This document shows positions 1-64,000 of a stretch of 64,000 bases of DNA, piece after piece. The notes below the pieces were generated by a model. The model had not been told where the DNA came from. It made no database searches and saw only the letters and a list, made by a program, of their open reading frames with translations. Position 1 is the stretch's first letter. Each line of letters opens with the position of its first letter. The stretch is from Anaerocolumna cellulosilytica (GTDB lineage Bacteria > Bacillota > Clostridia > Lachnospirales > Lachnospiraceae). Made by a program: the position numbers and the translations under genes. The stretch is taken from contig NZ_AP023367.1 in NCBI RefSeq assembly GCF_014218335.1, positions 1,799,501 to 1,863,500 on the forward strand. Reading direction: 5' to 3'.

Positions 1-2265
1 TACGGCTGGGAGGAAGAAATTCTTCAGAAAAGCTGTCAAAATGAATTAGAACTAAAGACATACTATACCAGACTCGGTATTAATTTATTTGTAAACTTCC
101 TATTAAATACCTGCGATCTGCATTGCGAGAATATTATAGCTTGTGGTGAATATCCGGTAGTTATCGACTTAGAAACGTTAGTAGGGATAGGTGGAATGGA
201 CGCAGATACTACCAAGGGGAAAATACATAAAATTCTTATGGATTCAGTTTTATATCTGGGAGTATTACCTGCCCTGCACTGGAAGGGAAAGCGTGGAGGC
301 GTAAATCTAAGTGGAATGAATGGGTATACCGGCCAAACAGTACCTTTTAAAATACCCTGTATCAGATGTCACAAAACTTCTGAAATTGCCATTGATTATA
401 GAAATCCTATAACCCATGGCGGAAAAAATCTTGCCAAGTTAAATGGACGTTATATAGAATCAAAGAACTATACGAAAGAGCTGTTATTGGGTTTTGAGAA
501 GGCTTATACAGTTGGACTTAGCAACAAAGATACGATAATAAGCTTTATGAGTGAAGTAAAGACATTAAAAAGCAGGTATCTTTTGCGGGATACACAGTTT
601 TATTCTGCTCTGTTATTAACCTCCTATCATCCGGATTTTATGATGGATGGAGGCGACAGAAACCTCTTTTTGTACCAGCTATTTGAAAGAGGTTACCTGT
701 CATATGCACAGAATATAAAGTGCTCTAAAAACAAAATGGGCGCAAGGCAAACGCTTCATATGGTAAACAATATAAAAATAGTGGAAGCAGAAATTAAGGA
801 ATTGCTAAAAGGAAATATACCAGTGTTTTATATTAGAGTGGACAATAAGGAGCTTATATTACCGGACGGGAGAAGACTTAAAGGATATTTACACTCTACA
901 GCTTATGATAATGTGATAGCTAAGATAAATGCTTTAAGTTATACAGATTTAGAAAGACAGAGCCTGTTTATAAGAATTACCATGGGGGAAAATTTCATAT
1001 TCAGGAAAGATAAGCTGCTCATTAATTCCATGGATAACAAAAAAGGAGATATCAGACATATCTATCAGGCAGTGGAACGGATTGGCGATATGCTTGTTAA
1101 GGAGGCAATTTATAATAAGGATTTTACAGATGTCAACTGGATTGGGATATTTAATAGCATGACAGGCGATGGTACCAAGATTTTTCAGCCGTTAAATCCA
1201 TATTTATATGACGGTATAGCAGGTCTTGCAATTTTTATGAATGCCTTAAATAAAGTTATTAAGAAATCTTCGTATTCTAAATTGTGCAAGGCGTTAGATA
1301 CAACACTCTTTTCTTATACGGAGTCCTATCGTATGAATGCAGAGGCTGACAAAGAATGTATGACAGGTGCCTTTAGCGGAGAGGCGTCCATTGTATATAC
1401 ATACCAGATTTTATATCAGCTCACAAACAATATCGTTTATTTAGAGTATGCCAAGCGACATGTCAAACCGATACTTTCTGCCATAGAAAAGGATTGTAAA
1501 TATGATGTACTAAACGGTAATGGTGGTTTTATTATTCTGTTATGTAATCTATACAAGTTAACAAAGGAGGAAGAATATATAGCAGCAGCGAATGAAGCCG
1601 CCCGTATTTTAAGTCAATCTGCAATTACTATGCCGGAGGGAATTGGCTGGAAGCTGGAAACGTGTCCTGTTCCACTAGCCGGTTTTTCCCATGGTAATAG
1701 CGGTATGGCTGTAGCTTTTGGGGTTATATCACAAATAACGGGTTCAAAAGAGTATCTGCCTGTCATAAATGAGCTGCTTATGTATGAAGAGAGCTTATAC
1801 TCTGCCAGTCTGAACAGCTGGGTTGACTTACGGGAAGGTAAGAAGAGTGAAAGCACTGCTTCTTGGTGCCATGGAGCAAGTGGTATATTACTCAGCAGAT
1901 TATTTTTAGTTAAAGTCCTTGGCAGTGAGTATTCAGAAAGGCTTGGCAGAGATATCAGCAGGGCAGTAAAGAACGTAATAGAAAGTGAAAAGAAAAACAG
2001 TTACTGCTTATGTCACGGGAACTGCGGAAACATGCATATCTTAAAAGTTTATGAAAGATGTATGCCTCAAAATGAGTTTGTGAAACAAATAACATTCTTA
2101 CAAATCTCAGAGCTGGCGTTTAACATAGGCAATGGAACTTCGGATATTAAACCGGCGGAATATAACCATCCAGGTTTTATGACAGGGATAACCGGCATCG
2201 GTTACTGCCTTTTGGGATTTATAAATGAACATATACCGGATGTGTTGTCCCTGTCTTTGCTTTGA
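1..2265 (+). CDS. lanM: LanM-type class II lanthipeptide synthetase, 5' end outside the window
   Basis: Bifunctional lanthipeptide synthetase: an N-terminal kinase-like dehydratase domain phosphorylates and eliminates Ser/Thr of a precursor peptide, and a C-terminal LanC-like zinc domain forms thioether rings. The reading frame is open from base 1, so the gene starts upstream; the first in-window Met (196) lies inside the conserved dehydratase core. Visible motifs are DLHCENI and the following VVIDLETL (about window residues 40-60) of the LanM dehydratase. The cyclase shows GFSHGNSG, then SWCHGASG with its Cys near window residue 623, and CLCHGNCG with Cys671-His672, the expected zinc ligands. 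The C terminus is complete (754 codons in view). No precursor gene lies downstream before the PKS, so the lanA is presumably upstream. Function call is firm; the substrate is unknown. Confidence 0.93.
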   Translation, partial: YGWEEEILQKSCQNELELKTYYTRLGINLFVNFLLNTCDLHCENIIACGEYPVVIDLETLVGIGGMDADTTKGKIHKILMDSVLYLGVLPALHWKGKRGGVNLSGMNGYTGQTVPFKIPCIRCHKTSEIAIDYRNPITHGGKNLAKLNGRYIESKNYTKELLLGFEKAYTVGLSNKDTIISFMSEVKTLKSRYLLRDTQFYSALLLTSYHPDFMMDGGDRNLFLYQLFERGYLSYAQNIKCSKNKMGARQTLHMVNNIKIVEAEIKELLKGNIPVFYIRVDNKELILPDGRRLKGYLHSTAYDNVIAKINALSYTDLERQSLFIRITMGENFIFRKDKLLINSMDNKKGDIRHIYQAVERIGDMLVKEAIYNKDFTDVNWIGIFNSMTGDGTKIFQPLNPYLYDGIAGLAIFMNALNKVIKKSSYSKLCKALDTTLFSYTESYRMNAEADKECMTGAFSGEASIVYTYQILYQLTNNIVYLEYAKRHVKPILSAIEKDCKYDVLNGNGGFIILLCNLYKLTKEEEYIAAANEAARILSQSAITMPEGIGWKLETCPVPLAGFSHGNSGMAVAFGVISQITGSKEYLPVINELLMYEESLYSASLNSWVDLREGKKSESTASWCHGASGILLSRLFLVKVLGSEYSERLGRDISRAVKNVIESEKKNSYCLCHGNCGNMHILKVYERCMPQNEFVKQITFLQISELAFNIGNGTSDIKPAEYNHPGFMTGITGIGYCLLGFINEHIPDVLSLSLL

Positions 2266-2572
2266 AACTGGAATCTACAATTTAGGCCCTATTTATTACC
2301 AATAACGGTCAATTGCACTAATTTTGTTAAAAAAAATGCTATTATATAATAAAACAATGGTTTGGGTGTCAAAAGCCCTAATTCTTATATAGAACCAGGA
2401 TATTGCTCAAGAATGCTATTGACATCCAAATTAATAATTTTACTAAAAAAAGATGAAAAATGTTAATCTATGTTTCGGCTAGTTAATATTTTCATCTTGG
2501 AATAAGAATGGTACAGAAATGTCTGTGGCGAAGCCATGCCTAAAGACAGGAAATAAATAAATACGTTTAACG

Positions 2573-2601
2573 AAAAAGCAATCCTGTAAAGGGTTGTTTT
2601 T
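2573..2601 (+). terminator. Intrinsic terminator-like hairpin in the PKS leader
   Basis: A stem formed by CAATCC and GGGTTG around a TGTAAA loop is flanked by a run of A on the left and a run of five T on the right, the layout of a rho-independent terminator. It lies 308 bases after the lanM stop and 132 bases before the first PKS gene. It could end lanM transcription or act as an attenuator of the PKS operon. Confidence 0.55.
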
Positions 2602-2661
2602 AATTATACTAAAAACTTTGGCGATGTAAAGTGTTAAAACACAGTATCACTGAGAAATGTT

Positions 2662-2687
2662 TATAAGTTTCAAATGAGATACTTATA
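2662..2687 (+). promoter_or_regulatory. Inverted repeat just upstream of the first PKS gene
   Basis: Ten-base arms TATAAGTTTC and GATACTTATA (9 of 10 complementary) are separated by AAATGA, ending 45 bases before the ATG at 2733. It could be an operator or a 5'-UTR hairpin. No T-tract follows, so a terminator role is unlikely. Confidence 0.4.
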
Positions 2688-2732
2688 GATACAAAATAAA
2701 TAACAAATCATCGATTAGAAAGAGGGTAAATT

Positions 2733-5057
2733 ATGAAGGCATATGTTTTTCCAGGTCAAGGTTCTCAGTATAAGGGAATGGGGAAAGAATTATTCGAAGA
2801 ATTTCCGGAACTTGTATTGAGTGCAGACAAAATACTAGGTTATTCCATTAAGGCGTTATGTTTGGATGATCCAGACTCTAAATTAGGTTTTACAAATTAT
2901 ACCCAACCTGCCTTATATACAGTAAATGCATTAACCTATCTTAAAAAATGCAAGGACTCTAATGAAACGCCGGATTTTGTTGCCGGGCATAGTTTAGGAG
3001 AATACAATGCTCTTCATGCAGCAGGTGCTTTCGATTTTGAAACAGGGCTAAGACTTGTTCAAAAAAGAGGAGAACTAATGAGCCAGGCAACAGGCGGAGG
3101 AATGGCAGCCATTATCGGACTGAAAGAAAAAGAAATCCGCGATATTTTATTAAAGGAGAGGTTGGAGCAAATTGATATTGCAAACTTAAATTGTCCGTCA
3201 CAAATAGTAATATCGGGTCCTAAGGAATATATTTTACAGGCAAAACCGATATTTGAAAGCAATCCTGGTGTTAAGTTATATTCTATGCTAAATGTCAGCG
3301 GTGCATTTCATTCCAGATATATGAAAGAATCCGGGAAATTATTTGAACAGTTCATGGATAGTTTTGCTTTTGATAGCTTGAAGATTCCCGTTATGGCTAA
3401 CGTATCTGCCAGACCCTATAAATTAACCGATATAAAAAGCAATCTGGTTAAACAAATAACTCATTCTGTTCAGTGGACGGAGACCATATGTTTTTTAATG
3501 GGTTTGGGAGATATTACGTTTGAAGAAATTGGTATGGGAAAAACACTGACCGGATTGTTAAGATATATAAAGTCAGAGGCACAGCCCCTTGTTTTAGGCG
3601 CCAAGGAATATGATATGTACTTTGCAGGTACTGTTGCAGAAGGACAGAATAAGGAGGCAAAAGCGGCGGAACAGGGTCTTGAAAAGGCGGATAAAATGCA
3701 AAGTATTGAAATTACGGATGCAACTCTTGGAAGTGAAGCGTTTAAACGTAGATATCATTTGCGGTATGCTTATATTGCAGGTGCTATGTACCGGGGAGTC
3801 TCCTCAAAAGAATTAGTAGTAAAAATGGGAAAAGCCGGTATGCTGGGGTTTTTAGGAATGGGTGGTCTGTCCCTTTCTGAGATTGAAGAAGCCATTAACT
3901 ATATCCAGAGGGAATTAAATCATGATCAGACCTATGGAATGAACTTTCTTTATGACCCTGCTAATCCTGAGAAAGAAGAAAGGGTTATAGATCTATACTT
4001 TAGGTATGGTATAAATATTATTGAAGCCTCTGCATTTATGGGAGTTACCTCCGCACTGATAAGGTATAAAGCAAAGGGATTACGCAGAAATGAAAGGGGC
4101 ATTATTGAAAGTAATAATAAAATCATAGCAAAAATTTCAAGGCCGGAAGTAGCAGAAGCCTTTATGAGCCCTGCACCTAAAAGACTTGTGGATAAACTCT
4201 TAAGTGAAGGTAAAATTACAGAGGAGGAAGCCATAATGTTAAAAGAAATACCGGTTGCCAATGATTTATGCGTCGAAGCAGATTCCGGCGGGCATACAGA
4301 TTGTGGTGTCTCCTATACATTACTGCCTGCTATTTTAAAACTCAGGAATGATATGATGGAAAAATTCAAGTATTCTGAGAAAGTTCACATTGGGGCTGCC
4401 GGAGGAATCGGAACACCTGAGGCAGCAGGAGCCTCCTTTGTCTTGGGAGCAGATTTTATCGTTACAGGTTCTATCAATCAGTGTACGGTAGAGGCGGGTA
4501 CGAGTACTATAGTGAAGGAATTATTGCAGCAGATGAATGTTCAGGATACGGACTATGCACCTGCGGGAGATATGTTTGAATTTGGTGCAAAAGTTCAGGT
4601 GCTTAAGAAAGGCTTATTTTTCCCTGCAAGAGCAAATAAACTATATGATTTATACCGGCAATTTAATTCTATTGAAGAAATTGACCATAAGACCAGAACA
4701 CAAATACAGGAAAAATATTTTAAACGAAGCTTTGAAAGTATCTATGAGGAGCTTAAAAATTATTATTCAACTGAGGAAATTATGAAAGCTGATAAAAATC
4801 CCAAGCAGAAGATGGCAATGATTTTTAAATGGTATTTTCACTATAGCAGTAAGAGTGCATTAGCTGGTGATATCGATTCTAAAGTGGATTATCAGGTACA
4901 TTGCGGGCCTGCTCTTGGAGCCTTTAATCAGTGGATGAAAGGTACTATATATGAAAGCTGGCAAAATCGCCATGTAGATGAGATTGCTTTATTAATGCTA
5001 AAAGAAACGGCAAGCTTTTTAAATAACCGGTTTCAGCTTATGAAGGCTTTTATTTAG
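2733..5057 (+). CDS. Trans-acting malonyl acyltransferase-enoylreductase fusion (PksE/PfaD-like)
   Basis: Supplies malonyl units in trans to the ACPs of the PKS and probably provides trans enoyl reduction. The 774-residue protein has an FabD-like AT domain (about 1-290) with the FPGQGSQ start, nucleophile Ser87 in GHSLGEY and the malonyl-type GAFHS motif. It is followed by a PfaD-type flavin enoylreductase domain (about 330-774) with a SGGHTDCG motif and the phosphate-binding [13 protein letters not shown] and VTGSINQ segments. The AT-ER fusion order is that of PksE in bacillaene-type clusters. The ATG at 2733 has AGAGGG six bases upstream. It is the first gene of the operon, and no PKS subunit carries an intact AT, so this is likely the sole loading enzyme. 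Which modules receive ER action cannot be read from the sequence. Confidence 0.93.
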
Positions 5058-5111
5058 ATAAATTTGAACCTGCTGCCGAAGGGTTGCAGTATATGAAAGG
5101 ATGGTATAAGT

Positions 5112-5357
5112 ATGGATAAAAATAATATTTTTTCAATATTGAAATCAATTATTGTACAGATATTACCGGAAATTGATATTGAGCAAATCACTCTGGAGGA
5201 TAGTTTAAAAGAGATAGGTGCAAATTCAATTGACCGAATGGATATTATTATAGAAACAATGGAACAGCTTGGCGTAAAAATACCACTTGTAGAGTTTGGA
5301 CAGCTTAAGAATATAGAGGGAATTGTTGATCTATTGTATTCGGGTAAGGTCTCGTAA
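5112..5357 (+). CDS. Free-standing acyl carrier protein, AcpK-like donor ACP of the beta-branching cassette
   Basis: An 81-residue ACP. The phosphopantetheine attachment Ser is in GANSIDRMDI (residue 38), the signature of donor ACPs in HMG-synthase cassettes (AcpK type), where Asn replaces the usual Asp before Ser. It would be charged with malonyl, decarboxylated to acetyl by the next gene product, and then used by the HMGS encoded at 55988. An AAAGGATGG ribosome site lies about eight bases before the ATG. It is followed after two bases by the decarboxylase KS, so the two are probably translationally coupled. Confidence 0.9.
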   Translation: MDKNNIFSILKSIIVQILPEIDIEQITLEDSLKEIGANSIDRMDIIIETMEQLGVKIPLVEFGQLKNIEGIVDLLYSGKVS

Positions 5358-5359
5358 GT

Positions 5360-6661
5360 ATGGGGCATTTAACAAGTGAAGCAGCTATACATGAGCAGGT
5401 CTATATAACCGGAATGGGGATTATAAATGCTATTGCAGATTCCGTTCCGGAATTTGCGTACAGCCTAAGTAAGGGAGTCCGCAAATTTAATCATCTAGCT
5501 GATAAGAAAGTTAATAGTAGAAGTATTATAGGAGCTGTATTAAAGGATTTCTCTTTAGAGAAATCCTTTAATACATTAGGCGGTATTTCTAAACTACCTG
5601 AACTTTTTCTTAGTAAAGCTGTTAAACATACGCGAAAGGCATCGCTTTCTATGAAGACGGCAGTAGCCAGTACTGCGGAAGCCTGGCAACAGGCGGAGCT
5701 ATTTTTGCATCCTGTTAAAAAGGACAGAATAGGAATTGTGGTAGCAGGTAGTAATCTCACTGGAATTCTGCGGGAGAGTTATTATGATAAGTTTCAGGAG
5801 AACCCAGAGTATTTAACGCCACAGTATGCGCTGCAATTTATGGATACGGATTATATCGGTACTTTAAGTGAGCTGTTTGAGATTGGCGGAGAAGGTTTTA
5901 GTGTGGGTGGCGCTTCGGCTAGCGGTAATGTAGGAATTATAAAGGCCTACCAACTGATACAGTTGGGAATGGTTGATGTCTGTGTTGTGGTAGGAGCTCT
6001 GGCAGATTTAACAAATATGGAACTTCAAGGTTTTTATAACATTGGCGCCCTGGGTGGAAGAAGATTTATAAATGAACCGGATAAGGCCTGTCGTCCCTTT
6101 GATAAGGAGCATGAGGGCTTTATATACGGACAGGCTTCAGGCTGTATCATATTAGAATCAGGGGAATCCGTTAAGACTCGTAAAGTCAGACCTTTTGCAA
6201 GACTTTTAGGTGGAAGCATCAATCTGGATGGCAATCGCCTTAGCAATCCAAACATTACTGGTGAAGCGGGAGCTATGAAGCGTGTTTTGGATATGGCAGG
6301 GGTTAAGGCAGAAGCAATTACCTATATAAATGCCCATGGAAGTTCCTCCCCATTAGGGGATGAAACAGAACTAAAGGCTATACAGGAAGTCTTCACTAAA
6401 CATAGCAGGGGAATTTATATTAATTCTACGAAAGGGTTGACTGGGCATTGCCTATTTAGTGCAGGAGTGGTAGAAGCAATTGCTTGTATTCTTCAAATGA
6501 ATGGTGGCTTTATACATCCCAATGCCAATTTGGAAAACCCCATTGACAATACGCTGTTATTCCCAGGTAAAACGGCAATTTTAACATCAGTTGATTTTGC
6601 ATTAAGCAACTCGTTTGGATTTGGCGGTATTAATACAAGTATATTATTACAGAGAACGTAA
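5360..6661 (+). CDS. Decarboxylating ketosynthase of the beta-branching cassette (PksF-like)
   Basis: A stand-alone 433-residue ketosynthase-fold protein. Where an elongating KS has the active-site Cys, this one reads GGASASGNVG, with Ser in the nucleophile position. The two catalytic histidines remain, in NAHGSSSPLGDETE and GLTGHC. This Cys-to-Ser pattern is characteristic of PksF-type malonyl-ACP decarboxylases, which turn malonyl on the free ACP into acetyl for HMGS. The start lies two bases after the ACP stop and has only a weak ribosome site, which suggests coupling. The neighbours (donor ACP before; ECH1 and HMGS at the far end of the cluster) support the role. Confidence 0.9.
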   Translation: MGHLTSEAAIHEQVYITGMGIINAIADSVPEFAYSLSKGVRKFNHLADKKVNSRSIIGAVLKDFSLEKSFNTLGGISKLPELFLSKAVKHTRKASLSMKTAVASTAEAWQQAELFLHPVKKDRIGIVVAGSNLTGILRESYYDKFQENPEYLTPQYALQFMDTDYIGTLSELFEIGGEGFSVGGASASGNVGIIKAYQLIQLGMVDVCVVVGALADLTNMELQGFYNIGALGGRRFINEPDKACRPFDKEHEGFIYGQASGCIILESGESVKTRKVRPFARLLGGSINLDGNRLSNPNITGEAGAMKRVLDMAGVKAEAITYINAHGSSSPLGDETELKAIQEVFTKHSRGIYINSTKGLTGHCLFSAGVVEAIACILQMNGGFIHPNANLENPIDNTLLFPGKTAILTSVDFALSNSFGFGGINTSILLQRT

Positions 6662-6710
6662 GGCGTATGCCTGCAAAGGGGCAGGTATCGGAAAGGGCAT
6701 GGATATATAG

Positions 6711-9700
6711 ATGGGAGAGAATACAGAAAAGAATAAAAGTCTTGAAGAACATTCAGAGATTGCAATAGTAGGTATGGCTTGCCGTTTTCCGGAATCTGAT
6801 AATTACCAGGAGTTTTGGAATCATCTGGTGAATGGAGACAACCTGATTCGTGAAATCGATGAAAAGCGCTGGGATGTAAAAGAATACTATTCCCCGGAGG
6901 GGGAGTCCGGTAAAAGTATAAGTAAATGGTGTGGAATTGTTGAACGGATGGAGTACTTTGACAATCAGTTCTTTCAGATATCCCCTCGGGAAGCATTGGT
7001 TATGGATCCACACCAGAGGCAGTTATTAGAGGTCTCCTGGCAATGTATTGAAGATGCAGGTATAAGCTTAAAGCGTCTGCAAGAGGGCAAAACAGGGGTA
7101 TATATGAATGTATCCCATAGTGACTATGGACTTCGTACGTATGCAGTTGCTAAAGACATTGACAGCTATACAAACTTAGGTAATTATCCATGTGTTTCTG
7201 CGAACAGAATATCTTTTGCTTTTGGTCTCACCGGACCGAGTCTTTCCATGGAAGCTGCGTGTGCCGCCTCATTAGTGACAGTAAATGAAGCCAGAAGAGT
7301 CTTGTTAACCGGCGAATGTGATTCTATTTTAGTTGGAAGTGGGAATTTTATCCTGCACCATGGGCGTTATATTTCTTTCTCAAAGGCAAGAATGTTAAGT
7401 AAGTCCGGACAATGCAAGACATTTGATAAAGATGCGGACGGATATGTTCCCGGGGAGGGAGTCGGAGTTTTACTTTTAAAGCGTTTGGAGGATGCAATAC
7501 GTGACAAAAATCATATACATGCAGTTATAAAAGCATCTAAGGCAGGTCATATTGGGCATCATGTTTCCATAACTGCCCCAAAGGTAAAGGAGCAGAAAAA
7601 CATGATTCTTGCAGCCTATGAAGAAGCCGGCATATCACCTGAGACAGTAAGTTATGTAGAAGCTCACGGAACAGGTACCTCACTGGGTGATCCAATAGAA
7701 GTAGAAGCACTTACTCGTGTTTTCAGGGAATACACCGATTTGAATCAATATTGCAAAATTGGCTCTGTAAAAACCAATATCGGCCATCTGGAAGGGACGT
7801 CCGGACTAGCTGGTCTGATAAAAACCGTCCTTATGATGAAATATCATAAGATACCAAAAACCCTAAATATAAAAACCTTGAATCCCATGATTGATTTCAC
7901 CAATTCTCCTTTTATAGCGGCGGATGAATTAAGTGAATGGAGACCCTCTAATGAGCGGATGCCCTTGCGTGGGGGGATTAGCTCATACGGATTTGGCGGT
8001 GCGGGGTGTCATATTTTATTAGAAGAGTATAGAGAGAACAGGGAGAAAGCGGAAAGCTGTCCTATCAACATATTTTTACTGTCTGCAAAAAGTTTAAAAA
8101 GCTTAGATATGCTTGTAAATAACTTTAGAAAATATGTTACAACCAGAGAGTTTAAAGATGCAAACCTTTCAGATATTCTGGGAACGGCTTTGCTAAGCCG
8201 TTCCCAATTTAAATGCAGATATGGCTTTAAAACAGAGAATAAACAGGACTTTGTGGATAAATTAACCCGAATAAGTGCAGGCTCTTCTGATAGAAATTAT
8301 GACAGATGGTTCCTAAATCTAAAGGATTTAAAGCTTGTGGGGTACAGGAATTTTGAAAAGTTGTATCATACACAGCCAATCTTTTCGGCTTTTCTGGATG
8401 AATTTAAACCTTATGTAGAGGAAGAAGTCTGGAAGAGTTTGTTTGAAGCAGAATGGATGGAAACTTATAAAAGACTTTATACCTTCATGGTATATGAAGC
8501 CTTTGTAAGGACTTTAAGGGAGGTAGGAATCAAAATCCACGCGGTGGCTTACCAGGGGAATGGATTTTTAACTTCCTTGTCAATTGGCGGAATTCTTACT
8601 GTAAAAGAAATCGTTGACTATATCATGGGAAATGCGGACAGTCATAGCTTAAAGTTTACAAGACCAAACATTAACGTTCAGGACACCGTCAGTGGTCAGA
8701 AGATTTTACCGTATAAAATCCTAGATGAGAAGTTTAAGAAGATTATACAAGACATTCATATGGAAGACGATGAATTTTATGATTATCTTGCTAAAGCCAG
8801 AATCTTGTACAAAAGTGTAGCTTCTTTTCGTAAGTTGCTAGAGGAATGGAATATTGCTTTAGAGCAAATAAGCAGAACTGCAAAAGAGTTGATTTTTACT
8901 GAACCTTCCCGGTTTAGGAAACAAAAGGAACAATTCCTTACAGTCATTATGATAAGCAGTTCTAAGAATAAACTAAATAAAAAGTGGGATTTAAAAGAGG
9001 AGAAGCATGCTTGCCTTCATAGGCTAACAGAATTACTTTATTTGGTAGATTATAATCTGATACCGAAAGAAGAAATTGTTCGTATCTTTAGCCTAGACCA
9101 GCCGGATTATGAAATGATTGCCCGAAACATCAGCAAAAAGCTTCTAAGTAGTACGGAGCAGCATAATATTAAGTCCATTGGAGTGAATGAACTTACAGAG
9201 ATAAGTGATTTAGATCAATGGCTAAAACTGGGGGGGAAGGCAGAAAGCAGGGAAGGCAGTGAGATGATGGATATGGATGGAAGCATATCCATTGACCAGG
9301 ATGGTTTAGAGAAGGTAGCAGGACAACTAGGGGAATTGTTAATGGAGGTGGTTTTGGAATCCTGGTTACAAGGTGCAGATATTGAGTGGAACAAGATGGT
9401 TTTAGAAGAATCTTTTTATAAAATAGCGCTTCCGGTATATGAATTTGAAAAAAATTCGTACCTATTGCCAATCAGAAAAGATAATAACTATATAGAAATA
9501 AAACCGGCAGAGAGAAAAAAACCGGATGAAAAATATGAGGAACCAGAACATAAGGTAAGTTATCAGAGAGAAGCATATGGGGGGCAGGAGGAGGCAATTC
9601 AGGATGAACTCCAGAATATTGAGTATGTAACAGAGAAGGATACCATCATAAAAGATCATGTTATTACCGGGAAAAAACTAATTCCGGGTGCGTTTATGAT

Positions 9701-11837
9701 AGAAATTATAGTTAATTCCCTTAAGAAAACAGGATTACCTGTATTGACACTAAAGCAATTGACATTTATGAAACCAGGAATTGTCAGTAAGGATTTAAAG
9801 TTATCTTATTCCGTTGATAAAGATGTATTTACAATTTTAGAAGAGAAGGCCGTGTTATGCAAAGGAAAATATGCAAGCAACGAATCGGTTCTTAGAGTTC
9901 CGGTGCATATTTCAGCCGTTCATTCTTATCCCAAGGAAGACTTGTCAGGACTTTATATGTTTTTTAATTCTATGGGATATCAATATGGTGAGAGCTTACA
10001 AGTTATTCAAAACATTTGGAAAATAAATAACGGTTATATAATCGGTTTACAGGAAAAAGAGTATAGAAAAGAAAGAAATATTAGTGCTGAACTATTAGAC
10101 GGAGTAATACAATCCGTTCTTGCGGTTTTGTATTTGGAAGGTGATTTACAATTAGAAGAAAGGATATATATTCCTTATCAACTACAGGAGCTTATTCTTA
10201 TGGAGGAACTAAATGACATCTGCTACGCTGCAATTGATAAAAAAAATATCATAAAGCAGACGGGAAGTATCATCGCCGGACTTGAGGTATTTAACAAAGA
10301 GGGACTTCCTGTACTTAGTATAAAAGGGCTTTGCCTAAAAGCTTGTCCCAAAGATTTTTTACATATGGTGGAAGATGAAAAAGACAAGGAATTATTTCAT
10401 TTTAAACCAGTATGGGTGAAGGCAAATACAGATACGCAGGTCAGCTTTCAAAGAAAACGGGAAGTATTTATATTTAGCAATGAAAGAGATAATAAAGCAG
10501 TAAAGCAATACTTGGAGAAAATATATGACAAAATCTATTTTGTTTATAAAGGTATTACCTATGCAACAGGTGAGAACTCTTATGACTTAGACCCGACTTC
10601 ACTACAAGATTATTTTAAGCTATTTGACTCTATAGAAAGGAAAGGAACGGAGTACGATATATTTTATTTATGGATGAACCAGATTACCGGAGCTAGGAAT
10701 CGATTAGAGAACGTAGAAACAACAGAGATGAAGCAATTGCAGGCAGTCTTTTACCTGCTGCAAACTTTAATAAAAAGAAGGGACAGAGGAATTCGAGAAC
10801 TTATCATTGGGGTTACAGACAGCAGAATTATAGAAGAGAGTGATACGGGCTGTAATTATTTCTATGGTGGCTTAGAAGGTTTGATACGGACGGTAAAACA
10901 GGAAAGTAATAGGCTTTCTGTTTCTATTCTTGATTTTTGGCCGGGAGATAGAAAAGAGGCAGACTTTTTAACCACCATGGTATTTGAATCTGGTCAAAGA
11001 AAAAAAGAGCTTATAGCCGCATATCGGAATAATTGCAGATATGTTAGAGGGATTGTGCCTCAACCGGTGAAAGACGGGATTGATAAAAGCCTGTTAGCTG
11101 ACGGGGATACATATCTTATAATCGGTGGATTAGGGGGGATTGGAAGTGGCGTGGCTGAAGAAATCGGCAGGCTGGTAAAAGCAAATCTGATTATAATCGG
11201 GACCGCATCTTTGAATGAGGATAGGAGGGAACGGCTGAAAAGTATAAACCTTCATAAGTCGTCAGCAGAATATTATCCATGTGACATAACAAATCAGAGA
11301 GAGATGAATGATTTATTAGAGGTTATCAAGAAAAAATATAAAAGCATTCAGGGGGTTATTCACTGCGGCGGTAGAAATCAAGATAGACTGCTACAGGGTA
11401 AGGCTTGGACAGAGTTTTTAATGGTCTTAAAGCCCAAAATTTTAGGTACCTATCTATTAAATGAGGTTACAAAGAATGAACCATTAAAATTCTTTGTAAG
11501 TTTTTCTTCCATTGCATCTATTACAGGAAATGTGGGGCAAGCCGATTATGCCTATGCCAATGGAGTACTGGATGCATTTATGGATTACCGCAGAAATAAT
11601 GACTATCCCGGTAAAAGCATCTGTATCAATTGGAGTTTGTGGGAGCATGTAGGAATGGGAAGTGCAGGCGCAGCCATTCGCAATTTTGCAGATAAGACCG
11701 GTTTAATAACCCTAGGAGCAGGGAAAAAGGATTTTATAAATATATTGCAGAATGAGTCAGAGGAAATAATTGTTGTTGAAGATGCAGACAAGTTTAAGCG
11801 ATACCTGTCTAAGTGTGAGATAAATTATTGTGAATAA
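6711..11837 (+). CDS. Trans-AT PKS subunit 1: KS-vestigial AT-DH-KR
   Basis: First assembly-line subunit, 1708 residues. The KS (about 16-440) has Cys184, His319 (HGTGT) and His359 (NIGH), but the nucleophile motif is EAACAASL instead of DTACSSSL. Residues about 540-640 look like an AT remnant: the expected GHSxG is Tyr-Gln-Gly-Asn-Gly at 614-618, so the serine is gone. The DH (about 945-1240) has His983 in HVITGKKLIPG and Asp1130 in DGVIQ, so it looks active. The KR (about 1380-1700) has GGLGGIG at 1472-1478 and catalytic Tyr1613; the Asp in RNQD predicts a B-type (D-hydroxy) product, which fits dehydration. It carries no ACP; the ACP is at the start of the next protein. KS-AT-DH-KR is the cis-AT order. 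No loading domain is present, so the starter is unknown. The ribosome site is weak (AAAGGG 13 bases upstream). Confidence 0.9.
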   Translation: MGENTEKNKSLEEHSEIAIVGMACRFPESDNYQEFWNHLVNGDNLIREIDEKRWDVKEYYSPEGESGKSISKWCGIVERMEYFDNQFFQISPREALVMDPHQRQLLEVSWQCIEDAGISLKRLQEGKTGVYMNVSHSDYGLRTYAVAKDIDSYTNLGNYPCVSANRISFAFGLTGPSLSMEAACAASLVTVNEARRVLLTGECDSILVGSGNFILHHGRYISFSKARMLSKSGQCKTFDKDADGYVPGEGVGVLLLKRLEDAIRDKNHIHAVIKASKAGHIGHHVSITAPKVKEQKNMILAAYEEAGISPETVSYVEAHGTGTSLGDPIEVEALTRVFREYTDLNQYCKIGSVKTNIGHLEGTSGLAGLIKTVLMMKYHKIPKTLNIKTLNPMIDFTNSPFIAADELSEWRPSNERMPLRGGISSYGFGGAGCHILLEEYRENREKAESCPINIFLLSAKSLKSLDMLVNNFRKYVTTREFKDANLSDILGTALLSRSQFKCRYGFKTENKQDFVDKLTRISAGSSDRNYDRWFLNLKDLKLVGYRNFEKLYHTQPIFSAFLDEFKPYVEEEVWKSLFEAEWMETYKRLYTFMVYEAFVRTLREVGIKIHAVAYQGNGFLTSLSIGGILTVKEIVDYIMGNADSHSLKFTRPNINVQDTVSGQKILPYKILDEKFKKIIQDIHMEDDEFYDYLAKARILYKSVASFRKLLEEWNIALEQISRTAKELIFTEPSRFRKQKEQFLTVIMISSSKNKLNKKWDLKEEKHACLHRLTELLYLVDYNLIPKEEIVRIFSLDQPDYEMIARNISKKLLSSTEQHNIKSIGVNELTEISDLDQWLKLGGKAESREGSEMMDMDGSISIDQDGLEKVAGQLGELLMEVVLESWLQGADIEWNKMVLEESFYKIALPVYEFEKNSYLLPIRKDNNYIEIKPAERKKPDEKYEEPEHKVSYQREAYGGQEEAIQDELQNIEYVTEKDTIIKDHVITGKKLIPGAFMIEIIVNSLKKTGLPVLTLKQLTFMKPGIVSKDLKLSYSVDKDVFTILEEKAVLCKGKYASNESVLRVPVHISAVHSYPKEDLSGLYMFFNSMGYQYGESLQVIQNIWKINNGYIIGLQEKEYRKERNISAELLDGVIQSVLAVLYLEGDLQLEERIYIPYQLQELILMEELNDICYAAIDKKNIIKQTGSIIAGLEVFNKEGLPVLSIKGLCLKACPKDFLHMVEDEKDKELFHFKPVWVKANTDTQVSFQRKREVFIFSNERDNKAVKQYLEKIYDKIYFVYKGITYATGENSYDLDPTSLQDYFKLFDSIERKGTEYDIFYLWMNQITGARNRLENVETTEMKQLQAVFYLLQTLIKRRDRGIRELIIGVTDSRIIEESDTGCNYFYGGLEGLIRTVKQESNRLSVSILDFWPGDRKEADFLTTMVFESGQRKKELIAAYRNNCRYVRGIVPQPVKDGIDKSLLADGDTYLIIGGLGGIGSGVAEEIGRLVKANLIIIGTASLNEDRRERLKSINLHKSSAEYYPCDITNQREMNDLLEVIKKKYKSIQGVIHCGGRNQDRLLQGKAWTEFLMVLKPKILGTYLLNEVTKNEPLKFFVSFSSIASITGNVGQADYAYANGVLDAFMDYRRNNDYPGKSICINWSLWEHVGMGSAGAAIRNFADKTGLITLGAGKKDFINILQNESEEIIVVEDADKFKRYLSKCEINYCE

Positions 11838-11853
11838 GGGAGAGAATACATCA

Positions 11854-14800
11854 ATGAAAATGGAGGCTTATTCAGAAAAGAATGTAGAGATTGAAAGCAT
11901 GCTTGTAACTATGCTTGCAGAATTGTTAAGCATAGATGAAAAAGATATGGATGAGAATACGGATTTAAGAGAATTTGGTTTAGATTCGGTATCACTAAAT
12001 GAATTTACAGAAATGATTAACGGCAGACTGGGAATAGAAATTGATGCCACTTTACTGTTTGAATATTCAACGATGAAAATGATGAGTGGTTATTTAAAAG
12101 AGAAGTATGTAAAACTTGCTCAAAATGAGGTGAAACCATCAGAGGAAAGGATTACACCGACACCCGCTATCCGGCAGAATAGAATAGAAGAACCGAGTAA
12201 TACAGTGAGAGAACTAGCCAGCTTATTTGCACACAATGAACCAATAGAAGAGAACGCAGAGGAAGAAGTATCCCTTCAAGGGATAGCAGTAATCGGCATG
12301 AGCGGACGACTTCCTCAGTCTGATAACATAAATGAATTTTGGGAGCACTTAATTAATGGGGAAGACATGGTAACGGAAATTCCTAAGGATCGTTTTCTTT
12401 GGCAGGAATATTATGGCGATGCCAGAAACGGCAATAAGTCAAATAATAAAAATGGCGGATTCCTAAAAGATATTAAGTGTTTTGATGCAGGATTCTTTAA
12501 TATATCTCCAAGAGAAGCAGAATTAATGGATCCCCAGCAGCGGATTTTGTTAGAGGAGGTATGGCGGTTATTTGAAGATGCAGGCTATAAGGCTTCAGAA
12601 GTGGCAGGCTCTAATACTGGTGTATTTATCGGTGCCGGTAACGACGATTATAATCAATTAATTACCGGCAAGGGAGTTTCGATAGACAGTTATGCGGCAA
12701 CCGGAACGTATTTTAGTATTATCGCAAACCGGATTTCTTATCTGCTAAACCTGCACGGTCCAAGCACTACAGTAGATACGGCCTGCTCCAGTTCGTTGGT
12801 TGCCATCCATCAGGCAGTACAAGCAATAGGAAGCGGAGAATGTGATATGGCGGTTGCAGGCGGAGTTAATATTATCTGTGTGCCAAGACCGTATCTGTCT
12901 TTTAGCCATGCCGGCATGCTTTCACCAGACGGGAAATGCAAGTCTTTTGATAATGCAGCCAACGGGTATGTCAGGGCAGAAGGAGTTGGTGCAATATTAT
13001 TAAAGCCCCTATTAAAAGCCATTGAAGACGGGAATCATATATATGGCGTAATAAAAGGAACGGCTGTCAATCACTGTGGTCTGACAAATTCTTTAACGGC
13101 ACCCAGTCCGGCAGCACAGGCAGAAGCAATTATAACAGCACTTAAAAGAAGCAAGGTATCACCGGATACTATATCCTATATAGAAGCTCATGGTACGGGT
13201 ACTAGTCTGGGGGATCCAATTGAAATAAACGGAATTAAGAAGGCTTTTGAAGAGGCTGCAAAGATAACAGGAACTCGTTTAAAAGAAAAGTATTGCGGTA
13301 TAGGATCTGTGAAATCAAATATCGGACATCTGGAAATCGCTTCCGGCATTGCCGGCGTGTTAAAGATACTTTTATCGATGAAACATAAACGAATTCCCGG
13401 TAATCTTCATTTTCATACAATGAATGAAAGAATACATTTGGAGGGAAGCCCGTTCTATATTGTTGATAAGAACAGGCCGTGGGAGGCATTAACAGATGAT
13501 AAGAACAATGTGTTGCCCAGAAGAGCGGGGGTAAGCTCCTTTGGCTTTGGCGGTACCAATGCCCATATTATTTTGGAAGAATACCAGGAAACTAGGCAGA
13601 CCGTAGAAACAGATTTTCGGGAATTCATTATTGTACTGTCAGCTAAAACAGAGGAACGGCTTATGGTTTATGCGCAGAATCTCCTTGACTATCTACATGA
13701 AGCGAAGACAGAGCACCTTGCAGACATTGCATATACCTTACAAACGGGGCGTGAAGCCATGCAGGATAGACTTGCCATTATAACCGAATCTGTTAGCGAT
13801 TTAAAAGTAAAGCTTAAGCTATTCCTTCAAGGAACAGAGAATAAAGCAATCTTTCATGCAAATGGTAAGCAGAGTAAGAAAACCATAGCCTTGTTTGAAG
13901 GAGATGAGGAATTTTCTGAAACCTTACGAAGCTGGATAAAAAAGGGAAAACTAGCGAAGGTACTAGATTTATGGGTAAAAGGAATTAGTGTTGATTGGAA
14001 TAGTATGTACGGCAAGGATAAGCCAGGGATTGTAAGTATGCCGACTTATCCTTTTGCGAAGGAATCTTATTGGATATCCGGAGAAAAAAAGAAGCAAGGA
14101 AAGGAGCTAAATAAAGCAGTATTACATCCTCTGCTCCATGAGAATACATCTGATTTTATGGAACAAAAATTTATAACAGTGTTAAAAGGAACGGAATTCT
14201 TTCTTAAGGCACATGTGATTGAAAACCAGAGAATTTTACCAGGAGTAGCCTATCTGGAAATGGCGTTGGCTGCTATAAAAGCTTCTACCCGTAATTATCA
14301 AGAAGGAACAGTATTCCAGTTAAGCAATATACTATGGGCAAAACCTGTAATCGTCAGTGAGAATCCGGTTTCTGTAAAAACCGCTCTATATTTGGAGAAT
14401 GATGAACAGATTACCTATGAGGTCAGTGGAGGAGATGGAAGCATACATAGTGCAGGTATTGCTAATATTCTACAATTTGAGGAGGAGATAAGCGTAAACT
14501 ATCATAGTCCACACGCTAATGTAAGCTTTAGTGCAGATTCGCTGCATTTCGGAAGAATAGCGAGTTTTGTGGATGTTCAGGATACAATAAAAGTATGTAA
14601 TGCTGGTGAAATAACAGGAAATGTGTGTTACAGGGCATTTGAAGAGATAGGCTTTTGCTATGGAAAAGAACAGCAAGGGATTGAAAAACTTTATATCGGG
14701 GATAAACAATTACTTGCCCAATTAATGATGCCTGAGGATTTAAAGAGTACAAGCAGCCAGTATCTATTACACCCATGTATTATGGATTCTGCCATTCAGG

Positions 14801-16371
14801 CAACAATGGGACTCATGATGAATGACAATAAGATGGAAGCGTACCTGCCCCTTGCTTTGCAAAAGCTTATGGTAATCAACCGGAATACCGATATTAAGTG
14901 GGCGTATATTAAAGACGTATCTATTGAGGATGTGAAAAATAATATAAAGAAATTTGACATAGTACTTTGTGATAAAACAGGAAAAGTATGCATTAAAATG
15001 GAGGGACTTGCCTTAAAAAAGCTAGACACCAACCACTTTAGCAGGGATAAAAATACAGAGCTGCTTCTTTTTACACCAGAGTGGAGAGAGGTATACTTAA
15101 GAGATGAAGTAACCTTAAGAGATGAAGTAACCTGCCACTATGATAATCATCTTTTGATTGTATGTGAAATGCCCAATATGAAACTAGAAAAAGCTACAGG
15201 GGGGCATCATGCTGCCATGCCTATAAAGGAGATAAGACTTAAGAGGGATGAAGGAAGCAGTAACAGTCTAGTGGATATTGGAAGGCGGTATAATGAATAT
15301 GCCGGTCTGGTTCTGGAGGAACTAAAGAAAACCTTGTCAGATAAAAACAGCAAAAATAGTCTTGTACAAATTATTCTGCCAAAGGGTGACAATGAAAAAC
15401 TATTCGCAGGATTTAGGGGAATGTTAAAAACGGCTGAGCAAGAGAATCCTAAATTTACCGGTCAGATAATTGAGGTTGAACCGGATGAAATCACTTCTGC
15501 TACCTATCAGAAGATTATTCAGGATAGTAACCGTCCCGCGGATAAAGAAATCAGTTATCAGAGCGGCAAACGTTATGTGAAGGGATGGAGAAAGCTATCC
15601 TCTATGACTATAGATAAAAAACCATGGAGGGATAACGGTATCTATCTGATAACTGGCGGAAGTGGTGAATTGGGTTTGCTATTTGCTTTAGAAATTGCTA
15701 AGAAAGCGGACAAACCTACCATAATAATAACCGGTCGTGGTAGCCTTCATAAGGAAAAAGCAGATAGAATACGTAAAATAACAAGTACAGGGGCACGCAT
15801 TGAATACAGGCAGACAGATGTTACAGATCCCCTGCAAGTTAAAGAGCTTATAAAGGAGACAGTACAACAATACGGAACGATTCACGGTATACTTTATTGT
15901 GCCGGTATTAAGCGGGACAATTATATCTATAAGAAAAGCAGGGAAGAGTTACAGAGTGTATTAGAGCCCAAAGTTAATGGTTTAATCTTCATAGATAAAG
16001 AAACGAAAGAGATCCGTTTAGATTTCTTAATCCTATTTTCTTCCATAGCCGGTTCTCTTGGCAATACCGGGCAAGCGGATTATGCTGCTGCGAATGCTTT
16101 TATGGATGAATATGCAGCCTATCGTAATAAATTAGTCAAAAAAAACAGCCGGTATGGAAAAACCATTTCTATAAACTGGCCCCTATGGGAAGAAGGAGGA
16201 ATGCATATGAAGGAAGAAGCGAAAAGGCAGCATAAAAAACGAACCGGAATGGAAGTCTTACAAACTGAAATCGGAATAGAAGCATTCTATAGAATATATG
16301 AGCTTGAGCAGGAGCAAGTGATGGTTGCAATGGGAGATGAGGAAAAAATATGTGAATTTGTAAATCAATGA
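11854..16371 (+). CDS. Trans-AT PKS subunit 2: ACP-KS-DH-KR
   Basis: 1505 residues from ATG 11854, chosen because AAGGGAGAG lies just upstream; an in-frame GTG at 11830 overlaps the previous stop but has no ribosome site. Domains: ACP (Ser45 in GLDSVSL) that completes the module of subunit 1; KS with Cys311 in DTACSSSL, HGTGT and NIGH; DH with His787 and Asp978 in DSAIQ (the Gly of HxxxGxxxxP is Asn here); KR with its nucleotide-binding glycines from 1268 and Tyr1410, B-type Asp in IKRD. No terminal ACP: the carrier is in subunit 3. The predicted outcome is an alpha-beta double bond. An exact 18-bp in-frame tandem duplication lies at 15097-15132, between the DH and the KR. A short perfect hairpin (16372-16387) follows the stop. 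Confidence 0.92.
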   Translation: MKMEAYSEKNVEIESMLVTMLAELLSIDEKDMDENTDLREFGLDSVSLNEFTEMINGRLGIEIDATLLFEYSTMKMMSGYLKEKYVKLAQNEVKPSEERITPTPAIRQNRIEEPSNTVRELASLFAHNEPIEENAEEEVSLQGIAVIGMSGRLPQSDNINEFWEHLINGEDMVTEIPKDRFLWQEYYGDARNGNKSNNKNGGFLKDIKCFDAGFFNISPREAELMDPQQRILLEEVWRLFEDAGYKASEVAGSNTGVFIGAGNDDYNQLITGKGVSIDSYAATGTYFSIIANRISYLLNLHGPSTTVDTACSSSLVAIHQAVQAIGSGECDMAVAGGVNIICVPRPYLSFSHAGMLSPDGKCKSFDNAANGYVRAEGVGAILLKPLLKAIEDGNHIYGVIKGTAVNHCGLTNSLTAPSPAAQAEAIITALKRSKVSPDTISYIEAHGTGTSLGDPIEINGIKKAFEEAAKITGTRLKEKYCGIGSVKSNIGHLEIASGIAGVLKILLSMKHKRIPGNLHFHTMNERIHLEGSPFYIVDKNRPWEALTDDKNNVLPRRAGVSSFGFGGTNAHIILEEYQETRQTVETDFREFIIVLSAKTEERLMVYAQNLLDYLHEAKTEHLADIAYTLQTGREAMQDRLAIITESVSDLKVKLKLFLQGTENKAIFHANGKQSKKTIALFEGDEEFSETLRSWIKKGKLAKVLDLWVKGISVDWNSMYGKDKPGIVSMPTYPFAKESYWISGEKKKQGKELNKAVLHPLLHENTSDFMEQKFITVLKGTEFFLKAHVIENQRILPGVAYLEMALAAIKASTRNYQEGTVFQLSNILWAKPVIVSENPVSVKTALYLENDEQITYEVSGGDGSIHSAGIANILQFEEEISVNYHSPHANVSFSADSLHFGRIASFVDVQDTIKVCNAGEITGNVCYRAFEEIGFCYGKEQQGIEKLYIGDKQLLAQLMMPEDLKSTSSQYLLHPCIMDSAIQATMGLMMNDNKMEAYLPLALQKLMVINRNTDIKWAYIKDVSIEDVKNNIKKFDIVLCDKTGKVCIKMEGLALKKLDTNHFSRDKNTELLLFTPEWREVYLRDEVTLRDEVTCHYDNHLLIVCEMPNMKLEKATGGHHAAMPIKEIRLKRDEGSSNSLVDIGRRYNEYAGLVLEELKKTLSDKNSKNSLVQIILPKGDNEKLFAGFRGMLKTAEQENPKFTGQIIEVEPDEITSATYQKIIQDSNRPADKEISYQSGKRYVKGWRKLSSMTIDKKPWRDNGIYLITGGSGELGLLFALEIAKKADKPTIIITGRGSLHKEKADRIRKITSTGARIEYRQTDVTDPLQVKELIKETVQQYGTIHGILYCAGIKRDNYIYKKSREELQSVLEPKVNGLIFIDKETKEIRLDFLILFSSIAGSLGNTGQADYAAANAFMDEYAAYRNKLVKKNSRYGKTISINWPLWEEGGMHMKEEAKRQHKKRTGMEVLQTEIGIEAFYRIYELEQEQVMVAMGDEEKICEFVNQ
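15097..15132 (+). repeat. Exact 18-bp tandem duplication inside PKS subunit 2
   Basis: Two identical adjacent 18-base copies (15097-15114 and 15115-15132), each encoding LRDEVT, in the structural part of the KR region. The absence of any difference between the copies points to a recent slippage event. It keeps the frame. Confidence 0.9.
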
Positions 16372-16387
16372 CCGGATAAAGATCCGG
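16372..16387 (+). other. Small perfect hairpin between PKS subunits 2 and 3
   Basis: CCGGAT and ATCCGG pair around an AAAG loop, starting directly after the TGA at 16369-16371. There is no T-tract, so it is probably an RNA stability or coupling element rather than a terminator. The next ribosome site (GAGG, about 16403) is downstream and free. Confidence 0.45.
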
Positions 16388-16417
16388 ATAATAAGAAAAA
16401 GGAAGAGGAAAATTTGT

Positions 16418-19400
16418 ATGAAAGAAAATAGAAATGAACATTATCAGGATGCAAAAGTATCTTCCCAAAAGGCAGTGGAATATTTGAAAGAAATGCTGTC
16501 TCTGGAATTAAAAGTTCCGGTACATAAAATAGAAGAGGATGTACCTATGGAGGAATATGGGATAGACTCCGTCATGGTGATGCAAATGACGAATAAATTA
16601 GAAGAAACCTTCGGGACATTGCCTAAAACCTTATTTTTTGAATATCAGACCATTGAGGAATTGGCAGGGTATTTTGTTATGGAGTATGAAAAAGAGTTAA
16701 ATGCCATATTTGGTGTTAGCCAAAAGCCTGGCAATAAAGAAGTCAATTTTTCAAAAGAAAGGACGGTTGCTTATTTTAAGGAACTGTTATCGGCAGAATT
16801 AAAGGTTCCCGTCCATAAAATAGAGGAAGATGTACCAATGGAGGAGGAGTACGGAATAGATTCCGTACTGATTATGCAAATGACAAGTAAGTTAGAGGAC
16901 GTATTTGATGTTCTTCCAAAGACTTTGTTTTTTGAATACAGGACAGTGGAGGAAATTGTAGATTACTTTATTGCCAATCACTCCGAGAAGTTAAAACTTC
17001 TGTTAGGAACCCCGGATTCTGGTGTAACTGTAATTGCAAAAAGCCAGACAGAACCAGTTATAGTGGAAAAAGAAGGTGCGGCAGGAAATACTTGGGACTT
17101 CCTTCCTTTTATTGCTTCAAATCCTTTGAAGAAGAACCTGAAAAGACGATTTACTTACCCAAGAGAGGAAGAAAAAAAGGGCTCTGATAAAGCCTTAGAG
17201 ATAGCAATAATCGGTTTGGCCGGAAGATACCCCATGGCAGATACTATGTATGAATTTTGGGATAATTTACAACAAGGAAAAAACTGTATTACAGAAATAC
17301 CAAAAGAACGCTGGGACTATACTGATTTTTATGACAAAGACAGAGGAATGGAAGGTAAAATCAACTCAAAATGGGGAGGATTTCTTAAAGATGTGTATGG
17401 ATTTGACCCACTGTTTTTTAATATTTCACCTCATGATGCCGAAATAATGGATCCACAAGAGAGGCTATTTCTTACGTGTGTTTATGAAACACTGGAGGAT
17501 GCAGGGTATACCAAAGAGGCTTTAAGTCATTACAAAGAAAATGGAATGGATGGGAATGTGGGTGTATTCGTAGGTGCTTTGTTTGCAGAATACCAGTTCT
17601 ATGGATTAAAACAGCAGGCAGAAGGCAATATGATAGCCTTAAACAGCAATTTATCATCCATTGCAAACAGAGTATCCCATTTCTTTAATTTTCATGGGCC
17701 AAGTATGGCAGTAGATACCTTATGTTCCTCTTCTCTAACAGCAATCCATCTGGCTTGCCAAAGCCTTATAGAAGGTGATTGTGAACTGGCGATAGCCGGA
17801 GGCGTTAATGTATCCGTTCATCCCAATAAATATGTGCTGTTGGGTCAGAATAATTTTTTATCCAGTAAAGGACTTTGTGAAAGTTTTGGTGAAGGAGGGG
17901 ACGGGTATGTCCCGGGAGAAGGTGTTGGAGCCATCCTTTTAAAACCACTAGACAAAGCAATAGCTGGCAAGGATCAGATTTATGGTGTTATTAAGAGTAG
18001 TGCTATTAATCATGGAGGTAAAACCAATGGTTATACCGTACCAAACCCCAATGCGCAGGCACAGGTAATACGTAGGGCGTATCAGAAGGCAGGCATAAAT
18101 CCCCGAGCAGTTAGTTATATTGAAGCACACGGCACAGGCACTGCATTGGGTGACCCCATTGAAATTACCGGTCTGCAAAAAGCCTTTAGTGAATTTACAA
18201 GTGATAAACAGTTTTGCAAAATCGGTTCGGTTAAATCTAATATAGGACATTGTGAAAGTGCGGCAGGGATTGCAGGTATCACTAAAATACTATTGCAGAT
18301 GAAATATGGATATCTGGTACCTTCCCTTCATGCAAAAGTACTAAATTCAAATATTGATTTTGATAGTACTGCCTTTAGGGTTCAACAAGAATTAGAACCC
18401 TGGAAGCGTCAGAAATTACAGGTGGAGGGTGAGGAGAAAGAATATCCGCTGATGGCAGGAATTTCTTCTTTTGGAGCGGGGGGATCCAATGCCCATATTA
18501 TAATAGAAGAATATATAAAAACAGATTATAAAGTGAATGCGAAGGTATCCCGCCAGATTTATGTTCTTTCTGCCAGGACTGAAAAAAAGCTAAAGGATTA
18601 TGCCAAAAAATTGTATGTTTTTATAGATGGGCAATTGGAGAATACAGAAGTTAATAAGGAGAATCTATTCCACAATATGGCATACACGTTGCAGGTTGGG
18701 CGTGAGGCCATGCAGGAGAGATTGGCATTTGTAGTATCAAACCTTTATGAAGCCAAGGAAAGATTGAGGGAGTATATAAATGATTCAGAGTATAGTAAGA
18801 ATCTCTGCCTTGATAATGCAAAATCTTTGAAAATCAAGGATGTCTTTTACGGAACAGAAAGTGGGACGTTTGTAAAGGCCTTAATAAACAACGGAGAATA
18901 TGAGAAGATAGCAAGACTATGGGCAGCAGGAGTTCCGATTGACTGGAATCTATTATATGCAGCAGAAGCCTCTAGTGAGAAGGCACAGCCTAGTTTACCA
19001 AAACGTATATCCATACCCACGTACCCTTTTTCAACAAAGATATATTCACTGGCTCACCCAGAAAGCATATCAGAGAACGTATCCATTCGAATGAATGAGA
19101 ATAGTCAGAGGCAGGGATTGCAGGCAGTAAGTCAGAAGACGAGTCTATATTATATGCCAAAATGGGAGCGAGCGAAAGATACAGCTTCTGACCGTACGGA
19201 TAAAAAACCGGAACGGGTTCTTATAATAGTTAGTGATGCGTCATTAGAAATCAGTGCTTTGCTGGAGGAACATTTAAAAGAGAGTGAAATTATCAAGGCG
19301 AGATTAGATACCAAATGGGAAATACTATTAGCAGAGATTCCTATGGTTGATACTATTTTTTTTCTGGGAGGAATTACAGAAAAAGAAGTTGATACGGAGG

Positions 19401-22400
19401 AGTTAGAATATTTTAATTTGGTACAGGAACAAAGCGTTATAACCTTGTACCGACTCATAAAAGCCATGATATTATGTGGATATGAGTCTTATAATGTCAC
19501 CCTTAAGCTAATTACGAATAATGTTTTTAAAGTCTTTTTAGAAGAGGTGTGTCTGCCATATGCTGCCGGTATTTTTGGATTTGCAAGATCAGTTGAAAAA
19601 GAATTCACGAACTGGCGTATAAGCGGATTTGATTTAAACCTCTATAAGAAAGATGTATTCTCTATAGAGGTGAGTCGTGCAATTACTACCTTAGTACAGG
19701 AAAATCCTTCAATCAGTCAGTCAGAAATTGTTCTTAGAAACGGTGTAAAATATAACAGGCGCATATACCCCTTGGAATTATCTACAGAGACGAAAGACGG
19801 TTTTAAAGAAGGCGGAGTCTATCTTATTGTTGGCGGAGCCGGCGGCATAGGTATTGAACTATCCTTACATATTGCTGAAAAATATCATGGAAAGCTTATA
19901 CTCATCGGCAGAAGTAAAGCAGACTCTTTATTGGATAATACCATGAAAAAGATAAGGCAAATGGGAGGGGATGTATTTTACTGCCAGGGTGATGTTACAG
20001 ATCCGGTAAGCATGAAGCAAATAATGAGTGAGTCAAAAGCCAGATTTGGTAGAATTAACGGGGTCATACATTCGGCACTTGTATTACAAGATCAGGCAGT
20101 ACGGAATATGGATGAAGCGTCCTTAATGCACGTATTATCCCCCAAAGTAAAAGGAAGCGTCGTACTGCACAATGCTGTTAAAGGAGAAGCACTTGATTTC
20201 ATTATGTATTTCTCCTCGGGACAGACTTTTATCGGGAATCCGGGTCAAAGTAATTATGCTGCGGCTTGTGCATTTACCGATTCTTTTGCTTTATACGAGA
20301 ATGAGAAGGTAAGCTTCCCGGTTAAGTTAATTAACTGGGGGTTCTGGGGAGAGGTAGGAATTGTAGCAGGAGAAGAATACAATAAAAGACTTACCGAAAG
20401 CGGGATTTACCCCATTCATACCTCAGAAGGTATGGAGGCAATAGAACAAGTACTAAGTGCCTCCAATGTCCAAACCCTCGCTATGAAAGCAAGTGATACT
20501 ATTTTAGGTAGTATGGGTGTTGATTTGGAACATAAAGTCAGCGTATGCAAAGAAGATAAGAATATCTTATCTGTACAAATACTAGACCGGAAAAAAATGC
20601 CAGCCTTAGCTGAGAATAGGCTTGCCGTTACCAAGGAAGGCTTTGAAGCATTAAGTAAGTTTACCGGATTATTAGTATTAAACGCATTTCAAAAAAGGGG
20701 TATATTTAAAGACCAGGGGCAGAAGTACAGCATAAAGGAATTAAGAACACAACTGCATATTATTGAAAAATATAACCGCCTCTTTGAAAGTATGATTTCT
20801 ATCTGCTATAAAAATCAGTTTGTAACATCACTGCTGGAACCGGATAGCTTGATAACTACGAAACAATTGGATAGTGCAGAATTAAAACAGAAGTTATCAG
20901 AGCTTTTAAGGGGCAGGGATACATTGCAAGAAAACTATCCCATGGTTATACCCTATCTGGAGCTGCTATGGATATGTTCTGAACACATATGGGATATTTT
21001 AACAGGTGATTGTCTGGCAACAGATATTGTCTTTCCTAATGCCTCCATGAAGCTGGTTGAGAAAATTTATAACGGGAATGAAGTGTCTGATTATGAAAAT
21101 GAGGTTCTTGCCTGGGTGGTAACCTCATATATCGATACTTATCAGAAGAAATCAACAGATAGCAGGAAAATAAAAATTTTGGAAATCGGAGCCGGTACGG
21201 GAGGAACAAGCCGTACCGTTTTTAGTAAGATTCAAAAATATGAAAGATTACTGCAATATGATTACACAGATGTCTCGGAGGCTTTCTTAAAACATGGTGC
21301 AGACTCCTTTGGTGCAGAGAATCCTTATGTAAGCTTTAAACGTCTTAATATAGAAGAAGATATACTAGAGCAAGGGTTTTCAGCCGGAGAATACGATATG
21401 GTTATTGCAACGAATGTCCTCCATGCAACGATGAATATAAACACTACCATAAAAAATACAAAGTTACTGCTTAAAAATTCAGGATGGCTCATTTTAAATG
21501 AAAATACAAAGGTTGAGGATGTCGCTACCTTAACCTTTGGTTTGCTGGATGGCTGGTGGCTTTTTGAAGATGAGAGCAGCCGTATGACAGGTTCTCCTTT
21601 ACTAAGTAATAGGATGTGGAGAAACCTATTAATGGAAGAAGGATTTAGAGAAGTGAATCAATTTGGGCAGCCCCAAACAGGAGATTTTCGCTTCCACCAA
21701 AATGTGATTGTATCCCAAAGCGATGGCGTGGTTTTATTGGCTTCTAAGAAAGCGGATGATAAGCTTAAAAAAGTGTTCTTAGCACAGGAGGAGTATAAGA
21801 AAACAGTTCAGGAAAACACGAAATCACCAGCTAATAAGCAGGCAGACAGCCGGCATAGCTTAGAACAGCACGTTGAGGATAGTATATTGAATTGTTTAAT
21901 GGCTGTTCTTAAGATAAATAAGGGGGATTTGGATATAAATACACCTTATAAAGAATACGGAGTGGATTCCATTTTATCCGGGCAGATAGTTAATAAAATA
22001 AATCAGGCATTAAAGATAGAACTTAACTCCACCGCGTTATTTAATTATCCTACTACAACCAAGCTAAAAGAGTATATTTTGGATAAATCAGGGGATAAGC
22101 TCCTGGTGGATTTGGCAAATACATCGGATGCGCTAAAGGATGAAGCCATACAAGAAAAAGCTTTAACAGATAAAGCTGCGATTGAAAAGACAGCGTCCAC
22201 TGAAAAGGTGATATCCACTGAAAAGGCTGCATCCACTGAAAAAAACGTAACTGCTGAGAAAGGCGTATCCACAGAAAAAGCTATATCATTTGAAAGAAAG
22301 CAGGCAGAAACTTCTTCAATGGACATTGCCATCGTCGGAATGTCAGGTATGTTCGCAGGGGCTAAAACACTAGAAGAATACTGGAAGAATTTATGCGACG

Positions 22401-25096
22401 GAAAAAATTCTGTTACCGAAATCAATCGATGGGATTTGGACAGTTTTTACAGTACAGACCCAGAGGCTCCTAATAAAAGTTATATAAAAACATCTGGTAT
22501 GCTGGACAACGCTGACCAATTTGATCCATTGTTTTTTAACATCTCACCCAGAGAAGCTGAATTAATGGACCCGCAACAAAGATTATTCTTGCAAGAGGCC
22601 TGGAAAGCCTTAGAGGATGCAGGATTTTCGGAGGAGTACTTAAACGAAAAGAAATGCGGTGTTTTTGTAGGTTGTAATGAAAGCTATTATATGCAGCACA
22701 TCGAAGCCTGCGGTGTTCCAAAAAGTAATTATGTATTTACCGGAAATACTCTTCCGATTTTGTCGGCAAGGATATCTTATCTATTGAATCTGAGAGGCCC
22801 AAGTGTTGTTGTTACCACTGCCTGCTCCTCCTCTTTGGTGGCAGTACATCAGGCCATAAGAAGTATTATGGCAGGAGATTCAGATATTGTAATTGCAGGA
22901 GGTGTCAACGTATTTCCTACTCCGTATTTTCACACGCTGGGAAGCAGTACAGGCATGTTCTCCTATCAGGATGAGTGCCGCCCATTTGATGACAAAGCAG
23001 ATGGGTTCATCCCGGCTGAAGGAGTTGGCGTTATTGTACTTAAAAAACTTGAGAAGGCCCGAGAAGATGGTGACCATATTTATGGAGTCATTGCAGGAAT
23101 GGGGATTAATCAGGATGGGAAGAGCAATGGCATTACGGCTCCCAGTGCCCCTTCCCAAGCCGCCCTGGAATATGAGGTCTATAAGAATTACCATATTAAC
23201 CCAGAGGATATTAGTTACATAGAGGCACATGGTACTGGAACGAAACTAGGAGATCCCATTGAGATAGAAGCTCTAAGTGAGGCTTTTCATAAATTCACAG
23301 GTAAGAAGCAGTTTTGTGCCATTGGTTCGGTGAAGGCAAATATTGGGCATGCCTTAGAAGCTTCGGGGATGGCGAGTATACTAAAAGTCCTGCTTTGTAT
23401 GAAACACAAAAAACTGGTACCAAGTATTAATTTTACTCATGAGAATGGATTCATTCACTTTAAAAACAGTCCGGTGTATGTTAATACAGAGTATAAACCC
23501 TGGACGACAAAAGATAGAGTACCAAGATATGCTGCAATTAGTGCCTTTGGTATTAGTGGTACCAATAGCCATATGGTTCTTCGGGAATATCAGGAGGACA
23601 GGGTTCAGGTTCAGCCAGTATCCCGTTATTATCTGGTTCCTTTTTCTGCCAAGACAGAGAAGGCTTTAAAAAACAAATTAGAGGATATGGTAACCTGGTT
23701 GAAGATTCATAAGCATAGCCATTCTCTGGGAGATATTGCATATACCCTCACAATGGGAAGAAGCCATTTTTCTTATAGGGGAGTATTTATAGTAAAAAGT
23801 CTCGATGCGCTGCTTAATGAGTTGGAATTAAAGGTTAAAGAATCACCGGAGCATAAGATGATTGAAGGTGGTTTTATCAGTAATACGTTCAGACCTGAGT
23901 TAAAGGAGCAACAAATTGCCGGGGAACTGCTTGCAGAAATAAGTGTGTCAGGTGGAGAGGATTCTGTATATAGGGAGAAGCTTTCACTGATAGGAGAATA
24001 CTATGTTAAGGGATATTCCTTTAGTTTTGATTTGCTATATGAAGCGGATACCTACAAAAAAGTTTCTCTTCCTGCCTATCCATTTGATTTAGGAAGATAT
24101 TGGGTGGAGAATATGACAAAAACCATACCGGTTAACAATGACAGGTCAACAAGGCTTCATCCTCTCCTTGGACAAAATATTTCAACACTGAACGAACAGA
24201 AGTATACAACACGATTTGAGCCGGAGGAAATTTTTATAAAAGATCATATTATCCGGGAGAGAAATGTAATGCCCGGTGCAGCTTATATTGAAATGGCATG
24301 TGCTGGGGGTGAAATGGCAGCAGGTTATCCCGTAAGCTATGTTAGAGACATTATCTGGGGAATACCGATTATAGTTACAAACAGCGTAGAAACGACTCTT
24401 TTACTAAGCCCAGAAGAAGACGGACAGGTTTCTTTTGAAATCTATACGGATGAGGAAGGAGCGCATACAGTACACGCTCAGGGAAGTCTGGCATATGAAG
24501 AGAATGAACCAGAAAGACTTTTAAACAACCGTTTGCAGATAGATGTGATTAAGAATCGTTGTGAAAAGATTGTATCAAAAGAAGACTGCTATTATTTATT
24601 TCAGACCATGAAGCTGAACTATGGCAGTAGTTTTCAGGTGATACATGCGCTTTATTCGAATTCCGAAGAAGCATTGGCACTGCTAAAACTTCCAACTGAT
24701 TTAGAAGAGGGATTTCATGAATACAAAATTCACCCCTCCATAATGGATGGGGCATTACAGACTGCCATTGGTATGGCGGGATATCTGAATATAAGTAAAG
24801 ATACTGCTTTTGTTCCGTTTTATATTCAGGAAATACAATTCATAAGACCAGTGGTGCAGGAGTGTTATGCACATGTTATTAAAGTAAATAGATCTGAGAC
24901 GAATAATGAATTTACGTTTGATATTACAATCACGGATAAATATGGTGAAGTTCTGGTGACGGTAAAAGGGTATCACATAAGAGAGTTTCAAAAAGTGGAC
25001 AGAAGCAGGAATACTCTGGAACTGCTTAAAGGACTGGAGGATGGTACTTTAAAAGCATGGGAAGTGGAAAGTATGATGGAGGAAGCAAATGATTGA
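16418..25096 (+). CDS. Trans-AT PKS subunit 3: ACP-ACP-KS-KR-cMT-ACP-KS-DH
   Basis: 2892 residues. Tandem near-identical ACPs (Ser51 and Ser149, both in YGIDSV) serve the module begun in subunit 2. KS3 has Cys436 in DTLCSSSL. The KR has its glycine loop from 1139, with NYAAAC in place of YxxxN, and a B-type Asp (VLQD). A C-methyltransferase (about 1395-1780) shows the SAM motif EIGAGTGG near 1591. ACP3 carries Ser1851. A linker of STEK repeats follows, then KS4 (Cys2136, motif VTTACSSSL) and a DH (His2610; DGALQ). The module of KS4 is completed by the KR-ACP of subunit 4. Predicted chemistry: an alpha-methyl-beta-hydroxy unit at module 3 and a double bond at module 4. The C-terminal helix around LLKGLEDGTLKAWEVESMM looks like a docking element. 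The stop overlaps the next ATG. Confidence 0.93.
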   Translation: MKENRNEHYQDAKVSSQKAVEYLKEMLSLELKVPVHKIEEDVPMEEYGIDSVMVMQMTNKLEETFGTLPKTLFFEYQTIEELAGYFVMEYEKELNAIFGVSQKPGNKEVNFSKERTVAYFKELLSAELKVPVHKIEEDVPMEEEYGIDSVLIMQMTSKLEDVFDVLPKTLFFEYRTVEEIVDYFIANHSEKLKLLLGTPDSGVTVIAKSQTEPVIVEKEGAAGNTWDFLPFIASNPLKKNLKRRFTYPREEEKKGSDKALEIAIIGLAGRYPMADTMYEFWDNLQQGKNCITEIPKERWDYTDFYDKDRGMEGKINSKWGGFLKDVYGFDPLFFNISPHDAEIMDPQERLFLTCVYETLEDAGYTKEALSHYKENGMDGNVGVFVGALFAEYQFYGLKQQAEGNMIALNSNLSSIANRVSHFFNFHGPSMAVDTLCSSSLTAIHLACQSLIEGDCELAIAGGVNVSVHPNKYVLLGQNNFLSSKGLCESFGEGGDGYVPGEGVGAILLKPLDKAIAGKDQIYGVIKSSAINHGGKTNGYTVPNPNAQAQVIRRAYQKAGINPRAVSYIEAHGTGTALGDPIEITGLQKAFSEFTSDKQFCKIGSVKSNIGHCESAAGIAGITKILLQMKYGYLVPSLHAKVLNSNIDFDSTAFRVQQELEPWKRQKLQVEGEEKEYPLMAGISSFGAGGSNAHIIIEEYIKTDYKVNAKVSRQIYVLSARTEKKLKDYAKKLYVFIDGQLENTEVNKENLFHNMAYTLQVGREAMQERLAFVVSNLYEAKERLREYINDSEYSKNLCLDNAKSLKIKDVFYGTESGTFVKALINNGEYEKIARLWAAGVPIDWNLLYAAEASSEKAQPSLPKRISIPTYPFSTKIYSLAHPESISENVSIRMNENSQRQGLQAVSQKTSLYYMPKWERAKDTASDRTDKKPERVLIIVSDASLEISALLEEHLKESEIIKARLDTKWEILLAEIPMVDTIFFLGGITEKEVDTEELEYFNLVQEQSVITLYRLIKAMILCGYESYNVTLKLITNNVFKVFLEEVCLPYAAGIFGFARSVEKEFTNWRISGFDLNLYKKDVFSIEVSRAITTLVQENPSISQSEIVLRNGVKYNRRIYPLELSTETKDGFKEGGVYLIVGGAGGIGIELSLHIAEKYHGKLILIGRSKADSLLDNTMKKIRQMGGDVFYCQGDVTDPVSMKQIMSESKARFGRINGVIHSALVLQDQAVRNMDEASLMHVLSPKVKGSVVLHNAVKGEALDFIMYFSSGQTFIGNPGQSNYAAACAFTDSFALYENEKVSFPVKLINWGFWGEVGIVAGEEYNKRLTESGIYPIHTSEGMEAIEQVLSASNVQTLAMKASDTILGSMGVDLEHKVSVCKEDKNILSVQILDRKKMPALAENRLAVTKEGFEALSKFTGLLVLNAFQKRGIFKDQGQKYSIKELRTQLHIIEKYNRLFESMISICYKNQFVTSLLEPDSLITTKQLDSAELKQKLSELLRGRDTLQENYPMVIPYLELLWICSEHIWDILTGDCLATDIVFPNASMKLVEKIYNGNEVSDYENEVLAWVVTSYIDTYQKKSTDSRKIKILEIGAGTGGTSRTVFSKIQKYERLLQYDYTDVSEAFLKHGADSFGAENPYVSFKRLNIEEDILEQGFSAGEYDMVIATNVLHATMNINTTIKNTKLLLKNSGWLILNENTKVEDVATLTFGLLDGWWLFEDESSRMTGSPLLSNRMWRNLLMEEGFREVNQFGQPQTGDFRFHQNVIVSQSDGVVLLASKKADDKLKKVFLAQEEYKKTVQENTKSPANKQADSRHSLEQHVEDSILNCLMAVLKINKGDLDINTPYKEYGVDSILSGQIVNKINQALKIELNSTALFNYPTTTKLKEYILDKSGDKLLVDLANTSDALKDEAIQEKALTDKAAIEKTASTEKVISTEKAASTEKNVTAEKGVSTEKAISFERKQAETSSMDIAIVGMSGMFAGAKTLEEYWKNLCDGKNSVTEINRWDLDSFYSTDPEAPNKSYIKTSGMLDNADQFDPLFFNISPREAELMDPQQRLFLQEAWKALEDAGFSEEYLNEKKCGVFVGCNESYYMQHIEACGVPKSNYVFTGNTLPILSARISYLLNLRGPSVVVTTACSSSLVAVHQAIRSIMAGDSDIVIAGGVNVFPTPYFHTLGSSTGMFSYQDECRPFDDKADGFIPAEGVGVIVLKKLEKAREDGDHIYGVIAGMGINQDGKSNGITAPSAPSQAALEYEVYKNYHINPEDISYIEAHGTGTKLGDPIEIEALSEAFHKFTGKKQFCAIGSVKANIGHALEASGMASILKVLLCMKHKKLVPSINFTHENGFIHFKNSPVYVNTEYKPWTTKDRVPRYAAISAFGISGTNSHMVLREYQEDRVQVQPVSRYYLVPFSAKTEKALKNKLEDMVTWLKIHKHSHSLGDIAYTLTMGRSHFSYRGVFIVKSLDALLNELELKVKESPEHKMIEGGFISNTFRPELKEQQIAGELLAEISVSGGEDSVYREKLSLIGEYYVKGYSFSFDLLYEADTYKKVSLPAYPFDLGRYWVENMTKTIPVNNDRSTRLHPLLGQNISTLNEQKYTTRFEPEEIFIKDHIIRERNVMPGAAYIEMACAGGEMAAGYPVSYVRDIIWGIPIIVTNSVETTLLLSPEEDGQVSFEIYTDEEGAHTVHAQGSLAYEENEPERLLNNRLQIDVIKNRCEKIVSKEDCYYLFQTMKLNYGSSFQVIHALYSNSEEALALLKLPTDLEEGFHEYKIHPSIMDGALQTAIGMAGYLNISKDTAFVPFYIQEIQFIRPVVQECYAHVIKVNRSETNNEFTFDITITDKYGEVLVTVKGYHIREFQKVDRSRNTLELLKGLEDGTLKAWEVESMMEEAND
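22138..22305 (+). repeat. Degenerate 18-bp (6-residue) tandem repeat coding for an STEK-rich linker
   Basis: Between ACP3 and KS4 of subunit 3 the protein repeats a six-residue unit of the form (A/V)STEK(A/V) about seven times, with divergence at both ends. It is charged and probably a flexible or helical interdomain linker. The variable copies suggest expansion by slippage. Confidence 0.75.
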
Positions 25097-28000
25097 AGAG
25101 AAACTTAGTAGAAGCAGCATATTAAAACAAATAGAAGAGAAGAGATTTACTGCTAAGGAAGGCTTGAATTTACTAAAGGAACTTAAAAAAACTACAGCAG
25201 CGAATAAACCATACCCTTCTTCCGTAACAAAAACATTCCATGGGCAGTGGGAGGAGAAAGGTTTAAGAGAACGACACTGCGAAGAGACCAATCAATGGAA
25301 TGGATTAACCATGCTTCTTTTTGATTACAGTGCAAAACGAAAAGAACAATTGACAGCAGATAAAGCCTGGAACGGGTTAGACGTTATACTTGTAAAGCAG
25401 GGAGAAGGATTTCAAAGACAGACTTCTGATACTTTTGTAATCAACCGTGCCTCTAAAGAGGATTATGAACATTTATTCATAGAACTTTCAAAGGAGAACC
25501 GATTACCGGAAGTTATCCTTCATCTATGGGCAAAAGAGGAATTTAATGAAACAGAGGCAGTCGTTCACAGGCAATTGGAGGAAAGCTTTTATTCCTTACT
25601 CTATATCAGCCAAGGGTTAATGCAAGTTAATAGTAAGAAAAAACTAAAGTTATTTTTTGTTTATGAAACGAGCGAAGGAAATCCCATTTACGGTGCGGTA
25701 AGCGGGTTTGTAAAAACCATACATTTAGAAGATTCGAATCTGGATTTTAAGGTTGTGTCAGTACAGAAAGAAGAAGCTGCAAAGGAGAATGGCATCCTTC
25801 AGGCAATAAGAAAAGAAATACAAAGTAATAGCTGTGAAAAAGAAATTAAATACAGTGAAGGTAAAAGATTTATAAAAAAATACAAAACATTTCAATTACC
25901 TGCTCTTAAAGAGGAGTCCGTTCTTATTAAGAAGGGAGGTACCTACCTTATCACAGGAGGTGCAGGGGGAATCGGCTGTATTATAGCACGTTATTTGGCA
26001 GTCAATTACCATGCAAACTGCATTCTTACAGGTAGAACTCCATTAGATGACACTAAAAAACAGGTCATTGATGAATTAATAGGTTTTGGTGCAAAAGCAG
26101 TGTATATCCGTACTGATTTAAGAGATGCAGATGATTTTAATAATATATTGGAGGAGTGCGTAGATGAATTTGGGAAATTAGATGGAATATTTCATCTCGC
26201 AGGTGTTCTACGGGATACCTTGGTCAAAAATAAGACTTTTGCACAAATAGGCGAGGTATTTACTCCTAAAATCCATGGTTCTATTATGCTGCACGAGAAG
26301 TTGAAAAGATATCCGGTTGATTTTCTGGTACTATTTTCAGGACTTGCAAGTATTTTAGGGAATGTGGGACAAATTGATTATGCGTATGCAGGTGCGTTCT
26401 TAGACAACTATGCCGCTTATCTCTCAAAAGAACTATCGGACACCAAAATTGTCTCCATCAACTGGCCCTTATGGGAAAATGGTGGAATGCAGATAGATAA
26501 AGACTTAAAGGAGGGGCTGCTTCACTCCTATGGACTGGTTCCGCTTCCTGATAAACAAGGAACAGAAATCTTAGTAAGGAGCCTTGCAGCTTCCCATAGT
26601 CAGGTGATTGTAATTCATACTGCTACAGAAAAAGTGGAAGGTATTGACAGCCTCTTTAGGGAAGAAAGACAGGAAGAAAGTAATGAAAAAACAGCTATAA
26701 GCAATAACGTTCCATCAGCTCAATTTTACAGATCCATAGAGGAATATCTGAAAGAGATTATAGCAGGGGAATTAAAGCTTAAGAAAGAACAGATTATACC
26801 TACGGAGCCTTGGGAGAAGTATGGTATTGATTCCATGTCCATTGTTAAAATGACCAATCAGATTGAAAAAATTTTTAAGGGTATTTCAAAAACCCTATTT
26901 TTTGAATATCGGAATTTTAATGAGCTTATTACATATTTTGCTGAAAATAAAAAAGAAGTCATTCTTAATAAATTACTTAAAACAAATCAGATTCAAGCTG
27001 CCAGTATAGGGGAAGCTGCGCTGACGCAGGAAAAGAGCAAAGCAGAAAAAATTATATTTAAACAAGAGAAAGACAGAAAGGTATCTTGTTCTAACATAAT
27101 TTCCGATGAGAAAAAAATAGGTAATACCTTTGAGGAAAGTAATATTGCCATTATCGGAATCAGTGGCAAATACCCAATGGCTGAAAATCTGGATCAATAT
27201 TGGGAAAATCTAAAAAACGGAGTAGATTGTATTACCGAAATACCGTCTGAACGTTGGAACTGTGAAAAAAATTATAGCAGAGAGAAGGGGGCAAAAGATA
27301 AGACCTACAGTAAATGGGGTGGCTTTTTATCGGAGTATGATATGTTTGATCCACTCTTTTTTGGAATTGCACCAAGAGATGCAGAGATGATGGACCCTCA
27401 GGAGCGGTTATTCCTGGAAGTGGTCTGGCAGGCAATCGAAGATGCAGGGTATAGCCCGGACAAATTAAAAAAGTATGAGGTAGGTGTTTATGCAGGGGTC
27501 ATGTATGGACACTACCAGATATTTGGGGCAGAAGAGACACTTGCCGGAAATGCAATGGCTTTAAGCTCTTCTTATGCATCCATTGCGAACCGGGTATCCT
27601 ATATGCTTGATTTAAAGGGGCCAAGTCTTGCAGTTGATACCATGTGTTCCTCTTCTCTTACAACCATACATTTAGCCTGTGAGAGTATACGAAGGGGAGA
27701 GTGCCAGATGGCAGTTGCCGGAGGTGTAAACCTTACCATTCACCCTACAAAACATCAGTACTTATGTGCCAATCACTTTGCATCCAGTGACGGCAGATGT
27801 AAAAGTTTTGGTGAAGGAGGAGATGGCTATGTTCCGGGAGAAGGAGTGGGTGCCGTTTTAATTAAAACCTTATCCCAGGCAGAAGCGGATAAGGACCACA
27901 TCTACGCAGTAATAAAGGCAAGTGCCATAAATCATGGAGGAAGAACCAACGGCTACACTGTACCAAATCCTGTAAGTCAAAGTGAGTTAATAACCAAAAC

Positions 28001-30236
28001 GCTTTATAAGGCACGTATTAATCCAAGAGCCATAAGTTATGTAGAGGCACATGGAACAGGCACATCATTGGGTGATCCAATTGAAGTCACAGGACTTACC
28101 AAAGCCTTTCATAAGTATACAAAGGATAAACAATTTTGTGCGATAGGCTCCGTAAAATCTAACATCGGACACACAGAAGCGGCTGCCGGAATTGCAGGTC
28201 TTACAAAAATAGTTCTACAGATGAAACACAAACAATTAGTACCATCTATACATAGTGTAAAAGAAAATCCGAACATAGATTTTATAAACACTCCGTTTTA
28301 TGTACAAAAAAAGTGTACAAAGTGGGAGCAGCCAATGCTTTGTATAGATGGTAAATGGCAAAAAGAACTTAGAATAGCCGGTATAAGTGCTTTCGGTGCA
28401 GGCGGTTCCAATGCCCATGTAATTTTAGAAGAATATCAAGATACCGAGTCGTTTAAGCATTTTACCATAGGCAAGCCTTATCTCTTTGTTTTATCAGCTC
28501 GCAATGAGGATAGATTAAAGGAATACACAAAAAGAATGTTAGACTATATAGAAGGCCATACGGAAAAAACAGAGGAAAAGAAGGATTTCCATACGGAGGT
28601 CACGTTGATTCTTTGCCAATTAATCGGACAGCAGCTTCAGATAGAAACAGCAGAGGTAGAAAAGGCAGATTCATTTACAGAACTTAATATGGACATGATT
28701 AAGCTTAATATGTTAACTGAAAAAATAAATCAAAGATTTGAAATCGATATAACACTGCAAGAAGTTCTTAATAACAGGTCTATTCACAGCCTTGGAGCTT
28801 ACTTAAGCAGTAACCATCCTGACATAGTAAGGAAGGTAGAGGTATCAGATGGCATAATGAAAGAAAAAAGGACAGGAGAAGTTAATTTAGAGAAGCTTGT
28901 CTTTACGCTGCAAACTGGGCGTGAGGCAAAAGAAAGCCGTTTGGCAATTATTGCTTCAAGCTTAGAAGAACTAAATGAGAAGCTTACAGATTATTACAGT
29001 GACAGGCAGGCAAATATAAGTTTTTACTCTACAAAGAGTCTTTCAAAAGATGAATTACCAAATGAAAAACCAGCGTTGCAAGATATTGTTGATAACCCGC
29101 AAAAGGAAAATCTACTGGAATTGGCAAGATTATGGATTAAGGGAGAAAAGATTCATTGGGATATACTTTATAGCGAGAATAAACCGGGAACAATATCACT
29201 TCCTACGTATCCTTTTGAGAAAAAGCGCTATTGGTATAACAGCGTTTCCCCTGTATCGAATGGTTTTGAGACAGAAATAGAGTATTCCTATGCAGTAAAG
29301 CGCTATAAAGGAGAGGAGGTAACCTTACAGGTAATCGATGAATCAATTGCACTTATTACCATGCAGGACGTTAAAAATAGAAATATGTTTGCCAGCGACC
29401 TGATTTTTGGATTAATGTCTAAATTTGCAGAGGTACAAAATGATTCCAGAATAAAAGCAATTATTATTACAGGCTATGGAAATATATTCAGTATGGGTGG
29501 GACCCAAGAACAGTTGTTAAACATTGCGGAGCAAAAGAATCGTTTTACCGACGCCCCGTTTTTATACAGAGGACTGTTAGAATCTCGTATCCCGGTTATA
29601 GCAGCAATTCAGGGACATGCAACAGGAGGTGGTTTACTATTTGGTTTATTTGCGGATATTGTAATAATGGCAAAAGAAGGAATATATTGTGCTGTCTTTG
29701 CAAAATATGGTTTTACACCCGGCATGGGAGCTACCTATATATTAAAGAAAAAATTCGGAATAAACTTATCCAATGAGATGATGTATACCGCAAAATCATA
29801 TTCCGGTGACGAACTATACGAAAAAGGCGCGCTTGTTACTTTCAAAAAAAGAGATGAAGTTTTAAAAGAAGCTTTAAGCCTTGCAAGGTCATTAGCAGAG
29901 AAGCCGTTACTCACCTTAACAACGCTTAAAAGGGAACTGGCAGGCGAGATGTTGAGAGAGTTGCCGGAGTATATTAAAAGAGAAAATGAAATGCATGAGA
30001 AAACTTTTACAAAAGCAGAAGTTAAGGATAGAATACGCCATTTTTATCTGGAGGATAAGGACTTTAACATAAATGGGAATCATGGAATTCAATATGAAGT
30101 GCCAGAACCTGCCAATAAGGAATCCTATGACATAGAAAGTATGCTTAAGGCATTGGAAGATGGAGATATTACGCCGGAGGAAGCACTTAACTTTGGGCAA
30201 AAAAATGCAGGGAATATAAGGGGGAGTCTAGGTTGA
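25089..30236 (+). CDS. Trans-AT PKS subunit 4: KR-ACP-KS-(inactive ACP)-ECH2
   Basis: 1715 residues. The start overlaps the previous stop (ATG 25089, TGA 25094-25096) with GGAGGA five bases upstream, so it is coupled. A docking-like helix pair (about 1-40) precedes the KR, which completes module 4: glycine loop from 290, FSGLAS and DYAYAG, B-type Asp in VLRD. ACP Ser582. KS5 has Cys853 in DTMCSSSL. The post-KS linker holds an ACP-like insertion (about 1175-1250) whose Ser is Met1203. The C-terminal enoyl-CoA hydratase-fold domain (about 1400-1650), with GHATGGG and FTPGMGATY, resembles PksI-type ECH2, which decarboxylates the HMG-derived branch. A C-terminal docking-like helix (ALEDGDITPEEAL) ends the protein. 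The KS5 module therefore looks like the beta-branching site, with the acceptor ACPs in subunit 5. Confidence 0.92.
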   Translation: MIEEKLSRSSILKQIEEKRFTAKEGLNLLKELKKTTAANKPYPSSVTKTFHGQWEEKGLRERHCEETNQWNGLTMLLFDYSAKRKEQLTADKAWNGLDVILVKQGEGFQRQTSDTFVINRASKEDYEHLFIELSKENRLPEVILHLWAKEEFNETEAVVHRQLEESFYSLLYISQGLMQVNSKKKLKLFFVYETSEGNPIYGAVSGFVKTIHLEDSNLDFKVVSVQKEEAAKENGILQAIRKEIQSNSCEKEIKYSEGKRFIKKYKTFQLPALKEESVLIKKGGTYLITGGAGGIGCIIARYLAVNYHANCILTGRTPLDDTKKQVIDELIGFGAKAVYIRTDLRDADDFNNILEECVDEFGKLDGIFHLAGVLRDTLVKNKTFAQIGEVFTPKIHGSIMLHEKLKRYPVDFLVLFSGLASILGNVGQIDYAYAGAFLDNYAAYLSKELSDTKIVSINWPLWENGGMQIDKDLKEGLLHSYGLVPLPDKQGTEILVRSLAASHSQVIVIHTATEKVEGIDSLFREERQEESNEKTAISNNVPSAQFYRSIEEYLKEIIAGELKLKKEQIIPTEPWEKYGIDSMSIVKMTNQIEKIFKGISKTLFFEYRNFNELITYFAENKKEVILNKLLKTNQIQAASIGEAALTQEKSKAEKIIFKQEKDRKVSCSNIISDEKKIGNTFEESNIAIIGISGKYPMAENLDQYWENLKNGVDCITEIPSERWNCEKNYSREKGAKDKTYSKWGGFLSEYDMFDPLFFGIAPRDAEMMDPQERLFLEVVWQAIEDAGYSPDKLKKYEVGVYAGVMYGHYQIFGAEETLAGNAMALSSSYASIANRVSYMLDLKGPSLAVDTMCSSSLTTIHLACESIRRGECQMAVAGGVNLTIHPTKHQYLCANHFASSDGRCKSFGEGGDGYVPGEGVGAVLIKTLSQAEADKDHIYAVIKASAINHGGRTNGYTVPNPVSQSELITKTLYKARINPRAISYVEAHGTGTSLGDPIEVTGLTKAFHKYTKDKQFCAIGSVKSNIGHTEAAAGIAGLTKIVLQMKHKQLVPSIHSVKENPNIDFINTPFYVQKKCTKWEQPMLCIDGKWQKELRIAGISAFGAGGSNAHVILEEYQDTESFKHFTIGKPYLFVLSARNEDRLKEYTKRMLDYIEGHTEKTEEKKDFHTEVTLILCQLIGQQLQIETAEVEKADSFTELNMDMIKLNMLTEKINQRFEIDITLQEVLNNRSIHSLGAYLSSNHPDIVRKVEVSDGIMKEKRTGEVNLEKLVFTLQTGREAKESRLAIIASSLEELNEKLTDYYSDRQANISFYSTKSLSKDELPNEKPALQDIVDNPQKENLLELARLWIKGEKIHWDILYSENKPGTISLPTYPFEKKRYWYNSVSPVSNGFETEIEYSYAVKRYKGEEVTLQVIDESIALITMQDVKNRNMFASDLIFGLMSKFAEVQNDSRIKAIIITGYGNIFSMGGTQEQLLNIAEQKNRFTDAPFLYRGLLESRIPVIAAIQGHATGGGLLFGLFADIVIMAKEGIYCAVFAKYGFTPGMGATYILKKKFGINLSNEMMYTAKSYSGDELYEKGALVTFKKRDEVLKEALSLARSLAEKPLLTLTTLKRELAGEMLRELPEYIKRENEMHEKTFTKAEVKDRIRHFYLEDKDFNINGNHGIQYEVPEPANKESYDIESMLKALEDGDITPEEALNFGQKNAGNIRGSLG

Positions 30237-30310
30237 AAAGATTATTTTCAACCTTTCTTTTTAAGCCTGTTCAATTTTTGAATAGGTCATCAATAAATTG
30301 AAAGGCAAGG
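30231..30310 (+). repeat. Composite hairpin repeat, copy 1 (between PKS subunits 4 and 5)
   Basis: Two stem-loops in a row. The first (30231-30253, GGTTGAAAA with TTTTCAACC) overlaps the TGA stop of subunit 4 and is followed by TTTCTTTTT. The second (30265-30306) pairs GCC-TG-TTCAATTTTTGA with TCAATAAATTGAA-A-GGC around ATAGGTCA. A closely matching pair is at 54951-55028. The first stem plus T-run resembles a terminator, but the PKS line continues after it. Confidence 0.7.
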
Positions 30311-30318
30311 GTGTTAAA

Positions 30319-33300
30319 ATGTCTGATAAAAGGTACACACAAAAAGAAATCTATCAAATGTTATACACACATGAAATAACAAAAGAAACAGCTTTCAGGC
30401 TGCTGTTATCTGCCCCTGAAAGCACAGGAGAAACTAGCAAAGAAGCAGATGCGAAAAAAGTAGATGATAAAAAACCACTCCCGGTTGCACTTATATATAA
30501 TCAGGAGGAAATTAAAGCTGCAATTGTTGATATTGTAGCGGGCAATCTTCACATGCCAGGGGAGGAGCTTAAACAGGAGGTAAGTTTTAAAGACTTTGGA
30601 GTGGATTCAATTAACGGTATTGAAATTATTCGTGACGTAAACAGGTATTTTGGGTTGAATCTGGATGCAGTTGTAATATATGATTACGCGAATGTATCAA
30701 AATTAAGTGAACTGGTTTTATCTGAATTACTTAAAACACAGCAGACTCAACAAGAGTTGAGGTTTAAAGCGGATAAATTACAGTTCTATCAGCAGGAAAA
30801 TGTCTCGGGAGTACAGTCACGAAATGAAAGAGTTTCTGAGGAAGAGGTGTATAAAAAGGTAGCTGATATTATAGCCTTGAATTTACATATTCAGGAAGAA
30901 GAACTTCGTCATGAGGTTAGCTTTAAAGATCTTGGAGTAGATTCCATTAATGGTATCGAAATTGTAAGGGATATTAACCGAGCCTTCGGACTAAATCTGG
31001 ATGCAGTTGTTATTTATGACTACTCAACAATAAAAAAACTGTCAGGTTATGTCATTCAAGAAAAATCAAAGGCAGACAGCACAACAGAGGAACTGGAATC
31101 CCGACCTTTTTGTGAAAAAATGGCGGTATCGAAGACAAATGAGAACTGTGTTTTTAAAAACACGTCTCTTAAGAACAACACTTCTTTTGAAAGTACGACT
31201 TTTGAAAGCTCTCCTTCTGCCTGCAAAGAAGGGTATCAGCTAGTTTCTAAGGATATAAAAGAGGAAAAGGAAGAAGCCGATGGAGCAGAATACAATGCTA
31301 CAGGCAAGATACAATTGGTTTCGCCAGAGCGTATATCCAGTAAGCAAGGTACTTTAGGAGAAAGAGAACCAATAAGACTTAAAAAACTGGTAGAAATACC
31401 AATCACAAAGGAAACTAGTACAAAAGTTGCTGGTGCGGAAGAAGTTAACCAAAAGGAAGTATATGTGTCTGAAATCAGTCCTTATGAGAATGAAGATATT
31501 GCTGTTATAGGAATCTCAGGACGCTTCCCGGATGCTGATAATGTAAATGAATTCTGGAATAATTTAAAGAATGAACATGACAGTATAATTATTATCCCAA
31601 AAGAACGTTGGAGGGCAGACGATTACTATGATTCTAATCCTAAAACACCCTGCAAATCCTATAGCAAAGTAGGAGGCTTTATAAAGGAGATTGATAGATT
31701 TGATCCTTTGTTCTTTAATATATCTCCGATTGAGGCGATATATATGGACCCTCAGCAGAGACTTTTTCTGGAAGAAGTATGGAAGGCTTTAGAAGATGCA
31801 GGGTGTTCTGACCGATTTCTTACAGATCGAAAATGTGGTGTCTTTGTCGGAGCTTCTCAAGGGGATTATGCGAAGCTTCTTGCAAGAAATAATTGTGAAA
31901 ACAGCGGGGAAGCTTTTACTGGAATGGCAACGTCTATTTTGGCTTCCCGGATATCCTATGTTCTAAATCTTATTGGGCCAAGCATAACCGTTGATACTGC
32001 GTGTTCCAGCTCTCTTGTGGCTCTCCACTTAGCCTGCCAAAGCATAAGACAAAAAGAAAGTGAAATGGCTATTGTTGGGGGTGTAAGATTTATGATTACG
32101 CCGGATCTTCATATATCAACCAGTAAAGTAGAAATGCTGTCTAAAACAGGAAAGTGCAGAGCCTTTGACCAATCGGCCGACGGAACGATTATAAGTGAAG
32201 GTGTAGGAGCGGTGATATTAAAACCTTTAAAAGCTGCGATAGAAGACGGACATTCCATATATGGGGTTATAAAAGGTTCCGGTATAAATCAGGATGGTAA
32301 AACAAACGGAATTACTGCTCCCAGTATGCAGTCCCAGATAAGATTGGAGTCGGAAGTATATGAAAGAGCAAGAGTTAACCCGAGAGATATAAGCTATATT
32401 GAAGCTCACGGTACAGGTACAAAACTTGGTGACCCTATTGAAGTCAAGGCACTGGCGCACGTTTTTGAAAAGTATACAAAAGAGAAGATGTTTTGTGCCA
32501 TCGGGTCGGTTAAAACGAATATAGGCCACACCACTACGGCAGCCGGGATAACCAGTGTGATAAAAGTACTGCTCGCGATGAAATACAAAAAAATACCGGC
32601 TACCCTTCATTTCAATGAAGCAAACCAGCATATTGGTCTTGCAGATACTCCGTTTTATGTGAATAACAAGACAATGGATTGGGTAGTAAAAGAAAACAAG
32701 AAAAGACTTGCAGCCATCAGTGCATTTGGCTTTAGCGGCACCAATGCCCATGTGGTACTTGAAGAATTTGTGTCTGTGAAATCAGCAGCTGTAGCTAAAA
32801 GTCTTCCCTATTACCTGATTACCTTGTCTGCCAAAACGAGAGAATCTTATCACCAGAAAGTAAAAGATTTGCTTACATGGCTTTTGGATAATGAGGATGC
32901 GCCTTATATAGGGGATATATCTTATACCCTTTTAACCGGCAGAAGCCATTTTAATATAAGAGGTGCCTTCCTTTGTGAAAGAGTTACTGCGTTGAAACAA
33001 AAGCTTAACGAGATACTAGTAAAGGGAGATACCTCTGATTATTTTATAGAGTACGGCAATACAAAGCCCTCTCATACAGATACTAAGACGAAGGCTTTTA
33101 TAGATGAAACTCTTAATTATTTGCATAGGGGGAATGCAGCAGACAAGGAGGAGTATAAGAAGAGGCTCCTTGACGCGGCGAAACTATATACCATAAACAA
33201 AATATCAGATTATGATAGTATCTTAGCAAAAGGCAGTTATCAGCTGATTCACCTGCCCACGTATCCGTTTTTTGGAGACAAGTACTGGGTAGAGGAAAAA

Positions 33301-36300
33301 GAAGAGATACATCCTGTATCACAAAGAATGGAAGGTTTTGTAGACATGATACACCCTTTGCTTGATAAGTGTAGATCTGATTCAGAAGAAACGGTTTTTG
33401 AAAAAGTATTTACCGGAGAGGAATTTTACCTAAAGGATCATATTGTACAGAAGGAAAAAGTTTTACCCGCTGTGGCTTACCTTGAGATGGCAAGAGCAGC
33501 GGCAAGTATTACTAAGCCACATAAAAGCGTTATAAAGCTTAAAAATAATTACTGGATGAATGCCATGAAAGTAAATGAGTCTGCTTATAGGACGGATAGT
33601 AAGCAATACTTATCTAAGGTATCTGTAAATTTACTTCTAGTAACAGAGAGTGAGAATGTTTTAAACTATGAAGTAATAAGTAAAGATGAAAACGGACAGG
33701 AGATTTTACACGGCAGAGGGCAGATTGAATATGCGTCATCAAATCCTTCTGACACAAAAGAATATATGGATATTAACTGTATAAAAAACAGGTGCCATAA
33801 GAAAATGAGGGGACGGGAGTGCTATGATTTATTTAAACAGGGGGGACTGAATTTAGGTCGTAGCTTTCAAACCATACAGTATCTATATTATAACGACGAT
33901 GAAGTACTGGCTGAGGTAATATTACCGGGGCATTTAAAAGAAACGTTTCATACATATTTATTACATCCCGCTTTGATGGATGGTGCTCTGGAAGCAGTCA
34001 TAGGAATGGTCAGTGCAAAAGCTGTTAAGGGTAGTGTGAGGCTGCCATATTATATAGGTGAGGTGGAAATCTTAGGAGATCTTACAGAAACGTGTTTTTC
34101 CTATGCAAAGTATACGGGACGAAAGAAGAACGGGTTACAAGAATCCGACAGTTATGAAGTGTTTATATTGGATGAAAAAGGAAGAGTGCTTCTTAAAGTA
34201 AAGGATTTTTCTCTTTGGGTTATAGGAGGAAATGAACAGGAAATAAAGAACATAGACAATAAAGTCAGTTATTATCAGTATGTATGGGAGAAAAGTGATT
34301 TAGGAGCGGATGGTGACTTTTTAGCAGACCTTAGAGAAGACTTACTGGTATTTGACACGGACGGCGACTTAACGAACCGGTTCCTTAAGAAAGAAAAGGG
34401 CAGATATCATATTACGCTTGTAAAACCGGGAGAAGAATTTAGAGAGGATGTCCAGTATCCTGCTATTAACTTATATGAGAATGGGGCTTATGGGAATACT
34501 GCGGGTAGTGTATATACTGTAAATCCATTTGAAAAAGAAGACTATTATACCCTTTTTAGTAAGTTATATGAAAAAGGTCGTTTTCCTAAGAATATCCTTT
34601 ATCTCTGGTCAAAGGAAGCGGATTACGAATTCGAATCCATACGAATGCAGGATTTAGGATATAGCATCTATTCACTACTATATATTACGCAGGCTCTTCA
34701 TCATACGGCTCCGAAAGAGAAGATTCAGTTACTGTATATGTTTTATGGGGATGGAAGGCGATTCTCGCCATTTAGTGCAGCTTTTGCCGGTTTTGCCAAA
34801 TCCTTAAATCTGGAAAATACAAGATATACCATGAAGTCTATACAATGGGATACGTCAGATGCCGCACATGAGATAGATAATTTACTCGCCGAATTTCAGA
34901 ATAGATCTAAAGAAGATGCAGAGGTTATGTACACTTATGGTGGGCGTTATGTCAGAAGACTAAAAGCTTTTCTGAATCTAAATCTTACTGAAGAAAAGAC
35001 CGGTTTTAAACACAGCGGTGTGTATGTAATTTCTGGTGGTTTTGGGAAATTGGGTCTAATCGTTGCACGTTATCTTGCCAGAGAGTATAAAGCCAAATTA
35101 TGTTTAACCGGCAGAAGCCCGCTTGATGTTGTGAAAGCCTCCCAAATAAAGGAGTTAGAAGAGCTGGGCAGTGAAGTTTTGTATATACAGGGAGATAGTT
35201 CTATTTTATCAGATGCAGCAACGGTTATTTCTGTTGTAAAAGATAGATTTCAAAAGATTGACGGTGTCTTTCATTGCGCCGGTTTGACAAAGGATTCTTA
35301 TTTAAAAAGCAAAAGAAAAGAAGATATGGAGGAAGTTATCAATCCCAAAGTTCAAGGAACCCTGAATCTTGACCTTTTAACGAAGGAGGAACCCCTTGAC
35401 TTTTTTATCTTATTTTCCTCAACGGCTGCTATAACTGGCAATCTGGGGCAGACGGATTATGCTTATGGCAACAGTTTTATGGACAATTTTGCTCTGCTGC
35501 GGCAAGAACTCAAAACGAAAGGATTGCGTTCTGGAAAATCCCTCTCCATAAACTGGCCCTTATGGGAAGAAGGGGGGATGGAAGTACCACAAACAACGAA
35601 AGAGTTGTTTACTGCTAGGGGCATAGAGAGTCTTAAGACCCAGGAGGGAATAAAGGCTCTTTTAGATGGAATACAGTCAGAAGAAAGTCAAATGATAGTG
35701 TTTAAAGGAGAAAACTTAAACATTCAAAAATGGTTGGGGATAAGAGAGGATTATCCAGAACAGAATAGTGAAAAAATAAGAACTGCCCATATCACTAAAG
35801 GTAAGGAAATTAGAAAAGAAACGATTTATGAAGAGGTGAAAAATGCGGTAAAAGATATACTGCGAATTAAGGATAAAGATATTTTTCCCGAAAAGGATAT
35901 GAATGAGTACGGCTTTAATTCTCTGACCTTTACGGAACTGGCAAACAAACTAAACGAAAGGTATTCTATTCAGATGAATCCTAGTCTTTTTTTTGAATAC
36001 TCTACCTTAGGCGGTTTATCTGACTATCTGTACGAAGAGCATTACAAGCATATTCTAGCCGCCCATCAGGAGTCAGTGATGGCTGAGGAAGAAGAGGAGG
36101 TATTAGCAGCTCCTACAATACCTACAGCAGAACCGGATGTAGCAGAGACCTGGGAAAGCAAAAGAGAGCCTATTGCTATCATTGGTATGAGTGGTACTAT
36201 GCCAAGGTCGCAGAATTTGGATGCCTTTTGGGAAAATCTTGTGGAAGCAAACAATCTAATAACAGAAATTCCGGCGGACAGATGGCAGATAGAAAATCTA

Positions 36301-39300
36301 CCGGATTCGATATCTAAATGGGGTGGATTTATGAAAGAAATTGATAAATTTGATCCTTTATTTTTTGGAATATCGCCAATGGAAGCAGAGCTTATGGATC
36401 CCCAGCAAAGACTATTCTTACAAACAGTATGGGAAACCATCGAAGATGCGGGATATAAACCGTCGGATTTATCCGGTTCCAATACAGGATTATTTGTAGG
36501 AGTCTCAACGACGGACTACCGAGATGTACTGCATGGAAATGAAATAGAAGCATTGACGTCAACCGGAAATTCACACTGTATATTAACGAACCGGATTTCC
36601 TATCTACTAAACTTGCACGGTCCTAGTGAACCTATTGATACGGCTTGTTCGTCCTCCTTGGTAGCAATCCACCGTGGTGTAGAATCTATTTATAGCGGAG
36701 ATTGTGAAATGGCAATTGTAGGGGGTGTTAATGTAATCGCAAGTCCTACGCTGCATATATCTTTTAGCAAAGCCGGAATGCTCTCACCGGATGGCAGCTG
36801 TAAAACCTTTGATGAAAAAGCAAACGGCTATGTAAGGGGGGAAGGCAGCGGTGCAATCTTATTAAAGCCGTTGAGACAGGCAAAAAAGGATGGGGATACT
36901 ATCTATGCATTGATTAAAGGAAGCGCCATTAATCATGGGGGACGGGCAGCCTCCCTTACGGCACCTAATCCTAAGGCGCAAGCGGAAGTAATTAAAAGAG
37001 CTTTTGATAAGGCAGGCTTTTCACCAGATACTGTCAGCTATATGGAAGCCCACGGTACAGGAACACAGCTTGGAGATCCTATAGAAATCAATGGTTTAAG
37101 GAAGGCCTTTCAAGAAATGAGTCACAATCATAATTCATATCCTGAAGGAAAAGCATATTGCGGCATCGGCTCGGTAAAAACAAATATTGGACATTTAGAA
37201 ACTGCGGCAGGAATCGCCAGCGTCTTAAAGGTATTACTCGCCATGAAGCATAAAAAACTTCCGGGTTTATGTGGTTTTCATGTGCAGAATCCGTATATTG
37301 ATTTGTCATATAGTCCCTTTTACCTGACAACAAAAACGCAGGAATGGAAAGCTTTGGCAGATGTCAATGGTAATGTACTGCCAAGACGGGCAGGAATAAG
37401 TTCTTTTGGATTTGGCGGGGTAAATGCCCATATTGCTTTGGAGGAGTATGCCCAGGAAGATATACAGAATGAGTGCTTAACAGAGCCTCCAAAATCTCTG
37501 ATTCTGGTACTATCTGCTAAGAGTAAGACTCGCTTAACTGAATATGCAGAAAAAATATTTACCTTTATAAAGTTGGAATACCAAAGGGAAAATCAGTTGA
37601 ATCATAACGAATTATCTAGTAACCAGGTATGTAATAACAGGTTATATCAAAACCTTTCGCTCACGCATCTTGCTTACACGCTACAGATAGGACGGGAAGA
37701 GTTTGAAGAGCGCCTTGCAGTTGTATTTTCTGAGTATCAGGAGTTGATACAAAAGCTTGAAGGCTACCTAAGAGGAAGCCAAGGTATAGACGGATTATAT
37801 CAAAACAGAGTGAACCAAGGTGTCAGAAAGGATAAACGTTTGACAGAGACGACAGATAAAGGTATCACAAAGGAAACGTTAATGACTTTCGATATGGAAA
37901 TGTTAGCAAGACTTTGGGTAACCGGTACCAGAATTGACTGGAAGCTGCTGTACGTTGGGGTACCGGTACGTCGTCTGCATCTGCCACCCCATCCTTTTGA
38001 AAAGCGGAAGGTATGGAAAGAAAAGAAAGGTGTAGACAGCAGCTATCGAACAGCCAATAAAAAGGGCGTTGAGGCTATAACAGACAAAAAGGATGAAAAA
38101 GAGAATTTCATAGATAAGTATTTTTACCTGCCGGCATGGAAAGAGGTGCCTTTCTTAAAGGCAGAACAGCCTTTAACAATAAAACAGGAGAGCCGAAAGG
38201 TGTTGCTGCTTATTCCGGAGAAACACCAGAATCTGTGTGAAGGTTTCATAAAACATTATGGTAAAGACGCAGTCTCTGTCATTGTTTTTGGTAAAGAATG
38301 CAAACGAATTGATAAAAATACCTGGCAGACAGAGGTTTATCATGAGAACGGTATTAGTAATTGTCTAAAAGATATTACCAGGCTTAATATTGTTTACTTT
38401 TTTGGAGGGATTTGCGGGGACATCTTAACAGAAGTGGAGATTAGCAATCTTAATAAGCTGGATTTTTTCCAACAGCAGGGAGTGTTGTCTCTATATCGTT
38501 TGGTAAAGGCTTTAGTTGAAAAGGGATTAGATAATCAGAGCCTTCACCTAAAGGTAATAACAAATAATGTCCATACCTTAAAAGGAGAGGCTGTAATACC
38601 AGCTAGCGGCAGTGTTCTAGGTTTTGCTAAATCCATGGCAAAAGAATTTCCAAATTGGAAGACCACTTGTCTTGACATTGATATGGAGGACTGGTACAAG
38701 GAAGGGCAGTTCCTGACGCAAGCCCTTATCAATGAGCCTGCCGGAAAGAATGGGGAGGAAGTACTAATCCGGGGAAAACTAAGATATATGCAAAAACTTG
38801 TTCCGGCTAATATTGATAAAGCAGTGAAAACACCCTTTCAGAAGGATGGGGTTTACCTGATTCTAGGCGGTGCAGGTGGTATAGGGCTAGAATTTAGCAA
38901 GTACTTAGCTTCTGAGGTAAAGGCGAAGATTGCTTTGATAGGCCGTTCGGAATTAACAGCAGAGAAAAAAGCTAAAATAGAGGAAATAGAGAACTTGGGC
39001 GGCCAGATATTATATCTGAAAGCGGATGCCACAGATTTAGATAGTATGCGGGATGCTGTGATTAAGGTAAAGCAGAAATTTGGTGTTATTCATGGAGTTG
39101 TTCATTCTGCAATTGTTATGAAAGATATGGCTATACGTAATATGACTGAAAGAGACTTAACGGAAGCCTTAGACCCCAAAGTAAAAGGCAGTGTAGTGCT
39201 GTATGAAGCGGTCAAGGGAGAGAACCTGGATTTTATGCTGTTCTTTTCTTCGATTCAAAGTTTTGCAGGCAATGGAGGGCAGGCCAATTATGCGGCAGCT

Positions 39301-40035
39301 TGCGGGTTCAAGGATTCTTTTGCGACTTTCTTAAGAGGCACAGGAAAGTTTCCTGTTAAAATTATTAACTGGGGGTATTGGGGAACCGTAGGTGTTGCTT
39401 CATCCGAGATACATAATAAAAGAATGGCTTCAAAAGGTATGCTCTCAATCCTTCCTGAGGAAGGGATGGAGGCAATTAAGCGAATTATGTCAAATAAAGA
39501 GGTCGGACAGGCGGTTGTATTAAAAGCGAAATCATTTTTGTTAGAGCAGACAGATATAATTGAACATAAAGTTTCAGCTGCTGGTTTTGAGCAGCCCCAA
39601 AGTCATAAAAGCTCTTTGGTAAACACGGAAGAAATGGATAAATTAGGGCATATTAAGTTGTCTATCATGAATTGTTTATCAGAGGTACTAAAAGTAGAAG
39701 CCTATGAGATTGATACCAGCAGTCCATTTTCTGACTATGGAGTTGATTCTATTACGGGAATGGAATTAATCAATCACATGAATGAGAAGTTTAATATCGT
39801 TCTAAAGACCACCGTACTCTTTGATTACACCAATGTGGAAGAACTGGCAAGCTACATTCAAGAAGAATTTGGTGCTTATAGAAGTGAAAATCTATATGCA
39901 GCAAAGTCAGAAAAACCTGAGATAGAGGATAACACAAAGTCAGGAATAGCAGAAACAGATTCCCAGATGGAGGCACTTATGCTTTTAGCAGAAGGGAAAC
40001 TTAATGTTGAGGATGTCATGCATATAATGACATAA
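30319..40035 (+). CDS. Trans-AT PKS subunit 5: ACP-ACP-KS-DH-KR-ACP-KS-KR-ACP
   Basis: 3238 residues from ATG 30319, which has AAGGG seven bases upstream; a TTG at 30298 lies inside the intergenic repeat and is unlikely. A docking-like N-terminal helix is followed by two near-identical ACPs (Ser97 and Ser209, both GVDSINGIEI), the probable acceptors for beta-branching with ECH2 of subunit 4. KS6 has Cys562. The DH has His1041, but the second motif is Asp1221-GAL-Glu1225, with Glu in place of Gln/His. KR (loop from 1573, B-type Asp in LTKD), ACP3 (Ser1868 in GFNSL, Asn in place of Asp), KS7 (Cys2110), KR (loop from 2850, NYAAAC), ACP4 (Ser3144). The C terminus (EALMLLAEGKLNVEDVM) is docking-like. 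Module 7 has no DH, so a hydroxyl is expected there. Confidence 0.92.
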   Translation: MSDKRYTQKEIYQMLYTHEITKETAFRLLLSAPESTGETSKEADAKKVDDKKPLPVALIYNQEEIKAAIVDIVAGNLHMPGEELKQEVSFKDFGVDSINGIEIIRDVNRYFGLNLDAVVIYDYANVSKLSELVLSELLKTQQTQQELRFKADKLQFYQQENVSGVQSRNERVSEEEVYKKVADIIALNLHIQEEELRHEVSFKDLGVDSINGIEIVRDINRAFGLNLDAVVIYDYSTIKKLSGYVIQEKSKADSTTEELESRPFCEKMAVSKTNENCVFKNTSLKNNTSFESTTFESSPSACKEGYQLVSKDIKEEKEEADGAEYNATGKIQLVSPERISSKQGTLGEREPIRLKKLVEIPITKETSTKVAGAEEVNQKEVYVSEISPYENEDIAVIGISGRFPDADNVNEFWNNLKNEHDSIIIIPKERWRADDYYDSNPKTPCKSYSKVGGFIKEIDRFDPLFFNISPIEAIYMDPQQRLFLEEVWKALEDAGCSDRFLTDRKCGVFVGASQGDYAKLLARNNCENSGEAFTGMATSILASRISYVLNLIGPSITVDTACSSSLVALHLACQSIRQKESEMAIVGGVRFMITPDLHISTSKVEMLSKTGKCRAFDQSADGTIISEGVGAVILKPLKAAIEDGHSIYGVIKGSGINQDGKTNGITAPSMQSQIRLESEVYERARVNPRDISYIEAHGTGTKLGDPIEVKALAHVFEKYTKEKMFCAIGSVKTNIGHTTTAAGITSVIKVLLAMKYKKIPATLHFNEANQHIGLADTPFYVNNKTMDWVVKENKKRLAAISAFGFSGTNAHVVLEEFVSVKSAAVAKSLPYYLITLSAKTRESYHQKVKDLLTWLLDNEDAPYIGDISYTLLTGRSHFNIRGAFLCERVTALKQKLNEILVKGDTSDYFIEYGNTKPSHTDTKTKAFIDETLNYLHRGNAADKEEYKKRLLDAAKLYTINKISDYDSILAKGSYQLIHLPTYPFFGDKYWVEEKEEIHPVSQRMEGFVDMIHPLLDKCRSDSEETVFEKVFTGEEFYLKDHIVQKEKVLPAVAYLEMARAAASITKPHKSVIKLKNNYWMNAMKVNESAYRTDSKQYLSKVSVNLLLVTESENVLNYEVISKDENGQEILHGRGQIEYASSNPSDTKEYMDINCIKNRCHKKMRGRECYDLFKQGGLNLGRSFQTIQYLYYNDDEVLAEVILPGHLKETFHTYLLHPALMDGALEAVIGMVSAKAVKGSVRLPYYIGEVEILGDLTETCFSYAKYTGRKKNGLQESDSYEVFILDEKGRVLLKVKDFSLWVIGGNEQEIKNIDNKVSYYQYVWEKSDLGADGDFLADLREDLLVFDTDGDLTNRFLKKEKGRYHITLVKPGEEFREDVQYPAINLYENGAYGNTAGSVYTVNPFEKEDYYTLFSKLYEKGRFPKNILYLWSKEADYEFESIRMQDLGYSIYSLLYITQALHHTAPKEKIQLLYMFYGDGRRFSPFSAAFAGFAKSLNLENTRYTMKSIQWDTSDAAHEIDNLLAEFQNRSKEDAEVMYTYGGRYVRRLKAFLNLNLTEEKTGFKHSGVYVISGGFGKLGLIVARYLAREYKAKLCLTGRSPLDVVKASQIKELEELGSEVLYIQGDSSILSDAATVISVVKDRFQKIDGVFHCAGLTKDSYLKSKRKEDMEEVINPKVQGTLNLDLLTKEEPLDFFILFSSTAAITGNLGQTDYAYGNSFMDNFALLRQELKTKGLRSGKSLSINWPLWEEGGMEVPQTTKELFTARGIESLKTQEGIKALLDGIQSEESQMIVFKGENLNIQKWLGIREDYPEQNSEKIRTAHITKGKEIRKETIYEEVKNAVKDILRIKDKDIFPEKDMNEYGFNSLTFTELANKLNERYSIQMNPSLFFEYSTLGGLSDYLYEEHYKHILAAHQESVMAEEEEEVLAAPTIPTAEPDVAETWESKREPIAIIGMSGTMPRSQNLDAFWENLVEANNLITEIPADRWQIENLPDSISKWGGFMKEIDKFDPLFFGISPMEAELMDPQQRLFLQTVWETIEDAGYKPSDLSGSNTGLFVGVSTTDYRDVLHGNEIEALTSTGNSHCILTNRISYLLNLHGPSEPIDTACSSSLVAIHRGVESIYSGDCEMAIVGGVNVIASPTLHISFSKAGMLSPDGSCKTFDEKANGYVRGEGSGAILLKPLRQAKKDGDTIYALIKGSAINHGGRAASLTAPNPKAQAEVIKRAFDKAGFSPDTVSYMEAHGTGTQLGDPIEINGLRKAFQEMSHNHNSYPEGKAYCGIGSVKTNIGHLETAAGIASVLKVLLAMKHKKLPGLCGFHVQNPYIDLSYSPFYLTTKTQEWKALADVNGNVLPRRAGISSFGFGGVNAHIALEEYAQEDIQNECLTEPPKSLILVLSAKSKTRLTEYAEKIFTFIKLEYQRENQLNHNELSSNQVCNNRLYQNLSLTHLAYTLQIGREEFEERLAVVFSEYQELIQKLEGYLRGSQGIDGLYQNRVNQGVRKDKRLTETTDKGITKETLMTFDMEMLARLWVTGTRIDWKLLYVGVPVRRLHLPPHPFEKRKVWKEKKGVDSSYRTANKKGVEAITDKKDEKENFIDKYFYLPAWKEVPFLKAEQPLTIKQESRKVLLLIPEKHQNLCEGFIKHYGKDAVSVIVFGKECKRIDKNTWQTEVYHENGISNCLKDITRLNIVYFFGGICGDILTEVEISNLNKLDFFQQQGVLSLYRLVKALVEKGLDNQSLHLKVITNNVHTLKGEAVIPASGSVLGFAKSMAKEFPNWKTTCLDIDMEDWYKEGQFLTQALINEPAGKNGEEVLIRGKLRYMQKLVPANIDKAVKTPFQKDGVYLILGGAGGIGLEFSKYLASEVKAKIALIGRSELTAEKKAKIEEIENLGGQILYLKADATDLDSMRDAVIKVKQKFGVIHGVVHSAIVMKDMAIRNMTERDLTEALDPKVKGSVVLYEAVKGENLDFMLFFSSIQSFAGNGGQANYAAACGFKDSFATFLRGTGKFPVKIINWGYWGTVGVASSEIHNKRMASKGMLSILPEEGMEAIKRIMSNKEVGQAVVLKAKSFLLEQTDIIEHKVSAAGFEQPQSHKSSLVNTEEMDKLGHIKLSIMNCLSEVLKVEAYEIDTSSPFSDYGVDSITGMELINHMNEKFNIVLKTTVLFDYTNVEELASYIQEEFGAYRSENLYAAKSEKPEIEDNTKSGIAETDSQMEALMLLAEGKLNVEDVMHIMT

Positions 40036-40089
40036 GGGATGTTCAAAACTAAGAGGATTCATGCAGAGGAAGTTAAGGAGAAAATCAAT

Positions 40090-42900
40090 ATGGAGCAAGC
40101 GGATTATGCATTCGAGATTAAAAATATCCTGCAAAGGGTAAAAGATAATAAATTAACACCGCTGGAAGCAAAGCGAATAATTGAAGAGATAAAGGAAAAC
40201 CAACGGCTTCCTGCCCCCCAATTATCTGCTGCAAAGAAAACGAAAGAGGTAGCAGTAATCGGTATCTCCGGACGTTTCCCGGGAGCTGGTGACATGAAAG
40301 AATATTGGAATAATCTAAAGGAAGGTAAAAGTTCCATTAGGGAAGTACCGAAGGATAGATGGAATATTGATGACTATTTTGATAAAGATGTGGACAGGCT
40401 TGACAAAACCAACTCCAGGTGGGGCGGTTTTTTAGAGAACATTGATAAGTTTGATCCTTCCTTCTTTGGTATTTCAGGTATGGAAGCAGAAGTTATGGAC
40501 CCTCAGCAAAGACTGTTTCTGGAAGAATGCTTTAAGACTTTAGAAGATGGAGGCTATGCAGGTGATATGTCATCCGGGCTTTCCTGCGGGGTCTATGTGG
40601 GTGCAGCACCAAGAGATTATCTGAATCATATCAGTGAGCAGGGAGCAGAGATAACAGCTCAGACCTTCTGGGGGAATACAGGTTCCGTATTAGCTTCAAG
40701 GATATCCTATCTGCTTAACTTAAAAGGCCCTGCAATGGCGATTGACACAGCCTGCTCCTCCTCACTGGTTGCCCTGCACTTAGCCTGCCAAAGTATTATT
40801 ACAGGAGAAAATGACATGGCAATTGCAGGAGGTGTTTGGATTAGTACTACACCCCACTATTATATATTTACCAGTAATGCCGGAATGCTCTCACCGGAGG
40901 GTTTATGCAAAACCTTTGATAATGATGCCAATGGAATTGTCAATGGGGAAGGTGTGGGTGCCGTCCTTTTAAAAAACTATGATCAGGCTTTAAAAGATGG
41001 AGATTACATTTATGGTATTATTAAAAGCTCCGGTATTAATCAGGATGGAAAAACCAATGGCATAACGGCTCCAAGTTCTCTTTCCCAAACCGCATTAGAG
41101 TTGGAAGTTTATCAAAAAGGCAATATTAATCCAGAGTCCATTACTTATATAGAGGCTCACGGTACCGGTACAAAATTGGGAGATCCCATAGAGATAGAGG
41201 CATTAAAGAATGCATTTAAAGGCTACACGGATAAAAAGCAGTTTTGTGCATTAGGTTCTGTTAAAACGAATATAGGGCATTCCTCTTTAGCAGCCGGAAT
41301 TGCCAGCTTTTTAAAGGTTATTTTGGCACTTAATAATAAAATAATACCCCCCTCCCTAAATTTAACTAAGGAAAATGAACTTTTAGAATTAAGTGACAGT
41401 CCTTTTTATGTTAATACCAAGCAGCGGGCATGGATTAGCCAGGAAGGACCTATACGGGCGGGAGTCAGTTCTTTTGGATTTGGAGGTACCAATGCACACC
41501 TTGTAGTAGAAGAATTTACAGGGACCAGAAGGAAAGGAAGTGCGTTACCTTATTGTCTGGCTGCATTTTCCGCCAGAACCCAAGAAGAGTTATTGACAAG
41601 ACTTAAAGAGTTCTTAGTATGGTCAAAAAACCAACCGGGTACCTCAAACTTCAGCGATATTTGTTATTCCTTAGGAAATCGGCGAAAGCATTATCCTAAG
41701 AGGGCTGCTTTTGTAGCAAGCAGTCAGTCAGAGCTTGACAAGGTTTTAGAAGAGTATATTTTACAGCAAGTTAAGAATGGACTTGATTCCAAAGCCTTTG
41801 AGAAGGAAAAACCAAAGGGAAAACAGATAAATACCGTGCTGTACCAGGAGTTAGAAGATGAAAATCTGCCAAAGGAGAGATGGAAGGAAATTCTTCTAAG
41901 TCTAAGAACCGGTTATATGAATGGAGAAGAGATTCAATGGAGCAGGTTGTATGCTGAAAAAGAGCATAATAAAATACCATTACCCTTGTATCCTTTTACC
42001 AGAAACAGTTATTGGGTAAAAGAAAAAGAAATAAGAAATACGGCTAAGGAGAAGAACAAAATACATCCACTTATTGATGTAAATATTTCGACCTTAAAGG
42101 AGCAAAGATTTCTGACAAAACTAAATACCTTTGATCTGTTTAATAAGGGCTGTGTGGAGGGAGAAAAAAGATATTTCCCGTCCTCTAATTATCTTGAGAT
42201 GATTCGCAAAACCGCTGAGTTATCAGTAGAAAAAGAAGTCAGATATATTGATAATTTCCGTTGTGCAGGAAGTGAGGTTTTTAATGGAAAGGAGCATTTA
42301 TTGACAACCTGTATATATCCCCATGGAGAAGACTGCCAGGTGGAAATCATAGCCTGCAATGATGAGGAGGATTTTGTATGCGCTCAGGCTCAGCTGGTGT
42401 TTGAAGGTATGAAAAAATGTATGCAGCCGGATCGATATATGAGGTATCCTGCCTGGAAAGAAACCGGGGAGAATATTAGCGGGGATGACTTCTATAGAAA
42501 TCTTCACAGAGAATATAAAAGGAGTTATGGTAATTCTTATCAGGTAATAAAAGCCTTATGGGTACCAGCAGAAGTAAAAGAAGCCTTTGCAGAGCTTAAA
42601 GTGCCGGATACAATAGATATTTTATCAAATGAATTAGGAATGAATCCTTTTATACTGGAAGCTGCTTACCAAATCGGTCTATATCTGGTTCAGGAGAAAA
42701 GATTTGATTGCTGTTATTTAGGGGGTTTTGAAAGGTTGGAGATTATTAACTCCCTTCAAAAGAACTGTTCGGTTCAGATGACTTTAACAGCTTGTGAAGT
42801 GGATCAGGAAGAGGTATCCTTCAAATATACAGTTATCTTTATAAATCCAGATGGCAAAGCGGCTATTCATATAACTAATTACAATATGATTGGTTACTAA
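40090..42900 (+). CDS. Trans-AT PKS subunit 6: KS with degenerate DH
   Basis: 936 residues from ATG 40090, preceded by AAGGAG at 40075-40080; an in-frame ATG at 40039 has no room for a ribosome site after the previous stop. The N-terminal helix pair (about 1-38, ILQRVKDNKLTPLEAKRI) is docking-like. The KS has Cys222 in DTACSSSL, HGTGT and NIGH, so it should elongate. The following DH fold (about 650-930) has lost its catalytic groups: Gly687-Cys688 stand where the HxxxGxxxxP histidine should be (NKGCVEGEKRYFPSSNYLEM), and the Asp of DxxxQ is Glu (LEAAYQ). It should not dehydrate. There is no KR or ACP; both are supplied by the start of subunit 7. Confidence 0.9.
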   Translation: MEQADYAFEIKNILQRVKDNKLTPLEAKRIIEEIKENQRLPAPQLSAAKKTKEVAVIGISGRFPGAGDMKEYWNNLKEGKSSIREVPKDRWNIDDYFDKDVDRLDKTNSRWGGFLENIDKFDPSFFGISGMEAEVMDPQQRLFLEECFKTLEDGGYAGDMSSGLSCGVYVGAAPRDYLNHISEQGAEITAQTFWGNTGSVLASRISYLLNLKGPAMAIDTACSSSLVALHLACQSIITGENDMAIAGGVWISTTPHYYIFTSNAGMLSPEGLCKTFDNDANGIVNGEGVGAVLLKNYDQALKDGDYIYGIIKSSGINQDGKTNGITAPSSLSQTALELEVYQKGNINPESITYIEAHGTGTKLGDPIEIEALKNAFKGYTDKKQFCALGSVKTNIGHSSLAAGIASFLKVILALNNKIIPPSLNLTKENELLELSDSPFYVNTKQRAWISQEGPIRAGVSSFGFGGTNAHLVVEEFTGTRRKGSALPYCLAAFSARTQEELLTRLKEFLVWSKNQPGTSNFSDICYSLGNRRKHYPKRAAFVASSQSELDKVLEEYILQQVKNGLDSKAFEKEKPKGKQINTVLYQELEDENLPKERWKEILLSLRTGYMNGEEIQWSRLYAEKEHNKIPLPLYPFTRNSYWVKEKEIRNTAKEKNKIHPLIDVNISTLKEQRFLTKLNTFDLFNKGCVEGEKRYFPSSNYLEMIRKTAELSVEKEVRYIDNFRCAGSEVFNGKEHLLTTCIYPHGEDCQVEIIACNDEEDFVCAQAQLVFEGMKKCMQPDRYMRYPAWKETGENISGDDFYRNLHREYKRSYGNSYQVIKALWVPAEVKEAFAELKVPDTIDILSNELGMNPFILEAAYQIGLYLVQEKRFDCCYLGGFERLEIINSLQKNCSVQMTLTACEVDQEEVSFKYTVIFINPDGKAAIHITNYNMIGY

Positions 42901-42927
42901 GTATCGAAGTCTTACAGGAGGAGTGAT

Positions 42928-45900
42928 ATGTCCGAGGATAATCTTAAGGGAATGGATAAGTTCAATATAAATTTATATGAGGAGGAGTGGATGGTACAAA
43001 GTCCGAACACCGGGCAGAGCATAAAAGCAGAAGATACAGTTTTAATATTCGGACAAACAGATACATTAATTTATAACAATAAAAGCACCGCAGAAAATAG
43101 TATAACTGTATATAAAGGTACCCAATTTACATATAAGAATGATAAAGAATATGAAATAGAACCGGACAAATATGAAGACTATATAAATTTAATAGAAGAA
43201 ATAGGCAGGAATGGGTTTTTGGTAAATACGATTATTTTTGACTGGATAGTGGAGGACATGGAAGGGTATTATGCCGGAATTGATAATATTACAAAAGGAC
43301 AGGGTTCTGTTTATGATTTTATAAACACTCCGCTGGCAAAAGGAATCTATCGCTTGTTTTACTTAATAAAAGGTTTAATACAGACTAAATGGAAAGCAAT
43401 AGCACGGATTTTGATAATTAATGAAAAGAAAGAAGAGATTCCGAATCCTTTTTATGAAATCATTGCAAACTACGGTAAATCACTTAGATTTATCTTACCG
43501 GAGGTTAAAATTACAACCATTCACATTCATGACAGAGTGCAATTAACAGATGCTATAAATAATGAATTACGGAATACAGAGCAGGAATTAGAAGTATTTT
43601 ATAGCAAGAATAAGAGGTATGTTAGAAATTACAAAAAATGGTCTGTTTCTGATGAAAAAAATAAACAGGCCGCTAACGTTCCTATAAAAGAAGGTTCTGT
43701 ATTTTTAATTACAGGTGGTGCCGGAAAGCTTGGGCGGTTATTTGCTACCTTCTTAGGGAAAGAATTTAAAGCGAAGGTGGTGCTGGTAGGACGTTCTGAA
43801 CTAGACTATGAAAAAGAAACCTCAATAAGGGAACTGGAACTGGCCGGAATACAGGTGATTTATTGTAAGGCGGATGTAACTGATAAAGCGCAGATGGAAC
43901 AGGTAATTCTTCATACAAAAAATAGATTCGGTGAAATACATGGTGTTATCCATGCAGCCGGTATAGTCAGCAATCAGTTACTGCCTCAAAAAGAGTATGT
44001 GGACTTTAAGGAAACTTTACAAGTCAAAATGCTTGGTACGATTGTACTTGATGAAGTGACAAAGAAGGAACCCCTTTCCCATTTTATACTTTTTTCCTCA
44101 ACTGCATCTATTTTAGGGGATTTTGGACAGTGTGATTATTCTTTGGGCAACCGGTTTCTTGACTGCTACAAGGAATTAAGAAAAGTATTACAGAGGAATG
44201 GGCTACACAGAGGTAAGACCATTACCATTAACTGGCCCTTATGGGAAGAGGGAGGGATGCACCAGGAGAAGGAAACAGAAACATTATACTTAAAAACCTC
44301 GGGTTTAGGATATTTGCAAAACGATTCTGGTCTTCGTGCTTTTGGCCAGATACTGGCTCTACAGAAGGAGCAGGCAATCGTATTTTATGGCAAGGAAAGA
44401 AACATTACCAATCTTTTACGCTGCAAAGATAATTCATCTAACATACCGGAGGAAGAGAAGTGCAGTACTTCTTTGCAGCCAATGGAACAAAAGGGTACTC
44501 TTAAGGCGTTTGTGGAACAGGATTTAAGAGCTATGTCAGCAGAAATATTAAAGGTAAAAGTAGAAGAGATTGAGTATGATATTAACTTTGGAGAATTTGG
44601 GTTTGATTCCATCTCCTTAAAGATATTTGTTAAAAAAATTGGAGAGCAGTATAAGGTTGAGATATCCCCCGCGGTCTTTTTTTCAGCGAATACGGTAAGA
44701 AGCCTGACAGACTATTTATTAGAAAGGTTTAGCAATGAGTTAGAACAATATTATCTACAATCGGAGCTTCTTATAAAGGAAGTAAAAAAGAGCTCATTAC
44801 AAGCAGATTTGATAAGGGAAGAGATTAAAATAGCAAATGCTACAAAGAAGAACAAAAGCTCTAAAGCAGGTACAATTCCCGGGCGCAGGGGAGCTTTGGA
44901 GCCTTTTAAAAAGCATTTAAAATCCCTAAATAATTACACGGATACATCTACAGAGCGAGCGGAAAATCATAGAGAACCGATTGCAATTATAGGAATGGAA
45001 GGTGTTTTTCCCGGTTCCAAAGATGTAAACCAATTCTGGGATAATATACGCCATGCCAGAGACTTAATAACTGAAATTCCGAAAAGCAGATGGGACTGGA
45101 GGGCGTATTACAGTGAAAATCGCCTGTCAAAGAATAAATCCAATTCAAAATGCGGCGGCTTTATTGATGACGTTGATAAGTTCGATGCTTCATTTTTTAA
45201 TATCTCTCCTATGGAAGCAGAACTAATGGACCCACAGCAGCGGTTACTGCTGCAATCTGTTTGGAAAGCTGTTGAAGATGCTGGATATAAGGCTTCTGAA
45301 TTATCCGGCAGACAAATCGGAGTTTACATGGGTGTCCAATTTAATGATTATCAGGAACTGTTACAGGAATCAGAGGAATTAAAGCCACAGATTGTGACAG
45401 GGAATGCCCATGCGCTTTTGGCAAACAGGATTTCGTATTTTATGAATTTTAATGGACCCAGTGAAGCCATAGATACCGCTTGTTCAGGTAGCCTTATTGC
45501 TATACATAATGCAGTAAAATCCATTCAAAGAGGAGAAAGTGAAATGGCGGTGGCAGGGGGGGTCAGCCTGATGCTTTCCCCAAGAACCTTTTTAAGTGCA
45601 AGTAAATTAGGTGTATTGTCAGTAGATAACCGTTGTAAAACCTTTGATGCAGATGCGAACGGTTATGTCAGGGGTGAGGGGATAGGTGTTATTCTGTTAA
45701 AGCCACTGAAGCAGGCAATAAGGGATGGTGATAATATTTATGCAGTTATTCGGGGCAGTGCGCAAAATCACGGTGGCAGAGCCAATTCCTTAACAGCTCC
45801 AAACGCAGATTCCCAAGCAGGAGTAATATCGGCAGCTTATAAGGATGCGGGTATTACTCCAGATACAGTTACCTATATTGAAGCCCATGGGACGGGTACG

Positions 45901-48900
45901 GAACTTGGAGACCCGGTGGAAATTGAAGGGTTAAAGAAAGGCTTCCGGGAGGGAAATAAAGCGAAGGAGAGCATCGTAAGTAATCCCCGGTGTGGTCTGG
46001 GCTCTGTTAAACCTAATATCGGGCATTTAGAACCGGCAGCAGGAGTTGCAGGAATCATCAAGGTTATAATGGCCATGAAGAATGAAGAAATCCCTCCAAG
46101 TATCCATTTTAAGAAATTGAATCCCTACATTCATCTTGAGGATACACCTTTTTATATTGTACAAAAAGCGCAGATTTGGAATCGTCTTACTGATAAGGAG
46201 GGAAAGGAAATCCCCCGCCGGGCAGGGGTGAGTTCCTTCGGATTTGGTGGTGCCAATGCCCATATTGTACTTGAAGAATATAAAGAAACAAAAAGACAGG
46301 AGAGAGAAAAACAAGAGGGAGAAAGACAAGAGCAGATTATTATCTTATCTGCCAAAAATGAAGAGAACTTAAAGCAGTATGCGAAAGACCTGTTAGAGTT
46401 TTTAAAAGGAACTTCCCTCACCGGTACCTGTGATAGCTTTGATAGGATTGCGTATACCCTCCAGTCCGGCAGGGAGGCAATGAACGAACGCCTTGCTGTT
46501 ATAGCAGGTGACCTGGCTGAATTACGTTATCTCCTTCAGGAATATATAAAGGGTAAGAACCATCCTAACTTGCTATGTAACAATGCAAAAAATACCCAGA
46601 ATAGTTTAGAACTATTGTATGATGACGAAGACGCAAGCGGAATGATAGAACAGTGGATAAGTAAAAGGAAATTCCTTCGTCTGGCTAAATTATGGACATC
46701 CGGTTATGAAATCAATTGGAAGCTATTTTATAAGGACAGACCGGTTGGTCGAATTTCATTACCAACGTACCCCTTTACAAAACAACGGTATTGGTTTGCA
46801 GAAGGTTCTAAAAGTCTAAACAGTGCCAGAACTAATATCCAGACACTGGATACATTAATAGATAAAACGGAATATCTTAGGAGCTTTCATGGAGAGTTAG
46901 TATTTAGTAAAGTTTTAAGCAAAGAGGATACCATTGTTAAGGAGCATGTAATAAAAGGGCAAAGCATTTTTCCTGGTGTTGGCTATTTAGAAATGGCTTT
47001 TCAGGCAGCAGCATTAATTTATAATAGCAGAGAACTTAAAATAAGCAGACTCTTTTGGCTAAACCCTCTAATCGTTAGTAACGCAAAGGTAAAGTTGAAT
47101 ATTTGCCTGAAAAAGGCAGAAGACCATGTAGTATTTGAAGTAAAGGAAGACACGGCCTCTGGGTCTACTGTTTATGCAAAAGGAGAAATCCGTCAAAAAG
47201 CCGGCGGGTATGAAAGAGAGCATATTTCAATACAGAATATTAAGGATAGGTGCAGTAGGGTTATAAAGGGAGAAGAGCTTTATACCTACTATCAAAAGGA
47301 CGGTATTGATTATGGGGATTACTTTAGAGGAATTGAAGAAGTCTATGTAAATACTACAGAAGCGTTAGGAAGAATTCGTATACCGGCTGGCAGTGGACCC
47401 GACTTACATACCTATACTCTTCATCCTACCTTATTAGATAGTGCTTTGCAAATTATAAGCTGCATAGCAGGGAGTGAAGGAAGAATCAATTTGCCCTTTA
47501 CAGTAGGTTACTTCGAAATCATAAAACCTTTGGAAGTATCTATGTATTCTTATGCTAAGGAAGACGGCAGCAACAGCTATGAAGTATCCCTTATGAATGA
47601 CGAAGGCGAAATATGTGCAAAATTTCATAAATATGTATTAAAGGAATTACGGGAGAGGGTTCCTCCTTTATATTATCAACCCCAATGGAGATTGTCACCT
47701 GTGTCTAATGAACTTTTGAGTCAGAAGAACAGTGAGGCAGAGCTTTCTTCTAAAGAGGCCGCTTTGATTATTTATACGAAGACAGGAGAAAAACTGGCTG
47801 ACTTACTAGCAAAAAAGCATAAAAAGGCAGTGCGTATCTTACTGGGCGAGAAAAATAGCAGAAAAGTTAAGGACTTATGGGAGGTTAAATATGATGATCC
47901 AACCGCTCTTAGTGACACTATAGCTAAGGTGAAAGAAAAGTACAGCATTTATTTTCTGGGAGGAATAACACAAGAGAATGGAGAGACACATACTCTTTTA
48001 GAGATACAAAAAAACCAGGAATATGGAGTCATTAATTTATTCCGACTGGTAAAAGCCCTTGAAAAAAATACTCTTTATAAGACTTCTCTTACACTAAAAG
48101 TCATAACAAATAACGTGTATTCTTTGGAGGATAGTAAGGTAATATTCCCTGATTCGTCCAGTATTCATGGTTTTGTTAAATCACTTGCCAAAGAATACCC
48201 AGGATACAAAATAAGTTCCGTTGATATTGATTTAGCAGAACCAGAAAATTTAAATATCTTAGATGCGTTCTCCTTGGAAAAACTGGAGCAGGTACTTATA
48301 TCTGCCATAACAGAACCCCATAACTCTAACGGCGAAACAGTTGTATATCGGAATAACAACCGATACGAAGGTGTGATAAAAGAAATACAGATGCCGCCAG
48401 TAACCAAAAGTGTGTTTAAAGACAAGGGCGTTTATATTATTGTTGGCGGAGCCGGAGGTGTTGGTTTGATTCTTAGCCGCTATTTAGCCAGAACTGTTAA
48501 AGCCAGGCTTTTCTTAATTGGAAGGAGTCCATACAGTGACAGCAAAAATAAGTATTTCAAAGAAATAGAGGAACTTGGCGGTACTGTAACTTACTATCAG
48601 GCAGATGTTACAGATTTTTTGAGTATGGAAGCTGCAATGAGTAAAGTAAAAGCCATTTATGGAGAAAAGATTAACGGTGTGTTTCATTCAGCAATTGTAC
48701 CGGCAGATAAAATGATACATAACATGGAGGAAGAGGAATTTAGAGCTGCCTTTGACCCTAAAGTGTATGGAAGTGTCGTGTTACATTCTCTTTTAAAAGA
48801 GGAAAATTTGGACTTTTTTGCATTTTTCTCATCGACCTCCTCCCAGGTAGGAATGCCGGGACAAAGTAATTATGTCAGCGGTCTAAACTTTAAGGATAAT

Positions 48901-50736
48901 TTCGCAGCCTATATCAATAGAAGAACCTCCTACCCTGTGAAAGTATTTAATTGGGGATACCTTGGCATCGGCTCCAGTGCAGAGGAGGAATTCCGGAGTA
49001 AAATGAAAAGAATAGGAATCCATTCCATTGGTGAACAAGAAAGTATGGAAATTGTTGAACGAGTCTTAGCAAACACAGTAAACCAGGTATTCTTATTAAA
49101 AGCAGAAAACCGTGTCCTAAAACAAATGGGAATCATTCAGGATAAAAGCAGTGCTATAAGTGCAGCAAAAGAGCTTACGATTGCAGCAGCAGATTCGGTA
49201 GTTGATGTAAAGGTCTGGTTAGGGGCGTATTTAAAAAATATCTTAACAGATATTCTTAAATGCGATAGGGATAGTATTGATAATGAGACTGACTTTGCTG
49301 ACTTTGGTGTGGATTCTATATTAAGTTTTCAAATTCATGCTGAAATTGAAAAAAGCTTTGGGGATCTGCCTGCTACCCTATTTCTAAATAACTCCAATAT
49401 CAATGAGTTGGTTACGTACTTTCTTGAAAATTATGGAGAAACAGTAAGCGTATTATATGGAAAGTCTTCTATGAACCAAAAGCTGGCAGAAAGCATTGTG
49501 ATTAGTAATGAGAGAGACGAGCAGATACAAGGGATGGACAACAATTTGTCCGTTGTTTTTACTGCACAAGAAAGACAAGAACGAATTTGTAACTATATAA
49601 GGGATAGAATTGCTAATACACTAAAATGTGACGCAGATAGTATTGGATTTGAGGAAAGCTTTAAAGAATATGGGATTGATTCTATCTTAGGATTTCAGTT
49701 ATACGGTGATATAGAGGCAAGTTTTGGTGATATACCTACCACTCTTTTTTTAGAGTATGATACTATCAGAGATCTTGTTGCCTATTTGATACAAAATAAA
49801 GGAGCAGAAATAGACAAGTTTATACAGGATGAAAGACTTGGTATAGATATGGCGAAACAGATTGTTACATCAAAGCCCGCTAGAGAGGAACTAAAACTTA
49901 CAGATTTAATAAAAACAAAGTCAGCGGTTATTGAATTGCCCATTGAATTAGATACCTTTCTTGTAGAGATTGATTCTGATACTAAGATGGAGGTAAGTAT
50001 GAAAGGAAGCGGAGAGCCTGTTTTGATTATACCGGGTTTAGCGGTAACTTCTATAATCTGCTCCTATCAATTTATTGAACTATCTTTAAAATATCAGGTA
50101 ATAGGTATAAATCTTCCCGGTCATGGACGAAGTGACGGAATTGAGGATCTTTCATTTAAAGGGATTAGCAAAGTTCTGGTTAAAGTCCTTGATAAACTCC
50201 ATATCCATCAGCCCATCCATGTGGTAGGCGGCTCCTATGGCGGAATTATCGCTCAAAACATTGCCCTTGCTTATACAGATAGAGTTAAGTCATTAACACT
50301 CATTGGAAGTATTACAGCTACAAAATTCGAAGGAATAGCCCAGATATTTTCTTTTACAGAAGCTGTCTCCAAGGATTTTGAAGCGGTTAAATTAAAGGCT
50401 GTATCAGAGGATGTGCTGGAGAATATGGATTATTATTTTGAAATATATAAGCACAGTCAATCAACCAATAGTCCATTATTATTAAAGTATCTTGAGTTAA
50501 TGAAAATAAAAATGACAACAAGAGAAGTACTAGAGCTGATTCAGGTTCCGACGTTGATTCTGGTGGGTGCCATTGATACAGTTGTAGAGCCGGAGGAATC
50601 AAAGCTGATTCATTCTAAAGTCAAGAATTCCAGATACGTAGAAATTGCAGACGGAGGACATTTTATACATCTTACGCATCATGAAAAAGTAAGTAATGCA
50701 ATTCTTGATTTTCTGCAAACCTATGAGACTTTGTAA
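42928..50736 (+). CDS. Trans-AT PKS subunit 7: KR-ACP-KS-DH-KR-ACP-ACP-TE
   Basis: 2602 residues; strong AGGAGGAG site at 42916-42923. The first KR (glycine loop from 263, Tyr in CDYSLGN) completes module 8; the B-type Asp is Asn here (AGIVSN), so it may set the opposite alcohol configuration. ACP Ser561. KS9 Cys852 (DTACSGSL). An intact DH (His1340 in HVIKGQSIFPG; DSALQ) and a second KR (loop from 1840, IVPAD) follow. Tandem ACPs carry Ser2130 (GVDSILSF) and Ser2252 (GIDSILGF). The C-terminal alpha/beta-hydrolase thioesterase (about 2345-2600) has Ser2436 in GGSYGG, Asp2550 and His2578 in GGHF, and would release the chain by hydrolysis or macrolactonisation. Being the only TE, it marks this as the last subunit. 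Confidence 0.94.
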   Translation: MSEDNLKGMDKFNINLYEEEWMVQSPNTGQSIKAEDTVLIFGQTDTLIYNNKSTAENSITVYKGTQFTYKNDKEYEIEPDKYEDYINLIEEIGRNGFLVNTIIFDWIVEDMEGYYAGIDNITKGQGSVYDFINTPLAKGIYRLFYLIKGLIQTKWKAIARILIINEKKEEIPNPFYEIIANYGKSLRFILPEVKITTIHIHDRVQLTDAINNELRNTEQELEVFYSKNKRYVRNYKKWSVSDEKNKQAANVPIKEGSVFLITGGAGKLGRLFATFLGKEFKAKVVLVGRSELDYEKETSIRELELAGIQVIYCKADVTDKAQMEQVILHTKNRFGEIHGVIHAAGIVSNQLLPQKEYVDFKETLQVKMLGTIVLDEVTKKEPLSHFILFSSTASILGDFGQCDYSLGNRFLDCYKELRKVLQRNGLHRGKTITINWPLWEEGGMHQEKETETLYLKTSGLGYLQNDSGLRAFGQILALQKEQAIVFYGKERNITNLLRCKDNSSNIPEEEKCSTSLQPMEQKGTLKAFVEQDLRAMSAEILKVKVEEIEYDINFGEFGFDSISLKIFVKKIGEQYKVEISPAVFFSANTVRSLTDYLLERFSNELEQYYLQSELLIKEVKKSSLQADLIREEIKIANATKKNKSSKAGTIPGRRGALEPFKKHLKSLNNYTDTSTERAENHREPIAIIGMEGVFPGSKDVNQFWDNIRHARDLITEIPKSRWDWRAYYSENRLSKNKSNSKCGGFIDDVDKFDASFFNISPMEAELMDPQQRLLLQSVWKAVEDAGYKASELSGRQIGVYMGVQFNDYQELLQESEELKPQIVTGNAHALLANRISYFMNFNGPSEAIDTACSGSLIAIHNAVKSIQRGESEMAVAGGVSLMLSPRTFLSASKLGVLSVDNRCKTFDADANGYVRGEGIGVILLKPLKQAIRDGDNIYAVIRGSAQNHGGRANSLTAPNADSQAGVISAAYKDAGITPDTVTYIEAHGTGTELGDPVEIEGLKKGFREGNKAKESIVSNPRCGLGSVKPNIGHLEPAAGVAGIIKVIMAMKNEEIPPSIHFKKLNPYIHLEDTPFYIVQKAQIWNRLTDKEGKEIPRRAGVSSFGFGGANAHIVLEEYKETKRQEREKQEGERQEQIIILSAKNEENLKQYAKDLLEFLKGTSLTGTCDSFDRIAYTLQSGREAMNERLAVIAGDLAELRYLLQEYIKGKNHPNLLCNNAKNTQNSLELLYDDEDASGMIEQWISKRKFLRLAKLWTSGYEINWKLFYKDRPVGRISLPTYPFTKQRYWFAEGSKSLNSARTNIQTLDTLIDKTEYLRSFHGELVFSKVLSKEDTIVKEHVIKGQSIFPGVGYLEMAFQAAALIYNSRELKISRLFWLNPLIVSNAKVKLNICLKKAEDHVVFEVKEDTASGSTVYAKGEIRQKAGGYEREHISIQNIKDRCSRVIKGEELYTYYQKDGIDYGDYFRGIEEVYVNTTEALGRIRIPAGSGPDLHTYTLHPTLLDSALQIISCIAGSEGRINLPFTVGYFEIIKPLEVSMYSYAKEDGSNSYEVSLMNDEGEICAKFHKYVLKELRERVPPLYYQPQWRLSPVSNELLSQKNSEAELSSKEAALIIYTKTGEKLADLLAKKHKKAVRILLGEKNSRKVKDLWEVKYDDPTALSDTIAKVKEKYSIYFLGGITQENGETHTLLEIQKNQEYGVINLFRLVKALEKNTLYKTSLTLKVITNNVYSLEDSKVIFPDSSSIHGFVKSLAKEYPGYKISSVDIDLAEPENLNILDAFSLEKLEQVLISAITEPHNSNGETVVYRNNNRYEGVIKEIQMPPVTKSVFKDKGVYIIVGGAGGVGLILSRYLARTVKARLFLIGRSPYSDSKNKYFKEIEELGGTVTYYQADVTDFLSMEAAMSKVKAIYGEKINGVFHSAIVPADKMIHNMEEEEFRAAFDPKVYGSVVLHSLLKEENLDFFAFFSSTSSQVGMPGQSNYVSGLNFKDNFAAYINRRTSYPVKVFNWGYLGIGSSAEEEFRSKMKRIGIHSIGEQESMEIVERVLANTVNQVFLLKAENRVLKQMGIIQDKSSAISAAKELTIAAADSVVDVKVWLGAYLKNILTDILKCDRDSIDNETDFADFGVDSILSFQIHAEIEKSFGDLPATLFLNNSNINELVTYFLENYGETVSVLYGKSSMNQKLAESIVISNERDEQIQGMDNNLSVVFTAQERQERICNYIRDRIANTLKCDADSIGFEESFKEYGIDSILGFQLYGDIEASFGDIPTTLFLEYDTIRDLVAYLIQNKGAEIDKFIQDERLGIDMAKQIVTSKPAREELKLTDLIKTKSAVIELPIELDTFLVEIDSDTKMEVSMKGSGEPVLIIPGLAVTSIICSYQFIELSLKYQVIGINLPGHGRSDGIEDLSFKGISKVLVKVLDKLHIHQPIHVVGGSYGGIIAQNIALAYTDRVKSLTLIGSITATKFEGIAQIFSFTEAVSKDFEAVKLKAVSEDVLENMDYYFEIYKHSQSTNSPLLLKYLELMKIKMTTREVLELIQVPTLILVGAIDTVVEPEESKLIHSKVKNSRYVEIADGGHFIHLTHHEKVSNAILDFLQTYETL

Positions 50737-50747
50737 GGAGGTGGGAC

Positions 50748-51599
50748 ATGCCGGTTCAAGAAATAAAGCAGAAGTGGGACCGATTATGGGAAGAGGGAGT
50801 TATACATTTTTACCCGGAAGAGAACAAAGCACTTTCTATAGAGGATGAATACTTTCCTTTGTTCGTAGAGTATGCACCGGAAAGGGCAAAACGTTTTATG
50901 GGTGAAAAAAATGAGCACTTACCGCTGGGAGCAGAAATCTGGAAGCGGAATGATATGTTATTTGAATTTGACAATCTGGTAATGCTTGCAAATAACAGAC
51001 CAGTTAGTCGGTATCATAGTATTTTATGCTCAAGGGAACACCATCCACAGAATGATTTATCCCTTAAGGAAATACAAGAAGTCTCTGCATTAGCAGAAAG
51101 ATACGGATTTCGGTCATTTTTGAATCTTTTGGGGACGGCAGCAACACTGAACCATTTTCATACCCAGGTGCTTTTCGAGCCATTTCATTTAGAGGAGTTA
51201 CCCTGTGCAGTTCATGGGAATGTAGGAAGGATTCCACAGTATCCGGGAGGAAATATACTCATTACCGGTAATCTTAAAAAACGTTGCAGCCTGGTGTTTG
51301 ATTTGATGAATAGACTTACAAAGTCAGATTATTTTTATACGGTTATAAAGAGTGGCAGAAGAAGCGAAACACCTTTGTTTTCGCTTCTTTTTTGGATGGA
51401 TAAAATTTTATTTATCCCCAGAAAAAAAGAGGTGTCATATTTTAAGGATTCCATGGTGGGAGGTCTGGAATTAAGCGGGCATTTTCTTATTGCCGCACCT
51501 ATTGCCCCTCATAATACATTTGAAGGAATGAATCGTGAGAAACTAATAGACATTATCAAAGATGTAACCTTTAGCCAGGAGGATATGTACCGGCTATAA
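50748..51599 (+). CDS. HIT/GalT-superfamily nucleotide phosphorylase- or nucleotidyltransferase-like protein
   Basis: 283 residues. The best functional cue is the His136-Phe-His138-Thr-Gln140 motif in NHFHTQV, followed by FEPF. This matches the NHLHFQ-type active site of GDP-hexose phosphorylases and the wider GalT/Ap4A phosphorylase branch of the HIT superfamily, where the second His carries the nucleotidyl group. It is soluble, with no signal or membrane segment. A perfect TAAGGAGGTG site overlaps the stop of the last PKS gene, so it is in the PKS operon. With the next three genes it forms a cassette after the thioesterase gene. A role in activating or recycling a sugar or phosphate donor for the glycosyltransferase is inference; the exact substrate cannot be read. 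Confidence 0.72.
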   Translation: MPVQEIKQKWDRLWEEGVIHFYPEENKALSIEDEYFPLFVEYAPERAKRFMGEKNEHLPLGAEIWKRNDMLFEFDNLVMLANNRPVSRYHSILCSREHHPQNDLSLKEIQEVSALAERYGFRSFLNLLGTAATLNHFHTQVLFEPFHLEELPCAVHGNVGRIPQYPGGNILITGNLKKRCSLVFDLMNRLTKSDYFYTVIKSGRRSETPLFSLLFWMDKILFIPRKKEVSYFKDSMVGGLELSGHFLIAAPIAPHNTFEGMNREKLIDIIKDVTFSQEDMYRL

Positions 51600-51611
51600 A
51601 ATACTAAAACG

Positions 51612-51672
51612 AGTCAATTGCAAAACAATAAGTTTAGAGGTTCTGACATAGAGTACCATTTTGCAATTGACT
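51612..51672 (+). repeat. Perfect 14-bp inverted repeat with 33-bp loop between the HIT and CofD-like genes
   Basis: Arms at 51612-51625 (AGTCAATTGCAAAA) and 51659-51672 are exact reverse complements. The stem lies 12 bases after the HIT gene stop and 30 bases before the next ATG. There is no T-tract, so it may be an RNA processing or stability element dividing the PKS mRNA from the tailoring genes. Confidence 0.6.
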
Positions 51673-51702
51673 GCTAATAAATCAGTTTAAAGGAGGAAAT
51701 TT

Positions 51703-52959
51703 ATGTTGAAAGTAGCGGTTTTTTCAGGCGGCAGAGGTTCTAATACGTTGGTTAAAGAATTGGTAAAAGATGAAACAATTAAGTTATCATTAATTGTGAA
51801 TGCGTATGATGATGGTAAGTCAACAGGTGAAATCCGTGATTTTTTCAATATGCTTGGTCCATCGGATATCAGAAAAAATCAGGAGAACCTCATGTCTAGT
51901 AATTTTACGAATTATAACATCTGGGCAGACATCTTTAAGTACCGGTTTGGAGAAGATATCAGACATGAACAGTGTATTCAGATATTAAATGACTTTGTTA
52001 CAGGTAAAAGCAATCAAATCGACCATATCATTATTGCTGACAGTGACCTTGAAAATCTTATTAAAAAGTTATTAAACCAGTTCCTTACTTCATTGGAGAT
52101 ATATGAAAAAGTTCTTGGCAGAGAATTTATTTTTTCGGATTGCTCTTTATCCAACTGCCTCTATGCAGGGGCATATGAAATACTGGATAAAGATTTTAAC
52201 AAGACCATTAATTTGTTCAATCTGCTTTTGCACGTCCGAGGAGATGTTGTACCTACTAATCTGGAGAATAAGAAACTGGTAGGTATCAGAGAAACCGGTG
52301 AAATCTGTTATGATGAAGCAGAAATTGTAGAACTACGTTCCAGTGATAGAATCAGTGATATCTTTTTAATTGATGAATATCTGGATAAAGAACTTATTGA
52401 GAGTAAGTTTACTACCAGCAGGGAAAAAATCGATTATTTAAGACGAATTCAAAGTTATGTCTATGGAACTCCGGAAGCACTTCAAACCATCGCAGCGGCT
52501 GATATCATAATTTATGCGCCGGGCACACAGCATTCTTCGCTTTACCCAAGTTACATGACAATGGGCATACCGGAAGCCATTTACCAAAATACCAAGGCAC
52601 TGAAAGTATTCATCTGCAATATAGGAGAGGACTATGAAACCCCGGATTATACCGCCAGTGAATTTTTAACAAGCGCATATAAGTATTTAACTAGAAATGC
52701 AAAGCTGAAAATGCCTTTATCTGAATTTATTAATATAGCTTTAATTAATACCTCACGTTCTGTAAAGAAAGAGGATATACGCTATGTAGAGAATGATTTT
52801 TCGAAATTAGAAAAGCTGCCTATAAATATAGTATACGGTAAGTTTGAATCGGAAACGGATTTAGGGAAGCACGATGCGGTGACCACGGTATCAACTATAA
52901 CAGATATTTATTACAACCGGTTCTTTAAGGAATTATCCTATGAAATTAAAGTGGGATAA
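51703..52959 (+). CDS. CofD/YvcK-family protein
   Basis: 418 residues. The N terminus (VFSGGRGSNTLVKEL) is the glycine-rich start of the CofD/YvcK fold. AYDDGKSTGEIRDFF and LGPSDIR match the YvcK-type ADDGGSSGRLR and PPGDIR segments more closely than CofD proper. APGTQHSSLYPSY (about residues 269-281) matches the conserved C-terminal APGS..TS..P region. CofD transfers a phospholactyl group from a GDP-activated donor; YvcK proteins bind UDP-sugars. In a PKS cluster next to a glycosyltransferase, a donor-binding or phospho-transfer role is plausible but unproven. AAAGGAGG lies upstream of the ATG. The end overlaps the next gene by 20 bases. Confidence 0.78.
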   Translation: MLKVAVFSGGRGSNTLVKELVKDETIKLSLIVNAYDDGKSTGEIRDFFNMLGPSDIRKNQENLMSSNFTNYNIWADIFKYRFGEDIRHEQCIQILNDFVTGKSNQIDHIIIADSDLENLIKKLLNQFLTSLEIYEKVLGREFIFSDCSLSNCLYAGAYEILDKDFNKTINLFNLLLHVRGDVVPTNLENKKLVGIRETGEICYDEAEIVELRSSDRISDIFLIDEYLDKELIESKFTTSREKIDYLRRIQSYVYGTPEALQTIAAADIIIYAPGTQHSSLYPSYMTMGIPEAIYQNTKALKVFICNIGEDYETPDYTASEFLTSAYKYLTRNAKLKMPLSEFINIALINTSRSVKKEDIRYVENDFSKLEKLPINIVYGKFESETDLGKHDAVTTVSTITDIYYNRFFKELSYEIKVG

Positions 52960-53599
52960 GAAAAAATATGTCATATTTGACTTTGACGGAACCATTGCGG
53001 ACACAAACCGTCTTCACAGAGCAGCCTTTCTTGAGATTTTTAAATCCTTAGGCATAGCAGAGTTTGAATATGAATTATACATGGGCAGAAAAACAAGAGA
53101 AGTATTTAAAGAGTTCTTACAATCTAAGTCAGTTTCTAAAACGGAGAAAGAAATAATAGCCCTTACTGACAGGAAGCAAAGTCTTGTAAGGAAGCGGATG
53201 ACAGAAGAAGTAGAGGCCTATGAAGGTGCAATAGAGTTTATCCGGTTACTAAGGGATAAAGGTAAAATTTTGTCGGTAGCGACATCCTCTTCCAGAATAG
53301 GCGTTACCTTGGCATTAAAGAAATTAGGGATTTATAATGACTTTCACTTTATTATTACCGGTGATGATGTAAAAAAAGCAAAGCCTTCGCCGGAAATTTA
53401 CAAAAATGCATTGCAATTAGCCAATATGAAGCCACAGGAGGCAATTGTTATTGAAGATTCTCTTAGCGGTTCTCTGGCAGCCTCAGGTGCGGATATAGAA
53501 GTAATAATTGTTAATAACAAAGAGCTAAGGGGTCAATATTATTGTACCGATTTTATCTGTCTGGCAGAGGATTTTTGTGAGTATCTATCTGATAGGTGA
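52940..53599 (+). CDS. HAD-superfamily hydrolase, beta-phosphoglucomutase-like
   Basis: 219 residues. Motif I FDFDGT puts the nucleophile at Asp14 and the acid/base at Asp16. A helical cap follows (about 20-90), then motif II ATSSS, motif III KKAKPSPEIY and motif IV VIEDSLSG. The cap type and KPSP motif place it in the beta-phosphoglucomutase/phosphatase subgroup. It could interconvert sugar phosphates for donor synthesis or remove a phosphate after transfer. The ATG lies 20 bases before the stop of the CofD-like gene with AAGGAA eight bases upstream, so the two are translationally coupled and probably act in one pathway. Confidence 0.85.
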   Translation: MKLKWDKKKYVIFDFDGTIADTNRLHRAAFLEIFKSLGIAEFEYELYMGRKTREVFKEFLQSKSVSKTEKEIIALTDRKQSLVRKRMTEEVEAYEGAIEFIRLLRDKGKILSVATSSSRIGVTLALKKLGIYNDFHFIITGDDVKKAKPSPEIYKNALQLANMKPQEAIVIEDSLSGSLAASGADIEVIIVNNKELRGQYYCTDFICLAEDFCEYLSDR

Positions 53600-53699
53600 A
53601 GCGATTTCGTGTAATTTAATATCAGTGTGTGGTATCAAAAGCACTTATTCAAATCCTACAGTTTATTGGTAAATTTGGTAGAAAGAAGGAGTATTTTTT

Positions 53700-54956
53700 A
53701 TGGGAAAAATAGCGATTGCGGTTATAGGTACTCACGGTGAAGTAAGACCTTTATTGGCACTGGCAATTGAGCTTAAAAAAGCCGGGCATGAAGTAATAGT
53801 ATGTGCCCCGCCAAATGAAAAGGCATGGATAACCAGTTATGGCATGGAATTTTGTTCTACAGGCTGCAATATAAACGGTCTTATCGGCAATTTAAACGGA
53901 TATATGGGTCATCCGGTACGTTTGTTAAAAGCGGTAAAACAAACTTTACATAGTATTATTGATGGACAATTTGAATTAAAAGACAGGATAAAGGATGCAG
54001 ATTTAATCGTTGGCAGCGGAGAACCCTTCGCCGTTCCTTCCATTGCCGAAAAATACGGTATTCCTTTTGTATTTCTTAACCTGGTAACCCAGTTCATGCC
54101 ATCTTCAAAATATCCGCCAACGGTAATACCCTGGCAGAATTTACCCAGATGGTTGAACCGGATACTCTGGCGTCTTGTTAATTCCTTGATTAACCTGTCT
54201 CTGGTAAAAATACTGAATGAACAGCGTGAAAAACTTTTATTAAAACCGGTTAAAGATATCTATGAGCATATACTGGGGAGTTTTAAAACCTGTATTATTG
54301 CAGTGAATGAAATACTGGATAAAGTACCAAAGTATAATTTTAATTATATTCAGACGGGATTATGGCATGTACCTGAAGTAGTTGAAGAAGAGATAGAGCC
54401 AGGATTAATAGAATTCTTAGAAAGCGGTCCTCCTCCGGTGTATATCGGTTTTGGAAGTATGAGTGACCCGAATCCCCAGGAAACCAGCAAAATAATTGAA
54501 GAGACGATAAATATCTTAGGCTGCAGGGCTATTATTTCAAAAGGGTGGGCAGATCTCTGCAAGAATATTGATGTTAATAACACTTATATGATTGGATATA
54601 TTCCGCATTATAAGCTATTTCCCAAAGTGGCGGCCGTTGTTCATCATGGAGGTGCAGGAACTGTATATACAGCGGCGTGGGCAGGTGTTCCTCAGGTTTT
54701 AATCCCCCATATGCTGGACCATTATTATCAGGGAGCCCTATTACATAAGAAAAAGTTAATACCAAGAGCCATAAGCCGTTCCAAATTATCCGGTAAAAAA
54801 TTAGCAAGTGCCATTAGAGAAGCCTTAAGCAATGAAGAAATAATAACTAACAGTGCAAGGATTGGGGAGGAATTACGGAGGATTGATAAAGAAGGAATAA
54901 ACAAGGCGGTAGAAACCCTTGAACAGGTTCTAAGCGGGCATGGGAGTTTAAGTTGA
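53700..54956 (+). CDS. GT1-family (UGT/macrolide-type) glycosyltransferase
   Basis: 418 residues with the GT-B fold of family 1. The acceptor half begins with GTHGEVRPLLALAIELKKAGHEV. The donor half carries the signature VVHHGGAGTVYTAAWAGVP (His315-His316) and HMLDHYYQG, where NDP-sugars bind. It resembles macrolide and sterol glycosyltransferases, and is cytoplasmic (no signal). A GAAGGAG site precedes the ATG. Being in the PKS operon, it most likely glycosylates the polyketide, either as the final tailoring step or as reversible self-protection. The sugar is unknown; no deoxysugar biosynthesis genes are in view. Two hairpin elements follow its stop. Confidence 0.88.
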   Translation: MGKIAIAVIGTHGEVRPLLALAIELKKAGHEVIVCAPPNEKAWITSYGMEFCSTGCNINGLIGNLNGYMGHPVRLLKAVKQTLHSIIDGQFELKDRIKDADLIVGSGEPFAVPSIAEKYGIPFVFLNLVTQFMPSSKYPPTVIPWQNLPRWLNRILWRLVNSLINLSLVKILNEQREKLLLKPVKDIYEHILGSFKTCIIAVNEILDKVPKYNFNYIQTGLWHVPEVVEEEIEPGLIEFLESGPPPVYIGFGSMSDPNPQETSKIIEETINILGCRAIISKGWADLCKNIDVNNTYMIGYIPHYKLFPKVAAVVHHGGAGTVYTAAWAGVPQVLIPHMLDHYYQGALLHKKKLIPRAISRSKLSGKKLASAIREALSNEEIITNSARIGEELRRIDKEGINKAVETLEQVLSGHGSLS

Positions 54957-55028
54957 AAAAAAGCATTTTCAACTTACCTATTTAGGCCTGTTCAATTTTT
55001 TGAATAGGTCATCAAAAAATTGAAAGGC
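54951..55028 (+). repeat. Composite hairpin repeat, copy 2 (after the glycosyltransferase gene)
   Basis: Same two-part arrangement as at 30231-30306. A TTGAAAA/TTTTCAA stem (54951-54974) overlaps the TGA of the glycosyltransferase gene. It is followed by a 43-base element (54986-55028) pairing GCC-TG-TTCAATTTTTTGA with TCAAAAAATTGAA-A-GGC around ATAGGTCA. The second stem differs from copy 1 by a lengthened A/T run on both arms, so pairing is kept. Confidence 0.72.
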
Positions 55029-55038
55029 ACGGGTTTAA

Positions 55039-55116
55039 GTTGAAAAAAACATTATCAACATCCTGATCTGAATGTGTGCAAGTGCTGACAGCACTATGGC
55101 ACACAGATGGGAGTTT
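55039..55116 (+). repeat. Structured 78-bp intergenic element, copy 1, ending at the ECH1 ribosome site
   Basis: A TTGAAAA-type stem (from 55039) is followed by a nested hairpin: TGTGTGC pairs with GCACACA, and inside it AGTGCT pairs with AGCACT around GAC. The element ends in GATGGGAGTTT, which supplies the ribosome site of the ECH1 gene. A second copy is at 55882-55961. Changes between copies mostly keep the stems. Confidence 0.75.
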
Positions 55117-55119
55117 AAT

Positions 55120-55881
55120 ATGGAATATCAGACAATCAGGGTACAGTGGCAGGAGAAGATATGCAAGATTCAGATTTTCAGACCGGATGATAAGAATACC
55201 ATTAATAATCAAATGGTAGAGGAATTCTATGAGGTTTTGACATATTGTGAGGATAGAGCCAGCATAATTGTATTGGAAGGGTTTATAGAATTTTTTTGCT
55301 TTGGAGCGGATTTTAAGGAAGCATATAATGGAATTGTTAATAAGACAGGCGTTAATCACTCGGATAAACTATATCAGGTGTGGTTAAAGCTTGCGACAGG
55401 ACCATATATCACGATATCCCATGTTAAGGGAAAGGTGAATGCAGGGGGAATAGGTTTTGTAGCGGCAAGTGATATAGTATTAGCTGACAATACCGCAGAG
55501 TTTAGTTTGTCTGAATTATTGTTTGGGTTGTTTCCGGCCTGTGTGCTGCCATTTTTAATTCGGCGAATCGGATTTCAGAAAGCCCATTATCTTACTGTTA
55601 TGACCCAGGCGGTATCTGTTTCTAAAGCATATGAGTGGGGATTAGTAGATGCCTGGGAAGAAAAGAGTGATTCTTTGCTTCGCAGGCATTTGCTTAGGCT
55701 GGAACGGTTACCTAAGTCAGGAATTATGGACTATAAGAAGTATATGAGTGAAATCTATAACCATTTATCAGAAGATAGAAAGACAGCAGTAGAAGCAAAT
55801 CGCAGGATGTTTTCCAATCCTCAGAATGTAGACTGGATTTGTCAATTTGTAGAAAGCAGTAAACTGCCATGGGAGCGATGA
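55120..55881 (+). CDS. Enoyl-CoA hydratase-fold dehydratase ECH1 of the beta-branching cassette (PksH-like)
   Basis: 254 residues from ATG 55120 (MEYQTIRV). This start is chosen because GATGGGAG lies about eight bases upstream, while an earlier in-frame ATG at 55072 would translate the conserved RNA element. The crotonase-fold oxyanion segments are FCFGADF and NAGGIGF, followed by DIVLADNTAEFSLSELLFGL and FPACVLPFLIRRIG, the pattern of PksH-type proteins. It would dehydrate the HMG-like ACP intermediate before ECH2 (fused in subunit 4) decarboxylates it. It sits directly before the HMGS gene; the two share a duplicated 5' RNA element. Confidence 0.9.
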   Translation: MEYQTIRVQWQEKICKIQIFRPDDKNTINNQMVEEFYEVLTYCEDRASIIVLEGFIEFFCFGADFKEAYNGIVNKTGVNHSDKLYQVWLKLATGPYITISHVKGKVNAGGIGFVAASDIVLADNTAEFSLSELLFGLFPACVLPFLIRRIGFQKAHYLTVMTQAVSVSKAYEWGLVDAWEEKSDSLLRRHLLRLERLPKSGIMDYKKYMSEIYNHLSEDRKTAVEANRRMFSNPQNVDWICQFVESSKLPWER

Positions 55882-55961
55882 GTTGAAAAAGAAGTTTTTT
55901 CAACATTCTGATTTGTAGGTGTGCAAGTGCAGACAGCACTATGGCATACAGATGGGAGTTT
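55882..55961 (+). repeat. Structured 80-bp intergenic element, copy 2, upstream of the HMGS gene
   Basis: Starts right after the ECH1 stop with a TTGAAAAA/TTTTTTCAA stem. The same nested hairpin as at 55039-55116 follows, with core GTGTGCAAGTGCAGACAGC, and it ends in GATGGGAGTTT. Here that ribosome-site-like tail is 27 bases before the HMGS ATG, and a separate GAAGGAG (55974-55980) serves the start. Confidence 0.75.
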
Positions 55962-55987
55962 GACATAATATATGAAGGAGACCAACT

Positions 55988-57247
55988 ATGAAAAGTGTCG
56001 GGATAGAAGCAATAAATTTTTTTGGAGGCCTTGCGTATCTTAATGTAAAGGAATTGGCTGAATATAGAAAGTTAGATACCACCAGATTTGAAAACTTATT
56101 AATGGAAGAAAAAACAGTGGTTTTGCCCTATGAAGACCCCATCACCTATGGGGTGAATGCAGCAAAACCAATAATTGACAGCTTAAGTGAAGAAGATAGG
56201 GAAAAAATAGAGATGGTAATTACTTGTACAGAGTCCGGAATTGATTTTGGTAAATCCATTAGTTCCTATATTCATCATTATCTTGGATTAAATAGAAACT
56301 GCCGTCTGTTTGAATTAAAAAATGCCTGCTACTCCGGAACTGCTGGTTTTCAGATGGCCATTAATTTCATTTTGTCAGGAAGCTCACCTGGAGCGAAAGC
56401 TTTAGTCATTGCTACAGATATCACAAGATTTGTGGCAGTAGATGGGGGAGAAGCATTAACAGCCGACTGGTCGTTTGCAGAACCCAGCTCCGGAGCAGGG
56501 GCAGCAGCAATTTTGGTTAGTGATAATCCACTTATCTTTCAAATTGATGTAGGTGCTAATGGTTATTATGGTTATGAAGTGATGGATACCTGCCGTCCTA
56601 TACCTGATAGTGAGGCAGGTAATTCCGATTTATCGCTTTTATCCTACCTGGACTGTTGTGAACAATCTTTTCTCCAATATCAAAAGAGGGTTGAGGGAGT
56701 AGATTATAAGAGCACCTTTGATTATCTTGCCTTTCATACACCCTTTGGAGGCATGGTGAAGGGGGCACATCGAAGCATGATGCGTAAATTGGCAAAAGCC
56801 AGTCCTGCTGAAATAGATGAGGATTTTAATATACGAGTCATGCCGGGGATGAAATATTGCAAACGAGTTGGTAATATTATGGGGGCAACTATATTCTTGT
56901 CATTGCTTGGTTTGCTGGATTATGGTAACTTTGACAGTCCGAAACGGATTGGTTGTTTTTCATATGGCTCCGGATGCTGTTCTGAGTTCTATAGTGGTGT
57001 TGTTACGGCAGCAGGGCAAAGATTACAGCAAAAGAACAGAGTTGAAAAACAATTGAATTCCAGATATAAACTGAATATGGAGTTATATGAGATTCTATTA
57101 AAGAAAAGCGGACTGGTGAAGTTTGGGACACGCAATACAAAGCTGGATTTTGAGGTAGTACCCGGTTTGGTTCAGAAAAGCAGAGAAGAGAAAATATTAT
57201 ATCTGGATCAAATTAATGAGTTCCATAGAGAGTATATCTGGTTATAA
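55988..57247 (+). CDS. HMG-CoA-synthase-like enzyme of polyketide beta-branching (PksG-like)
   Basis: 419 residues. It condenses acetyl from the free donor ACP with the beta-keto group of the chain on an acceptor ACP. The nucleophile is Cys114 in NACYSGTAG; the catalytic His lies in FHTPFGGMVK; the C-terminal SYGSGCCSEF matches the family's GSG substrate loop. Length and motifs match PksG rather than archaeal HMGS. GAAGGAG seven bases before the ATG defines the start. It is the last gene of the plus-strand cluster, followed by a strong bidirectional terminator. Together with the ACP and KS at 5112-6661, ECH1 and the fused ECH2, it completes a beta-methylation set. Confidence 0.94.
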   Translation: MKSVGIEAINFFGGLAYLNVKELAEYRKLDTTRFENLLMEEKTVVLPYEDPITYGVNAAKPIIDSLSEEDREKIEMVITCTESGIDFGKSISSYIHHYLGLNRNCRLFELKNACYSGTAGFQMAINFILSGSSPGAKALVIATDITRFVAVDGGEALTADWSFAEPSSGAGAAAILVSDNPLIFQIDVGANGYYGYEVMDTCRPIPDSEAGNSDLSLLSYLDCCEQSFLQYQKRVEGVDYKSTFDYLAFHTPFGGMVKGAHRSMMRKLAKASPAEIDEDFNIRVMPGMKYCKRVGNIMGATIFLSLLGLLDYGNFDSPKRIGCFSYGSGCCSEFYSGVVTAAGQRLQQKNRVEKQLNSRYKLNMELYEILLKKSGLVKFGTRNTKLDFEVVPGLVQKSREEKILYLDQINEFHREYIWL

Positions 57248-57250
57248 GAA

Positions 57251-57321
57251 TAAAAAAATCAATCCATGAAACGCTGCAGGTATAAGACTTAAAATTTGGC
57301 AGTGCTTCATGGATTTTTTTT
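57251..57321. terminator. Bidirectional intrinsic terminator at the end of the PKS operon
   Basis: Arms at 57262-57277 and 57299-57314 (ATCCATGAA...GC with GC...TTCATGGAT, few mismatches) form a long stem. A run of T at 57313-57321 serves the plus strand and a run of A at 57252-57258 gives the T-tract on the minus strand. It separates the PKS operon from the convergent minus-strand operon. Confidence 0.85.
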
Positions 57322-57367
57322 GCAGCAAAGACCTGGATAAATCCTAATTATTTTTCTCTGATTAGGC

Positions 57368-57967
57368 TTAGATCTGTTTTATACATTTCCTTTTCTCTGT
57401 TAATACTGATTTGATTGCCCAGATTCTCAAGCAGGAGGTAAATACAGATACTCCCGTAATAGTATACATTAAAAGATAGGTAATTTTTAAATCAGAGTGC
57501 AGGAAACAATAATCCACAAAGATTATAAATGGAAGGATATATAAAAGTACAGCCAGGTATCTGCCGAGTTTATCAAATTTCGGTCGGAATTTCTGTGCCT
57601 TGTAATCAGTTTCCATTTTGGAAGTAAGAATAAAATTAAAAAAGCGGTCTAAGATAACAATAAGAAACCAAACCGGAATCTGTGTACGAAGCATTATAAC
57701 AATATGCATGGAAATAACAAAAAAGAAGTCGGCAAATAGGTCAAATAGAGCACCAAATCTAGTCTCCAGCCCAAATCTTCTGGCAATCTTCCCATCAAAA
57801 AAATCACTTAGACAAAGCACTATGTATAACAATACAAAATACATATAGCTATTGGTACCAGTACTCCTAATAAAAATGTTGTTTGTAAGAAACAGAAGAG
57901 CAGGTGTGCCTGCCACTCGCAGAAAGGTTAAGTAATTGGCTCCATTTTTAAGAAATAAGCTCCTCAT
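57368..57967 (-). CDS. CDP-alcohol phosphatidyltransferase family membrane protein
   Basis: 199 residues, integral membrane, with several hydrophobic segments. The full family motif is present: Asp55, Asp58-Gly59, Ala62-Arg63, Gly72, Asp76 and Asp80 (SDFFDGKIAR then GALFDLFAD). Such enzymes move a phosphatidyl group from a CDP-activated lipid to an alcohol (glycerol phosphate, inositol, serine and others); the acceptor cannot be told here. The start is ATG 57967 with AGGGGG six bases upstream; it shares a TGATG junction with the stop of the preceding gene, so they are coupled. It is the last gene of a minus-strand operon that also encodes a second member of the family. Confidence 0.88.
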   Translation of the reverse strand: MRSLFLKNGANYLTFLRVAGTPALLFLTNNIFIRSTGTNSYMYFVLLYIVLCLSDFFDGKIARRFGLETRFGALFDLFADFFFVISMHIVIMLRTQIPVWFLIVILDRFFNFILTSKMETDYKAQKFRPKFDKLGRYLAVLLYILPFIIFVDYCFLHSDLKITYLLMYTITGVSVFTSCLRIWAIKSVLTEKRKCIKQI

Positions 57968-58542
57968 CAAGAACCCCCTAATGTAATGCCTAAGTCATAG
58001 GCTCGCTTAACTTCACTTTCTTCCTGGTTTGATAAGAATTTTTCCAGATAATCTGCCTTCCGGTAAAGGAGTTTACTTAATTCATCAAGTTCAGAAGAAT
58101 TATCGGTCATCATTCCTGTTGAATAAATTAAAATCTTACTGTTATCAATATTTTTAATAGCGGAAACATAATCTCCAAGCACCGGTGATAATTCGCCATT
58201 ATAGACAGTAGTTCCAAACGCTACAATTTCATATTCTTCAAGATTCTCAGATAAAAAGTCTCCGGGATAATTTATGGTTACCTCATATCCTGATTCATTC
58301 AAACCCTTTGCAAGGTTAGTTGCAATCGTTGTTCCGTATTCTGAACGGCCTGGTTGATAGATAATCAACGCATTGCGGTTACTGTCTGTTCCGGGTAATA
58401 TGATTTCATTGCTCTTATGTTTAACATTCCCGGCACTGGTAACGTATAAGGTTCCTCCTAGTGTCCCAAGACCTATAACTACAATACAAATAATAAGTAT
58501 TAGGATTGCCTTTTTTCTACCTTTTCTGTTTGATTTTCCCAT
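57967..58542 (-). CDS. Membrane-anchored flavodoxin-like protein
   Basis: 191 residues. A basic N terminus (GKSNRKGRKK) is followed by one hydrophobic segment (about 12-33), then a flavodoxin-like alpha/beta domain (from about 52). The phosphate-binding loop region reads YQPGRSEYGTT, and AFGTTVYNG and YSTGMM follow. By the positive-inside rule the domain would face outside the membrane, which is unusual for a flavodoxin; alternatively it is cytoplasmic with an odd anchor. A TAGGAG site precedes the ATG, and the gene follows the soluble flavodoxin by three bases. The electron partner is unknown. Confidence 0.75.
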   Translation of the reverse strand: MGKSNRKGRKKAILILIICIVVIGLGTLGGTLYVTSAGNVKHKSNEIILPGTDSNRNALIIYQPGRSEYGTTIATNLAKGLNESGYEVTINYPGDFLSENLEEYEIVAFGTTVYNGELSPVLGDYVSAIKNIDNSKILIYSTGMMTDNSSELDELSKLLYRKADYLEKFLSNQEESEVKRAYDLGITLGGS

Positions 58543-58545
58543 AGC

Positions 58546-58965
58546 TTATACTCCTATATTTTCTAAAAAAGTCTTTGCAAATAAGGCGGCTTTATCAACG
58601 TCCTTCTCATTCGGCCGGTTCTTATGCATAAAGCCAAGGCTGCCCTTACAATGAAATTCTTTTGGTGACACCTTTAGCCCTTGTGCTTCCAACTCCCTTT
58701 TCATTGGTGCATAAGCATTTCCAAATGCCCCGGAACTAAAGACAACAACTTCTTTTATATTTGCCGGTTTTAATGTTTTAATAAAGGTTTTCATAGCGAT
58801 GTCTAAATCGAAGCTGTACAGCCCTTGACCCAAAAACAGCACATCAACATATCCTTCTAATAAATCAGGAATCGGCTTGGCAGCAAGCCCTAATTGTGCA
58901 GCAATTCCATCTGCTAGTTTTTTGGTATGGCCTGTGTTTGTAAAATATCTTACCGCAATATTCAT
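58546..58965 (-). CDS. Flavodoxin family protein
   Basis: 139 residues from ATG 58965 (MNIAVRYFTNTGHTKKLADGI); an in-frame start 66 bases further upstream is not supported by a ribosome site, while a purine-rich AAAGGTAGGA lies before 58965. The flavodoxin FMN phosphate loop (YFTNTGHT) is clear, followed by LFLGQGLYSF and FSSGAFGN near the isoalloxazine site. It is short, a minimal flavodoxin. It is encoded between a TetR gene and a membrane-anchored flavodoxin-like gene, so the two flavodoxins may act together. Confidence 0.85.
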   Translation of the reverse strand: MNIAVRYFTNTGHTKKLADGIAAQLGLAAKPIPDLLEGYVDVLFLGQGLYSFDLDIAMKTFIKTLKPANIKEVVVFSSGAFGNAYAPMKRELEAQGLKVSPKEFHCKGSLGFMHKNRPNEKDVDKAALFAKTFLENIGV

Positions 58966-59106
58966 TCTTATATTCCTACCTTTCTTCACTGAAATTCTTA
59001 TACTCTTTGTATAGTCATTTATAGTAACCAAAGTGAGCAGGAATCAAATTTTAGACAGGATTCCATGTTATGTATTTTGTTCTAAGTTAGCACTGTAGTT
59101 TTTAAC

Positions 59107-59691
59107 TTAACACCCCAATTCCTCCAGATAATTATCAAACATATTATTCACTAGTTTATCCAGCAATTCATTTCTGGAACTGGTATTCCAGATATCATAA
59201 AACAAGTAATTGGCATATTCGCTCGCATTTAAGAACATTACCTGCATTGGGATAATAAGCTGAAAAGCCATTAACTTTAATTCAGTATCTGTTTTCTTAT
59301 CTCCAAAGATTTCTTTTAGTACAGGTATGATAATGTTGATTGTATTAATGCTTCCATGTTTTAATTCCGAGGAAAAAGCAATTTCTGCAAAGGTATAGTT
59401 GCTAAAAGCGAAGCTTGATATGGCTTTTACAAGATTTTTTACTCGGCATACCGGGTGTTTTTCACCTGTTGAGCTTTCTAATATTGTTTTTGCAATATCT
59501 TCCATACAGTATCCGACAGCAATATTAACCAGATTTTCTTTGGACTGATAATAATAATTAATTAAGGCACTATTTACGCCTGCCATTTCTGCAATTTGCC
59601 GGTTTGTTATTTTACTTATGTCTTTTTGCTCCTGCAAAAGTTTTATTACTACTTCCATGATACGTTCTTTTGCTCCTGGATTCTCATTCAT
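59107..59691 (-). CDS. TetR/AcrR-family transcriptional regulator
   Basis: 194 residues from ATG 59691 (MNENPGAKERIM), with GAGAGG nine bases upstream; upstream TTG and ATG codons in frame are less well placed. The N-terminal helix-turn-helix (about 10-60: ITNRQIAEMAGVNSALINYYYQSKENL) is typical of TetR, and the C-terminal ligand domain is not assignable. It is the second gene of the operon that starts at 60279. A perfect palindrome overlaps that operon's promoter, so autoregulation is the likely mode. The ligand could be a lipid or redox-active compound. Confidence 0.9.
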   Translation of the reverse strand: MNENPGAKERIMEVVIKLLQEQKDISKITNRQIAEMAGVNSALINYYYQSKENLVNIAVGYCMEDIAKTILESSTGEKHPVCRVKNLVKAISSFAFSNYTFAEIAFSSELKHGSINTINIIIPVLKEIFGDKKTDTELKLMAFQLIIPMQVMFLNASEYANYLFYDIWNTSSRNELLDKLVNNMFDNYLEELGC

Positions 59692-59733
59692 TTGCATGTG
59701 CCTCTCTTTCAAACAGTATTTTATATGAAGTAA

Positions 59734-60279
59734 TTATGTCAGAGTTCTTTTGAATTCCCAGATGCTTTTTCTGTTAACATCATAGGATTTTGAAATCAAT
59801 AAAATCACTCCTTCCTCAAGGGCTGACAGAAGAGGGATAATGATAACAAAGTATGGTGCTAAATTCCAATATATCCAAAATGGATATATTAAAAACAGGG
59901 CTAATCCTGTTAATTTATTACCATATGTGTGCATCATTGCCCATTGTTTAAACTTATATCTTGTTATTATGAAATTCATAAGCCTTATAGCGGCTATGAT
60001 GATACAAATACCAATGATAAACATGTTAATTTTAAAATCAGTACGGAATAGTAATACATAAATAACGATACCCCAGAATATAAAATCAGCCAGACTATCC
60101 AGTTTGGCACCAAAAGTAGTTGCAGCGTGATAATGACGGGCTATGTAACCATCTGCAATATCAGTTAATCCGCAAAGAAGGTAGATTATTAAAAACAAAC
60201 CTGAGGCAGCAGGTATTAATAATAGTAAAACAGATAAAGCAATTCGTGCAAGGGATAGTATGTTAGGTATGAGCTTCAA
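59734..60279 (-). CDS. CDP-alcohol phosphatidyltransferase family membrane protein
   Basis: 181 residues, mostly hydrophobic. The complete catalytic motif is visible: Asp40, Asp43-Gly44, Ala47-Arg48, Gly57, Asp61 and Asp65 (TDIADGYIAR then GAKLDSLAD). It is a phosphatidyl- or similar phosphoalcohol transferase, possibly a diverged phosphatidylglycerophosphate synthase-like enzyme. The start is a TTG at 60279, with GGAGG seven bases upstream and no better ATG. It is the first gene of the TetR-containing operon, right below a perfect promoter. Its pairing with the second family member at the operon's end suggests a dedicated lipid modification. Confidence 0.88.
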   Translation of the reverse strand: MKLIPNILSLARIALSVLLLLIPAASGLFLIIYLLCGLTDIADGYIARHYHAATTFGAKLDSLADFIFWGIVIYVLLFRTDFKINMFIIGICIIIAAIRLMNFIITRYKFKQWAMMHTYGNKLTGLALFLIYPFWIYWNLAPYFVIIIPLLSALEEGVILLISKSYDVNRKSIWEFKRTLT

Positions 60280-60300
60280 AAGTTAACCTCCGGTTTTAAC

Positions 60301-60326
60301 TATAATTTAATCATGATTAAATTATA
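60301..60326. promoter_or_regulatory. Perfect 26-bp palindrome, probable TetR operator
   Basis: The left half TATAATTTAATCA is the exact reverse complement of the right half. It covers the -10 hexamer and the expected start of transcription of the minus-strand operon that encodes a TetR regulator, the usual place for a TetR operator. A perfect palindrome of this length without spacer fits binding by a dimer or two dimers. Confidence 0.75.
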
Positions 60327-60349
60327 CCAGTATACTTGTTTTTTGTCAA
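60321..60349 (-). promoter_or_regulatory. Perfect sigma-A-type promoter of the TetR/CDP-alcohol transferase operon
   Basis: On the minus strand TTGACA (60349-60344) is separated by exactly 17 bases from TATAAT (60326-60321), matching the consensus at all twelve positions. The TTG start codon at 60279 follows, with GGAGG in between. The overlap with the palindrome indicates tight repression. Confidence 0.88.
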
Positions 60350-60392
60350 TCATTAATTATTTTAATGTGGCAGGGAGGCTAACTGTAGTGCT

Positions 60393-60999
60393 GTTTGCGC
60401 TTAGTGGCATGGATGAGATTACAGGCGGGTCGGTGAAGTTTGGAGATACCGAACTATCTAATCTCTGCGAAAACGCCCTTGCGGATATTCGGAGGACAAA
60501 AATGGGCTTTGTCTTTCAGCAGCCCACCATGCTTAAAAACTTAAATATTTTGGATAACATCATCCTCTCCGCTGGGTATGATGGAAAGAAGGATATAGCC
60601 AAACTCACCCAAAAGGCAAAAGCTCTGATGAAGAAAACGGGAATTGCCGGACTTGAAAGCAGGGATACCACAGAGGTTTCGGGCGGACAGCTCCAGCGGG
60701 CTGGTATTTGCCGTGCCTTGATGAATGCGCCGGAGATTCTCTTTGCCGATGAGCCGACCGGTGCGCTTAACTCAAAATCAGCGGAGGAAATCATGGGGCT
60801 GCTGATGGACATCAACAAAGAGGGCACAGCCATATTGCTTGTAACCCACGATGTGAAAGTAGCGGCCAAGGCTGATAGGGTTTTGTTTACGAAGGATGGG
60901 AATATCATTTTCGAACTGCCGCTGCAAAGGTTCAGTGGCAGGGATATAGAGGCGAGAGTGGAAAAGGTACTCAACGGAATGGCGGCTATGGGTTTTTAG
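60393..60999 (+). pseudogene. 5'-truncated ABC transporter ATP-binding protein
   Basis: The recognisable part starts at about LFALSGMDEITGGSV, directly after where the Walker A (GxxGxGKST) should be. Upstream residues are unrelated and come from the neighbouring intergenic DNA. Q-loop (GFVFQQPTML), signature (VSGGQLQRAG), Walker B (ILFADEPTGAL) and the switch His (VTHDVKVAA) are intact. The protein resembles ATPases of antimicrobial-peptide/lipoprotein-type exporters (LolD/BceA-like). Without Walker A it cannot bind ATP normally, and no permease follows. G+C is clearly higher than in the flanks, which suggests a transferred fragment. The nominal ATG at 60313 lies inside the palindrome and is not a real start. 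Confidence 0.82.
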
Positions 61000-61087
61000 G
61001 CGCGGTAAAAAATTGCAAGCAGGAGCCTCCCAGCTCTCCATTGTAGAATGTTGCAAAATTCTTTAGCTGTATTTATTTCGTTAGATA

Positions 61088-61147
61088 AAAATCTCCATGA
61101 CTTTCCACCTGACACATAAAATCGTGAGGTATTGGAACGCCATGGAG
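61088..61147 (-). terminator. Probable terminator of the CorC-like gene
   Basis: On the minus strand CTCCATG...TTCCA pairs with TGGAA...CATGGAG (12 pairs with a 3x3 internal loop), followed by ATTTTTAT. It lies 15 bases beyond the stop of the minus-strand CorC-like gene. The rest of 61000-61161 shows no gene; it may hold debris of the truncated ABC locus. Confidence 0.55.
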
Positions 61148-61161
61148 TGCTATTACATGTT

Positions 61162-62508
61162 CTACTCAGCAGATTCTGCGGGTAACGCTTCTGTGGTCAA
61201 GGTGTTAAGGCAGATAACTGCTTTATTAATAAGGTGGTCTTTAATCTCAAGAACCTTGATATGCAGCGTGTCTGTATCCAATTCTAGGGTAGTTCCATCT
61301 TCTGGAATGGAGCCGTAGAGACCAAATACAAATCCGCCAAAAGTGTCATAATCATCTATAGGTAAGGAAATTCCAAGTTGTTTAGCTACATCTAAAAGAG
61401 CAATACTTCCGTTTAATTTCCAGGTTGTTGAGTCGATTCTCTCGATAGAAGAAACCTCACCGATGATACCGTTATCATCATCAAATTCACCTACCAATTG
61501 TTCTACCAGATCATTAACCGTAACAATACCACTCATTCCGCCATATTCATCTAATACAATTGCAAAGTAATTATGACTGTGTTTCATATTTCTAAAAAGT
61601 AAATCCGCTTTAACGGTTTCAGGTACAAAATAAGCAGGTTTGACTGCATGCTTCATAATTTGTTCACGGCTTTTATCTTCTAACCTAAAGTAATCTTTTG
61701 CATTTAACACACCAACTACATTATCCACTGACTCGTCGCAGACCGGATACAGGGAATGACGGCTTTCATGAATTGTTTTCTCCCAAGCCTCAGGGCTTTC
61801 ATCCATCCAAAGCAGAGATATTTCAGTTCTATGAGTAGCAATTTCACCAGCAGTTAAATCATCAAATTCAAATACGTTCTGGATTAATTCCTGCTCATCC
61901 TGATCAATGGTACCCTTTTCTCTACCCATATCAATCATCATACGGATTTCTTCTTCACTGACATTTTCATCTTCCTCATTGGGGTCAATGCCAATAAGCT
62001 TTAATATTCCATTGGTGGATGCTGTAAGCAGCCATACAACCGGTGCAAAAAGCTTAGAAATGAAAGTGATTAATGCAGACATTCCAAGAGCAAGACTTTC
62101 CGCTTTCTTCATAGCAACACGTTTTGGTACAAGTTCACCAAATATCAATGTGAAGTAAGAAAGAATAATTGTTATAACAATAACTGCAATCGTATCAAGT
62201 GTTTTTTCAGGTATGGTTACACCTAAGCTTACAAGCCAAGTGGTAAGATACTCTGAAAAGTTATCAGCTGCAAAGGCACTGCCTAAAAATCCGGAAAGGG
62301 TTATGGCAACCTGTATGGTAGATAGGAATCTGGCTGGCTGGCTGGTCAGTGTTGCAAGTCTTATTGCCTTTTTATTACCTTCCGCAGCCATTTTTGCAAG
62401 TTTATTATCATTTATAGAGATGACAGCAATTTCAGCACAGGCAAACACTGCATTAAATGCAATCAGAATGACCTGTAAAATTATCTGCCATATTATATTA
62501 TCGTTCAT
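61162..62508 (-). CDS. CorC/HlyC-family CNNM-CBS membrane protein
   Basis: 448 residues from ATG 62508, which has AGGAGG upstream; an earlier in-frame start lacks one. The N-terminal DUF21/CNNM membrane domain (about 1-190) contains the conserved FGELVPKRVA segment. A pair of CBS domains follows (about 205-335), with FEFDDLTAGEIATHR and the VLDEYGGMSGIVTVNDL hallmark. The C-terminal CorC/HlyC domain is about 350-435 (DYDTFGGFVFG). Members move or control Mg2+ or Co2+, and were often first labelled hemolysins. It is transcribed convergently to the ABC pseudogene and is unlikely to be part of the PKS system. Confidence 0.92.
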   Translation of the reverse strand: MNDNIIWQIILQVILIAFNAVFACAEIAVISINDNKLAKMAAEGNKKAIRLATLTSQPARFLSTIQVAITLSGFLGSAFAADNFSEYLTTWLVSLGVTIPEKTLDTIAVIVITIILSYFTLIFGELVPKRVAMKKAESLALGMSALITFISKLFAPVVWLLTASTNGILKLIGIDPNEEDENVSEEEIRMMIDMGREKGTIDQDEQELIQNVFEFDDLTAGEIATHRTEISLLWMDESPEAWEKTIHESRHSLYPVCDESVDNVVGVLNAKDYFRLEDKSREQIMKHAVKPAYFVPETVKADLLFRNMKHSHNYFAIVLDEYGGMSGIVTVNDLVEQLVGEFDDDNGIIGEVSSIERIDSTTWKLNGSIALLDVAKQLGISLPIDDYDTFGGFVFGLYGSIPEDGTTLELDTDTLHIKVLEIKDHLINKAVICLNTLTTEALPAESAE

Positions 62509-62774
62509 AAATTTCCTCCTAATATTATCTTTAACAATATCCATTAAGTATAAACATTTTGTTATTAAGATTTATGAGCCTCAGCATCGAAGAACTATTT
62601 TTTTAGAGAGCCGGCAAGTGCTTACTTTGCTTCTTAGATACCAAGGCCTTTGCTGGTGATTTTCCATTCGGAAAGTACACTCCTTTCTTTCACGTATATA
62701 TCTGTACCAGTTAATCTGATACAACAATTGAAAAGAATTTCCATATCAAAAGTTTTATTTCAAACCGGAATACG

Positions 62775-62818
62775 CAAAAAAGCATAGCCCACAGTTTGAT
62801 ACAACTGCAGGTTATGCT
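62775..62818 (-). terminator. Intrinsic terminator of the small transcript
   Basis: On the minus strand AGCATAACC...GCAG pairs with CTGT...GGGCTATGCT, followed by six T. It begins four bases beyond the stop of the 23-codon ORF, giving a complete promoter-ORF-terminator unit of about 150 bases. Confidence 0.75.
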
Positions 62819-62821
62819 TCA

Positions 62822-62893
62822 TTATGTATGATAATTTATATGAATAATAAATTCAGTATTAAGATTCGCGTCGCTACTGTCGCCGTCATCCAT
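62822..62893 (-). CDS. Very small ORF (23 residues) with own promoter and terminator
   Basis: Encodes a short acidic peptide beginning MDDGDSSDANLNTEF and ending IIHINYHT. AAAGGAA lies about twelve bases upstream of the ATG, a perfect promoter 38 bases upstream and a terminator directly downstream. I do not recognise it with confidence. The segment EFIIHIN looks like the N-terminal strand of small conserved Firmicute proteins, so this could be a truncated member, a leader peptide, or a chance ORF in a small RNA. Confidence 0.4.
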   Translation of the reverse strand: MDDGDSSDANLNTEFIIHINYHT

Positions 62894-62930
62894 GATATTG
62901 AAAAATTCCTTTCTTAGATAAATATGTCTT

Positions 62931-62959
62931 ATTATAATCAATTGATTCTGAAATGTCAA
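62931..62959 (-). promoter_or_regulatory. Perfect sigma-A-type promoter upstream of the small ORF
   Basis: On the minus strand TTGACA (62959-62954), 17-base spacer, TATAAT (62936-62931): all twelve consensus positions match. It drives the 62822-62893 unit. It lies close to the edge of the insertion sequence, so upstream elements may have been cut off or replaced by the insertion. Confidence 0.85.
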
Positions 62960-63037
62960 TAGAACAATAAGAAGCGGACACGACAAACGCATGAATGTGT
63001 TCTATTAACAAGCACTTGAATGTATCTTTTTTAAGTA

Positions 63038-64000
63038 TTACAGATTCAGAATGTTTTCCAAGTGTCTTTCAGGATTCGTTCCAATTGCAAAGCGTTTCAT
63101 TTTCAGGCTCATGGGCGTTTTCCTTAATTCATATATCCTTAATACGTTCAATGCCAGTTTTCTCATGATATTTAAATTAAATGCTGCCTGCTTTTCAAGG
63201 GTGTGGTTGTCATCCTCTCGAAAGGTTACATCCAGATGCCAATGAAAACTTTCCACCATCCAATGTCCCCGAATCGCTCGGGCAATTTCGCTGACCTCTA
63301 GTGGTAGACTACTTATAAAATATCGGGTTTCCGTTATCTCTACCTCGTTTCTGACTATAGTATTGCGTGTCATTGCAATGGATTTCAGCCCTGCCCAGTC
63401 CTTCTTCTGCTCTAGCCATGCAATATCTACACTCTGCCAGTATTCGCGCTTCTCTATGCCGCCTCGCGCTTTCTCTATTGTCTTTGTATAGGCACACTGC
63501 TCCAATAATCCAACATCATCAAAATATAATTTCACATCCTCATGAAGTCTTCCCTGATTTCCTTTTAGGGCTAGCACGTAATCGGCTTTCTTTTTCCATA
63601 TCTTCTTTACAATCTGCGTTTGCGTTCCCATTGCATCCGTTGTAATGATATGACCTTTCACGTTCAAATCGTCAAGCAGTTCAGGAATCGCTGTAATTTC
63701 ATTGGTCTTTTCTTCTACTCGCTTTTGCCCAAGGCAGATTCCTTTCTCGTCCACTGCACTGACAATATGGTTTGCATTCTGGTCTTTGTTCCTATTTCCA
63801 CATTGTGTTTTTCCGTCAATGGCGAGGATTTTTTTGATTTTTTCTCCTTCTCCGCTACTTAGCATCTCATTCCAAAGCAGTTGGAATTTCTGAAGAAACT
63901 CTGGGGATACCATGCTAAATACACGTTGAATCGTATCGTGAGAAGGAATGCCGTTTGGAAGCTCCAAATATCTTCGCAGAAACTTCTCATGTTCTTTCCC
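63038..64000 (-). mobile_element. ISAs1-family transposase, 5' end outside the window
   Basis: The frame is open through the right edge (GKEHEKFLRRYLELPNGIPSHDTI at the edge), so the N terminus is missing; at least 320 codons are present. Features are typical of ISAs1-family DDE transposases: LAIDGKTQCG with the first catalytic Asp, HIVSAVDEKG, VEEKTNEITAIPELLDDL, TTDAMGTQ with the second Asp, YVLALKGNQG, and the C-terminal IRGHWMVESFHWHLDVTF carrying the catalytic Glu region. No frameshift is seen, so it may be active. The element marks a mobile edge next to the PKS neighbourhood. Confidence 0.9.

What the first reader, a model, noticed from the sequence alone, without database searches (positions are those of the whole stretch)
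50748..54956. Unusual post-PKS cassette: HIT/GalT-like, CofD/YvcK-like, HAD mutase/phosphatase and GT1 glycosyltransferase
Four genes directly follow the TE gene; two are translationally coupled. A glycosyltransferase is common in such clusters, but a CofD/YvcK-fold protein and a HIT nucleotide phosphorylase-like protein are not part of any polyketide tailoring route I know. They could make or recycle a sugar-nucleotide from a beta-sugar phosphate for the GT, or put a phospho-linked group on the polyketide that the HAD enzyme trims. This is the best candidate for an undescribed system here.
Basis: partly seen in the sequence, partly recalled or inferred. Interest (0 to 1): 0.82.

Follow-up and report, generated by a model that had tools for sequence, protein, structure and literature searches.

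The report
Probable sugar-donor module serving a polyketide
Next to a bacterial polyketide synthase lies a small set of genes that also turns up, rearranged, in surface-sugar clusters of distant bacteria, and it probably makes an unusual activated sugar, perhaps a five-ring form of glucose, that is then attached to the polyketide.

Summary
The four genes are real, co-oriented and at the stated places. The CofD gene is not a housekeeping YvcK: it belongs to a separate subfamily whose relatives lie in loci of Bacteroidota, SAR86, Prochlorococcus, sphingomonads and Clostridia, many of them polysaccharide clusters. Of 44 such loci without this PKS, 43 carry a MobA/GlmU-like nucleotidyltransferase near CofD and 38 a HAD or HAD-like domain; 20 control YvcK-type loci carry neither. 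In the five polyketide clusters (window and four relatives) the nucleotidyltransferase is missing and the HIT/GalT-like gene is there instead. The core stays while the glycosyltransferase changes, so I read it as a sugar-donor module feeding the GT. One Clostridia version (GT2 synthase, CofD-HAD, nucleotidyltransferase) resembles the published description of the Mycoplasma fermentans glucofuranan locus, and a common GT2 partner elsewhere resembles galactofuranosyltransferase GlfT1. Best specific guess: an NDP-hexofuranose, perhaps NDP-glucofuranose, made without UDP-galactopyranose mutase. Donor module about 0.7; furanose about 0.45; order of steps speculative. The HIT label rests on a motif. 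Ten library searches found no description of the module beyond the Mycoplasma remark.

The parts
50748..51599 (+). HIT/GalT-like protein (HFHTQ at residues 136-140), probable nucleotidyl-transfer enzyme; present where other loci have the NTase
   Evidence: ORF; motif invariant 5/5; 3r6f HIT E 0.04; found in no other place searched than PKS clusters; no profile match
51703..52959 (+). CofD/YvcK-fold protein of a distinct subfamily (YDDGKSTG...LGPSDIRK...PGTQHSSLYPSY)
   Evidence: PF01933 129.8 bits; AlphaFold pLDDT 94, pTM 0.92; Foldseek to YvcK E about 1e-21 and CofD 3c3e E 2.5e-8; subfamily alignment; tree
52940..53599 (+). HAD (beta-PGM/CbbY-like subfamily) phosphatase or mutase, overlaps the CofD gene by 20 bases
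   Evidence: PF13419 128 bits; D14, H26, K79, S116, K148, E172, D173 conserved 19/19 and D16 18/19; below bPGM cut-offs
53700..54956 (+). GT-B glycosyltransferase, GtfB-like; presumed user of the donor
   Evidence: Pfam; 1iir GtfB E 2.5e-48; present in 5 of 5 PKS clusters (F14)
42928..50736 (+). last PKS gene (three ACP matches and a C-terminal alpha/beta-hydrolase/TE), directly upstream, same orientation; context, not part of the module
   Evidence: homologous PKS ORF upstream of HIT in L039, L040, L041, L063 (F12)
55072..57247 (+). enoyl-CoA hydratase and HMG-CoA-synthase-like genes (probably a beta-branching cassette), conserved after the GT; context
   Evidence: F15/F16 in 5 of 5 PKS clusters

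Best explanation
A dedicated activated-sugar module has been taken into a trans-AT polyketide cluster. The CofD-fold protein and the HAD together deliver an unusual sugar 1-phosphate. The HIT/GalT-like protein then puts a nucleotide on it, probably by exchange with an ordinary NDP-sugar; in other lineages a MobA/GlmU-like nucleotidyltransferase does this step. The GtfB-like glycosyltransferase moves the sugar to the polyketide. The most likely sugar is a hexofuranose, best guess glucofuranose. A possible order, inferred only: the CofD-fold enzyme phosphorylates the anomeric oxygen of the furanose form of a hexose phosphate from a nucleoside-diphosphate donor; the HAD removes the other phosphate; HIT or NTase makes NDP-hexofuranose; the GT uses it. 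Shown here: the gene set, its recurrence, the presence of HIT where the NTase is missing, and conserved nucleotide-site residues. Inferred: every enzymatic step and the sugar.
For: Recurrence: 48 loci from one scan of genome contigs; NTase within 4 kb in 43 of 44 non-PKS loci (the exception, L054, ends at the contig end); HAD or HAD-like domain adjacent or fused in 38 of 44; all three in 37 of 44. Control: 0 of 20 YvcK-type loci carry NTase, HAD or HIT relatives. HIT present and NTase absent in 5 of 5 PKS clusters. Elsewhere in those five genomes the best NTase-profile match is 40-51 bits in four and 114 bits, a GlmU-like ORF, in G824; two genomes with the module gave 228 and 286 bits, but their NTases are in the profile. 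HIT: 1 of 291 class genomes (own only), no plasmid match, 4 of 20 genomes holding the module, all four with the PKS. The acceptor changes (polyketide; EpsG-type polymerase loci; processive GT2 synthases) while the core stays. Furanose clue 1: L077, L081, L082 and L086 hold a GT2 synthase with DxD, QxxRW and three C-terminal hydrophobic segments, then CofD-HAD, then NTase. PMC11658790 (section 2.2 and passages) reports for the M. fermentans beta-(1->6)-glucofuranan locus a synthase of Clostridia kin with DxD, QxxRW and a three-helix channel, CofD-family pieces and an NDP nucleotidyl transferase proposed for UDP-glucofuranose synthesis. Clue 2: GlfT1 matches 17 of 17 GT2 partners scanned. Clue 3: UDP-galactopyranose mutase is absent from 13 of 17 genomes with a GlfT1-like partner and from 6 of 7 with the synthase operon (matched to loci by hand). 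In Lachnotalea (L041) a GalE-like gene precedes the GT. GlmR/YvcK, the nearest fold relative, makes UDP-GlcNAc from UTP and GlcNAc-1-P (PMC10128056, passages).
Against: The furanose link rests on one chemically defined polymer whose locus I know only from the paper's text, not its sequence, and the paper calls the CofD pieces pseudogenes although the polymer is made. GlfT1 matches fall below that family's cut-off where the score is shown (86.9 against 330 bits), and EpsD also matches 17 of 17, more weakly. The PKS cluster has a GtfB-like GT, not a GlfT1-like one, and all five PKS genomes do have a UDP-galactopyranose mutase elsewhere. Six of 44 loci show no HAD (L043, L052, L060, L065, L066, L068). 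The fused domain passes a HAD profile cut-off in only 2 of 8 members scanned (L070, L073); for the others the call is by motif. A subfamily-like CofD on an Acaryochloris plasmid (L033) has neither NTase nor HAD nearby. The HIT assignment is motif-level. Several genomes in the mutase count are MAGs or single-cell genomes, likely incomplete.
Confidence: 0.45

Rival explanations
1. Same module logic, but the donor is an unusual pyranose or other sugar and the CofD-like protein is itself a sugar-1-phosphate nucleotidyltransferase, as reported for GlmR.
For: GlmR of Listeria makes UDP-GlcNAc, and a triple mutant including its D40/D41 pair loses most activity (PMC10128056 passages); the matching D36 is invariant and D37 is D or N in 36 of 36 rows. 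The Asn that contacts ligand in YvcK (N217 in B. halodurans, PMC5482804 passages) corresponds to invariant N306 (hand-mapped).
Against: It would make the NTase present in 43 of 44 loci redundant; the third GlmR residue (N198) appears to fall on S/T283 (hand-mapped from an offset).
Confidence: 0.22
2. CofC/CofD logic: NTase or HIT activates a phospho-acid or phospho-alcohol as NDP-X; the CofD-like protein transfers phospho-X to a sugar or to the polyketide; the HAD trims a phosphate.
For: CofC activates 2-phospholactate with GTP and CofD transfers it (PMC8764529, passages); three of three NTase partners scanned pass the MobA-like profile PF12804, a fold CofC shares (recalled).
Against: Does not explain the GlfT1-like and glucofuranan-synthase-like partners; the described glucofuranan carries no other substituent (PMC11658790 passage).
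Confidence: 0.13
3. The GT is an ordinary self-protection glucosyltransferase using UDP-glucose, and the CofD/HAD/HIT genes serve another tailoring step unrelated to it.
For: Best NCBIfam match of the GT is the rifamycin-inactivating Rgt (160 bits, cut-off 800); in L041 other genes separate HAD and GT.
Against: The gene directly before the GT in L041 is a GalE-like sugar-nucleotide epimerase (166 bits, cut-off 262); the GT follows HAD in the window and in 3 of 4 relatives (in L063 a small reverse ORF lies between).
Confidence: 0.12
4. The CofD-like protein is a YvcK/GlmR-type regulator or a stray housekeeping copy.
For: Fold match to YvcK.
Against: Below the YvcK cut-off (123 against 196 bits); separate clade; other neighbours than 20 YvcK-type loci; 147 of 150 genomes of the window's family lack any CofD-family match at E 0.001.
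Confidence: 0.04

Closest known systems
Mycoplasma fermentans PG18 glucofuranan locus (PMC11658790; section 2.2 and passages read)
   Same: Synthase of Clostridia kin, CofD-family protein (two pieces) and NDP nucleotidyl transferase together; the authors suggest a role in UDP-glucofuranose synthesis. Clostridia operons such as L082 have the same kinds of genes.
   Different: A membrane homopolymer synthase instead of a GtfB-like GT; no HIT mentioned; the HAD is not named there (in my loci it is the C-terminal part of the CofD fusion). Sequences not compared.
YvcK/GlmR (UPF0052, TIGR01826)
   Same: Fold, DD pair, ligand Asn; GlmR has uridyltransferase activity (PMC10128056).
   Different: Below cut-off, separate clade, motifs GKSTG/GPSDIRK/PGTQxSSL instead of GGSSG/PPGDVRN/PGSLYTS (2hzb), other neighbours.
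CofC/CofD (FbiD/FbiA) of coenzyme F420
   Same: A MobA-like NTase next to a CofD-fold partner in the non-PKS loci.
   Different: Only 11-14% identity to solved CofD/FbiA chains in the Foldseek list; glycan or polyketide context.
GAK system CofD-like protein (TIGR04357)
   Same: Second-best NCBIfam match, 109.9 bits.
   Different: Far below the cut-off of 340; the other GAK genes were not looked for.
UDP-galactopyranose mutase route to furanosyl donors
   Same: Would deliver a hexofuranosyl nucleotide to GlfT-like enzymes.
   Different: No mutase in 13 of 17 genomes with a GlfT1-like partner; the window's genome has one, but outside the window.

Membership tests
CofD family (PF01933) | Profile score over 30 bits and CofD fold | tested here: met
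   129.8 bits; model pLDDT 94, Foldseek to YvcK and CofD structures
YvcK/GlmR (TIGR01826) | Score over curated cut-off 196 | tested here: not met
   123.4 bits
YvcK/GlmR | Ligand and catalytic residues | tested here: inconclusive
   D36 and N306 invariant 36/36, D37 D/N, K389 (24 of 28 rows with a residue) in place of Arg300, R11 (30/36) in place of Thr13; hand-mapped
CofD proper (2-phospholactate transferase) | Activity on an NDP-linked phospho-acid and Fo; F420 genes | not tested
   only the fold was compared
GAK system CofD-like (TIGR04357) | Score over cut-off 340 | tested here: not met
   109.9 bits
HIT superfamily, GalT branch | HxHxQ motif | tested here: met
   HFHTQ invariant 5/5; motif as GalT-branch mark in PMC10069634 (passage)
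HIT superfamily, GalT branch | Profile or fold match | tested here: inconclusive
   no Pfam/NCBIfam match, 3r6f E 0.04, model failed, hhalign no better than controls
beta-phosphoglucomutase (TIGR01990) | Score over cut-off 189.4 | tested here: not met
   95.2 bits; TIGR02009 114.9 against 153.35
HAD superfamily | Profile and catalytic residues | tested here: met
   PF13419 128 bits; D14 19/19, D16 18/19, S116, K148, E172, D173 19/19
GT-B antibiotic glycosyltransferases | EryCIII-like_C and Glyco_transf_28 domains | tested here: met
   56.3 and 46.8 bits over cut-offs 31.7 and 26.2
GlfT1 galactofuranosyltransferase (GT2 partner in non-PKS loci) | Score over cut-off 330 | tested here: not met
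   matches 17 of 17 members at E 1e-5; the one whose score is shown has 86.9 bits
NDP-hexofuranose pathway | Enzymes form NDP-hexofuranose | not testable with these tools
   needs purified enzymes

The most novel reading that the evidence does not exclude
A CofD-fold enzyme, a HAD phosphatase and a nucleotidyl-transfer enzyme (a GlmU/MobA-like one in glycan loci, a HIT/GalT-like one here) form a mutase-independent route to NDP-hexofuranoses, widespread in bacteria; in Anaerocolumna and Lachnotalea it feeds a GT that puts a glucofuranose on a polyketide.
Probability: 0.35. Interest if true: 0.87.

Novelty: new variant of a known kind. Interest (0 to 1): 0.7.

Why it matters
How bacteria make glucofuranosyl donors is open: PMC11658790 states that a complete glucofuranan pathway had not been described. 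This module offers a concrete three-enzyme hypothesis, gives a job to a CofD subfamily now named only after 2-phospholactate transferase or YvcK, and predicts an unusual sugar on an uncharacterised anaerobe polyketide. The natural presence of HIT where the NTase is missing is a ready test of which step each enzyme does.

Tried and rejected
Housekeeping YvcK: rejected on score, clade and neighbours. Beta-phosphoglucomutase: not supported; T/S stands where I recall Arg49 of the L. lactis enzyme (residue number and alignment from memory). CofD search with the single protein over the phylum mostly returned YvcK-type matches (335 of 398 genomes) and was uninformative. HIT-based scan of genome contigs found nothing, not even the PKS relatives found later. 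HIT fold: model failed, GalT profile comparison inconclusive. Plasmid YvcK-like genes of Agrobacterium and Sinorhizobium lie beside sugar-metabolism or phosphatase genes, not this module; L035 has a HAD nearby but no NTase. Pentofuranose PRPP route: considered (search listing and abstract starts only) and set aside; I did not search for those genes. A 114-bit NTase match in G824 proved GlmU-like, next to a Pth-like ORF (both names from memory). For L065-L069 the CofD extension aligns only 18-20% with the GT2 extension of L062, so only L062 (Pfam) and L064 (38%) are counted as GT2 fusions. Ten literature searches, some with capped listings (for example 10 of 429, 8 of 798), gave no account of the module except PMC11658790; the library lacks most subscription journals. 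The tree left out L080 and L085 and used 8 of the 20 control loci; its program warned of long branches.
Full report
WHAT IS THERE. Four + strand genes follow the last PKS gene: HIT-like 50748-51599, CofD-like 51703-52959, HAD 52940-53599 and GT 53700-54956; an enoyl-CoA hydratase and an HMG-CoA-synthase-like gene come next. The PKS gene ends with ACPs and an alpha/beta-hydrolase domain. The window lies in a single-contig 5.43 Mb genome. Its nearest named relatives are Anaerocolumna (two) and Clostridium sp. KNHs205 (CofD 88% identical) and Lachnotalea glycerini (68%), each with HIT, CofD and HAD after a PKS gene.

THE COFD-LIKE PROTEIN IS A SEPARATE SUBFAMILY. It passes Pfam CofD (129.8 against 30 bits) but fails the YvcK (123 against 196) and GAK (110 against 340) cut-offs. 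The model is good (pLDDT 94.2, pTM 0.92) and matches YvcK structures (E from 2e-21) and then CofD/FbiA (E 7e-9 to 1e-6). A tree of 56 rows (quick method, SH-aLRT only; 46 of the 48 loci, window, L033 and 8 of 20 control proteins; long-branch warnings) separates the subfamily from the YvcK rows (100), keeps the five PKS copies together (100) and places them beside the 20 short-form copies (85). Only 3 of 150 genomes of the window's family, the own one included, have any CofD-family match, so it is not a copy of a YvcK common in that family.

A RECURRENT MODULE. A scan with a two-sequence alignment (window and an Acaryochloris plasmid protein) gave 106 pattern matches, of which 48 were confirmed loci, L039-L086. 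I clustered the neighbours, then counted with tblastn and profiles. Four loci are PKS clusters; no relative of their PKS ORFs clusters in the other 44. Of those 44, 43 carry a nucleotidyltransferase (NTase) within 4 kb of CofD; L054 ends within 2 bases of the preceding GT2. Three NTases scanned (L042, L057, L082) pass the MobA-like profile PF12804, L042 also resembles GlmU, and R17, K24 and D106 are invariant in 19 of 19 aligned. A HAD like the window's lies near CofD in 21, and a HAD-like domain is fused to or directly behind CofD in 17 (38 of 44; none in L043, L052, L060, L065, L066, L068). That fused domain passes a HAD profile in 2 of 8 scanned (L070, L073; L072 just under). The motif G[ND]ExxxGx[DE] is in 15 of 15 fused proteins, and DxD[GD]T in 13 as scanned plus L072 as read. 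All three partners are present in 37 of 44. The profiles were built from some of these members, which match by construction; the first detection was by unsupervised clustering. A counter-example is the Acaryochloris plasmid member (L033), with no NTase or HAD nearby.

HIT WHERE THE NTASE IS MISSING. The window and the four PKS relatives have HIT and no NTase. In their genomes the best NTase-profile matches elsewhere are weak (40-51 bits) or, in G824, GlmU-like (114 bits). HIT was found in no other place looked: 1 of 291 class genomes, the own one; no plasmid; 4 of 20 genomes holding the module, all four with the PKS. Since the other groups of the CofD tree have the NTase, HIT looks like a replacement in the PKS lineage (inference). 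The HIT label itself is motif-level. GDP-galactose phosphorylase of the GalT branch carries HxHxQ and moves a nucleotidyl group (PMC10069634, passages read).

WHAT THE CORE DOES. The core stays while acceptor and GT change: a GtfB-like GT with a polyketide; a GlfT1-like GT2, GT4 and EpsG-type polymerase genes in short-form loci; processive GT2 synthases in the L077-L086 group. GT clusters F2/F4 are in 22 of 44 non-PKS loci; I did not check GTs in every other locus. This speaks for donor synthesis. Fusions point the same way: CofD-HAD (15 loci), CofD-GT2 (L062 by Pfam; L064 by alignment), and one 1007-aa ORF in a MAG (L083) holding synthase, CofD and HAD. In L041 a GalE-like gene precedes the GT.

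WHY A FURANOSE. (1) PMC11658790 (section 2.2 and found passages read; figures and supplements not seen) shows by NMR that M. fermentans PG18 makes beta-(1->6)-glucofuranan. The locus holds a synthase of Clostridia kin with DxD, QxxRW and a three-helix channel, two CofD-family pieces that the authors call pseudogenes, and an NDP nucleotidyl transferase they propose for UDP-glucofuranose synthesis. Synthases in L077, L081, L082, L085 and L086, and the fused one in L083, show QxxRW, DxD and three C-terminal hydrophobic segments by a simple hydropathy script; L084 is cut by the contig end, L079 is split in two ORFs, L080 begins at CofD. I have not compared sequences with M. fermentans. (2) GlfT1 matches 17 of 17 GT2 partners scanned, best E 8e-33; EpsD also matches 17, best E 2e-12; the one member shown in full scores 86.9 against GlfT1's cut-off of 330. 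(3) UDP-galactopyranose mutase is absent from 13 of 17 genomes with a GlfT1-like partner and from 6 of 7 with the synthase operon (genomes of L045, L054, L080 and L085 not searched; several genomes likely incomplete; handles matched to loci by hand). Against: all five PKS genomes have that mutase elsewhere, and their GT is not GlfT1-like.

MECHANISM. The fold's known chemistry is CofC/CofD transfer of a phospho-acid (PMC8764529, passages) and GlmR uridyl transfer (PMC10128056, passages). Residues: D36, R57, K58, R81, N306 and D310 are invariant in 36 of 36; D37 is D in 30 and N in 6; R11 is R in 30. By hand mapping, N306 corresponds to the ligand Asn217 and K389 to Arg300 of B. halodurans YvcK (residues from PMC5482804 passages); Tyr264 has no match. 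With a separate nucleotidyl-transfer enzyme present, the CofD-like protein more likely moves a phosphoryl-linked group than a nucleotide. I commit, with low confidence, to anomeric phosphorylation of a furanose-form hexose phosphate, HAD dephosphorylation, and nucleotidyl transfer by HIT or NTase. No step is shown.

NOVELTY. Ten searches of the held library (some listings capped) found no account of the module except the Mycoplasma remark. It is a new variant of a known kind (nucleotide-sugar donor pathways); if the furanose reading holds, it is a new route.

Noticed in passing
196-2265; L147 2614-5766: The ORF at the window start is the 3' part of a 1050-aa ORF of a class II lanthipeptide synthetase (LanM) upstream of the PKS genes.
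   Followed up: partly
window's genome and family: 147 of 150 genomes of the window's family have no CofD/YvcK match at E 0.001, so the YvcK/GlmR function common in the phylum may be lost there.
   Followed up: no
L083 385-3408: One MAG ORF of 1007 aa joins GT2 synthase, CofD and HAD-like domains; assembly not checked.
   Followed up: no
L041 11973-15499: In Lachnotalea an acyltransferase-like gene, a TetR-type regulator on the other strand and a GalE-like gene lie between HAD and GT.
   Followed up: partly
57368-60279: A minus-strand block of small ORFs after the cluster is conserved in L039, L040 and L063 (F17, F19-F22).
   Followed up: no
L073 11916-13538; L074, L076, L078: Four gut loci share a 343-540 aa protein near the CofD-HAD fusion; the one scanned (L073) is DRE-TIM aldolase-like. 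L070 has a KpsF/KdsD-like sugar-phosphate isomerase, with clustered relatives in L072 and L076.
   Followed up: no
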